A stretch of DNA of 36,122 bases, from assembly GCA_004102785.1 (NCBI GenBank), contig SCEJ01000032.1, positions 1 to 36,122 of the forward strand. The letters run 5' to 3'. The notes below the pieces were generated by a model. That model searched no databases. It was given only the letters and a program-made list of their open reading frames with translations, and was not told the origin of the DNA. Within the stretch, counting starts at the first letter, position 1. Each line of letters opens with the position of its first letter. Position numbers and translations under genes: made by a program. Positions 1-36,122 of the stretch are shown in pieces. This DNA is from Muribaculaceae bacterium Isolate-013 (NCI). Its GTDB lineage: Bacteria > Bacteroidota > Bacteroidia > Bacteroidales > Muribaculaceae.

Positions 1-274
1 CCACGAAGCGGTTGTAGGAGAATGTCTGCGGAAACAGATGCTTCCAGTGAATGCGCACACATCCCAGATAATAGTGCTTGAAGTTTCGGTACGAATTGAA
101 GTGGAAACAGATCAGAATCGTGATGACCTCGGCATCCGACATCATGCGCTTTCTTTTCCGTTTTGGAGTGTCAGTTGTGGACGGAAGTGCATTTTTTGCC
201 ATCTCACCCTCAAATTCTTTGCAGAAATCATCTGCAATACAAAAAATTTCAGTAACTTTACTTTCGGTAATCAT
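1..274 (-). CDS. IS982-family transposase, N-terminal 91 residues (runs off window)
   Basis: Read on the minus strand from the ATG at 274-272, the frame is open to the window edge and starts MITESKVTEIFCIADDFCKE. A basic stretch (KRKRKR) follows, then MSDAEVITILICFHFNSYRN and a segment ending FSYNRF. This order matches the N-terminus of IS982-family DDE transposases common in Bacteroides. The catalytic DDE domain would lie beyond the window. The enzyme would cut and paste its own element. The overlapping plus-strand frame from 78 is its antisense shadow. Identity is by recognised pattern only, but the match over some 90 residues is clear. Confidence 0.85.
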   Translation of the reverse strand, partial: MITESKVTEIFCIADDFCKEFEGEMAKNALPSTTDTPKRKRKRMMSDAEVITILICFHFNSYRNFKHYYLGCVRIHWKHLFPQTFSYNRFV

Positions 275-372
275 GATACAGTATTTATTGTTTGACATCT
301 CTAAATTACTAAATATCAGTGATATTACCAAAAGAATCGGCAACTTTTTTAAGCTGCCGATTCAACTTTTTT
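1..372 (-). mobile_element. IS982-family insertion sequence, one end only
   Basis: The left edge of the window lies inside an insertion sequence read leftward, recognised from its transposase. The outer end is placed near 363-373 because the capsid-like reading frame becomes convincing from about 372. I could not identify terminal inverted repeats or a target duplication, because the other end is outside the window. The end region holds a 9-bp hairpin and two copies of CAACTTTTTTA. The boundary is therefore approximate. Confidence 0.7.
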
Positions 373-373
373 A
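334..373. repeat. Hairpin and direct repeats at the IS/capsid junction
   Basis: GAATCGGCA (334-342) and TGCCGATTC (355-363) form a 9-bp stem. CAACTTTTTTA occurs at 341-351 and again at 363-373. The structure lies exactly where insertion-sequence DNA gives way to the capsid frame. It may be the terminus or the transcription stop of the IS. Confidence 0.5.
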
Positions 374-1631
374 TGGTGTTCCTTATCCCGAACTCGCGTT
401 AGTTACCAACGCAACCGTTGGTGATGGAACAGGAAATGTTGCTGTTCTCCCTCTTGACAATGCAGACAAGAAGTTACTTCAGCCTTATGGCACAATTCTC
501 GTCAAAGGAGTTGACGGTTATGCTTCGGACGGCAAAACCAAGACTCCGGGCAAAGACCTCATGCTTTTCATAACCGACCGCGACAAGGTTTCAGGTAATC
601 CTATCGCTATCGCCGTCAACGGTCCCAAGAACGAAGCAACCGATGATTCTTGTCTTGTTCCCGAAATTCCGGCAGGTACAACGCTTGTTATTCTCGCTAA
701 TGCTATGTTCGAGACTCAGAAAGAAGTTCTTCCCGATTTCGTTGTGCCTTCTCCATCGCTTATTTATGCTCAGAAGCGTGGAATGAACAGCATCACATCG
801 GACTACTTTGAGAGTGTTGCCAAACGTATTCCGTTCAGTAAGGCTCTCATCGCAGAGGCTCAGATTCGCAACTTCAAAACAAAGGGTAACCGCACCCTAT
901 GGGCCAGTCGCGCAAGCAAGTTCACGGTTGATACCGAGCTTGGCCAGCAGACAGTCTATACAACCGAGGGGGTCCGCTGGCAGATTAAACGTCACCTTGA
1001 CCACAAAGGCAAGTGGACGTTTGAGGAGTTCATCAGCGTTGCCAAGATGATTTTTACCGGAGAAGATGTGCCAAAGTCTGTGGTGATGCTCTGTGGTAAA
1101 AACTTCCTTGAGAGCGTTCAGTGCATCGACTTTTCAAAACACCCCGAAGTACAGATTTCGGTAAAGACTAACAAACTCGGTTGGCAGGTAACAGCCATTC
1201 ATACCGTATTCGGCGAGTTCGAGTTCAAACGCGAGCCGACTCTTGACTACCTCGGCTGGAGTAATAGCGCAGCTGTCATCGCTTATGAACGCCTTGTTCA
1301 TTACGTTTACTCTTCTGAGCACAAAGACAGTGAACGAGTGGACGGACATGAGGCAAGCCGTGAGCATACAATCGTATGGGATGCTCTTGCTCTCAAAGGC
1401 TCTTGCCATATCTGGATTGACGGCGAGGGCGAGTGCTCGGCAGAAGGCGCAACGACTTACGCCCTTTGGGGCAGTGAGGAGGCTCCTGAAAGCCCGATTG
1501 AGGGTAAGGTCTATGTACTCGTCAGCGATTGTCCCGGAATTAATGCCAAGGCTGTCAGTGGCACAATGTGGCAATATGACAGCACTTCAAAGTCGTGGAA
1601 AGAGTACACGGGTGAAATTTTAGCTAACTAA
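372..1631 (+). pseudogene. Phage major capsid protein, 5' end lost to IS insertion
   Basis: About 419 residues are readable from 372 to the TAA at 1629-1631. The product looks like an HK97-fold major capsid protein of the large gut-phage type. A beta-rich segment with an LPAG-like loop (IPAGTTLVILA) is followed by the region PSPSLIYAQKRGMNSITSDY and then aromatic and charged segments. The last 75 residues look like a separate beta-rich add-on. No credible start codon or ribosome site exists in phage sequence: the frame runs back into antisense IS DNA. I infer that the first part of the gene lies beyond the IS, to the left. If so, no full capsid protein can be made. The family call is from fold pattern and position, just upstream of virion genes; a nearly full-length protein with an unusual start is the less likely alternative. 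Confidence 0.55.
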
Positions 1632-1660
1632 AATACTACACAACCGAAATTCCTAAAACG

Positions 1661-1700
1661 GAGGGAAGCGGAGTGCAGCCCGCACATCCACTTCCCTCTT
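1661..1700 (+). terminator. Stem-loop after the capsid gene
   Basis: GAGGGAAG at 1661-1668 pairs with CTTCCCTC at 1691-1698. Two further G-C pairs follow beyond one mismatch, and a short T-rich tract (CTTTCT) comes after the stem. It sits in the 86-bp gap between the capsid gene and the next gene. It could be a weak terminator or an mRNA-stabilising hairpin that lets capsid be made in excess. Confidence 0.5.
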
Positions 1701-1717
1701 TCTAATAACTCTCAATT

Positions 1718-2287
1718 ATGAATACGAAAAAGACTAAAACAACCTACGGCGTTTACAATCTCATAGAGTGGCACGCACGTCTGCGTATGGGTAAAGCCAC
1801 TGTTAAAGTTGCATTCACAGGAGGCAGCATAACAACACAAGGTGTAACACCTGCCACATTCACTACTGAGAACCCCGTTATTCAGTTTGCTATTGAGAAT
1901 AGTCCTGAATTTCATAACGGCAAAATAAAAGTCGTTAGACGTGTAAAACTTAATGGTGTTGTAGAAATCGAGTGCAACGTTCCAAAAGTTGCGCTTCCCA
2001 TTCCGGCCCCTGCTCCAATCTCTACCGAGAGCGTGGACGCTCCAGTCAAGGAGGACGAGAACGCCCCCGACACGCAGGCCGACAATGAAGTCGAGGCAGA
2101 GGACAACGCCGAGGCAGAGGACAACGCCGAGACTGTTCCTGCGACAACGCAGGTAGAGTTCTCTTGCAACGATGACGCAAAGGACTACCTTGAGCAGACT
2201 TTCGGATTTGTACGTTCCAAACTCCGCAACCGCGAGGATATAGTAGCCGCAGGCAAGGCACGCGGCGTTGACATCATCTTCGTATAA
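1718..2287 (+). CDS. Hypothetical virion-region protein with acidic repeat
   Basis: The 189-residue product is not assigned to a family. Residues 1-90 are mixed beta-like sequence. Residues 100-145 form a low-complexity acidic and proline-rich linker containing a perfect repeat, EAEDNA twice. The last 45 residues form a compact domain (YLEQTFGFVRSKLRNREDI) reminiscent of the small helical FluMu-type N-terminal domains in Mu-like phage proteins. It lies directly after the capsid gene and before a connector-like gene, which suggests a head-associated, decoration or completion role. The start at 1718 follows the stem-loop gap and fits the domain boundaries. Confidence 0.6.
   Translation: MNTKKTKTTYGVYNLIEWHARLRMGKATVKVAFTGGSITTQGVTPATFTTENPVIQFAIENSPEFHNGKIKVVRRVKLNGVVEIECNVPKVALPIPAPAPISTESVDAPVKEDENAPDTQADNEVEAEDNAEAEDNAETVPATTQVEFSCNDDAKDYLEQTFGFVRSKLRNREDIVAAGKARGVDIIFV
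2093..2128 (+). repeat. Tandem 18-bp repeat inside the preceding gene
   Basis: Two perfect consecutive copies of an 18-bp unit starting GAGGCAGAGG (2093-2110 and 2111-2128) encode the repeated acidic residues EAEDNA. This is an in-frame duplication that could vary in copy number by slippage. Confidence 0.85.
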
Positions 2288-2299
2288 ACGTCCAGCGAT

Positions 2300-2935
2300 A
2301 TGGTGTACAAAATCCTGCATATAGCGCGTGACGTGCGTATCGCCATAGATGAGAACAAAACGAGCGAACAACTGATAGCGGATGAGGATATTGACACCCT
2401 ATCGTTGAACGACATTGTCCGCTCCAAGATTGTCGAAGCAGTGCTCCGTGTGGTGACCGAAGCACCCACGCACCTGCTTGACGGCGGTCAGCCATTCGGC
2501 GATGCAATCTTTTGGCGTAGCAAAGGTTCGGGTTGGACACTCCTGCCCGAAGATTTCATGCGCCTCTTAATCTTCAAAATGAGCGATTGGGAGCGACCTG
2601 TGTATGAGCCAATCACAGCCGCCGACCCTCAGTATCAACTGCAATTCTCACGCTACAAAGGACTGCGAGGCAATCCGCAGAAACCAGTAGTGGCAATTGT
2701 CAGCCGTGCCGAGGGTCGTGCGCTGGAGCTATTCTCCTGCAAGGACGCGACCGCAACAGTAGAGCAAGCCGTCTATATCCCCCTGCCGAGGGTAGATTGT
2801 GATGGCGGTATTGAAATCCCGGAGCGTTGCTATATGTCCGTGGTCTATCAAGCCGCCTCGCTTGTGCTTGCCACTATCGGTCAAGGCGACCTATCCTCAA
2901 TGATGTCAGACCTTAGCAAACAACTTTTAGTATGA
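2300..2935 (+). CDS. Hypothetical virion assembly protein (connector-like)
   Basis: The 211-residue product has no signal peptide or membrane segment. It begins with a beta-like segment (MVYKILHIARDVRIAID), then an acidic and aliphatic region (DIDTLSLNDIVRSKIVEAV) and a helical C-terminus. Its stop overlaps the start of the giant tail gene by 4 bp (ATGA), indicating translational coupling. Position between the capsid gene and the tail protein suggests a head-tail connector, tail terminator or base-plate role, but no motif proves it. I do not recognise the family with certainty. Confidence 0.55.
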   Translation: MVYKILHIARDVRIAIDENKTSEQLIADEDIDTLSLNDIVRSKIVEAVLRVVTEAPTHLLDGGQPFGDAIFWRSKGSGWTLLPEDFMRLLIFKMSDWERPVYEPITAADPQYQLQFSRYKGLRGNPQKPVVAIVSRAEGRALELFSCKDATATVEQAVYIPLPRVDCDGGIEIPERCYMSVVYQAASLVLATIGQGDLSSMMSDLSKQLLV

Positions 2936-5900
2936 GTCAGATAAAGACAACCGAAATTGAGGGTGACGTTGCGATTGGCAGACACGTCACCGCAGGCGGA
3001 AATGCGACCATACAGGGAAATGCGACCGTTAAGAAGAATCTCAAAATTGAGGGTTGGCTTGATGCACGAAACATCAAAGGCCCCAACAAGGGAATCTTCC
3101 TTGACGTGACAAAACTCCGTGAGGCATATCCGCTACCGCATGATGGTTGGTGGGCATTAATCGGCAACACTCTCCCGGCCCCCTTGTACATCGCTGACGG
3201 CGGTGCGTGGGTGGCAACCGGGGAAAGCGCAGGCAACCCGACCATTGACAGCCAACAATACAATGAAGCCGTTGCGGCACTTGACGCTGAATTGAAAGCA
3301 CTGGCTACCGATGTTTCAGCCAACAAGCAGAGCATTGACCAAATCCGCACTCAGATAGACACTATCGGCAGTTCGGTCAATACGCTCACGACCGATGTGT
3401 CCGGCCTGAAAACTCGCGTGACCAATGCTGAGACAAGCATTCAGAGCATCAACAACAGCAAGGGCAAGGCTAACGGCCTGGCCTCTCTTGACGCAAACGG
3501 CAAAGTTCCGTCAGCGCAGCTTCCCGGCTTCGTTGATGATGTCGTAGAGTTCAATGCCATAGTCTCCGACATAACACCGCTTGCACAATCAGCGAACAAA
3601 AAATCAACTGATGCCGGTTGTATGGTGGTTTATGACAGCGACCGCAACCGATTTATTCTTGCAGTGTCGCATTTGGCCATACCCGATGAACAGCGTACAC
3701 AATGGGGAGAGCAGATATTGCGCCCGATAAAGACACTCAACACTCCTGCCACCGCCACCGCAGAGAGCGTTGAGGCGTTGCCTCTATTGAACGTTGTGGA
3801 TTACTGGGAACTTACGGACGGAACAGCCTCACTCATCACATCAAAATTCACCTACTACAACAACTGGCTTGACGGTGGCTCCTTTGGTGAAGTTGACGCA
3901 AAAGGTAGAATCCCCGAAGGTGGCAAGGTGTATATTTCTACCTCAGATAATAAAACCTATCGTTGGAGTGGCACACAACTTGTCATCATTGGTAATGACC
4001 TTGCACTGGGTCGTACAGCAAACACGGCGTTCCCCGGCGATGAAGGAGCGCAGTTGCAGGAAAATCTAAAAAACACCGATAACCGACTGTACGACACAGC
4101 CAACCGATTGCGCAACTTAGGGATTCTGCTTTGTGACGGTCAATGGGATGGAACCGGCACTACACCTAAAAGTGGTGTATGGCTTTGTCCGAATGAAGAG
4201 GGCGGTTGGTATTTCCGCAGTTTTGGCAACACCAATTTTTATGACCTCCCTGAAGAAGAATATAACTCTGACATGACGTATAATTCCGGCTGTCTATATC
4301 GTATGGCAGACGGACTATACCGCATTATCAACGATAAACTGACAATGGTCGGAGGGGCTTCAGTCGGCAATACGTTCAACCTCACATCGGAAATACCCAC
4401 AAGCGACCCCGACAAGTTGTTCTATCAATTGAACGACCCGACCGACACCAAGTATTATGCTCCAGCGATAGTCTATGAGCAGGGAAAGGCAGGTTTCGGC
4501 TTGCAGATTACCTTTGCCGTTGCTCACGGTGCGTGGAAGATATACCAGTATGTCGGCGCGACACTTGAAAAGGAAGATGTTTTGAGCAGTGAAAACTGGC
4601 TCGATCTCGCAGGCATGAGCGCAGGCGCAGAAGCCATCGTGAATGTCAATGAGGTGTGCGAAGATAAAGACTACACCATGTCGCTTGCCATACAGGCACT
4701 CATTGACCTGCGCGACACCACCGGGGTAAACTATCTCAAATCCGGACTTGTCATAACCTACCGCAGGGATTCTTCCAAAACGCCCCATGCATGGGAGACA
4801 AAGCAGTTCCGTGGGCAGGTGCAGGATATATCCGCGACAAACGGCGATGACCTATGGCCAGACTTCGGCGGTGGCGGTGGCTCTACTTTTGAACTCGGCA
4901 ACGAGCCAGAGGTAAACGGCACTAAAGCATTGTCAACCGGCGGCGCGTACGATATGGAACAACGCTCATTCGGAGGCTTGCAGATAGAACCCGCCCCATC
5001 GGATTATATCATACAAGCCGTAACTAAAGCAGGCGAACCTCTCGGCGATTCCGTGAAGATACCCAAGAGCAACGGCGGTGGCGGTCAGAGCGGAAGCACA
5101 CTCACCATCTACTGCGACTCTGCCGTATGGGGCGCGTATGGTGGTAAAATCGTTTTGTCGGCCGCCATCAAGAGCGTAAGTTATGACGGCGAAGATGAGG
5201 TACTGGGAACAATCCGCTCACTGAGTATCATCGACCCGACCACCAATATAGAGTTGTGGAGTGAGGTTGTCAATCAGCCGTCCTCAACATCAGCCAATGA
5301 CCTCAAATTTGAATTTGACTTTACCGAGTTCATAACCGGGGCATCGAGCAAGGACTACAAAATCAAAGCCACTGACGCGGACGGCAACGAGCGCACTCGT
5401 GTAATCAGCGTTACCGCCGTTGACGTGACGTGTACCTGTGTGCAGGCACTTAACTACTCAGCCGCCACCGCTCTTGAAGCAGGAGGACGCGAGAAGAGCC
5501 TGCCGATGTATAAGTTTGAAAACAACGTCAGCACCAAACAGGGCATTCTCGTAACCACTGAAATGTTCTACAATGGGGAATGGCGTACCCTCGGCACAGC
5601 GACCGTTACCGACCAGTACAGTCACAACATAAGCATCAACCCCAACAACGTGTTCGGCAATTCCGAACAACTGACGCACGGCGCATACCCCCTGCGCATT
5701 CAAGGCAAAGACATTGCTTCGGGTGTGACAGGCAATACAATCTACACAGCCGTGATGTGCGTTGACGCAAACAACAGCACGCCGATTGTAGTCATGCGAT
5801 ACGATGACCGCAACGAGGGTAAAGTGCGCTTGTATGATTCCATCGCGCTTGATGTCGCAGCTTACACTCCGGGCAAAACACGCACAGCCATTGAGGTAAT

Positions 5901-8900
5901 GATTGACGGACATATAGCCACTACCGCCAACTGCGAAACCAGTCAGACGCTCAATGTAACGAAGCAGATTCAAGGTTATGCCTCGGACGGAAGCAAGAGT
6001 TTTGACGTGTACGCACAGAGCGGAACATCAAAGTCCTTAACCGTCACACTGACCGTTGAGGGTTCAGCAATAGACGCTGAGGTCAAAGAGGGTGCATTGT
6101 TCGCCTTTGACTTCTCCACCCGAAACAACAGCGAGACCGACCACACCATTGAGGACAACGGCTACTCCATGAACGTAAGCGGCAGCAACTGGAACTCCAA
6201 CGGCTTTGTGTCGGTACTGGGAGAGAATGTTCTGCGTATCGCCGAGAATGTAAAAGCGGAGATACCTTATGCACCGTTCTCATCATCAGCCCTTGAAACG
6301 AGCGGAGCCGCAATCCAGTTGGCTTTCTCAACCAAGAGCATCAAGGACAAGGATGCCATGCTCTGCGAGTGCTACGACCCAGCCGCAGGTGTCGGCTTCT
6401 ATATCCGAGGCAACGAGGTAGTGCTTACGGTCCTCAACGGAACTCCGAAGCGTCAGCGCGTAGGGTTCAAGTGCGGAGAGAAAGTAACAGTTGCCATTGT
6501 TGTAGAGCCGGGCAGCAAGTATGTCACCTACAAAGCCTCAGAAGCATCGAGCGGAACAAATTACTCATTTGTCAAACTCTATGTGAATGGCGAGGAGTGT
6601 GCTTCTATCGGCTATCAGCCGGGAACGAGCGCACTGCGTCAGAACAGGACAATCACGTTCAACTCCGAGAACGGCGATTTCAACCTCAACTACATCATGG
6701 CCTACAACTCCTATATGGAATGGTTGCAGGCATTCCGCAACTACCTTTGCAAGTTGAGCGATGTCCGCGCCATGATTGCGGAGTATGACAAAGAGAATGT
6801 ACTGGATACGACAGGCAAGCCGTCCATGAGCCTTATGGCGGCCAAAGGTATACCTTACTATGTGATTGTCGCCGACCAGACCACATTCAATAATTTCGAC
6901 TATGCTCTGAACGGCGGTACATCAACAAGCGACCAGTTTGCCTGCACGCTGTACTACTTCAACCCACAGCATCCGGAAGTAAACTTCAAGGCTGTGAATG
7001 TGCTTTGGCGCAGGCAGGGAACGACTTCGGCACAGCGACCCATTAAGAACGACCGCTTCAACTTCAACAAGAAGAACAAGACCACAGGACTTAAAGCGAC
7101 CGTCACCCTGCTCAATCCCGATGACAGCACCGAACTTGGACTCAACGCAATCAAGGCTGCTGCTGACCGAAAGGTGTTTTGCGCTGAGACTGGTAACTTT
7201 ATTGACGTGGTTACTGTCAAAGTCGATTATTCCGACAGTTCCAATGCCAACGACTGCGGCGTGTGCGATATGATGAACGCCACATTCCGCTCTCTCGGCT
7301 CGTCATACATGACCCCGGCGCAAAGAGCCTTTGACGGGCGTCAGATTCTTTCCAACGGAGACGTTATCACGGGTCGTCAGATGGACCATTCCACAAAGAA
7401 CCACCCGATAGCCTGCTTCCGCGCCACGACCGACACCTTGCAGGACGCATGGTTTCATGCCAAGGGCAACTGGAAAGAGGACAAGGGAGAGCAGACCGCC
7501 CTCGGCTTCAAGGATACACCCGGCTATAACAAAGGCTGTCTCAACTACGGAGACTTTGTGGAATACTTCGGCACACCCGATGAAACCCTCGCGCAAACCG
7601 AGGCTCGTTTCAAGGCAGACCCCGAAACAAATACAGAGGCCGCCCAAAAGAATGTGTATCTCATATCACAGTATTGCGGACGCGACTATGCTATCTACCG
7701 CTACAAGAACGGCGCATGGACACGTTCGACTGGCTCAATGAAGCAGGTTGACGGCATGTGGGTTGTGACCGGCGATGTGCTTAACCCGGTGAGTGGTTAC
7801 GAACTACTGCAATATGCAGGTATGGACTGGTGGCAGGGTGTAGCGACTATTGAAGACATGATGAAGCCGTCAACACAGATTTCATCATGGGTTCGCAAAC
7901 TCGGACTTGCGGCTACGGAATATCCTGCATGGACATACTACTTTGAGTGCATGATTGACGATGACCAACTCCAAGAGGATTTGGCACTCGGCAAGAAAGT
8001 ACCCTACGACCTCTTCAATATGCTTCGTTTCTTCAACTCCTGCGACTACTCCAAAGTCAACGGGTGGGAGAAGATATGGAGAGAGAACGCCTACCGCTAT
8101 ATGTCGCTTGAGAGCGCAATGGCATACACCGCCTTTACTGACTATCTCGCGGCTGTTGACCAACGAGCCAAGAATATGCAGCCTATGTTCTTCTTGGAGG
8201 ACGGCTGTTCGGTAGAGAACGGCGTTTACTCCGGCTACCGAAATATGGAGCCAACCCGAATGTATCTTAACAAGGTATATGACTGTGACACCTGCAACGG
8301 CGCAGACAATGACGGCGGCCGAGACATAGACGCGGAGGTAGACCCCAACAAGATGACTGATGAAGCTACCGGTTATACCAATCCCTACATGGGTTACGGC
8401 TCGGTACTCTTCAACAACATGGACCGTCAGCAGGAGTGCTGGAACAGCAACGACCTCGGCACGACCACCATATCACTGAAGAGTGTTGTAAACCGAATGC
8501 GAAATCAGACTGCGCAGATTGACGGCAAGACAATCGTTCCGTTCTCGCCTGACGGCGCGTTATATTTCTTTGTGGAGAAGCGACTGATGTTCTGGCCGAA
8601 AGTCATCTCTTCCTATGACGGGGAGCGTAAGTACATAGATAATACCGGGATAGCCAATCAGCCGTATTTCTATGCACTGCACGGCCTGGGATTGACCTCC
8701 TTACCTCGCTTCATAGAGCAACGATGGGCAATCCGTGACGGCTATTATCAGACAGGCGACTTCTTTACCAATCCATTGAGCGGACGTGTGTCTGCCATCA
8801 AAGCCGATTCTAAAATCTACATCACCGCAGCAGCTCCGGGATATTTCGGAATCGGTAATGACGCAAGCGGTCAGTTGTCGGAATCCGTCTTTTTGGAAGC

Positions 8901-11355
8901 AGGACAGACCCACGCGTTCACGCTTTTTGCTCATGACGCAGGCGCGTTGCTCTACATCTATCAGACCGGGCGCATGAGCATGATTGACCTTTCGGAAATG
9001 TCGCTTGCATTCCATTTTGATGATTTGAGCAAGATGCAGCTTGCCGAAGAAATCATATTGGGTGGAGAGAAGCACACCGCGAATACTGCGCTCAACGGTT
9101 TCAATTCACTTGGCAACTTGACGCTCGGAGATATGCCGTTCCTGCGCCGACTTGACGTGAGCAACACAACGGCAACGAGCGTGGACGCAAAAGGCTGTCC
9201 GCGTATCGAGGCAATCATAGCCAACAACACGCCTCTGACAAACTGCGACCTCGCGCAGACCGCGCCTATTGAAACGCTGACACTTCCTGCAAGCGTCACG
9301 AAACTGGAGCTTGTGAACCTGCCGAGGCTCACATATCCCGGCGGTCTAACTCTTGAAAGCGTCAATGGCATCAACCGCCTATGGGTGGAGGGGTGCGACT
9401 TCGTGGACGTAGAGGGTCTTGTAATGAACATAGCGCAGGCAGGAGCAATCCGCGAGGTGCGTATTCCCGACATCAACATGACGGCAAGCGTGTCGGTACT
9501 GCGTCAGTTGCGCAGGACCGGAGCCATAGGTCTTGACGCAACCGGCAAGGCATGCGAAGAGAGCGGTCAGTGTTCGGGTATCACAGGCCGCTGGATACTG
9601 TCGGAACTGATAGAAGATGAAGATGTGGACGGCAATGCAGGTCTTACTACCCTTGACCGCTATTTCCCCGAACTCACGCTCATCAACTCCCAGTTCTCCA
9701 TGCTGAAGATTGATGACATCATCAGCGGAGATTTCTGCGAGAGATACAGCAACCCAGAAAACGAGACAGGCGCGGAGTATAACAAAGCGTTTGTTCCAAG
9801 CGGTCACACCCTAAAAATCAAGCAGGGTACGCACGCCTATAAGTGTACATTCAACCCCAAACTCAACCAAATGGAAGGCGTTCAGTTGAGCGACACGGAT
9901 TTCGGATATCTCAATTCGGGTGAGAGTTTCGACAACGCCGACCAAGCCGGAGAGGGTTTTGACATCTTCCACCATCTCCCACACCACTGGTATAAGGGTG
10001 TGAACGACTACAAGAACCAAAAGAAATACATCTTGTATTCTACCACTGATGGCGAACCGCTATCAACAGTAAACAAGAGCTTGAAAGCAATGTTATCGGA
10101 ACTGCTCTATGCAGAGAACACAGGCGTATATGCAGATGAAGCACAAGCAGGTGAAATGATAGATGACAGCATTATCGCCACTGCTTCCAACACCAATGCC
10201 TATCGCATGGACGTTGAGGGTATGAAGCAGGTACGTTGGCCCGGACTGAACCACGCACGCCTCGGTGCTGTGTTCACTGACGCAGACGGACGGATTGTAG
10301 GTTCATTCATCATGCAGGTAAGCCATACCTACTTTGATTTCTCGATCGGCAACTATATCTTCTGCGATGTGCCGAGCGGAGCGAAGTGGATGTACTTTAC
10401 TTCATACCGCGATATCGGTGACATAATGTGCCTGGCAGTTGACAGCGCACATATTGAAGCGATCGAACCCGAATGGACGGAACACACCGTAGGCGAAAAC
10501 GACAGCCTTGTCGGTACATATCCGATAACAATTGACGGACTGAAGATGCCTCGCAGTCTTTCGGGTGCAGTTCGTTCCAAGAAAGGCAACGGCACATCTT
10601 CAACGTCATCAGAGTGGGCGTATGATTCGGATGGCAATCCGACCGAAACGCCAGTCGGAACAATCAACTACACAGCAAAGGATTTCCAAAACAGCACTCG
10701 CAGACGTGGCCCCGGCTACCAGTTGCAGGACTATGAGCAGCATAAGGAAATCAGCAATCTTTGGTGGGCTTTGGCCGGAACGACAAATGAGCAAGCAGTT
10801 GTGGGTAACGGCGCACATGACGCAACCCTAAATATTCGAGACAGCATAGGCATGGCGGATACTGTGTATGTAGGTAATGCCATGAACTCCATACTTGGTC
10901 TTAAACACTATGTCGGCTGTGATTCTGAATGGATGGATTACATCGCCTGCAACGTGACAAGCTATGCTGAGTTCTATAAGAACCGCTGTCTTGACAATAA
11001 TAACAACGCCCCGATTGACTATAAGGCGCACATCTATGACCCCGTGACAAAAACGGAACGAGTTGTGCAGACCGTAACTGGCAGCGGTCATTGCGTTGTG
11101 CGTGTTGTTCATGGCGCGAAATGTGACATTCTTGCAAGTAAGGTTCATCAGACCGACACAAGCAAATATACGACCCACTATGCGGCAGGACACTGGCTAC
11201 CCGGCTCACGCGGCCGTGTGGTTTTGCGGTCGGGCAACTATTCGTTTGCGGACAGCGGCCTCGCTTATGCGCACGCGAGCAACGCTTCATCGGGCTCGGG
11301 CACGTACTGCGGTGGTCGGCTCGCCTTCCGCGGAAAATTCGTCATAGTCGGATAG
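2932..11355 (+). CDS. Giant tail / receptor-binding protein, DGR target
   Basis: At 2807 residues this is the longest gene here. Residues 1-100 resemble N-termini of Bacteroidales phage tail proteins (GNATIQGNATVKKNLKIEG, then a GGAWVATG loop). Residues 107-173 form a coiled coil. A collar-like segment (GLASLDANGKVPSAQLPGF) follows at about 182-200. Residues 1054-1260 look like a LamG/concanavalin-type carbohydrate-binding fold. Residues 2060-2195 carry leucine-rich-repeat-like units. Residues 2680-2807 look like the C-type-lectin-like terminal domain of DGR targets, ending GGRLAFRGKF. Residues 2762-2799 are encoded by the variable repeat. The long middle part (about 1300-2050) is unassigned. 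It is probably a tail fibre or spike that binds a surface glycan or protein, with specificity retuned by the downstream DGR. Identity as the DGR target is firm; domain calls before that are tentative. Confidence 0.85.
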   Translation: MSQIKTTEIEGDVAIGRHVTAGGNATIQGNATVKKNLKIEGWLDARNIKGPNKGIFLDVTKLREAYPLPHDGWWALIGNTLPAPLYIADGGAWVATGESAGNPTIDSQQYNEAVAALDAELKALATDVSANKQSIDQIRTQIDTIGSSVNTLTTDVSGLKTRVTNAETSIQSINNSKGKANGLASLDANGKVPSAQLPGFVDDVVEFNAIVSDITPLAQSANKKSTDAGCMVVYDSDRNRFILAVSHLAIPDEQRTQWGEQILRPIKTLNTPATATAESVEALPLLNVVDYWELTDGTASLITSKFTYYNNWLDGGSFGEVDAKGRIPEGGKVYISTSDNKTYRWSGTQLVIIGNDLALGRTANTAFPGDEGAQLQENLKNTDNRLYDTANRLRNLGILLCDGQWDGTGTTPKSGVWLCPNEEGGWYFRSFGNTNFYDLPEEEYNSDMTYNSGCLYRMADGLYRIINDKLTMVGGASVGNTFNLTSEIPTSDPDKLFYQLNDPTDTKYYAPAIVYEQGKAGFGLQITFAVAHGAWKIYQYVGATLEKEDVLSSENWLDLAGMSAGAEAIVNVNEVCEDKDYTMSLAIQALIDLRDTTGVNYLKSGLVITYRRDSSKTPHAWETKQFRGQVQDISATNGDDLWPDFGGGGGSTFELGNEPEVNGTKALSTGGAYDMEQRSFGGLQIEPAPSDYIIQAVTKAGEPLGDSVKIPKSNGGGGQSGSTLTIYCDSAVWGAYGGKIVLSAAIKSVSYDGEDEVLGTIRSLSIIDPTTNIELWSEVVNQPSSTSANDLKFEFDFTEFITGASSKDYKIKATDADGNERTRVISVTAVDVTCTCVQALNYSAATALEAGGREKSLPMYKFENNVSTKQGILVTTEMFYNGEWRTLGTATVTDQYSHNISINPNNVFGNSEQLTHGAYPLRIQGKDIASGVTGNTIYTAVMCVDANNSTPIVVMRYDDRNEGKVRLYDSIALDVAAYTPGKTRTAIEVMIDGHIATTANCETSQTLNVTKQIQGYASDGSKSFDVYAQSGTSKSLTVTLTVEGSAIDAEVKEGALFAFDFSTRNNSETDHTIEDNGYSMNVSGSNWNSNGFVSVLGENVLRIAENVKAEIPYAPFSSSALETSGAAIQLAFSTKSIKDKDAMLCECYDPAAGVGFYIRGNEVVLTVLNGTPKRQRVGFKCGEKVTVAIVVEPGSKYVTYKASEASSGTNYSFVKLYVNGEECASIGYQPGTSALRQNRTITFNSENGDFNLNYIMAYNSYMEWLQAFRNYLCKLSDVRAMIAEYDKENVLDTTGKPSMSLMAAKGIPYYVIVADQTTFNNFDYALNGGTSTSDQFACTLYYFNPQHPEVNFKAVNVLWRRQGTTSAQRPIKNDRFNFNKKNKTTGLKATVTLLNPDDSTELGLNAIKAAADRKVFCAETGNFIDVVTVKVDYSDSSNANDCGVCDMMNATFRSLGSSYMTPAQRAFDGRQILSNGDVITGRQMDHSTKNHPIACFRATTDTLQDAWFHAKGNWKEDKGEQTALGFKDTPGYNKGCLNYGDFVEYFGTPDETLAQTEARFKADPETNTEAAQKNVYLISQYCGRDYAIYRYKNGAWTRSTGSMKQVDGMWVVTGDVLNPVSGYELLQYAGMDWWQGVATIEDMMKPSTQISSWVRKLGLAATEYPAWTYYFECMIDDDQLQEDLALGKKVPYDLFNMLRFFNSCDYSKVNGWEKIWRENAYRYMSLESAMAYTAFTDYLAAVDQRAKNMQPMFFLEDGCSVENGVYSGYRNMEPTRMYLNKVYDCDTCNGADNDGGRDIDAEVDPNKMTDEATGYTNPYMGYGSVLFNNMDRQQECWNSNDLGTTTISLKSVVNRMRNQTAQIDGKTIVPFSPDGALYFFVEKRLMFWPKVISSYDGERKYIDNTGIANQPYFYALHGLGLTSLPRFIEQRWAIRDGYYQTGDFFTNPLSGRVSAIKADSKIYITAAAPGYFGIGNDASGQLSESVFLEAGQTHAFTLFAHDAGALLYIYQTGRMSMIDLSEMSLAFHFDDLSKMQLAEEIILGGEKHTANTALNGFNSLGNLTLGDMPFLRRLDVSNTTATSVDAKGCPRIEAIIANNTPLTNCDLAQTAPIETLTLPASVTKLELVNLPRLTYPGGLTLESVNGINRLWVEGCDFVDVEGLVMNIAQAGAIREVRIPDINMTASVSVLRQLRRTGAIGLDATGKACEESGQCSGITGRWILSELIEDEDVDGNAGLTTLDRYFPELTLINSQFSMLKIDDIISGDFCERYSNPENETGAEYNKAFVPSGHTLKIKQGTHAYKCTFNPKLNQMEGVQLSDTDFGYLNSGESFDNADQAGEGFDIFHHLPHHWYKGVNDYKNQKKYILYSTTDGEPLSTVNKSLKAMLSELLYAENTGVYADEAQAGEMIDDSIIATASNTNAYRMDVEGMKQVRWPGLNHARLGAVFTDADGRIVGSFIMQVSHTYFDFSIGNYIFCDVPSGAKWMYFTSYRDIGDIMCLAVDSAHIEAIEPEWTEHTVGENDSLVGTYPITIDGLKMPRSLSGAVRSKKGNGTSSTSSEWAYDSDGNPTETPVGTINYTAKDFQNSTRRRGPGYQLQDYEQHKEISNLWWALAGTTNEQAVVGNGAHDATLNIRDSIGMADTVYVGNAMNSILGLKHYVGCDSEWMDYIACNVTSYAEFYKNRCLDNNNNAPIDYKAHIYDPVTKTERVVQTVTGSGHCVVRVVHGAKCDILASKVHQTDTSKYTTHYAAGHWLPGSRGRVVLRSGNYSFADSGLAYAHASNASSGSGTYCGGRLAFRGKFVIVG
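11213..11328 (+). repeat. DGR variable repeat (VR)
   Basis: This 116-bp segment at the 3' end of the giant tail gene aligns without gaps to 11499-11614. They differ at 15 positions, and at every one the downstream copy has A. Ten codons change: residues 2770, 2772, 2774, 2781, 2783, 2788, 2790, 2792, 2793 and 2798. Asn is replaced by Tyr, Phe, Asp, His, Ser, Gly, Gly and Tyr, one Tyr by Cys and one Lys by Ala. The first base past the match (11329 versus 11615) is C versus T. Eight fixed residues and the stop follow the VR. Confidence 0.97.
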
Positions 11356-11375
11356 CGTAAGCGGACACGAATCAC

Positions 11376-11442
11376 GAAAAGCGCAGAGGGAGAACCGACC
11401 ATCGGGAGGTTGCTCCCTCTGCGCTTTTCTCGCGTAAGCGAG
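11376..11442 (+). terminator. Long stem-loop between VR and TR (terminator or DGR cruciform)
   Basis: A perfect 17-bp inverted repeat begins GAAAAGCGCAGAGG (11376-11392) and pairs with 11413-11429. The 20-nt loop can pair further (AACC with GGTT). It is followed at once by a second hairpin, CTCGC-GTAA-GCGAG, at 11429-11442. The 9-bp word GCGTAAGCG occurs at 11355-11363 and again at 11432-11440. It sits 21 bp past the stop codon of the tail gene. It may end tail mRNA. Hairpins just downstream of the VR are also known to aid retrohoming in the Bordetella phage DGR, so a dual role is possible. Confidence 0.75.
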
Positions 11443-11463
11443 TCGAGTTCGGAGATTTTTTCG

Positions 11464-11471
11464 TAACTTTG
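11464..11471 (+). promoter_or_regulatory. Bacteroidetes-type -7 promoter for template RNA and RT
   Basis: TAACTTTG fits the Bacteroidetes -7 consensus TAnnTTTG. Transcription would begin near 11478, about 20 nt before the template repeat, giving one RNA that carries the template and then the RT message. The -33 element is weak. Confidence 0.6.
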
Positions 11472-11498
11472 CACCTTGAAAGGCAGATAACCCCGCGC

Positions 11499-11614
11499 GC
11501 CGTGTGGTTTTGCGGTCGGGCAACAATTCGAATGCGAACAGCGGCCTCGCTTATGCGAACGCGAACAACGCTTCATCGAACTCGAACACGAACTACGGTG
11601 GTCGGCTCAAATTC
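11499..11614 (+). repeat. DGR template repeat (TR)
   Basis: The 116-bp non-coding template contains 28 adenines, of which 15 are substituted in the VR copy; no C, G or T differs. Its asparagine codons (mostly AAC) sit at the varied positions, the usual DGR design that gives many amino acids and no stop codons when A is randomised. It lies 170 bp after the VR and 93 bp before the RT start. It should be transcribed as part of an RNA used by the RT as primer and template. Confidence 0.97.
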
Positions 11615-11707
11615 TGAATGGTTAGAACAATCGGATGACCCTGCACGCCTGCGAGACAGGCAAGGCATTTCTCCGAGGGGTTTGCGCCTCGGCAACAGCA
11701 TAACAAT

Positions 11708-13192
11708 ATGGAAAGCCGGAAGAACATTATAACCAAACGTGGAGAGGGGCAATGCCTCTCTCCACAGGACCGGAAGGCGGTCACTGACATAGCAACATTC
11801 ATGGAGTTGACCGAGGATTGCCCCTCGGTCAACTATCCTTTATGCAACCTTATCCCAGAGATAATAGCCGAAGACAATATCATATCTTCGTTCAACCGCG
11901 TGATAAAAAACCTGCGCCAATCGGCCACCGATGCCGAGAAGAAAGATTGTGTTGTGATAGACGGCAACGAGTACACACGCAGGCAAGCACGGTATATACG
12001 GCAAAAGGATGCCATCGTAGCGTATCTCAAACAGTCAATCAAGAGCGGAGATTTCCGCATAAGCAAACTGACATCGTTTGCGACCAAAGACGGTCCGAAA
12101 ATGAGGATAGTCCAAGCTCCAATTGTTGTAGAACGCATGGGAAGCAATAGCATAATGGAGGTTATTGAGAAACGTCTTGCTCCAGTATTGATAAAAAGCA
12201 CTGCCGCCTCTATAAAAGGACGCGGGCCACATGGTCTGTTCCATGAGATACAAGATGCGATAAAGGTTAACCCTAATCTAAAATACTACTATCAGACAGA
12301 TTATCAAGGCTACTATGACAACATCATCCATGATAGGATGATTACCGTGATAGAACGGTACATATCAGACCCAGTGCTGTTACCAATACTGCATAATTTT
12401 GTGAAAGCCCTGCACCCCGACGGCGATGTCGGAATCAGCAAAGGGCTACGCTCATCGCAGTTTTTCGGCAACTTGTATCTCAACGACCTCGACCACGCCA
12501 TGATAGAGAAACACGGTGCAGCTTACTATTTCAGATTTTGTGACGATACGTTTATACTGGCAGAAAGTAAAAAGGAGTTATGGAGATTAAGGGAGTGCTT
12601 ACATGAAGAGAGTGCCAAACTTGGACTGACAATAAAGTCCAGTGAAAGGATTGCGCCCATATCGGCAGGCATGGACGCACTCGGCTATGTGAATTTCGGA
12701 GACTATGCCCGGATACGCAGACGCACAAAGCAGAACGCGGCCCGTAAACTGGCAAAGATAAAGTCTCGAAAACGCAGACAAGAAATCATCGGCTCATTCA
12801 AAGGCATGGCTTGCCATGCAGATTGTAAGTATATTTTTCACTTAATCACAGGTAAACGTATGAAAAAGTTTTCTGAACTGGGAGTGACCTACACTCCTGC
12901 AGACGGGAAGAAACGCTTTCCCGGAAAGGTGATGCGCTTGGGCGCAATCCAAAACAAAGCGTTAGAGATACACGATTATGAGGTAGGCATGAACACATCA
13001 CAGGGCGATGACCGATACCTTGTTTCTTTCAAAGACAAGGCTACCGGCGAGTGGGGCAAGTTCTTCACCGCGAGCGAAGAGATGAAGAATATCCTTGACC
13101 AAATCTCGGACATCGAGGACGGCTTTCCCTTTGAGACCACCATCGTTAGCGAAATCTTTGACGGCAACAAGCAAAAGTTCTCGTTTACCTGA
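11708..13192 (+). CDS. DGR reverse transcriptase
   Basis: The 494-residue product carries the RT palm and fingers motifs in order. PKMRIVQAPIVVERMG gives the early motif. TDYQGYYDN carries catalytic D198. KGLRSSQFFGNLYL (K245-L258) is the DGR-type motif 4 with the SQ pair at S250-Q251. FCDD (277-280) supplies the two catalytic aspartates; the usual DGR form is Y-M/V-DD. A basic thumb region (340-360) follows. Residues from about 385 to 494 form an extra C-terminal domain (NKALEIHDYEVGMNTSQGDD, later GFPFETTIVSE) beyond the usual 350-420-residue length. No avd accessory gene is adjacent. The start at 11708 is the first ATG after the template. The enzyme makes adenine-mutagenised cDNA of the TR for insertion at the VR. 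Confidence 0.95.
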   Translation: MESRKNIITKRGEGQCLSPQDRKAVTDIATFMELTEDCPSVNYPLCNLIPEIIAEDNIISSFNRVIKNLRQSATDAEKKDCVVIDGNEYTRRQARYIRQKDAIVAYLKQSIKSGDFRISKLTSFATKDGPKMRIVQAPIVVERMGSNSIMEVIEKRLAPVLIKSTAASIKGRGPHGLFHEIQDAIKVNPNLKYYYQTDYQGYYDNIIHDRMITVIERYISDPVLLPILHNFVKALHPDGDVGISKGLRSSQFFGNLYLNDLDHAMIEKHGAAYYFRFCDDTFILAESKKELWRLRECLHEESAKLGLTIKSSERIAPISAGMDALGYVNFGDYARIRRRTKQNAARKLAKIKSRKRRQEIIGSFKGMACHADCKYIFHLITGKRMKKFSELGVTYTPADGKKRFPGKVMRLGAIQNKALEIHDYEVGMNTSQGDDRYLVSFKDKATGEWGKFFTASEEMKNILDQISDIEDGFPFETTIVSEIFDGNKQKFSFT

Positions 13193-13223
13193 TGTCTTTT
13201 CGGTGATACGTCACTAAACTTAA

Positions 13224-13248
13224 AAGGGTCTGCGCGGAGCAGGCCCTT
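13224..13248 (+). terminator. Terminator hairpin after the RT gene
   Basis: AGGGTCTGC at 13225-13233 pairs with GCAGGCCCT at 13239-13247 (9 bp with one G-T pair) around a 5-nt loop. An outer A-T pair and a flanking A run on the left are present. It lies 31 bp past the RT stop and abuts the next promoter. Confidence 0.65.
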
Positions 13249-13255
13249 ATCTTTG
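13248..13255 (+). promoter_or_regulatory. Bacteroidetes-type -7 promoter
   Basis: TATCTTTG matches TAnnTTTG. A start near 13262 would leave a leader of about 15 nt before the ATG at 13277. It directly follows the RT terminator, so the tail/lysis genes after the DGR form a separate unit. Confidence 0.6.
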
Positions 13256-13276
13256 TGCCAAAAATCTGATATTGAT

Positions 13277-13768
13277 ATGGAAAAGATTTATGGCACAACC
13301 ATACGGCAGGACGGACTGCAACGTATAGGACGCGATACATGGGTGCTTTTCTTTGGACTTTATGAGACAACGGACGGAGGCACATACGAATATCGCCATA
13401 CGTTCAAGCACCGCCCCACACTTGACGAGATAAAGGCAGTCATCAACGCGCAGTTGTCTGCGGACGCTGACGAGCGCAAGCGCAACGGGTTCTCATGGCA
13501 GGGCGTACCGGTCCGCTACGATGAGGAAGCGGAGCGCAACATAACCGGGCTATCGGTAAAGATACCGAGGCTTGGAGCTGCGATGTTTCCTCTGCAATTC
13601 AAACTGGGCGATTACCCGGACGGTAGTCCTGCTTTCTATGAGTTCAAGGACGCAGAAGAATTTGAGAGTTTCACGGACGCTCTTCTGTTGTTCTCGCAGG
13701 AATGCTATGCGCAGGCGTGGCAAGCCAAAGCGGAAATAGACTGGAATAAATTTACTGACGCGCTATGA
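13277..13768 (+). CDS. DUF4376-like phage tail-associated protein
   Basis: The product has 163 residues from the ATG at 13277. A TTG 24 bp upstream is also in frame, but it falls on the promoter element and is unlikely. The order of segments recalls DUF4376 proteins of phage tails: a dipping helix (DEIKAVINAQLSADADERKR), the NGFSWQGVPVRYDEEAERN segment, a hydrophobic beta stretch, and a helical end rich in Ala, Tyr and Phe (FSQECYAQAWQAKAEIDW). Such proteins usually lie next to tail fibres and are thought to be virion or fibre-assembly proteins. It is not an Avd homologue: Avd is a short all-helical bundle. It overlaps the next gene by 4 bp. Confidence 0.6.
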   Translation: MEKIYGTTIRQDGLQRIGRDTWVLFFGLYETTDGGTYEYRHTFKHRPTLDEIKAVINAQLSADADERKRNGFSWQGVPVRYDEEAERNITGLSVKIPRLGAAMFPLQFKLGDYPDGSPAFYEFKDAEEFESFTDALLLFSQECYAQAWQAKAEIDWNKFTDAL

Positions 13769-14250
13769 TGATTGCAGACTTTATATGCGTGACGTTATCG
13801 TGCGCCATAATGACGTTGTACCTCACGGCGTACATTCTCAATGTCGGCTTGCCAAGTTCGATCAGCGAGACCTACTACCATACTGAGGCGAAATGGCTCT
13901 TCCCGACCAGCACAGCCACAGCAGGGGCATTGGCTCTTGTACCTCTCATGAACATAACCCCCGACAGCTATCAGTTTGTTGCTTTCTTTATTGTCGTTTC
14001 CATATTGTTTGTGGCGGCCGCTCCTGCATTCCGCGAGGAACTGACAAACATGGTACACAGCGGAGCCGCCATAATACTGGGTGTGTCGGCATTTGCATGG
14101 CTCATACTGACAAGCGGAGTGCCATACATAGCAATCACAGCAATACTGGCAGGACTACTGTTTGACCGCAGACGCTTTGTGTTTTGGCTTGAGGTCGGAC
14201 TGCTATACAACCTATACACATCGCTTATTTTGATACTTTCATCTTGTTAA
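13765..14250 (+). CDS. Multi-pass membrane protein
   Basis: The 161-residue product is strongly hydrophobic with about five membrane segments. These lie near residues 5-25, 47-62, 68-88, 98-115 and 120-160, joined by short charged loops (AFREEL, DRRR). A polar loop, GLPSSISETYYHTEAKW, follows the first segment. The ATG overlaps the preceding stop, so it is translationally coupled. A terminator-like hairpin follows. It stands immediately upstream of the lysis genes, so a role in lysis, virion membrane interaction or superinfection exclusion is possible. I recognise no specific family. Confidence 0.75.
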   Translation: MMIADFICVTLSCAIMTLYLTAYILNVGLPSSISETYYHTEAKWLFPTSTATAGALALVPLMNITPDSYQFVAFFIVVSILFVAAAPAFREELTNMVHSGAAIILGVSAFAWLILTSGVPYIAITAILAGLLFDRRRFVFWLEVGLLYNLYTSLILILSSC

Positions 14251-14257
14251 TGAGTGG

Positions 14258-14284
14258 ACGGCGCAGGATTGCTTCCTGCGCCGT
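14258..14284 (+). terminator. Terminator-like hairpin
   Basis: A perfect 11-bp stem (ACGGCGCAGGA with TCCTGCGCCGT) around a TTGCT loop lies just after the membrane-protein stop. The trailing T tract is poor (ACTTGTAT), so termination may be partial. Confidence 0.6.
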
Positions 14285-14333
14285 ACTTGTATCATATCAC
14301 AAAAGTTAAAGAGTGGCAGGGATTGTATATGGG

Positions 14334-14341
14334 TAACTTTG
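14334..14341 (+). promoter_or_regulatory. Bacteroidetes-type -7 promoter for the lysis block
   Basis: TAACTTTG fits TAnnTTTG and lies 23 bp before the holin ATG at 14365. With the hairpin at 14258-14284 it separates the lysis genes from upstream transcription. Confidence 0.6.
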
Positions 14342-14364
14342 CGCCAAACCAAAAATTACACATC

Positions 14365-14814
14365 ATGGAATCAATCTTATCACTTGACAAATTCTATCTG
14401 TTCCTCGGCATATTCCTCGCCGTGTGCATACTGGTAATTGTTGCCATTATGCTTGACCTTTGGGATGGAGTACACACGGCGAAGAAAACCAATCAGCGGG
14501 TACACTCCCACAAATTGAGAGTGACTATCGCCAAAATGTGCGAATATTGGCGATTCATCTTAATAGGCTTTCTTGTGGACTGTATCGGTGTGTTCTTCAG
14601 TTTCTACTTCATGCCGTTTGTAGTTGTGCTGTTTGGTGTCGGACTGATTGTAGTAGAGGCAAAGAGTATGTTTGAACACGCCACCCGGCGTAAGAGCCAC
14701 ATGGCCGAATTGCCTGACATCATCAAGCGTATCGTAGAATGTGCGCATGAAAAGGACGCTCAGAAGATACTGGAGCAGTTTACAACAATATCAGACACAT
14801 CAAATCATCACTAA
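14365..14814 (+). CDS. Phage holin family protein
   Basis: The product has 149 residues from the ATG at 14365. The frame is open from 14254, but that start lies upstream of the promoter. There is one membrane segment near residues 9-30 and two more near 62-100. A charged juxtamembrane stretch, DLWDGVHTAKKTNQRVHSHK, and a soluble tail rich in His, Lys and Glu (EAKSMFEHATRRKSHMAELP) complete the pattern of Bacteroidetes phage holins. It would form the inner-membrane lesion that times lysis and releases the amidase encoded next, 7 bp downstream. Confidence 0.75.
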   Translation: MESILSLDKFYLFLGIFLAVCILVIVAIMLDLWDGVHTAKKTNQRVHSHKLRVTIAKMCEYWRFILIGFLVDCIGVFFSFYFMPFVVVLFGVGLIVVEAKSMFEHATRRKSHMAELPDIIKRIVECAHEKDAQKILEQFTTISDTSNHH

Positions 14815-14821
14815 CTGAAAC

Positions 14822-15478
14822 ATGATAGTTCTTATTGACAACGGACACGGGAGCGACACCCCCGGCAAATGTAGCCCCGACCAAAAACTAAAAGAGTATC
14901 TCAAAAGCCGGGAGATAGCACGGAGACTGGAAACATTGTTGAATCTGCGAATGGTAGATGCTCGACTGCTCGTTGAGGAAGATAAAGACATCAGCCTGCC
15001 CGAACGATGCCGCAGAGCAAACGCATACTGCGACAAGTACGGCAAAGAGAATGTTCTGCTTGTTTCAATCCACTGCAACGCCGCAGGAGCGGACGGACAA
15101 TGGAAGAGTGCAGGCGGTTGGTGTGTCTATACCTCGCCGGGCAAGACCAAGGCAGATGACCTCGCCACCGAGATATGGAACGCGGCCGATGAACGTCTCA
15201 AAAACTACAAAGAGCGTTTCACCATATTGCAGGCGCAGGGCGCATACGACAGCAAGCAGAAACCCATGAGGGCAGACTGGAGTGACGGCGACCCCGACTA
15301 TGAGGCACGCTTCTACATTCTCGTCCACACTAAATGTCCGGCAGTGCTGACGGAGTCGCTTTTCCAAGACAACAAGGCTGACTGCGACTTCCTGCTCTCG
15401 GAAGAGGGAACAAAAGCGATAGTGGAACTCCACGCTAACGGAATCATCAACTACATCAAAAAGGTTAAGAACACATGA
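14822..15478 (+). CDS. N-acetylmuramoyl-L-alanine amidase (endolysin, Amidase_3 type)
   Basis: The 218-residue enzyme cuts the bond between N-acetylmuramic acid and the peptide stem of peptidoglycan. The start, MIVLIDNGHG, carries zinc ligand His9. A likely second ligand is Glu25 in KEYLKSREIA, and the third is His84 in LVSIHCNA. The catalytic Glu is probably E178 in AVLTESLFQDN. An arginine-rich ERCRRANAYC segment precedes the third ligand, as in Amidase_3 proteins. There is no signal peptide, so export probably depends on the holin just upstream. It overlaps the next gene by 4 bp (ATGA). Confidence 0.92.
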   Translation: MIVLIDNGHGSDTPGKCSPDQKLKEYLKSREIARRLETLLNLRMVDARLLVEEDKDISLPERCRRANAYCDKYGKENVLLVSIHCNAAGADGQWKSAGGWCVYTSPGKTKADDLATEIWNAADERLKNYKERFTILQAQGAYDSKQKPMRADWSDGDPDYEARFYILVHTKCPAVLTESLFQDNKADCDFLLSEEGTKAIVELHANGIINYIKKVKNT

Positions 15479-16023
15479 AAGATTTTCTGAAGATACTCTT
15501 GGTTGTAGTCGCAAGTCTTGTGGCAGGCGCGTATCTCCACAAGTGCCAATCGCCTCCGGGCGACATCCCAGGCCGAGAGGATTGTGTGATGGATACAGTC
15601 AAGGTATATGATACCATTTCCTACATCGAGCCTGCGCCGGTGTCAACAACTCCGATAGGCTTTATCAACGTGACTATTCCGGCTCCTGCTATCCCCAGTG
15701 CGAACCTTGACAGTCTGCCCGACATAAGAGCGGACACCGCAGAACTGGCAAGCGCAGACGTTGACGCGACAGCCCCCGACAGCCTGACATTACAGCTGCC
15801 AATCACGCAGAACGTCTATGAAGGAGAGGACTACAAGGCATACGTCAGCGGTATGTATCCGAGCCTTGACAGCCTGTTCGTATATCCCCGGCGCGAGATA
15901 GTGACAATTAAGAAGCCACCCAAGAGATGGCATATAGGACCGACTGTCGGTTTTGGCTATACTCCACACGGCTTTGAACCATTTATAGGGGTCAGTCTGA
16001 CCTTTTCAATCATTGAATTATAA
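15475..16023 (+). CDS. DUF6808-type membrane-anchored phage protein
   Basis: The 182-residue product has an N-terminal membrane anchor (FLKILLVVVASLVAGAYL) with a basic start and a Cys soon after. A Pro/Ala/Ser/Asp-rich spacer runs to about residue 105. The C-terminal domain reads VYEGEDYKAYVSGMYPSLDS and ends with alternating beta residues (WHIGPTVGFGYTPHGFEPFI). This architecture is common in Bacteroidales phage lysis blocks and I place it in DUF6808. The anchor, a spacer long enough to cross the periplasm and a position right after the amidase suggest a spanin-like role at the outer membrane, but this is inference. Confidence 0.65.
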   Translation: MKDFLKILLVVVASLVAGAYLHKCQSPPGDIPGREDCVMDTVKVYDTISYIEPAPVSTTPIGFINVTIPAPAIPSANLDSLPDIRADTAELASADVDATAPDSLTLQLPITQNVYEGEDYKAYVSGMYPSLDSLFVYPRREIVTIKKPPKRWHIGPTVGFGYTPHGFEPFIGVSLTFSIIEL

Positions 16024-16568
16024 TGGAAACGATTACAATACAAATATTTCAAGACGATGTGTATGAAGAGGTAGCCAAAGCCACAGACTACACAGGGTCA
16101 AAACTGATAGACGGCGATGATGGCGCGCGCGACCGCATACTTGCGGCAGATGATGATCTTGCCGAACTCAGCAGATTTTGGGAAGAATCGGTGCTTGCCA
16201 CCAATGAAAACCTCAAAGAGATGCTGGTATCGGGCAAGACAAAACGAATAACCGCCACGCTCAATCCAATCTACCCAGTGCAGGGAACAACCAGTGAGCC
16301 AGCCACACAAGCAGGCATAGTCATTCCGGTAATCGGGAAGATAGGCTATGAAGCCGTCATCGAAGTAAGCAAATCGTTTGACAAGGTTCTGACGGCAAGC
16401 GTACAATCAACCCTGCGCAGCTTCTTCATTGCTTCAATCATCGGACAATGGTTCAAGTTTGCCAATAAGGGAGAAGCTAAAGACTACTTCACGCAGGCGG
16501 CCGACATGATGGAGACCGCCGAGCGACTGTTGTACAGCCGCAGGAAGCCGACACGTCCAACAGACTAA
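16023..16568 (+). CDS. Tandem paralogue 1 of 3, C-terminal RPT-D tag
   Basis: The 181-residue soluble product is of unknown function. It aligns by eye with the next two genes. They share a central beta strand (here IEVSKSFDKVLTASV), a helical segment with aromatic residues (FFIASIIGQWFKFANKGEAK) and a helical end. The C-terminus is RRKPTRPTD, nearly the same as in the next gene. The start ATG overlaps the preceding stop by one base. It lies between lysis genes and a terminator in the late block, which suggests a virion or assembly protein made late. Confidence 0.6.
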   Translation: METITIQIFQDDVYEEVAKATDYTGSKLIDGDDGARDRILAADDDLAELSRFWEESVLATNENLKEMLVSGKTKRITATLNPIYPVQGTTSEPATQAGIVIPVIGKIGYEAVIEVSKSFDKVLTASVQSTLRSFFIASIIGQWFKFANKGEAKDYFTQAADMMETAERLLYSRRKPTRPTD

Positions 16569-16592
16569 CAATAATCTAAATAATATCAAACT

Positions 16593-17102
16593 ATGCCAGA
16601 CCCTACATTAGGAGCAAAGAAACCAGTGACAGCCACAATCAAAATATCGTGGCTGCTCTATGACATCATGAATGAGACGTTCCTGCGCGGACGTACCATT
16701 CAGAATAAGGAGAATCACAAAGAGGTAGCAAGTATGTTCGCCTCCGAGGACGAGGAGAACCGCGAGAAAATACTGCGTTCCGTCAAGCGAGCCTTTGCCG
16801 AGGTGCAGACTGAACTCGGAGAGTATCTCAACGAGAACGGCACAACCACGGATAACAGTCACTATGACGGAAGCCATGACCTTATCCTCAACCTCACTAT
16901 GCCGAGCAACTTCAACGAAGCGGCTACGACAGGCGTAGGCGAGGCTGTCCATGCCTATCTCGCCAACTCGGCCATCGCCGATTGGTATATGGTGACCAAC
17001 AAGGCTGACGCGGAACAATACTACACCCTCGCCAACAAGAATATGGAGTTAATCCGTCAGACCGTGAGCAAGCGTAGCCGTCCGACACGTCCAACAGACT
17101 AA
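16593..17102 (+). CDS. Tandem paralogue 2 of 3, C-terminal RPT-D tag
   Basis: The 169-residue product of unknown function shares the order LTMPSNFNEAATTG, AIADWYMVTNKADAEQYY and a final helix with its two neighbours. It ends KRSRPTRPTD, so the last seven residues RPTRPTD match paralogue 1 apart from one position. An N-terminal segment (ISWLLYDIMNETFLRGRTIQ) corresponds to LLYDIKNYAYIEGSVMD in paralogue 3. It follows paralogue 1 by 24 bp. Gene duplication is the simplest origin. Confidence 0.6.
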   Translation: MPDPTLGAKKPVTATIKISWLLYDIMNETFLRGRTIQNKENHKEVASMFASEDEENREKILRSVKRAFAEVQTELGEYLNENGTTTDNSHYDGSHDLILNLTMPSNFNEAATTGVGEAVHAYLANSAIADWYMVTNKADAEQYYTLANKNMELIRQTVSKRSRPTRPTD

Positions 17103-17113
17103 CCCAACAGCCC

Positions 17114-17638
17114 ATGAGTTGCTTTTTGGAGGAAAAGGACGGCTCGCTGAATGCCGTGTTGGGATTCAAGCGCGACCAACTGCTGTATGACATAAAGAAC
17201 TATGCCTACATAGAGGGTAGCGTGATGGACACGGAAAGCAACCACAACCGCCACATGGTGCAGGATGTAGGCGAAGAGGGTAATGTGGACCGTGTGACCA
17301 GAGTGCTGAACCTGACTGTTGCGAAATGCAGGGAACTCTTGTATCCATACACCAAGAACGAGCTGCACCGCACGGAACTGAACGACACCCTGCGAGAGCC
17401 GAAAGTATATGGAATAGTGTTGAGTGTTCCTACAGATTTCTCGCAGACCACGCTCTACCTGCTTGAGAACCTCATACACGAATATCTTGTGTGCAAGGCT
17501 GTGTCGGATTGGTTGAGCATAACCAATCCAGCAAAGGCGCAGGTGTGGGAGGCGAAAGCAGAGGACGCAGAGAGCGAGATACGGGCAAATCTGCACGCAA
17601 GGATAGCAAGGACACGCCGACGACTCCACCCATTTTAA
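17114..17638 (+). CDS. Tandem paralogue 3 of 3, no tag
   Basis: The 174-residue product follows the same plan: DQLLYDIKNYAYIEG near the start, LSVPTDFSQTTLYLLEN in the middle, then AVSDWLSITNPAKAQVWEAK and a final helix. Instead of the RPTD tag it ends with a basic run, ARTRRRLHPF. It is the last gene of the rightward late block; a strong terminator follows 18 bp later. Function is unknown. The trio may form hetero-oligomers, for example in a tail or neck ring, but nothing in the sequence proves that. Confidence 0.6.
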   Translation: MSCFLEEKDGSLNAVLGFKRDQLLYDIKNYAYIEGSVMDTESNHNRHMVQDVGEEGNVDRVTRVLNLTVAKCRELLYPYTKNELHRTELNDTLREPKVYGIVLSVPTDFSQTTLYLLENLIHEYLVCKAVSDWLSITNPAKAQVWEAKAEDAESEIRANLHARIARTRRRLHPF

Positions 17639-17655
17639 GGTTGCCATATTAAAGC

Positions 17656-17697
17656 GAAAGACCGCTGTGCATCACGCATGGCGGCCTTTCTTTTTTT
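17656..17697 (+). terminator. Rho-independent terminator ending the late block
   Basis: GAAAG-CCGC pairs with GCGG-CTTTC across one A/C mismatch, with further pairing inside, followed by TTTCTTTTTTT. It lies between the convergent genes ending at 17638 (+) and 17719 (-). Confidence 0.85.
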
Positions 17698-17718
17698 ACA
17701 ATAGAAATAGTACATGAG

Positions 17719-20400
17719 TTATCTCGGTTGATTAGTGAGGCGTGGCGTGAACTGGACTGACGCGCCAAAGATACTTTCATCGGCACCAAGTGTAGCCACT
17801 CCTGCTATTCGGAAATATTTGTAAGGTGTTCCTCGGAAACCTCGTAAGAAATGGTCTTTGCTTGACCATACCAAATGCCAATTAACCAAATCGCGTGAGC
17901 CATATAGCGCAGTTGCCACATTCCCATTACGGAAGAATCCTCGCTGAATGATGTTGTCAATAGTCTTGTGGATATTGATTGTGTCAAGTTTTAGAGGCCG
18001 TGTAACAAACATACTCTTGACTTGCTTGGCTTCGGTCTCGGAGAAATTAACTATGTTGTTATTGTTATCAACAGCCAGTGCTTCGGGATAGGAGTTGAGA
18101 TGAGAGGCAATATTAGAAAATGTCATGCCCCACAGTTTTGATTTCAGCGAGAATACATAGGCGTAGGTAATGCCCGGCGCATAGACTATGACACGCTGGT
18201 GGACATAGTCGTAAATCATACGACATTGTTTCAGGAACTCTGTAAACGGAAGCGTAGGCAGGCATTTGTCATTAACCGGAGAATGCCCTAACATATCGTG
18301 CAGTTTACTGAAACCAGGCAAGTCAAGAGCATTAAAAGGATATTCCGAATTAATTGCTTCAGAAATACATTGTGTCTGAGAACCCGATATGAGCATGATT
18401 CCTCGATCCGTGGGGAACAACACTGCACTATCCAGTTGGGTAATGCCATCGGCATTTATACAGACATCACGTGTGATAGGTTGCCGCGCCGAATATGTGC
18501 CAGTAGCCGACACTTCCAACGCCCATACGCCCTCAGATGTGAAAGCATAAAGAGGGAACTGACCAAACTGCCCCTCGGAAAGAGCCTTTGCAGCCGAACA
18601 AATGCCTTTTATTTCCCCAGTTCCAACCGTGTTTATGCCGAGAACCGGGAACACAAAAGGATTGTTGACCTCGGAGGTGTAAATCTTATTTGGAATATCA
18701 ATCGTGCGGTCTGCGTTTGAACTTGCAGATGGCATACTGCCGCTCATTCCGGGATTATCCCAACCTGCAAAGTAGAAAGCACCATTGAGGAAACCATGCT
18801 GCTCCAGTTGAACCTCATAGCAGGAGGGAAAACCATACCAAGAGACAATGACCGCCTTGTAGGCATTGACATTTGGATAGTATAAGAAAATGAATGGAGC
18901 GTCAAGACTTGCCATTTGACAACTCTCTCCTTGTACAATGATATCCTTTCCGTCTTGCTTTATAAAGAAATAGACTCCGACACTGGCTTTGTTATCTAAA
19001 TAAGTCGGTGGCACATCTGCCCAGTTGGCTACATATCCGTCGGTATGGCACATCAAGGCTCCCGAATTGTATTCTGCATAGAGACGTTTAGATATATTAC
19101 TCAGATTGAGGCGCGAATTGTATGTAAAGCAGTATCGTGGTATGAGAGTATCATGGCTGTCGTAATCATCAGTCATAACTTCTCGTGTCACCAATGATTG
19201 TAGATAATCTTCTTCAACGGTCAGTTTTGTACGCGTAGTGGAAAGTTGCTCTACCTTAATACTCTCAAGCAGATAGAACTGAGATGTTGAGCGAATATCT
19301 TCTTTGACAGCATCAACGCTTCGGCGAGGAATCATCAAACGCCCCATCGGATATGAAAGATTAGTGGGGTTGAACGTGAAGGCGTAAAGTTTGTTGAACG
19401 TGTTGCGCTGATAACGCAGAGGATATGTTGCTGTAGAGGCCGCCTGATTGGTATGCTTGCACACACAATAGGAATTATATCCCTCGGACTTGGCGAACTT
19501 GGTACACTTGCCGTTCTGGTCGTAAGTGTAAATCGGTTTAGAAATAAAGACATCTACCGAGCGCACAATATCTTTCCAGTTATTGAGCATATCAAGCCTC
19601 GATTGAAGAATCACGGCATAATCAAGGGTATGCACCATTGCGCAGACACGAAGCTGCGCATCGGTGTATTTACCTTTGCCAGTGATGTGAGACCAAAACA
19701 CCTGCGGAGTAAGGTCAGATGATGCTATCATGAGAACCGGCGAAGAGTGCATTGTGAGCGAACCATCGTAGAGACGGTAGGCGTAGCGGACGAAGAAAGG
19801 AAAGATGAACTTGCCCTTATTGGTGGACTCATCAGCAATAAACTTATTGATATGTGCAAGCACTTGGTCTGTTATCCGAGTCTTGTTGTTATCTGAAAAC
19901 TCGTTCCAAATGCTACCCTCATTGATGGAGTCAAAGGAAATGGAAAATTCATCAGTCCTCACCATCTCGCCCTGCAATCCAAACGAGATAGGACATTCGG
20001 GTATCTTACCGCCCAAATAGAGATAGCCAGTTGCGCCACCTTTCCAAAGATAGTATTGCATGCCATCATCAGTAAGGAATATCAGTGTGTTGCCGACTGA
20101 TGTAACCTTTATATACTTTGATATTGTTCCGATGGTTGTCAGTGTGTCCGGGGTCTCTTTATCATACCAACTAAAAGAGTTTGAATTTTGGACGATATAA
20201 TGTGTATATCCCGAATTTTTATGGATATACACGCAATTACCGATAGTTGCAGATGTCTGTCCTTCAATTTTCGGAGGCAGGACCGGTTTCAATGCTCCAT
20301 CTTCCGGCACAAGATTTATGGCTACTGCAAGTTCGCCGTCCTGACATTCGTAGTCGGACGGCTGTGCGGAGTAGCCATTGTACTTTATTTCTTTGTTCAT
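17719..20400 (-). CDS. Tail hub / stabilisation-like virion protein
   Basis: The 893-residue product is almost entirely beta-rich with repeated short strands, consistent with a large propeller-like fold. An N-terminal tail (MNKEIKYNGYSAQPSDYECQ) leads into VEDGALKPV-like strands. Near residue 650 comes a stretch typical of podovirus hub or stabilisation proteins of the P22 gp10 kind (QPITRDVCINADGITQLDS, then FPTDRGIMLISG). I infer a tail-hub role from this and from size. It is read against the other late genes, together with the small gene that overlaps its start by 4 bp, from a promoter at 20774-20781. It could instead be a fibre or base-plate protein. Confidence 0.6.
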   Translation of the reverse strand: MNKEIKYNGYSAQPSDYECQDGELAVAINLVPEDGALKPVLPPKIEGQTSATIGNCVYIHKNSGYTHYIVQNSNSFSWYDKETPDTLTTIGTISKYIKVTSVGNTLIFLTDDGMQYYLWKGGATGYLYLGGKIPECPISFGLQGEMVRTDEFSISFDSINEGSIWNEFSDNNKTRITDQVLAHINKFIADESTNKGKFIFPFFVRYAYRLYDGSLTMHSSPVLMIASSDLTPQVFWSHITGKGKYTDAQLRVCAMVHTLDYAVILQSRLDMLNNWKDIVRSVDVFISKPIYTYDQNGKCTKFAKSEGYNSYCVCKHTNQAASTATYPLRYQRNTFNKLYAFTFNPTNLSYPMGRLMIPRRSVDAVKEDIRSTSQFYLLESIKVEQLSTTRTKLTVEEDYLQSLVTREVMTDDYDSHDTLIPRYCFTYNSRLNLSNISKRLYAEYNSGALMCHTDGYVANWADVPPTYLDNKASVGVYFFIKQDGKDIIVQGESCQMASLDAPFIFLYYPNVNAYKAVIVSWYGFPSCYEVQLEQHGFLNGAFYFAGWDNPGMSGSMPSASSNADRTIDIPNKIYTSEVNNPFVFPVLGINTVGTGEIKGICSAAKALSEGQFGQFPLYAFTSEGVWALEVSATGTYSARQPITRDVCINADGITQLDSAVLFPTDRGIMLISGSQTQCISEAINSEYPFNALDLPGFSKLHDMLGHSPVNDKCLPTLPFTEFLKQCRMIYDYVHQRVIVYAPGITYAYVFSLKSKLWGMTFSNIASHLNSYPEALAVDNNNNIVNFSETEAKQVKSMFVTRPLKLDTINIHKTIDNIIQRGFFRNGNVATALYGSRDLVNWHLVWSSKDHFLRGFRGTPYKYFRIAGVATLGADESIFGASVQFTPRLTNQPR

Positions 20401-20768
20401 AGCGGAAGCGCAGTTATGATTGGGAGATATGTTGTATCACCACGAACGAAAGCCTCGCCAACCATGTAGGCGACTTGTTCAGCCTTCACTCCGACTGAAT
20501 CAAGCAGGGCCCGACATAGGCGCACGGAGTATGCGCAGTAGTTGTTGCTCCCTCTTTTGGTGGGATAGCACTGTGCCTCATGGCGACCGATGTTGTTGAC
20601 TCGGTGGACAGCATGCAAAAGATACTCGCCGTTGCTCACGGCTATGTTGATTGAATCACCCGGACGCAGGGTGAGGATACGCGCCACTTTTGCCGTAATG
20701 CGGATAGTTCCTCTTTTACGGCTGAATGAGATATCGGGTCGGCGCGTATGTTCCAATAGTTTAATCAT
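20397..20768 (-). CDS. Small virion-associated hypothetical protein, probably leaderless
   Basis: The product has 123 residues from the ATG at 20768. The frame is open upstream to 20948, but that part overlaps the promoter and the methyltransferase remnant. An N-terminal half of short beta segments (RGTIRITAKVARILTLRPGD) resembles a small barrel. The C-terminal half is helical (SVRLCRALLDSVGVKAEQVA). It overlaps the tail-hub-like gene by 4 bp, so the two are probably made in fixed ratio and may act together. The family is not recognised. The promoter -7 box ends only 5 nt before the ATG, so the mRNA would start at or next to the start codon. Confidence 0.65.
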   Translation of the reverse strand: MIKLLEHTRRPDISFSRKRGTIRITAKVARILTLRPGDSINIAVSNGEYLLHAVHRVNNIGRHEAQCYPTKRGSNNYCAYSVRLCRALLDSVGVKAEQVAYMVGEAFVRGDTTYLPIITALPL

Positions 20769-20773
20769 GGGGG

Positions 20774-20781
20774 CAAAGATA
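20774..20781 (-). promoter_or_regulatory. Bacteroidetes-type -7 promoter, leftward
   Basis: On the minus strand the box reads TATCTTTG, a full match to TAnnTTTG. The spacer to the ATG is CCCCC, so the expected start point coincides with the ATG. It would drive the small gene at 20768 and the tail-hub-like gene. Confidence 0.6.
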
Positions 20782-20811
20782 CTGGGGTTTGGTTGTGATA
20801 TTGTTTTAAGT

Positions 20812-21147
20812 TTAGAAAAGCGAGAGTTGCTGAACGTCCGGGATTTCTTGGCTATGCGCGGTCGGCGCACCATATTCTCGTGCCGTCTCGCAGAACATTT
20901 TGCGGAAGATATGATAGAGGCAGGCGACAACGATAGAGTTTCCTGCAAGTTTATAGAGTTGTGAATTGGATATGCCTGCGTTGAGCAATCGGTTTATATG
21001 GTGTTCGGGTACGTCCATAAGCCGGAAACATTCGCGCGGAGTAAGTTTGCGTATCCAGTATTCGATGACGGCAAAGTTATTGTCCTGCCACTTTGATGTA
21101 GTCATAGCCGGGGCAATATCAAAGAAACCGCCTTTGGCGTATCCGTG
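20812..21147 (-). pseudogene. DNA cytosine-5 methyltransferase, C-terminal remnant
   Basis: About 111 in-frame residues remain. They hold the final motifs of a C5 methyltransferase: an AP(A/T)-MTTSKWQDNNF segment, then RKLTPRECFRLMDV (motif IX type) and SNSQLYKLAGNSIVV (motif X), ending QQLSLF. The catalytic PCQ loop, the cofactor motifs and the recognition domain are all absent. The frame begins abruptly at about 21147, where it meets the start of an unrelated gene in another frame. The only internal start is the ATG at 21105, giving 97 residues that cannot methylate DNA. It is a deletion remnant, possibly of a phage self-protection enzyme. Confidence 0.85.
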
Positions 21148-21220
21148 ACCACGCTGATATTTTCATGAGTGCGAAGTTGGGGAAGTTATGCCCATCAACG
21201 TCAACTATACCTATGTTCAT
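21119..21220 (-). pseudogene. 5' fragment of a phage radical-SAM-like gene
   Basis: From the ATG at 21220 the frame reads MNIGIVDVDGHNFPNFALMK and then ISAW. This opening is familiar from Bacteroidales phage proteins annotated as radical SAM or B12-binding-like. After about 24 residues the sequence crosses into methyltransferase DNA out of frame and ends at a TGA at 21119-21121 (33 residues in all). The ATG overlaps the stop of the gene upstream, the typical operon coupling, so the 5' end is original. Family naming is from memory of the motif. Confidence 0.6.
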
Positions 21221-21423
21221 GTGATAATGAATTGAATATTAAAATTAAACTCCCGGCAGAGCCGGACTACTTGAATGTGTTTGTATGGCTCTTCGCCATA
21301 GGGAATGAAGATGACACGCTGTTTGGTGTCAGCCTCAATTCCTTTATGGCGCAGCTTATAGAGCAGGTTGGCACAGCGTTTCTTTGCCTTGCAAAGCGCC
21401 GCGGGCGATAAGGGGAATCTCAT
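21217..21423 (-). CDS. Small hypothetical phage protein
   Basis: The product has 68 residues from the ATG at 21423, starting MRFPLSPAALCKAKKRCANL. It is basic in its first half (KAKKRC, YKLRHKG) with a beta-like second half (RVIFIPYGEEPYKHIQ). It overlaps the 3' end of the gene upstream by about 70 bp in another frame. Its stop overlaps the ATG of the truncated gene downstream (ATGA). The frame is open further up to 21495, but that part is the shadow of the upstream gene. Function is unknown. Confidence 0.6.
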   Translation of the reverse strand: MRFPLSPAALCKAKKRCANLLYKLRHKGIEADTKQRVIFIPYGEEPYKHIQVVRLCREFNFNIQFIIT

Positions 21424-21613
21424 AAGCAGGATAGCGATTAACCGAGGCACTGCGCTGAATGAGAGAGCCATCAGCGACCAAAGAGTCGAGTGCATGGCCG
21501 ACCATAGAGTTTATCTCATTGCGGAGCGCGTAATCGGGCGCGATGTGTTTATGCCTCTTGTCTGCGATTATTTCCTTGACAAGAACGAGTGCGAGTTGTT
21601 TTGCGATAGTCAT
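21356..21613 (-). CDS. Small hypothetical protein, possible winged-helix
   Basis: The product has 85 residues and starts MTIAKQLALVLVKEIIADKR. Helix-rich sequence continues to HALDSLVADGSLIQRSASVN, followed by a short beta hairpin (RYPAYEIPL), an order compatible with a small winged-helix DNA-binding fold. It lies 2 bp after the gene upstream and overlaps the next gene. No family is recognised; a regulatory role is only a guess. Confidence 0.55.
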   Translation of the reverse strand: MTIAKQLALVLVKEIIADKRHKHIAPDYALRNEINSMVGHALDSLVADGSLIQRSASVNRYPAYEIPLIARGALQGKETLCQPAL

Positions 21614-21615
21614 GG

Positions 21616-21897
21616 CTATTTAGATGTGTGGAGGGTTTCACGTTTGAGTATGAGGTAAGCTGCGAAACTATCTTCGCCTGCGCAGGTTGCTATTTCCCAA
21701 CCATCAGCACCCAGCTTGCAGAGTTCGGCGATGCACTCGTCCATTTTGCTGTATGAGTAGCGGTAGCGCATATACTCGCAGGTTATGTGATAATCTCCGT
21801 GCCTTTTGCGCTCAATGCGATTGATGAGCAGGACAATAATAGTGATTATTACTGCCGAAATGATTACGGAAGCGAAGTGTACAAGTAATTCAATCAT
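21616..21897 (-). CDS. Single-pass membrane protein
   Basis: The product has 93 residues from the ATG at 21897. A Shine-Dalgarno-like AAAGGAG sits just upstream, which decides this start over the open frame extending to 22032. Residues 2-25 form a membrane helix (SVIISAVIITIIVLLIN) followed by basic residues. The soluble part (CIAELCKLGADGWEIAT) resembles small DUF4177-type domains found in phage and host proteins. It overlaps the upstream gene by 8 bp. Role is unknown. Confidence 0.65.
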   Translation of the reverse strand: MIELLVHFASVIISAVIITIIVLLINRIERKRHGDYHITCEYMRYRYSYSKMDECIAELCKLGADGWEIATCAGEDSFAAYLILKRETLHTSK

Positions 21898-22273
21898 TGT
21901 TATCTCCTTTCTCATCAATCTTGGTAAGCAGGGCATCGGCGTAACCCATTGCGTTACGAGCAACAATCTCGAAAAGCTTGGGATACGGGGGATTTTGTGC
22001 CACATCAATGTAAGCCTGCATAGTTCGTTCATTGCTCAATATCCCCTGCATGGCTGCTGTGGCAACTCTCAACCGGTCCTCACGCTGACAAGTGATATAT
22101 CCATAACCAGTGCCTTCAAGTTGCTCCTTGATATGTTCGGCACGTTGTTTGGCGGCTCGGCGGTCTATGCGAGTGAGCCGGGCGACACACTCCTTACAGC
22201 GGTGCTTGTAGGATTTTGACATTTCGTGCTGTTCTTTCCACTGACCGCAAATTCCGCATTGCTGTTTGCTCAT
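21890..22273 (-). CDS. Zinc-ribbon-like hypothetical protein
   Basis: The product has 127 residues. An N-terminal pair of CxxC motifs (CGIC at 6-9 and CKEC at 26-29) within a basic segment suggests a small zinc-binding domain. The remainder is helical, with the segment NPPYPKLFEIVARNAMGYAD near the end. Its ATG overlaps the stop of the lipoprotein gene upstream. It could bind nucleic acid or act as a small regulator, but I know no assigned function. Confidence 0.65.
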   Translation of the reverse strand: MSKQQCGICGQWKEQHEMSKSYKHRCKECVARLTRIDRRAAKQRAEHIKEQLEGTGYGYITCQREDRLRVATAAMQGILSNERTMQAYIDVAQNPPYPKLFEIVARNAMGYADALLTKIDEKGDNND

Positions 22274-22509
22274 TCCTCACCTCCTTCCTTATGGCACGGG
22301 CAGTCGGGGTCGTGGGTGATGGATACCGATGACATTCTGCCTCCCGTATCATACTTGATATAATAATGACCGTCAAAATAGATTCGACTCATGCAATGGT
22401 GGTTGCGTGGTATTTGAGGTGCAGGCTGTGTTTGTGTTTTTGAGTCTGCGCATCCGCTCAGGCACACGGCGCAGAGGACGGCGGCGAGGATGGTTGTAAG
22501 GTGTTTCAT
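22270..22509 (-). CDS. Small lipoprotein
   Basis: The product has 79 residues with a lipoprotein signal peptide: a Lys start, a hydrophobic core (ILAAVLCAVCLSG) and a lipobox LSGC with Cys20 as the lipidation site. The mature part contains paired His and Cys residues (NHHC, DPDCPCH). It would sit in the envelope after export. Overlaps of 4 bp at both ends place it firmly in the operon. Early-operon lipoproteins may act in exclusion of other phages, but that is inference. Confidence 0.75.
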   Translation of the reverse strand: MKHLTTILAAVLCAVCLSGCADSKTQTQPAPQIPRNHHCMSRIYFDGHYYIKYDTGGRMSSVSITHDPDCPCHKEGGEE

Positions 22510-22730
22510 ATTGATTTGGATATTCGGTTAAACAATTCATTCAACTCTTGCCATCCCTCGCTTTTGCTCACCTTGCGCCAACTGCGATACTTCTTACGCC
22601 ATTCACAAGGGAGTTTCGCTCGTTTGGCGGCAGTCATTAGCTGTGCCCCAGTGTAGGGGAAATCAAGTCTGCTCAACTCTTGATACTCGACTTTGGCTTT
22701 GAGTATCTTCATTGCTATTCTTGCTTTCAT
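22506..22730 (-). CDS. Small basic hypothetical protein
   Basis: The product has 74 residues and is rich in Lys, Arg and Trp, with a central stretch AAKRAKLPCEWRKKYRSWRK. It is probably helical and may bind nucleic acid. It overlaps genes on both sides by 4 bp. No family is recognised. Confidence 0.6.
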   Translation of the reverse strand: MKARIAMKILKAKVEYQELSRLDFPYTGAQLMTAAKRAKLPCEWRKKYRSWRKVSKSEGWQELNELFNRISKSI

Positions 22731-22807
22731 TTCTTCTTCGGTTTAATGGTGATGGAGACTTCGAGAGGTTTGGACTCCCATGTGCCTCGGAATTTAATTG
22801 TTCTCAT
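22727..22807 (-). CDS. Very small coupled gene (26 residues)
   Basis: From the ATG at 22807 the frame reads MRTIKFRGTWESKPLEVSIT and ends IKPKKK at a TGA at 22727-22729. Both its start and its stop form ATGA overlaps with the neighbouring genes, which is the strongest evidence that it is real. It is a short beta-like, basic peptide of unknown role. Confidence 0.65.
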   Translation of the reverse strand: MRTIKFRGTWESKPLEVSITIKPKKK

Positions 22808-23181
22808 TTCTCGTTGATTTTGTCAAGAAGTTCCTGCGCTTCGCTCCGTGCGAAGTCCTTGTCATCTTCATAAGGGAATTCCTTGATGAGACAGTAACAG
22901 ATGCTCTCAATGTGTTCGCCTGCATAGGTGGACTTGCGCACATAGACTTTCATGAACACCCGGCAAGTGGAGTTGCTATCGTCCTCCTCAATCTCAAAGT
23001 GGCGGTCATACTTTGAGGAGTTCTCAATGCGGTCCAGTGAACGAGAGAGTTTGTCTCGCTCATCCTTGGTCTTGTTGAGGAGGTTCTGACGGCGAGTGCT
23101 GATGACAGCAGAGCGACCGAACAGGAACGCGAAGATTGCCAAGAGGCAGATTGCTGTTGTTGTTACGATTGTCATTGTCAT
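22804..23181 (-). CDS. Membrane-anchored hypothetical protein
   Basis: The product has 125 residues. An N-terminal membrane helix (IVTTTAICLLAIFAFLFG) leads to a basic coiled-coil-like part (LLNKTKDERDKLSRSLDRIE) and a mixed C-terminal domain with acidic residues. A second Met at residue 3 is an equal start candidate. It follows the helicase loader gene by 19 bp and overlaps the 26-residue gene. Function is unknown. Confidence 0.65.
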   Translation of the reverse strand: MTMTIVTTTAICLLAIFAFLFGRSAVISTRRQNLLNKTKDERDKLSRSLDRIENSSKYDRHFEIEEDDSNSTCRVFMKVYVRKSTYAGEHIESICYCLIKEFPYEDDKDFARSEAQELLDKINEK

Positions 23182-23200
23182 TTTGATTTCTGATTGATTG

Positions 23201-24034
23201 TTATCTCCGACTTGTGCCAGTCAGTTCGATTATGTTATATGATTTGAGACGATCGACCGTGCGTCCATAGACATCAGCAAATTCTTTGGCAAGCTGCTGT
23301 ACAGACAGATTGGTCGTAAGGTGTCCACGGATATTCCACTGCGTCCATATCTCATATCGTGCATGGAGGAACTCTGTTACCAGTTTCTTGCCGTCCTGCC
23401 CGAAGAATGATTGTGTCTGCAATCCGATATCGTTGAGGCAGACATTAGACGGGCGGCACCCATCAAATGTGTTATCTTCCTTGACGCTGGAGCGGTCGTT
23501 GTAGGTGTATCGGTTGAGGTTGTTGTTGATGGTGTAGTAATTGACCATTTCAGTAACCGATACATTGAAAAATGAATTGGGGTTATTGGTCCGGCGCAGA
23601 TATTCGGAGAAGAGCTGCATAAGGAAAGTCTTGCCTACGCCCTTGTCGCCACGTATAAGCAGAGGCTTTGCAAGTTTAAAGCGTTTGTCGGGAAATATCT
23701 GCTCGGCGAGGGAACAGTTGTTGAAGTAGTACAACAGAAAGATTATTATCTTATTGTTGTTATCATCAATCACGAACTTGCGCCGTTGTGGGGCAAGAAC
23801 AATATCCTCAGCGACACGGCAGAGGAAATCCCAGTGACATTTGAAAATGTCGGGGTCGGTCAAATCGGGGAATGACTTGCTTGTCCTGCTTATATCAAGG
23901 CGCACTTGATTGAGAGCCTTGTCTATCTTCAGTTTCTCATCGCGCAAAGCGTCAAGTCGGCGTTTCTCCATGACCTTAGCTACGGCTTCGGGAGGAAGCC
24001 CTGTGGTATTTTCTGTTACATAACTCATAATCAT
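23201..24034 (-). CDS. DnaC/IstB-like helicase loader ATPase
   Basis: The 277-residue product is an AAA+ type ATPase. The Walker A motif is GDKGVGKT (129-136). A Walker B-like stretch ends CLNDIG. An arginine-finger candidate follows in YGRTVDRLKSYN near the C-terminus. The first 60 residues are helical and charged, as in loaders that contact the helicase. Such proteins load the replicative helicase at a phage origin; the host DnaB is the likely partner, since no phage DnaB is seen here. It overlaps the DUF6291 gene by 4 bp, so the pair is likely a replication initiation module. Confidence 0.85.
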   Translation of the reverse strand: MIMSYVTENTTGLPPEAVAKVMEKRRLDALRDEKLKIDKALNQVRLDISRTSKSFPDLTDPDIFKCHWDFLCRVAEDIVLAPQRRKFVIDDNNNKIIIFLLYYFNNCSLAEQIFPDKRFKLAKPLLIRGDKGVGKTFLMQLFSEYLRRTNNPNSFFNVSVTEMVNYYTINNNLNRYTYNDRSSVKEDNTFDGCRPSNVCLNDIGLQTQSFFGQDGKKLVTEFLHARYEIWTQWNIRGHLTTNLSVQQLAKEFADVYGRTVDRLKSYNIIELTGTSRR

Positions 24035-24618
24035 TGTTCTTCATAATCCATACCTCCGAAATCATCACCCACTTCCGGGAAAGGCACTGAAGAGTTATCG
24101 GGTATGGCCTGGGGTATTGTTGTTTGCTGTTGGGGATAAGCCTTTGTCATCCAGTAGCGCAAATGACTCTGACAATCTACGAAACTATCATGATGTTCCT
24201 TGCCCTTGCGTGCCTTGTCATCGTTACAGCGATCGAGGAAACGAGAGAGCCGCTTATCATACTCTTCCGCAGTGATGTTGAAATCCTCGCAGATAGTTAT
24301 GCGCCATTTCTCGTCATTTCTCATCTGCTCAACTTCCTGTTCGTAGGTAAGGACGTATGCAGATTCAGCCGAAGCCACCTGCTTCTTGGTGCGCTTGCGC
24401 CCACCTTTCTTGCCATTCTCAAACCGAGCGGTGTTCACGTCAATGTTAGGCTTTATCAGCGTGAACATACCCTTTGCGACTTCGGAGAGGCTCTTCGGTA
24501 TCTTGCCGAACAGGGCATACTCGCAGATGGCAGGATATATTTCAGCCTGCACATCTGACGGCATACACCTTATAGCCTCGTAGAAGCTGCGGTAGAATAT
24601 GAAACTCTCACGGTCCAT
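24031..24618 (-). CDS. DUF6291-type replication-associated protein
   Basis: The product has 195 residues. Its start (ESFIFYRSFYEAIR, then AEIYPAICEYALFG) is the signature of DUF6291 proteins in Bacteroidales phages. A basic segment (GKKGGRKRTKK) separates it from a C-terminal domain with WRITICEDFNITAEEYDKRL, similar to the helical end domains of DnaD-like replisome organisers. I infer a DnaD-like role: binding origin DNA and bringing in the loader encoded next. It lies 2 bp after the nuclease gene. Confidence 0.75.
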   Translation of the reverse strand: MDRESFIFYRSFYEAIRCMPSDVQAEIYPAICEYALFGKIPKSLSEVAKGMFTLIKPNIDVNTARFENGKKGGRKRTKKQVASAESAYVLTYEQEVEQMRNDEKWRITICEDFNITAEEYDKRLSRFLDRCNDDKARKGKEHHDSFVDCQSHLRYWMTKAYPQQQTTIPQAIPDNSSVPFPEVGDDFGGMDYEEQ

Positions 24619-24620
24619 AA

Positions 24621-25034
24621 TCAGACTTCTTTTATGCGGATACCGTGCCGAAAGAGCATAAGTTTCCGCTTGATTATATATTCCTTTGTTCTCACGCCTT
24701 TGGTGTCCTCTACGATTGTCTGCCCAGTCTCGTTGTCGGTATAGACAAAGTCGGCAATGTATCGGCAGGCGCGCTCGATCAGTTTTGGTTTTGCAATGCG
24801 TGAAGTCGCGGTGTCCACACTATACTGGGCAGGGATAAGTTCAAAGGGCACTTGCTCACGGAGATTGGAGATAACCCCGGCGCGTTGCCACAACTTGAGT
24901 TGAACAGCGCGATTATGCTCCTTGCGAGAGGCGTGTTCGCCGACACGTTGCGCACCATATTTGTTGCGCTTCTTCGGCTCATACGCAGGGTTTCTCCGAC
25001 CTCCGTTAGCAAATGGATTAGCACATTTAGCCAT
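24621..25034 (-). CDS. DUF1064-type nuclease-like protein
   Basis: The product has 137 residues from the ATG at 25034; in-frame starts at 25109 and 25121 are also possible. The segment KRNKYGAQRVGEHASRKEHN, then ADFVYTDNETGQ and VEDTKGVRTKEY, gives the DUF1064 pattern. The acidic and Lys residues fit a PD-(D/E)XK-like nuclease active site, with D, E-D and K in order. Such phage genes probably process replication or recombination intermediates. I prefer 25034 because residues encoded upstream of it belong by pattern to the tail of DUF4494 proteins, not to DUF1064. The frame joins without a stop to DUF4494 sequence upstream. Confidence 0.75.
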   Translation of the reverse strand: MAKCANPFANGGRRNPAYEPKKRNKYGAQRVGEHASRKEHNRAVQLKLWQRAGVISNLREQVPFELIPAQYSVDTATSRIAKPKLIERACRYIADFVYTDNETGQTIVEDTKGVRTKEYIIKRKLMLFRHGIRIKEV

Positions 25035-25054
25035 TATCTGTGGATAGTTTAGCT

Positions 25055-25468
25055 TTATACACTCAACCAGTTTGGTCTCAGTAATCGCCTCAATCTCGTA
25101 ATCGGCCATGGTGCCGCGCATTCCGTCAATGAAATTGTCGTAGGCTTCTTTGACGGAATGCGCGGCACAAGGATATACGAGGCTGTTTTCTTTTCGGTCG
25201 CGGTCTTTTCATCAAGTGTGATGAAGTTGATCTTAACCTTGTAGAACTTATCGCCAGTCTCATCCCAAAAGATTTCGGCAATCTTGGTTGTGACAACCGA
25301 TGATATGCGGAAGTCTCCGCTGATGAAAGGCTGGAGTTCCTCAGTCACTCTTGCTTCTGCTTCAGTGCAGGACAGCGCGTCAGCGAGATAAGGTTCGGTT
25401 ACTTTCTTGACCGAGCCGTTCTCCATCATCTTGTCGTAACGCGCTCTTACTTCAATCCACGTTGCCAT
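25055..25468 (-). pseudogene. DUF4494 protein with a one-base frameshift
   Basis: Residues 1-102 follow DUF4494 closely: an ENGSVKKVTEPYLADALS-like start, FTEAEAR-type helix, KVKINFITLDEKT and ASYILV. DUF4494 proteins then continue with a segment like VKEAYDNFIDGM. Here that segment is present but in the -1 frame, so the annotated frame ends with 30 unrelated residues. Between the codons for LV and VKEAYD there are 11 nt where relatives have four codons (12 nt). The lesion sits at a perfect inverted repeat. An AAAGGAG ribosome site precedes the start at 25468. The C-terminal part in the other frame runs on into the DUF1064 gene. Function of the family is unknown. Confidence 0.8.
25111..25168. 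repeat. Perfect 19-bp inverted repeat at the frameshift
   Basis: Arms at 25111-25129 (GTGCCGCGCATTCCGTCAA) and 25150-25168 are exact reverse complements around a 20-nt spacer. Both arms lie within DUF4494 coding sequence. Confidence 0.97.
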
Positions 25469-25944
25469 TATTCGTCTCCTTTCATTGTTCCTTTAGTACC
25501 AGCTGGAGTTGCTTTGTCACAACAGTCCGTTTTAGGTTCAACAATACTACGTATGCGAGCATATAGAATATCTGCGTACTTCTGCATTACCTCCATCTGC
25601 TCTTTGAGTTGCCAACGCTCATTTTCGGGAATTGCACCGAATGTGTTGATTGCCATTGTCGCTTTGCCGATACGCGCGTTGAGTTCCTCAAGTTCAATCT
25701 TCATACGGTCAACATGAGTTTCGGAAACTTTATATGATTCCTCAAAAACCTTTGCAGGAGACCACGAGCGGTATCCATCGGAGTATATAACAAGATAGCC
25801 AGATGCGCTGGGGTTATATGAAGCAAATGTTATATCAAGATACATTTCAGGAACATTTGCTCCTGCTTCTTTTGCTCTTTCAGCAACCATCGGCGCAGCT
25901 TTGACAGTCTTTGTGCCTATGTAAGTTTTAAAGTTTAGTTCCAT
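25468..25944 (-). CDS. crAss001_48-related phage protein
   Basis: The product has 158 residues. The N-terminus MELNFKTYIGTKTVKAAPM and a YSDGYRSWSPAKVFEESY block are widespread in Bacteroidales phages. Residues 85-135 form a helical hairpin (HVDRMKIELEELNARI ... EQMEVMQKYADILYARI) of the kind labelled crAss001_48-related. Function is not established. The hairpin is loosely similar to small phage anti-defence hairpin proteins, but I would not assign that here. The stop codon shares one base with the DUF4494 start, and the start overlaps the HU gene. Confidence 0.6.
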   Translation of the reverse strand: MELNFKTYIGTKTVKAAPMVAERAKEAGANVPEMYLDITFASYNPSASGYLVIYSDGYRSWSPAKVFEESYKVSETHVDRMKIELEELNARIGKATMAINTFGAIPENERWQLKEQMEVMQKYADILYARIRSIVEPKTDCCDKATPAGTKGTMKGDE

Positions 25945-26215
25945 TGTTGAGTAGTTCTTTAAGTTCTTTACTGAGTCTGAATTTCACGGAGCGGCGGGCA
26001 GGAACGACTATCGGTTCTTTGGTCTTGAAGTGAACCGCATTGCGCTCTTCGCGCTGAACAACGGAGAGAGTGCCGAAGCCTCGCAGGGTTACTTCCTCGC
26101 CCTTGCCGAGTGCTTCCTTGATGACACGGATTACTCCGTCCACAGCTTTGAATGCTGTTGAGAGGCATAGTTTCTCTGAAACTGCTACCTCTTTGGCTAA
26201 ATCATTTTTTGTCAT
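25928..26215 (-). CDS. HU/IHF-family DNA-binding protein
   Basis: The 95-residue product has the HU order of helices, then the signature LRGFGTLSVVQREERNAVHF, a short arm, and VPARRSVKFRLSKEL at the end. It would bend or condense DNA as a dimer, serving phage replication, integration or packaging. The DNA-contacting arm has T-K-E-P-I in place of the usual N-P-x-T form, so the proline contact may differ. It overlaps genes on both sides (17 bp downstream, 14 bp upstream). Confidence 0.9.
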   Translation of the reverse strand: MTKNDLAKEVAVSEKLCLSTAFKAVDGVIRVIKEALGKGEEVTLRGFGTLSVVQREERNAVHFKTKEPIVVPARRSVKFRLSKELKELLNNGTKL

Positions 26216-26363
26216 TTAGTTTTGATTTTAATTTAGTTGTCAACTGGTTTATCATGTGCGCCCGGCATTTGCATTTCTGCATGGGGAGCGCGTCATATAG
26301 CTTCGCTGCCTCATCGAGGTAGGAAATGACCTTTTGCAGGTCGGTCTTGCAAATGTCAGCCAT
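26202..26363 (-). CDS. Small Cys-containing hypothetical protein (53 residues)
   Basis: From the ATG at 26363 the frame reads MADICKTDLQKVISYLDEAA, a helix, then PMQKCKCRAHM and a basic end, stopping at 26202. It overlaps the helicase stop by 8 bp and the HU start by 14 bp, closing what would otherwise be a gap. Four short features (C5, CKC, H) hint at metal binding. Unknown function. Confidence 0.6.
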   Translation of the reverse strand: MADICKTDLQKVISYLDEAAKLYDALPMQKCKCRAHMINQLTTKLKSKLNDKK

Positions 26364-27855
26364 CGGGGTCGGAGTTTAGGAAGAGGTTTGCAAGTTGGTT
26401 GAAATACATTTCATCGGTCGGAATATCATCGTCGGTACCCATAATCTGATTGGCGATTGATTTCTTCTTGTGAATGATGTCGTAGAGAGTTCGGTCAATG
26501 GTGTGCCGTCCGATGAGGTAGTAACAGGTTACATTGTCCTTTTGTCCTATGCGGTGCGCACGGTCCTCACACTGGCAACAGTCGGCATACGTCCACGGAA
26601 ACTCCACGAATGCCACGTTGGAGGAAGCCGTGAGGGTCAGTCCGACACCTGCCGCCTTGATGGAGCAGACGATAAGTTGAGCCTTGCCCGACTGGAAAGC
26701 GTCAACCGCCGCCTGTTTCATCATCATGGAGTCGCGCCCTGTGACGCTGACCGCTTTCGGGAATGCCTTCTTAATCTCATCTACAATCTCATGCAGGGAG
26801 CAGAAAAGAATGAGAGGCTTGCCGTTAGCGAGGAATGTCTTAACGAAGTCCACCGCCTGCCTGACCTTCCCCTTTGAGGAAAGGGAGCGCAGGGTCATGA
26901 ACTTGACCAACGCTTCCATGCGCATTTTACGGCGTATGTCAATATCATCGCACTCGGTGTACTTGCGAAGATACTCAGCTAAATCCTCGGCCGCAAGTTC
27001 ATATTCATCGCGGTTTGAGATGTCAACATAGAGGTCTGTCCGGGTCTTGTCGGGGAGCTGCGTCAGTACCTTTGCTTTCTCACGGCGTATCATACAGCGA
27101 GAGTAGAGTTCTTCCGAGAGGCGCTCAAGGTTGCGAGGCTCATCATCTTCATCCTTGCCCCGGCGTTCCTTTGAGATTTCGCCACCGCCGTAGTCGGCAA
27201 GGAATTTGGATCGACCGCCGAACTCCGCAAGTCTGCCCATGATTGAGAGCTGCGCAATGAGGTCGGCAGGTCGGTTGACAACGGGCGTACCCGAAAGGAG
27301 TATGCGCCATTGCTTGCCCTCAACAATGCCACGAGCAAAGATTGTCTGCTGTGCCGTGGGGTCTTTGACGCGGTGGCTCTCATCTATGATTACCGACTTG
27401 AAGAGATTGATTTCGGGGCAGAACACAACATCTTTGAGCCGGAATGATTGTCCTTTGCGTGCGTGAATATCCCAAACGAAATATTTACGCAGACTTTCAT
27501 AGTTGACAACTGCTACATGGTGCATACCCATTCGCAGGAGATAGGGCCATGTGGTAAGCACGGAATTGTCAAGCACCAGTGCTTTTTTATCCGTAAATTT
27601 TTCAAACTCGCGTTGCCAGTTGATTTTGAGTGAGGACGGACAAATAACCAAGCAGGGATAAGCGTTTGCTGTGTCAACTACGCCTATGCTTTGGAGTGTC
27701 TTGCCCAACCCCGGCTCATCGCCGATAAGGAAACGCTTCCACCGCAGGCCTGCCTCGATACCTTCCTTTTGGTACTCGTAAGGCTCAACCTTTAGGTTTA
27801 TCATTGCCTTGTGCTGAAGTTTGGAGGTCAGTTCAATATTTGTACTCGTGTCCAT
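26356..27855 (-). CDS. SNF2-family (superfamily 2) DNA helicase/translocase
   Basis: The 499-residue product has all main motifs. The Q-like segment is YEYQKEGIEAGLRWK. Walker A is GDEPGLGKT (45-53), a variant of DEMGLGKT. Walker B is DESH (158-161), followed by LLSGTPVVNRPADL. In the second RecA-like domain come CSIKAAGVGLTL and EDRAHRIGQ. It uses ATP to translocate on DNA. In phage genomes such compact SNF2 proteins sit in replication or recombination operons, as here next to exonuclease and RecT genes. The DESH and proline changes are within the family range. The start is 6 bp from the preceding stop. Confidence 0.92.
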   Translation of the reverse strand: MDTSTNIELTSKLQHKAMINLKVEPYEYQKEGIEAGLRWKRFLIGDEPGLGKTLQSIGVVDTANAYPCLVICPSSLKINWQREFEKFTDKKALVLDNSVLTTWPYLLRMGMHHVAVVNYESLRKYFVWDIHARKGQSFRLKDVVFCPEINLFKSVIIDESHRVKDPTAQQTIFARGIVEGKQWRILLSGTPVVNRPADLIAQLSIMGRLAEFGGRSKFLADYGGGEISKERRGKDEDDEPRNLERLSEELYSRCMIRREKAKVLTQLPDKTRTDLYVDISNRDEYELAAEDLAEYLRKYTECDDIDIRRKMRMEALVKFMTLRSLSSKGKVRQAVDFVKTFLANGKPLILFCSLHEIVDEIKKAFPKAVSVTGRDSMMMKQAAVDAFQSGKAQLIVCSIKAAGVGLTLTASSNVAFVEFPWTYADCCQCEDRAHRIGQKDNVTCYYLIGRHTIDRTLYDIIHKKKSIANQIMGTDDDIPTDEMYFNQLANLFLNSDPDG

Positions 27856-27861
27856 AATAAT

Positions 27862-28758
27862 TCATTCACAAAGTCCATGATACAAGGATACGCAAGACAT
27901 TATAGGTTCAGTCTCATCCCAAAGAGTAGGCTGGTTCTCATCTTTAAGCACATATTCAGAAACCTCCCCAAAGGTTGGTGATCCATTACTATTTTGGTTA
28001 CAAAATCTTGCAGGAATTTTACCTTTGCAAAAGAATGTTGCCTCATTTCCATTATCTCGTTTTGAGTTAATGGTGTTTTCAAGGTCAATAACTCGTTGTT
28101 TGTATTTCTCATCACGAGCCACTATCTTGATTTCGTTCAACCTCGCAAATATACATGGAAAACATCCCACTCTTGATGCTCCCCGTTCATACAACGGGTT
28201 AGGACGTTGTCCATGAGACAATATATAGTCAATCACTTGCTGCGCAGACCATGAAAAAATTGGACGAAGAACTGAAGCATCGTGCATATTACACCATTTC
28301 CTAACGTCTTGTTTTCTATATAACCGCTTCTTAACTGAAGTATCGAAGTAATCTTTGAAATATGAGCATTCAACATCAAACTTGACCCTTTCAGCACTTT
28401 CTTTTGCCCGAATATCCTGTAAGATTATCATGTGTTCATCCTGCGCAAGTATCCAGTCTATCATAGGATATACTTTCAATTGCACTGTACACATCCTATT
28501 TTTGGCATCGGGGAACCAGTTCATTCTACGACATAGCCCAGCCATGCCATCAACTTTGTTATTCTTGAGTATTACAAGTTTAACACCAAGAAGATTAACT
28601 ATATTATGGATGTGTTTATATGTTAATTCATGTTCCCAACCTGTATCACAAAAAATGGCTGTAACCTTATCTGCGCCGTATGTTTCGCAGGCTTTTATAA
28701 GGCAGGCTTGTGAGTCTTTGCCACCGGAAAACTGAACTATAATTTTTACTTTGCTCAT
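27862..28758 (-). CDS. PAPS-reductase-family PP-loop ATPase
   Basis: The 298-residue product carries the PP-loop SGGKDS (11-16) followed by a Rossmann-like segment (TAIFCDTGWEHELTYKHI). Downstream lie ASRVGCFPCIFARLNEI, a Cys-x-x-Cys site, and a LRPIFSWSAQQVIDYI block typical of the phage subgroup. These proteins activate a substrate by adenylation; the phage members may act in nucleotide, base or sulfur modification, but the substrate is not known here. It lacks any neighbouring dnd gene. Its DNA is visibly richer in A and T than its neighbours, which suggests more recent acquisition. It overlaps the nuclease gene by 4 bp. Confidence 0.8.
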   Translation of the reverse strand: MSKVKIIVQFSGGKDSQACLIKACETYGADKVTAIFCDTGWEHELTYKHIHNIVNLLGVKLVILKNNKVDGMAGLCRRMNWFPDAKNRMCTVQLKVYPMIDWILAQDEHMIILQDIRAKESAERVKFDVECSYFKDYFDTSVKKRLYRKQDVRKWCNMHDASVLRPIFSWSAQQVIDYILSHGQRPNPLYERGASRVGCFPCIFARLNEIKIVARDEKYKQRVIDLENTINSKRDNGNEATFFCKGKIPARFCNQNSNGSPTFGEVSEYVLKDENQPTLWDETEPIMSCVSLYHGLCE

Positions 28759-29411
28759 AATGTGAATGCCCAGTATTGAAAGGCAAGTTCCTCATACTTC
28801 TCGCGTCCACGAGTGTAGATTGCATCGCCTCGGTTGATGAATAACTTGAAGATTTTGCAGTTCTTTTTGGAAATGGCATAGATGAAGTCTTTGTTACTTT
28901 GTGCTATGTCCATATACCAAGCGCGGGACCGGTCCCAGTCAAAGAAATCCACCGCCTGCTCAAACTCCGCTTGCGTGGCGCAGGCTGTAGTCTTGAGGTC
29001 TCCACCGAATCGGGCAGCTTCCAGCCACCAATCCCATTTACAGCGAGTGGGAAGTGTGAAACGGAATCCGCCGTTTTCAAACTCCTGCGCCTTGTTAACC
29101 ATGAACCGCTGTGTGTCGGCGAGTTCAAGTACTTTGGCAAGGAACTGGTCTCGGCGAGCCTCAGCCCGGAGAGCGCGTTGCATTTCGCGTGCATGAAGCC
29201 ATTCGTCCTCATTGACCGGTTCGCCATCAATTGTAGCGTGCAGGAAATCCACTCGCGAGGGTTCGGTGATGATAGCGTCGACGATAGACCCGAAGCGGAA
29301 AGCCGCCTCGCGGTCACCGAACATCGGGCGAGGGTGCAGGAGTTCTTTCAATGCAGTGAGGTCGGAGTTGCTGACCTCACTGCGCTGATAATATGCATCG
29401 GGATTGTTCAT
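28755..29411 (-). CDS. PD-(D/E)XK exonuclease-like protein
   Basis: The 218-residue product has a motif I candidate GSIVDAI (D45), D127 in CKWDWWLEA, and the core motif GGDLKTT with D138 and K140, as in RecE/YqaJ-type phage exonucleases (DUF3799-like). The helical first part (AYYQRSEVSNSDLTALKEL) is typical of the family. It would resect DNA ends 5' to 3' to give single strands for RecT, encoded two genes upstream. It lies 2 bp after the coiled-coil gene. Confidence 0.8.
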   Translation of the reverse strand: MNNPDAYYQRSEVSNSDLTALKELLHPRPMFGDREAAFRFGSIVDAIITEPSRVDFLHATIDGEPVNEDEWLHAREMQRALRAEARRDQFLAKVLELADTQRFMVNKAQEFENGGFRFTLPTRCKWDWWLEAARFGGDLKTTACATQAEFEQAVDFFDWDRSRAWYMDIAQSNKDFIYAISKKNCKIFKLFINRGDAIYTRGREKYEELAFQYWAFTL

Positions 29412-29413
29412 GC

Positions 29414-30661
29414 TTACTTGGCTTTAACTTCCTCTTCGTAGTGTACGAACGGCGAACTGATGAGTTCGGGGCTGTCCTTGTCGTTGGCAAGTTTCTCGCA
29501 GAAGGTAATTTGCTTCTTGAAAATCTTGCAGAGTTCCTCCATTGAGAGGAAGCGACCCTCTTTAGACCACCACATAGACACTACAGCGAGCATACCTTCG
29601 GGGCTGTCGGTAACAATGCGCTTCTTCACGGCGGTTTTTGGCTGATAGCCTACCGGGGTAGCCACGGCGGCCTGGCCGAAGAGTCCGTCCATTTCGTTGG
29701 CGGTCTGCTGTGCTTTTTTTGCCGCCTGTGCTTCTTCTTCCTTGCGTCTGCGGTCCTCGTCAAGACGGCGAGCCTCTGCGGCCTCACGTGCTTCAAGTTC
29801 GGCTTTCATACGCGCCTGCTCTTCGGCATTGGCTTTCGCCATGCGCTCCAGTTCGCGCTTCTTTGAGGGCAGAGCGTCAACAATGGTGTCGCGGTATTCG
29901 CCGACCTCGGAGGCGTATTGCTCTTTGAATTGCTTGGAGAGGCGGTTGAGGATAGACTGGCGAATGTCAATAGCCTCGGCATCGCTGATTTCAAACGGCT
30001 TGTGGGCGTAGGACTGGCAATGCTGAAACCACTCGTTGCCGAGGGTGACGTTGAAGTTCTTGATTTTCTCGCTAACCTCATCAAAGTTCTCGATCGTGAG
30101 CGACTGGTTGAGGCTTGTAAGGGTGTTTATGTCGGCGGTTATTTTTCCGTCAAACTGACGGCGGTAATCGTCTTCGGCGTTCTGCTGATAGTCCTTGGTC
30201 GCTTTCTCGCGCTGTTGACGGCGCAGCTCTTCTTGGCGTGCGCGTTCAGCCTCTTCACGTTTTTTGGCGGCATAAGTGTTACGCGCCTGCTGAATGAGGT
30301 AAGGAACAGTGTCCTTTTTGGAGGGGTCAATAGAGTTCTCCATGCCAGTGAACTCGGAACGTATCTGGTCAAAGAGTTTGGTAAAGGGCGCACGGCGTTC
30401 GTTCATCTTCGTTATAGTGCGCTTTGCTTTGAAAATGAACTCGGCGCAACGCTTGTCAAGTTCATCGGTCATGCCGTGCTGCTGAATCTCGGCGAGAAGA
30501 TTCTTGCCATAATCCGCGCAACGCATTGAGGACAGCGAGTTGATGTTGTATGCGTTCGGGGCAGATTGAACTATCATCTGCACATTCTCTTGGCGCAGGA
30601 TAGGCAGGTTGGGGTTGGTTGTTTCTCCGCTTTGGCAGAGCGGTAAATCGTTTACACTCAT
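29414..30661 (-). CDS. Coiled-coil protein of the recombination module
   Basis: The 415-residue product has long charged helices, with coiled coil at about residues 125-165 and 265-320 (Lys, Arg, Glu and Ala rich, AEEQARMKAELEAREAAEA). A mixed C-terminal domain follows (SPEGMLAVVSMWWSKEGRFL). Similar proteins of the DUF1351 kind often stand between RecT and exonuclease genes in phages. It may couple the two or hold the single strand. A GYQPKT sequence near residue 332 recurs in the small protein at 33197-33391. I do not recognise a named function. Confidence 0.65.
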   Translation of the reverse strand: MSVNDLPLCQSGETTNPNLPILRQENVQMIVQSAPNAYNINSLSSMRCADYGKNLLAEIQQHGMTDELDKRCAEFIFKAKRTITKMNERRAPFTKLFDQIRSEFTGMENSIDPSKKDTVPYLIQQARNTYAAKKREEAERARQEELRRQQREKATKDYQQNAEDDYRRQFDGKITADINTLTSLNQSLTIENFDEVSEKIKNFNVTLGNEWFQHCQSYAHKPFEISDAEAIDIRQSILNRLSKQFKEQYASEVGEYRDTIVDALPSKKRELERMAKANAEEQARMKAELEAREAAEARRLDEDRRRKEEEAQAAKKAQQTANEMDGLFGQAAVATPVGYQPKTAVKKRIVTDSPEGMLAVVSMWWSKEGRFLSMEELCKIFKKQITFCEKLANDKDSPELISSPFVHYEEEVKAK

Positions 30662-30685
30662 TGTACTTTGGTATTGTAATGGTTA

Positions 30686-31705
30686 TTAGAATACATCATC
30701 GCCACCGTCTGCGTTGTCGGCAGAGGCTTCGGGATTGATTGTCACACCTGCGGAAGTGTCGGGGCCAGGAGCAAAGCCAGTGTCCTGCTTGGATATTACT
30801 TCGCCTGTTGTGGTGTTGACGGTCGAGCCGTCCTCAAGTCCGTAGATGTCATCGTTGATTTCCATGTCATCGACCTGCTGAGACTCCAGTTGCGTTGCAC
30901 GTCCGACACGCGCTTTGGGGTAGGTCTTGAAAGCGTGCTTGATACACTTGGCAACGAGGAAGCCAGTGTCAATCTTCAGAGAGCCGTCCTGCTGTTGTCC
31001 GTAAAGCGCGTTGGGTTTGAGGTTTGTCCACTGACGTTTTTCGTTATCCCATCGGGCATTATTGCGTGCAGAGTATCCTGCAAGGCGGCTCCAGTCCTCG
31101 GGAAGCATAACGGAGTAGTCTATCGAACCATCTGCGCGTGTTATTTTCATGTAGCAGGCCACGATGTTGCCTGATGTGTGAGGATGACGACAAGTAAAGT
31201 TTACAAACTTGTTGCCGTTACGTTCTCCGTACTCAAACTCATCTTCGGCATAAACGATGATTGGGTTGTCGGCGTGACGTATCTGACCGACACGGGCGCG
31301 GTGCAGGAGTTCTCCGTAGCCGGAGATTGTGAGGATGCAGTGCGTCTCGTACTTGCTTTTCTTTTGTCCGTTCTCGTAGTATGAATCAACGGCTATAGAG
31401 CGAGATAGCAGATAACACTGTGCGCGTGAGCCGGGTTCAAGTGATAGCCCCGATATAGCCACATCGAGGAACGCGGTGAAGATTGAGAAGCGTGTACATT
31501 TTTTGCGAATGTCCTCTTTCTCGCCGAGAATGCGGTTGAAAAATCGGCTTTCACGCTCATAGGCAGCTACGCCCGGAACGCCAGTGGTGGGAGTCCACAT
31601 CGCTTCGTAGATTTGAATGAACTTGTCGCGCACAAGTTCGTTTGTGGTGATGTCCTGCGGTTGCAGTTCGTTGATTTGCTCAACGGTAAGATTGATTTTA
31701 CTCAT
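30686..31705 (-). CDS. recT: RecT-family single-strand annealing protein
   Basis: The product has 339 residues from the ATG at 31705. The frame is open further to 31768, but that part is the tRNA-like element. The start MSKINLTVEQINELQPQDIT, the CTRFSIFTAFLDVAISGLSL helix and the central SGYGELLHRARVGQI are RecT-like. The acidic C-terminus (EASADNADGGDDVF) matches the tails of annealing proteins. It would anneal phage single strands during replication and repair with the exonuclease encoded two genes on. Confidence 0.85.
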   Translation of the reverse strand: MSKINLTVEQINELQPQDITTNELVRDKFIQIYEAMWTPTTGVPGVAAYERESRFFNRILGEKEDIRKKCTRFSIFTAFLDVAISGLSLEPGSRAQCYLLSRSIAVDSYYENGQKKSKYETHCILTISGYGELLHRARVGQIRHADNPIIVYAEDEFEYGERNGNKFVNFTCRHPHTSGNIVACYMKITRADGSIDYSVMLPEDWSRLAGYSARNNARWDNEKRQWTNLKPNALYGQQQDGSLKIDTGFLVAKCIKHAFKTYPKARVGRATQLESQQVDDMEINDDIYGLEDGSTVNTTTGEVISKQDTGFAPGPDTSAGVTINPEASADNADGGDDVF

Positions 31706-31737
31706 ACTTTGTGATACTAAAAATGTTTGTTGTCTAT

Positions 31738-31846
31738 TGGTGGGATAGGCAGGAGTCGAACCTGCCACTGAGTGTCTAATGTCTTTCGCGGTGCGCGCTG
31801 TCCGCTACTTGGGCCGCCTCGTAACCTTTAGCGGTCTTTATCTCCC
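31738..31846 (-). tRNA. tRNA-like element with encoded CCA, anticodon arm unclear
   Basis: On the minus strand, GGCAGG-TTCGACT-CCTGCC (31766-31748) is a textbook T arm. It is followed by CTATCCC, A and CCA, as in a tRNA acceptor end. The 5' side GGGAGAT (31846-31840) pairs with only 5 of 7 positions. A D-arm-like CCGC-TAAAGGTTACGAG-GCGG lies in between. No 5-bp anticodon stem with U33 can be found, and 106 nt before CCA is longer than known phage tRNAs. An alternative pairing CCGCTA/TAGCGG competes with the D arm. It is either a degenerate or odd class II tRNA or a tRNA-mimic RNA. No protein gene explains these 150 bases. Confidence 0.45.
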
Positions 31847-31855
31847 ATTGGTGGA

Positions 31856-32134
31856 CTATTTGGTCGGGTCTAAATAGTCCTGTTGAGTTCTTTGTAGCAG
31901 TCGCAGGTCTGCCGTGCGGTATTCCAGTTTGCCCGGACGCTTGCAGGGGCTGACCTTGCCCTGCCTGCGCCACCGCTCCACGTTCCTACGTCCGAATATC
32001 TCATAGGCTTTCCGTTGGCTAATGTATTCGGGGTCGGCTTCATCTTTCTTGAGAAGGTGGACGACCTCAGCGGCTACATCTTTCACGAATACGCCATAGG
32101 GTACGCTCTTGTCGGAAAACTGGAGAAACGTCAT
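31856..32134 (-). CDS. Small helix-turn-helix DNA-binding protein
   Basis: The 92-residue product carries YISQRKAYEIFGRRNVERWR followed by a basic wing (RQGKVSPCKRPGKLEYRTAD). This is a MerR- or excisionase-like arrangement seen in many Bacteroidales phage operons. It may regulate the early operon or assist excision. It ends 10 bp before the tRNA-like element. The start at 32134 leaves 3 bp after the preceding stop. Confidence 0.7.
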   Translation of the reverse strand: MTFLQFSDKSVPYGVFVKDVAAEVVHLLKKDEADPEYISQRKAYEIFGRRNVERWRRQGKVSPCKRPGKLEYRTADLRLLQRTQQDYLDPTK

Positions 32135-32137
32135 TGA

Positions 32138-32416
32138 TTAGTCCTCGCTGTCTTTAATGCACATAGGGTTAGGCTTCTCCATGACTTCCTCGCACATCTT
32201 GTCGTATGCGATGAGCCAAGGGTCAACCTTGCTCCAACGTTTGTAGAGCCGTGCGATGAGGAACATTGTGCCAAAGCCAACAGCCTTGTCAACGATAAAG
32301 CGGAATGTCCATGTAAGCAGGTTCGCGTCCTGCTCCTCGCCGAAGATGAGCAGGAAAGCCACCATGCCAAGGGCGAAGAGGATTGCTATGCGAATGACTG
32401 AGATTGTCTTGTTCAT
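32138..32416 (-). CDS. Two-segment membrane protein
   Basis: The product has 92 residues with two membrane helices (IRIAILFALGMVAFLLIFG and FIVDKAVGFGTMFLIARLY) joined by a polar loop and a soluble acidic tail. It lies early in the leftward operon beside a lipoprotein gene. Function is unknown; membrane-located exclusion is possible. Confidence 0.65.
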   Translation of the reverse strand: MNKTISVIRIAILFALGMVAFLLIFGEEQDANLLTWTFRFIVDKAVGFGTMFLIARLYKRWSKVDPWLIAYDKMCEEVMEKPNPMCIKDSED

Positions 32417-32427
32417 GGCTGTATGAT

Positions 32428-32664
32428 TTAATAGGGTTCAACTCCTGCCTCAATGAGGGCTGTTTCCTCCTCCACTGAGCCGCACCAAGTATCAAGGTAC
32501 TCGTTGACGGCTGTATAGGTGTTGTCGTTGCGGTCGTATCCGCGTGCATCGCAGAAAGCATTCCACGATATTTCGCCACGGAGATTGTCAAGAGCGACCT
32601 TGTTGGAGGTGCAACCGGTCAGCAGGGCGGTTGCGAGTGCGAGAGTTATGATGTACTTTTTCAT
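32428..32664 (-). CDS. Small lipoprotein
   Basis: The product has 78 residues. The signal peptide (MKKYIITLALATALLTG) ends in the lipobox LLTGC with Cys18. The mature part contains two further Cys (NAFCDAR and TWCGS) and is acidic at its end. It would be anchored in the envelope. The genome carries a second small lipoprotein at 22270-22509. Function is unknown. Confidence 0.75.
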   Translation of the reverse strand: MKKYIITLALATALLTGCTSNKVALDNLRGEISWNAFCDARGYDRNDNTYTAVNEYLDTWCGSVEEETALIEAGVEPY

Positions 32665-32671
32665 TCTATTG

Positions 32672-32815
32672 TTATTTGTTGATGATTATCAAATCGGGGT
32701 GATATTTGAGGAGGTACTGGGTAAAGCGATATAGGCGATTGACCCAGTCGCCACGGGTGTCAATCAGATTGACAATGCGCTGTGCCTGCGCTCTCTTCTG
32801 CTCGGTGGTCTTCAT
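32672..32815 (-). CDS. Small helical protein (47 residues)
   Basis: From the ATG at 32815 the frame reads MKTTEQKRAQAQRIVNLIDT and continues with DWVNRLYRFTQYLLKY to the TAA at 32672-32674. Its start shares one base with the preceding stop (TAATG). It is helical, basic and amphipathic. Function is unknown. Confidence 0.6.
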   Translation of the reverse strand: MKTTEQKRAQAQRIVNLIDTRGDWVNRLYRFTQYLLKYHPDLIIINK

Positions 32816-33015
32816 TACTTTGCGTCTTTGAAGTTGTCCACATAGAGGACGTGGGTCTTTTTGTCGGAGTCATATCGCCCGGTGCAGATAACGAACTCGG
32901 GGAATGTGTGGCGTGCTGCGTCGATGACCTTGCAGACGATGTCCTTACTTACCACTACCTCGCCCTCGTTGAAGAGGGAGCAAATCGCATAGAAGATTTC
33001 GTGATTGCTTGCCAT
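32815..33015 (-). CDS. Small hypothetical protein
   Basis: The product has 66 residues: a helix (NHEIFYAICSLFNEGEVVV), a segment VSKDIVCKVIDAARHTFPEF, then beta-like strands (THVLYVDNFKDA). It may be a small regulator. Tight spacing on both sides supports it. No family is recognised. Confidence 0.6.
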   Translation of the reverse strand: MASNHEIFYAICSLFNEGEVVVSKDIVCKVIDAARHTFPEFVICTGRYDSDKKTHVLYVDNFKDAK

Positions 33016-33018
33016 AGG

Positions 33019-33186
33019 TCAATAGGTGTTTAGGTACTCCATGTGTGAGCAGACGGCATATTGCCCTGCGTGACGTGTGCCTTTCGGCATTTTGAAAATC
33101 TCATCGCAACACGATACGTTGTTGCGCTTGCGGTCGCAAAGAGCCTGCTTTGCTTCTGCTTTTGACTTGAAATACTTTCGTGCCAT
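33019..33186 (-). CDS. Small basic Cys-rich protein (55 residues)
   Basis: From the ATG at 33186 the frame starts MARKYFKSKAEAKQALCDRK and contains SCCDEIFKMPKGTRHAG and a final Cys-His (VCSH), ending at 33019. Four Cys and two His residues would allow a zinc site. It lies 3 bp before the next gene and 10 bp after the one upstream, so no gap remains. Confidence 0.6.
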   Translation of the reverse strand: MARKYFKSKAEAKQALCDRKRNNVSCCDEIFKMPKGTRHAGQYAVCSHMEYLNTY

Positions 33187-33196
33187 AGTCAATTAT

Positions 33197-33391
33197 TTAT
33201 TTCAGTCGGGTTATAGTCTGCACTCCTGCGCGGGTTGAGGTCTGAAACAGGTAGCCCTGCTCTTTGAGTTCTACACACGTCTTTGTGACGGTCTTGGGCT
33301 GATAGCCGTCGGGGGCTACACATGTTTCGCCGACTGTCATCCCTTTTAAAGCATCGGCGAGTGAGGCTGTTTTGAGTTTTTTTATTTCCAT
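33197..33391 (-). CDS. First gene of the early operon, small hypothetical protein
   Basis: The product has 64 residues from the ATG at 33391. A start at 33433 is also open but would lie on the promoter. Sequence: MEIKKLKTASLADALKGM, a VAPDGYQPKTVTKTCVEL segment, and a beta-like end (QTSTRAGVQTITR), consistent with a small winged-helix-like fold. It is the promoter-proximal gene, a position often held by a Cro-like or antirepressor protein. That role is a guess from position. Confidence 0.65.
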   Translation of the reverse strand: MEIKKLKTASLADALKGMTVGETCVAPDGYQPKTVTKTCVELKEQGYLFQTSTRAGVQTITRLK

Positions 33392-33430
33392 TTCTGAGGT
33401 TATTTGGCTACTTTTTAGTAACTTCGAGTG

Positions 33431-33438
33431 CAAAGATA
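33431..33438 (-). promoter_or_regulatory. Early leftward promoter
   Basis: On the minus strand the box reads TATCTTTG, an exact TAnnTTTG match, with a TTG 16 bp upstream as a possible -33 element. The start point would be near 33424, giving a leader of about 33 nt before the ATG at 33391. It faces away from the repressor gene at 33527. Confidence 0.7.
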
Positions 33439-33440
33439 AT

Positions 33441-33470
33441 CATAATTATGTTTCCAACATCATAATGATG
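33441..33470. promoter_or_regulatory. Candidate repressor operators
   Basis: CATAATTATG (33441-33450) is a perfect 10-bp palindrome and CATCAT-A-ATGATG (33458-33470) a perfect 13-bp palindrome. Their centres are 18-19 bp apart. The first lies between the -7 and -33 parts of the leftward promoter. A nearby XRE-type repressor would be the natural ligand. Confidence 0.55.
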
Positions 33471-33526
33471 TGTTATTTAACTGTCTTTAACTCTGTTTGA
33501 TGTTGATTGTTAATATAAGTAAATAA

Positions 33527-33919
33527 ATGAAGCCAATACCCGACATCCACATCGGCGAAGAGATAAAAAGCCGATTTGATAAGTCCGGCCTAACTCAAAA
33601 GGAGTTTGGGTCAAGAATTGGAATGCCACAGCAGAACGTGAGCAGAGTGTTCAATGGAGAGAGCATAGACACCAAGAGGCTTGTTGCTGTAAGTCGGGCA
33701 TTAAACTTTAATTTCTTTGAACTCTACGCAAGCATAGACTATCACGAGGTGCATACCGAGGGTGACTATTCGCCTGCCTCCGATAGTGGAGACATCTCCG
33801 TAATCGTTGGAGATGCCGTCCTCGCAGAGCGAGTGAGGTTGTTGCAACAACTAATGGAAGAAAAGGACGAGCGTATAACTGAACTCAAAGAACGGATCGA
33901 GGAACTGAAAGCAAAATGA
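33527..33919 (+). CDS. XRE-family phage repressor with coiled-coil tail
   Basis: The 130-residue product has an N-terminal helix-turn-helix: GLTQKEFGSRIGMPQQNVSR with the recognition helix PQQNVSRVFNG, as in lambda/434-type repressors. A linker follows, then a coiled coil at about 95-130 (LLQQLMEEKDERITELKERI) for oligomer formation. It lacks a LexA-like peptidase domain, so induction would not be by RecA self-cleavage. It is divergent from the early operon, with palindromes in the gap, so it is the best candidate for the lysogeny regulator. It overlaps the next gene by 4 bp. Confidence 0.85.
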   Translation: MKPIPDIHIGEEIKSRFDKSGLTQKEFGSRIGMPQQNVSRVFNGESIDTKRLVAVSRALNFNFFELYASIDYHEVHTEGDYSPASDSGDISVIVGDAVLAERVRLLQQLMEEKDERITELKERIEELKAK

Positions 33920-34281
33920 ACAACAGAATGATGTTTTACGTGCAAACTGCGTGGATTGGAGTAATAGGTGGTTGTTCGTTATGGTTGAGCAGATTAATTT
34001 CTGATAACTATTGGATATCAGTTCCGCTGTTTTTGCTTATGTGGATTGCGCTAAGTTTCATCGGAATGGGATTGATAGGTTTATGCAACCCAGACCATAG
34101 GTTATGCGCCAAATACGGGATTAAGATAGAGAATCTTCCGCTTTACCAAAAAGCATTTGAAGAACTTGTAGAGGCGGAAAAACGAGGCGAGGATACGCAA
34201 TGGATAGGAGACGAATTGCCGGATAAAAATGAATGGCTTAGATACCTCAGCTATGAAATAGAGCAGGGGCTAACGAAATAA
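33916..34281 (+). CDS. Membrane protein of the lysogeny region
   Basis: The product has 121 residues. Two membrane helices lie at about 8-26 and 31-55 (SVPLFLLMWIALSFIGMGLI), followed by a soluble, acidic, helical part (LYQKAFEELVEAEKRGED). It is coupled to the repressor by a 4-bp overlap, so it would be expressed in lysogens. This suggests lysogenic conversion or superinfection exclusion, not proven. No family is recognised. Confidence 0.7.
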   Translation: MNNRMMFYVQTAWIGVIGGCSLWLSRLISDNYWISVPLFLLMWIALSFIGMGLIGLCNPDHRLCAKYGIKIENLPLYQKAFEELVEAEKRGEDTQWIGDELPDKNEWLRYLSYEIEQGLTK

Positions 34282-34288
34282 AAATTAT

Positions 34289-34678
34289 ATGGAACTGAAA
34301 GAATTTATAAAAACAGCAATAACTGATATCACTGAAGCAGTCAGCGAGTTGCAATCGGAACTCAACAATGGGGCGATAGTCAATCCGACTTTGCCAAATC
34401 CGATTGCGTTGAAAACACTGACGGTTGATAATGAGATTCGCCCGATAGAGCAATTGGCATTTGATGTTGCTGTGACGGCGACGGAAGCATCGGGTATAGA
34501 TGGCTCTGCGAAAGCAGGAATCAGCATCTTCGGCGCGAAAATCGGAACCGAATCAAGTGCAAAGACCGAAAATGTGTCAAGACTTACGTTTTCAGTCCCA
34601 ATAGTATTTCCGACAACACACGTTAAGACCCCACAAGAAATCATGAGGGAAAAGAGACCGAAAAGGCCGACTGATTAA
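34289..34678 (+). CDS. Trypco2-domain protein with RPKRPTD tail
   Basis: The product has 129 residues. The opening MELKEFIKTAITDITEAVSE, then GAIVNP, FDVAVTATEA, KAGISIFGAKIG and SRLTFSVPI in this order form the trypsin-co-occurring domain 2 (trypco2). That family was described in bacterial conflict systems, mostly alongside peptidase and NTPase effectors. Here it stands alone in the lysogeny region, behind the repressor and a membrane protein. Its C-terminus KRPKRPTD resembles the tags of the tandem paralogues at 16023-17102. A defence or counter-defence role is plausible. Its stop overlaps the end of the convergent gene by 4 bp. Confidence 0.7.
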   Translation: MELKEFIKTAITDITEAVSELQSELNNGAIVNPTLPNPIALKTLTVDNEIRPIEQLAFDVAVTATEASGIDGSAKAGISIFGAKIGTESSAKTENVSRLTFSVPIVFPTTHVKTPQEIMREKRPKRPTD

Positions 34679-34839
34679 ATCCAGTCATCCCAATCCTCAC
34701 CAGTTAGTCGCAGGAATGCCTCATCTGCTTGTGCAGCGGCCTCATATGCATAATTGAATCTGCCAGCGTAATGCTTAAAGAGTTTGCGATAAAGACGTGA
34801 GTATAGCAAACGTTTAATTGTTCTGAATATATTTTTCAT
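34675..34839 (-). CDS. Small basic protein (54 residues), convergent with trypco2 gene
   Basis: From the ATG at 34839 the frame begins MKNIFRTIKRLLYSRLYRKL, a basic amphipathic helix, and ends with an acidic part (AFLRLTGEDWDDWI) at 34675. A box TATATTCG (34851-34844, one mismatch to TAnnTTTG) ends 4 nt before the ATG, so transcription could again start at the ATG. It overlaps the end of the trypco2 gene. Similar short proteins are common in Bacteroidales mobile elements. Confidence 0.6.
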   Translation of the reverse strand: MKNIFRTIKRLLYSRLYRKLFKHYAGRFNYAYEAAAQADEAFLRLTGEDWDDWI

Positions 34840-34889
34840 GCCGCGAATATACGGCGGTTGGCATCATTCTGACTTTTAAGTTTTGAATT

Positions 34890-35303
34890 ATGGACGAAAA
34901 CAAATACGAAGTATCGGATGAAGAACTGGCTTCCCTCGTGGAGGCTCTTGACAATATGCTCAATGAGGAAGAGCCGGACTTCTTCAGCGAACTGAAAGAT
35001 TGTGCTTGGAACATCCTACATGAGAATCCCGGCATTGACATGGACGAATGGATTGATTTGCTCATGCGCCAATATCCTGCCGAGGTTGTAGATGCTATCG
35101 GCTCTCATCCTGCGGAAGCATACGCCTCTCTCTCCTTGATGTGGAATGACGAATATACCGACAGCGACACTGGAGAATGTGACACCTTCCGAGGTTGGGC
35201 AAAGAGGTTTTCTTCGTATGGCGCGATAGACCGCTACGACAAGGCCGCTGAACAAGAAGCCATTTTAAGGTATTTGCAGGCGCAACATTACAAAAAACAA
35301 TAA
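34890..35303 (+). CDS. Conserved Bacteroidales hypothetical protein
   Basis: The 137-residue acidic product has a helical start (VSDEELASLVEALDNMLNEE), then ILHENPGIDMDEWIDLLMRQ and YPAEVVDAIG. A Trp-containing end carries TGECDTFRGWAKRF. This pattern recurs in Bacteroidales mobile elements, but its role is unknown to me. It is divergent from the 54-residue gene and is the last full-size gene before the integrase region. Confidence 0.7.
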   Translation: MDENKYEVSDEELASLVEALDNMLNEEEPDFFSELKDCAWNILHENPGIDMDEWIDLLMRQYPAEVVDAIGSHPAEAYASLSLMWNDEYTDSDTGECDTFRGWAKRFSSYGAIDRYDKAAEQEAILRYLQAQHYKKQ

Positions 35304-35410
35304 AACCCTCAACCGAGGCCATAAAGTCCAGCAGAGGGGCATTTCTGAAAGAAATAGAGGACGATTAACCCTTACATCATAATCTCAAAAATCAAACAAA
35401 CGAATATGAA

Positions 35411-35530
35411 ATGAAAATGACCAACATATTATCCCCTAAAATGTATGACGCACAAATAGCGTACAGCACACGGGTAAATCTCGAATTACGTTATAGTTTA
35501 AACGCGGCGCAGGCTGCCATCGAAGAGTAA
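35411..35530 (+). CDS. Very small protein (39 residues)
   Basis: From the ATG at 35411 the frame starts MKMTNILSPKMYDAQIAYST and continues RVNLELRYSLNAAQAAIEE to the TAA at 35528-35530. Helical propensity and regular codon use favour a real peptide over chance. It lies in the otherwise gene-poor stretch 35304-35723, just ahead of a strong hairpin. Function is unknown. Confidence 0.45.
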   Translation: MKMTNILSPKMYDAQIAYSTRVNLELRYSLNAAQAAIEE

Positions 35531-35552
35531 GCGTAACTTAACGTAATCCGAT

Positions 35553-35597
35553 ACTTAGGCGGTAACGCTCCGATAAAAAGGAGCTTACCGCCTAAGT
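35553..35597. terminator. Long stem-loop upstream of the integrase
   Basis: ACTTAGGCGGTAA-C-GCTCC (35553-35571) pairs with GGAGCTTACCGCCTAAGT (35580-35597), 18 bp with one bulged C and loop GATAAAAA. Lack of a T tract makes an ordinary terminator uncertain; it might also shape recombination DNA near the attachment site. Confidence 0.6.
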
Positions 35598-35615
35598 TGC
35601 GCTTGGGAGATTCGT

Positions 35616-35644
35616 ACATTCTGCACGATAATCATGCAGAATGT
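35616..35644. repeat. 10-bp inverted repeat near the integrase
   Basis: ACATTCTGCA (35616-35625) and TGCAGAATGT (35635-35644) are exact inverted repeats around a 9-nt loop. An integrase core site often has this form (two inverted arms of 7-11 bp and a short overlap), but a simple mRNA hairpin is equally possible. Confidence 0.5.
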
Positions 35645-35655
35645 GTCGGCAAAAC

Positions 35656-35719
35656 TTACAAAATCGGCTATATCATTCGAGCAAGGCACTTACAAGAATT
35701 TACAAACATAATTACAAAC
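35656..35719 (+). repeat. Four TTACAA-type direct repeats before the integrase gene
   Basis: TTACAAAA at 35656, TTACAAG at 35690, TTACAAAC at 35700 and TTACAAAC at 35712 lie within 64 bp, ending 5 bp before the integrase ATG. Repeated short words here would suit arm-type integrase or excisionase binding sites, and autoregulation of the integrase. Confidence 0.45.
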
Positions 35720-35723
35720 GTAA

Positions 35724-36122
35724 ATGGCAACATTCAAAGCAGTTGTAAGAACTCCGCGCAAGGACGGGTTCTATCAGGTCTATATTCGGGTGACACAGAA
35801 CACCAAGCCGGGATATATCAAGACCGACAAGATTGTCACCAAGCAGATGGTGGACAAGCACGGCAATATCAATGACCCTTTCGTGAACGAGTATTGTGCG
35901 AGAATGATATTGCTCTATACTGACAAACTCAACCGCAAGGATTGCGCAAAGTGGACAGTACGTCAGATTATCGAGTATGTGACACAAGGTGACGCTGACA
36001 TCTGCTTCAGCGACTACGCGCGCCACCATATCGACCGCATGGTGGACCGGTACCAGTTGCGCACGGCGCAGAACTATCGGCAGGCACTCGGACACATGGA
36101 GCGGTTCTATGGCACGAACAAA
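35724..36122 (+). CDS. int: Tyrosine site-specific integrase, N-terminal 133 residues (runs off window)
   Basis: From the ATG at 35724 the frame is open to the window edge. It opens MATFKAVVRTPRKDGFYQVY, the arm-binding beta sheet of Bacteroidetes phage and transposon integrases. The core-binding SAM-like helices follow (WTVRQIIEYV, then FSDYARHHIDRMVDRYQLRT and AQNYRQALGHMERF). The catalytic R-H-R-Y domain is beyond the window. It would integrate and excise the phage DNA. Its position next to the lysogeny genes and repeat-rich DNA fits an attP region. Confidence 0.9.
   Translation, partial: MATFKAVVRTPRKDGFYQVYIRVTQNTKPGYIKTDKIVTKQMVDKHGNINDPFVNEYCARMILLYTDKLNRKDCAKWTVRQIIEYVTQGDADICFSDYARHHIDRMVDRYQLRTAQNYRQALGHMERFYGTNK

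Follow-up and report, generated by a model that had tools for sequence, protein, structure and literature searches.

The DNA analysed here, a window of 36,122 nucleotides from Muribaculaceae bacterium Isolate-013 (NCI) (assembly GCA_004102785.1, contig SCEJ01000032.1, positions 1-36,122, forward strand), carries a diversity-generating retroelement (DGR) which the evidence supports as complete and as having a very long tail protein for its target. We assign a probability of about 0.95 to the reading that this DGR, located in a Bacteroidales (Duncaniella-type) prophage of a gut bacterium, has recently been active without a recognisable Avd, by way of a transcript of its template repeat (TR) and RT-3 RNA that is copied into cDNA and replaces the variable repeat (VR). 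Five DGR hallmarks are present: VR and TR mismatched at adenines, a reverse transcriptase (RT) beside TR, variation confined to TR-adenine sites, a VR within a predicted lectin fold, and a fixed difference between the 3′ ends of VR and TR (Table 1). A complete DGR directed at a 2807-residue tail protein had been proposed in a first-pass annotation, and the adenine pattern, the RT and the comparison of near-isogenic VRs uphold that proposal. The kind of system is already known and the element itself is ordinary and well formed, a new member of the known Bacteroidales phage DGR family that contains hankyphage; the comparative part of the analysis matters more than the element.

Table 1 Features of the DGR and its surroundings in the window.
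Feature	Coordinates	Strand	Basis
DGR target, 2807-aa tail protein (phrog_14959)	2932..11355	+	ORF; PHROG match to residues 32-2806, 2706 bits
Predicted C-type-lectin fold domain, target C-terminus, contains VR	10501..11343	+	Predicted structure
VR, diversified part	11213..11322	+	25 TR-adenine sites, 12 altered relative to TR
GCCTTC box, candidate initiation-of-mutagenic-homing (IMH) site	11323..11328	+	Conservation across loci
Hairpin downstream of VR	11376..11429		17-bp perfect arms, family core AGAGGGAG...CTCCCTCT
Presumed Bacteroides-type -7 box TAACTTTG, candidate TR-RT promoter	11464..11471	+	Presumed consensus
TR	11499..11614	+	VR/TR alignment
RT-3 RNA (RF03068), structured 3′ part of presumed template RNA, overlaps RT codons 1-22	11629..11773	+	Rfam model match
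DGR reverse transcriptase, 494 aa	11708..13192	+	PF00078; phrog_1423, 1.1e-87; LRSSQ and DD motifs conserved
DUF4376 protein	13277..13768	+	PF14301, E 1.3e-9

Variation at template adenines

VR (11213-11328) and TR align without gaps over 116 bp with 15 mismatches, every one at a TR adenine (15/28 A; 0/88 C, G or T). The earlier figure of 15/28 therefore stands as a raw count, but not as a count of diversified sites: the three mismatches at 11323-11325, where TR has AAA and VR has GCC, are a fixed boundary difference, with GCC in the VR of 60/60 loci including the window, which leaves 12 genuinely diversified adenines out of 25. The altered codons fall within residues 2770-2793 of the target, plus 2798 at the boundary, and thus all lie in the last 38 of its 2807 residues, within the last 40 to which they had been assigned. 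A search of all contigs of the 3.3-Mb assembly with TR, a check that had been suggested, returned nothing beyond TR, this VR and two segments (77% and 74% identical) that coincide with the TRs of two other DGRs. An exact-pattern scan of viral contigs gave no match. A 26-nt repeat (D2, 10912-10937 and 11601-11626, 81%) was taken as chance.

Among 75 related loci, 15 gave no detected VR/TR pair (L009, L012, L021, L022, L024, L026, L034, L043, L053, L057, L066, L067, L068, L077 and L078). Most of these start at or near the RT, and a TR-like copy continues directly from the target in L009, L024, L026, L066 and L068. All distinct VR/TR pairs together (54) have changes at 802/1574 adenines and 13/4661 other bases, a tally biased by the acceptance of pairs only with at least 80% of mismatches at A; our conclusions rest instead on comparisons of VR with VR.

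One of these is with a near-identical prophage in the culture-collection strain Duncaniella muris DSM 103720, which offers near-isogenic evidence. The two VRs differ at 15/25 TR-adenine sites and at 0/85 other VR sites (Fisher p 2.8e-12), with one difference in 11,377 aligned sites outside VR; across 31,085 aligned bases there are 46 differing positions (3 of them gaps), of which 15 are inside the 110-bp VR. Variation away from TR-adenine positions in relatives had been named as what would speak against the annotation, and VR varies here only at those positions. Because this variation arose between almost unchanged genomes, the wording 'formerly active' is too weak: judged from assemblies, the element appears recently active, and the cassette was apparently functional until recently or still is.

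The same signal extends to 22 close locus pairs, which differ at 183/560 TR-adenine sites, 4/1867 other VR sites and 18/6600 sites of the 300-bp flanks. These pairs are not independent (four loci supply six of them), their loci had also passed the filter of at least 80% of mismatches at A, and L044 and L060, whose detected pairs were short, were left out. We regard it as very improbable that VR was diversified once and that relatives differ because phage recombination has swapped old alleles among them. Such a relic would fit the identical VRs in 9/22 close pairs and the loss of the hairpin from the D. muris copy, but both prophages carry the same uninterrupted RT frame, and their VRs disagree at 15/25 adenine sites with 0/300 differences in the upstream flank; allele exchange would have to be limited to 110 bp, with flanks unchanged, in several pairs.

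The target tip and the gene following the RT

Since phrog_14959 carries no functional annotation, the target is called a tail protein from its neighbourhood and fold. Its C-terminus is predicted to adopt a C-type-lectin fold, as an earlier suggestion to model this part had anticipated: the best structural matches of the predicted tip are solved DGR variable proteins. By sequence alone, the PDB profiles gave nothing at E <= 1 and Pfam gave nothing common to several family members. Other parts of the first-pass description of the target fared less well. Its 2807 residues, described as unusually long, are not so for the family, because one PHROG spans residues 32-2806 and the three relatives whose annotated records contain the whole target have proteins of about 2245 to 2645 aa. 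Pfam gave no match at E <= 1 for LamG-like or leucine-rich-like parts, and we read weak matches near residues 104-189 as coiled coil.

The RT matches BPP-1 Brt at E 4.6e-20 and has a C-terminal extension (residues 385-493, phrog_19665); its NCBIfam matches (group II, Drt3a, retron) fall far under their cut-offs. Solved RT structures also match it by sequence. A start at Met32 rather than Met1 was dropped for this sub-clade because the locus of BS-TP4 (L010) has no ATG there yet keeps the frame.

BPP-1 requires Avd. No Avd relative was found in the window, where the best match to BPP-1 Avd (which we take to be bbp7, from its place in the cassette) has E 0.74, and PF05635 has no match on this contig; the remaining contigs contain two members that pass its cut-off. 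This agrees with the earlier remark that no avd gene is adjacent. The DUF4376 protein at first seemed a strong substitute. Its gene comes next after the RT in 67/69 loci (L033 and L035 have another ORF first; of the 75 loci, a short RT frame led us to leave out L028, L065, L066 and L067, and L070 and L071 gave no ORF), and with the DUF4376 gene as query an RT lies just upstream in 37/44 loci, 28/35 among new ones, with 3 of the 7 misses near a contig end. The 44 come from 48 loci after removal of duplicate contigs (L173, L174, L175 and L177), and nine of them (L034, L137-L143 and L151) are contigs first met via the RT. Linkage is not restricted to DGRs: L149, L157, L159 and L166 have no RT in the 4 kb upstream of the gene, which in L166 follows a related tail protein and in the other three stands among ORFs without family assignment. 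This pattern fits a tail role better than an Avd role, which weakened the case for substitution; we consider it unlikely that the DUF4376 protein functionally replaces Avd, and it is probably a tail-associated gene.

RT-3 RNA and the edge of VR

To our knowledge, RT-3 RNA has been described solely by its position close to reverse transcriptases. In the window it begins 14 nt after TR and extends into the RT gene, matching the full Rfam model (cmscan, 53.2 bits against a gathering score of 40.5, E 5e-12, model positions 1-148/148), and we place it as the 3′ part of the DGR template RNA, which would give this RNA a function. Both sides have changed in 15/36 predicted pairs, and the RNA is also found in 22/23 other sources scanned. 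The link between RT-3 RNA and DGRs may already be in print in the RT-3 source paper.

At the 3′ boundary of VR, all 60 of 60 loci, the window among them, have the hexamer GCCTTC. Their TRs lack it, and the TR codon at the position of GCC is always another (GCC 0/60). It is present in 51/51 distinct segments of these loci, and codon entropy is zero at only these two of 54 columns. We consider GCCTTC a candidate homing signal at the edge of VR on the strength of this conservation. The protein also constrains the site, since its Ala and Phe are invariant, and the hexamer could be conserved because it encodes the last part of the lectin fold or because it serves the mRNA. We find this explanation doubtful: the codons themselves are fixed (GCC 34/34, TTC 34/34), whereas four different codons occur in each of the two remaining conserved Ala columns; away from the boundary, GCCTTC encodes 20/217 of the targets' Ala-Phe pairs (80/277 overall minus the 60 boundary copies); and the hexamer is absent from TR. 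A role in the mRNA may still apply. Exceptions are L152, with GCTTTC, and L088-L092 and L102, which are without it and have RTs 23-32% identical; L154 and two reverse-strand pairs show no such boundary. Naming six bases as the candidate homing boundary opens discrimination between VR and TR to a test by synonymous change.

The hairpin core follows VR in 33/46 distinct loci. The hairpin may be a cruciform and/or a terminator, and the D. muris copy, as assembled, is without it, though it would be expected to aid homing. In the window it lies 48 bp after VR, with 17-bp arms and a 20-nt loop; for BPP-1-type hairpins PMC3240598 gives 4-34 bp after VR, a stem of 7-10 bp and a 4-nt GRNA loop. RT-3 RNA, boundary hexamer and hairpin were all absent from the first-pass annotation. 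As to its claim of a separate DGR promoter, the window has a candidate, which we take to be a Bacteroides-type -7 box; within 80 nt upstream of TR, a box of this kind is present in 35/60 loci (chance about 3% each) and missing in 25/60.

These elements suggest a mechanism in which a transcript would start just upstream of TR and contain TR with the structured RT-3 RNA behind it. The RT would presumably bind RT-3 RNA and copy TR into cDNA with random bases opposite adenines, and this cDNA would take the place of the 110-bp VR at the 3′ end of the gene for the tail protein. The hairpin and the GCCTTC box before it may designate the site that receives the cDNA and keep TR safe. The outcome would be a new residue set on the C-type-lectin tip, presumably altering what the phage attaches to.

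Relation to known DGRs

Hankyphage (Bacteroides phage p00, BK010646) shares with the window the order target-VR-TR-RT-DUF4376-type gene, 116-bp repeats with mismatches only at A (13/13), an RT-3 RNA 3′ of TR (146.6 bits), the GCC boundary codon and a related target C-terminus (E 4e-18), and its RT is 39% identical to that of the window. It differs in host, in a target tip 25% identical and in an RT-3 RNA that ends before the annotated RT start, whereas that of the window overlaps the RT; no hairpin core was detected behind the hankyphage VR. The available text of PMC12135933 reports its DGR as active in culture and describes a transposable phage, unlike the window. The BPP-1 system (Mtd, Avd, Brt) resembles the window in mechanism class, lectin-fold target, RT homology and adenine bias (18/22 mismatches of its annotated repeats at A). 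It differs in having an Avd; GCCTTC is absent from its VR and the 60 bp after it, and profile comparison of the window's target tip with Mtd gave no match and no sequence relation.

HigBA-like pairs lie between VR and TR in 11/60 loci. No toxin-antitoxin pair inside a DGR was found in the literature as far as its available text goes, and the accessible part of PMC7657543 makes no link to DGRs. On the tree, from which eight identical rows had been dropped, toxin-antitoxin state changes 3 times among 13 labelled rows (10 TA, 3 FUSED; 41 rows ignored), but all 500 shuffles are as low as 3, so this is not a count of gains, and the reading is limited to the positions of the TA rows.

For this clade of Bacteroidales phage DGRs we tentatively picture RT-3 RNA as a 3′ template-RNA module replacing the Avd-dependent handling of BPP-1, with GCCTTC admitting cDNA into VR and sparing TR from overwriting. 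The HigBA-like pairs that separate branches have between the repeats would penalise recombination of VR with TR, by which the system collapses, a collapse perhaps seen in BKO1-TP3 (PQ571269). This phage and BS-TP4 (PQ571277) have a gene order similar to that of the window on both sides of the DGR, with RTs 64-65% identical. Unlike the window, BS-TP4 has its VR and TR separated by a HigBA-like pair, and BKO1-TP3, as assembled, has a single TR-like copy at the end of its target and no separate TR.

The diversified locus and its boundary motif

The window carries phage genes on a contig of a 3.3-Mb assembly, and its target gene encodes a 2807-residue protein that matches one PHROG over residues 32-2806. 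LamG-like and leucine-rich-like parts had been proposed for this protein by the first-pass annotation, and are placed here at approximately residues 1100-1300 and 2150-2260; Pfam recovered neither at E <= 1. Near the end of the gene, the variable repeat (VR) is matched by a downstream copy, the template repeat (TR), which is followed by the reverse transcriptase (RT). The repeats differ at 15 positions, every one an adenine in TR. Upstream of the boundary, nine TR codons (eight Asn and one Tyr) are altered, and the VR has Tyr, Phe, Asp, His, Ser, Gly, Gly, Tyr and Cys in their place. Three further RTs of the same type (L120, L121 and L122) lie in this assembly: two have a detectable VR/TR pair, and a search at L121 found none.

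Features of the window and of the related loci compared
Feature	Source	Position	Remark
Target gene	window	2932-11355	
VR	window	11213-11328	
GCCTTC box	window	11323-11328	3' edge of VR
Hairpin	window	11376-11429	17-bp perfect arms
TR	window	11499-11614	
RT-3 RNA	window	11629-11773	
RT	window	11708-13192	
DUF4376 gene	window	13277-13768 (+)	
Further RT	C319, same assembly	6566-7903	with RT-3 RNA
Further RT	C319, same assembly	77586-78824	with RT-3 RNA
Further RT	C53, same assembly	42433-43485	with RT-3 RNA
TA-like pairs	L010, L016-L019, L030, L058-L060, L071, L072	VR-TR interval	
Single TR-like copy	L009 (phage BKO1-TP3)	11777-11892	
Single TR-like copy	L024	near 1538-1651	
Single TR-like copy	L026	4755-4883	
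Single TR-like copy	L066	near 4858-4972	
Single TR-like copy	L068	4623-4750	

The window's diversity-generating retroelement (DGR) belongs to an already known class of element, given the descriptions by Roux et al. 2021, of the hankyphage and of BPP-1: passages of Roux et al. (PMC8144416) sort >30,000 DGRs into six clades, of which three are mostly phage, and report broad activity and a systematic lectin fold in annotated VR regions, and sections of PMC6199706 and PMC12135933 describe the closest known relative, in the hankyphage.

The adenine-only pattern stands for all 15 mismatches; the mutagenic origin first assigned to them does not extend to the last three (TR AAA, VR GCC), which the window shares unchanged with the five copies nearest to it. 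Since GCC occupies this position in the VRs of 60/60 loci with a VR/TR pair (window counted) and the TRs read ACA, AAA, AAC, ACC, GAA or AAT, the boundary mismatches did not arise by mutagenesis. Read together with the codon that follows, this VR edge is GCCTTC in 51/51 distinct segments of the 60 loci. Across the 330-residue tip of 34 mutually non-independent sequences, 54 columns had at least 90% agreement on an amino acid for which the genetic code offers a choice of codons; only two of them used a single codon, the Ala (GCC, 34/34) and the Phe (TTC, 34/34) of the box. The next-lowest diversity was at a Ser within the TR-templated part (TCG, 31/32), and the conserved Arg, Leu and Gly adjoining the box use three codons apiece. 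Ala-Phe is spelled GCCTTC 80 times in 277 in the same targets, or 20 in 217 once the 60 boundary copies are removed. A further scan of 35 VR/TR pair rows, not dereplicated and including seven contigs already counted, found GCCTTC at the VR edge in 18 (one, L084, is probably the L073 genome); it was missing there in ten (L152, with GCTTTC, L154, two reverse-strand pairs and six distant DGRs), and occurred near the corresponding TR edge in 0/35. Single-codon use, rarity elsewhere and absence from TRs thus indicate, at the sequence level, a constraint acting on DNA or RNA beyond protein alone. We infer that GCCTTC is a candidate homing site, resembling the initiation-of-mutagenic-homing (IMH) site of BPP-1, which part of PMC3240598 describes together with that phage's hairpin.

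Variation among closely related copies

Duncaniella muris DSM 103720 has a near-identical copy of the window (RT 100%), with 46 differing positions, three of them gaps, over 31,085 aligned bases. Within the VR, 15/25 TR-adenine sites differ versus 0/85 other sites (Fisher p = 2.8e-12); outside it 1/11,377 aligned positions differ, and a separate 57-bp stretch is absent from D. muris. VR variation between related strains is thus concentrated at TR adenines, as had been anticipated. Among 22 close locus pairs (same TR, at most 15/300 flank differences), 183/560 TR-adenine sites, 4/1867 other VR sites and 18/6600 flank positions differ, and nine pairs have identical VRs. A second DGR of the assembly, on C53, differs from its D. 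muris counterpart at 13/28 adenine sites, 0/91 other VR sites and 97/3822 positions outside. On these comparisons, the original description of the element as formerly active is an understatement.

Within window positions 21145-25938, the alignment to the D. muris prophage passes over about 2 kb that only D. muris has, near 21150, and finds no counterpart for a segment of about 470 bp (25470-25937).

RT-3 RNA, Avd and the DUF4376 gene

The reported lack of an adjacent avd gene was borne out: PF05635 (Avd) has no match on the window's contig and two above cut-off elsewhere in the assembly, and BPP-1 Avd as query returned nothing significant. The C-terminal extension of the RT (residues 385-493, phrog_19665) is conserved and could be relevant here. 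For the hankyphage, a figure legend in PMC12135933 labels an Avd, and a passage of PMC6199706 mentions a small ORF of similar size.

An Rfam RT-3 RNA matches at full length (53.2 bits, gathering threshold 40.5), starting 14 nt past TR and extending over the first 22 RT codons. Scanning the window and 23 other sources, a subset of the loci, found it in 22 of the 23 (the miss is L054); the literature searched, with incomplete coverage, yielded no report of this placement in a DGR. Fourteen loci have a spacer ending in GACCGGAAGGC; we aligned 11 of them, omitting three near copies. A further 24 loci, counted after dereplication, have a 3' part that is shorter and fall outside this set. RNAalifold predicted 36 pairs, 15 with both-side changes in at least one sequence, a count biased towards the fold as that was predicted from the same alignment. 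The hairpin inside the window's RT frame has such changes in 6/11 pairs, several of the six being broken in other rows.

The DUF4376 gene follows the RT in 67 of the 69 loci giving an ORF (75 examined). Used as its own query, it had an RT upstream in 37/44 loci (28/35 among loci new to the set), and it was found in some loci without RT. In L166 (3-4399) a hankyphage-type target is followed directly by DUF4376, with no RT, perhaps a form of this tail module that has no DGR.

The interval between VR and TR

A HigBA-like toxin-antitoxin (TA) pair lies between the repeats in 11 of the 60 loci with both. Pfam scans identify its first protein as Gp49-like (PF05973) in all four loci tried and its second as HTH_3 in both loci tried; the record of phage BS-TP4 annotates RelE and a regulator. 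Literature searches of incomplete coverage found no report of a TA pair inside a DGR. The pair could guard the cassette against VR-TR deletion. In five other loci the target reads directly into a single TR-like copy upstream of the RT, and no separate VR and TR were found there; recombinational deletion or assembly collapse would each explain this fusion. One of the five is the sequenced phage BKO1-TP3, whose nearest neighbour on the RT tree is L072, a TA-pair locus.

A joint reading, in which RT-3 replaces Avd handling, GCCTTC admits cDNA and spares TR, and TA pairs punish VR-TR collapse, is tentative, at a probability of roughly 40%. Its odds are lowered because the RT tree, which places the TA rows in the window's larger clade and, separately, also at L058 and L060, gives no count of TA gains.

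The interval also holds the hairpin. Its core, GAG(G/T)GAG with the complement, occurs within 170 bp past VR in 33 of 46 distinct loci (30 in strict form) against a total of 52 matches when the complete sequence of the loci (792,667 bases) is counted, those past VR included; it was absent there in the hankyphage and D. muris. The 57-bp stretch gone from D. muris contains the hairpin and lies between two AAGCG copies. L013 and L014 carry the hairpin loop in the opposite orientation to that of the window.
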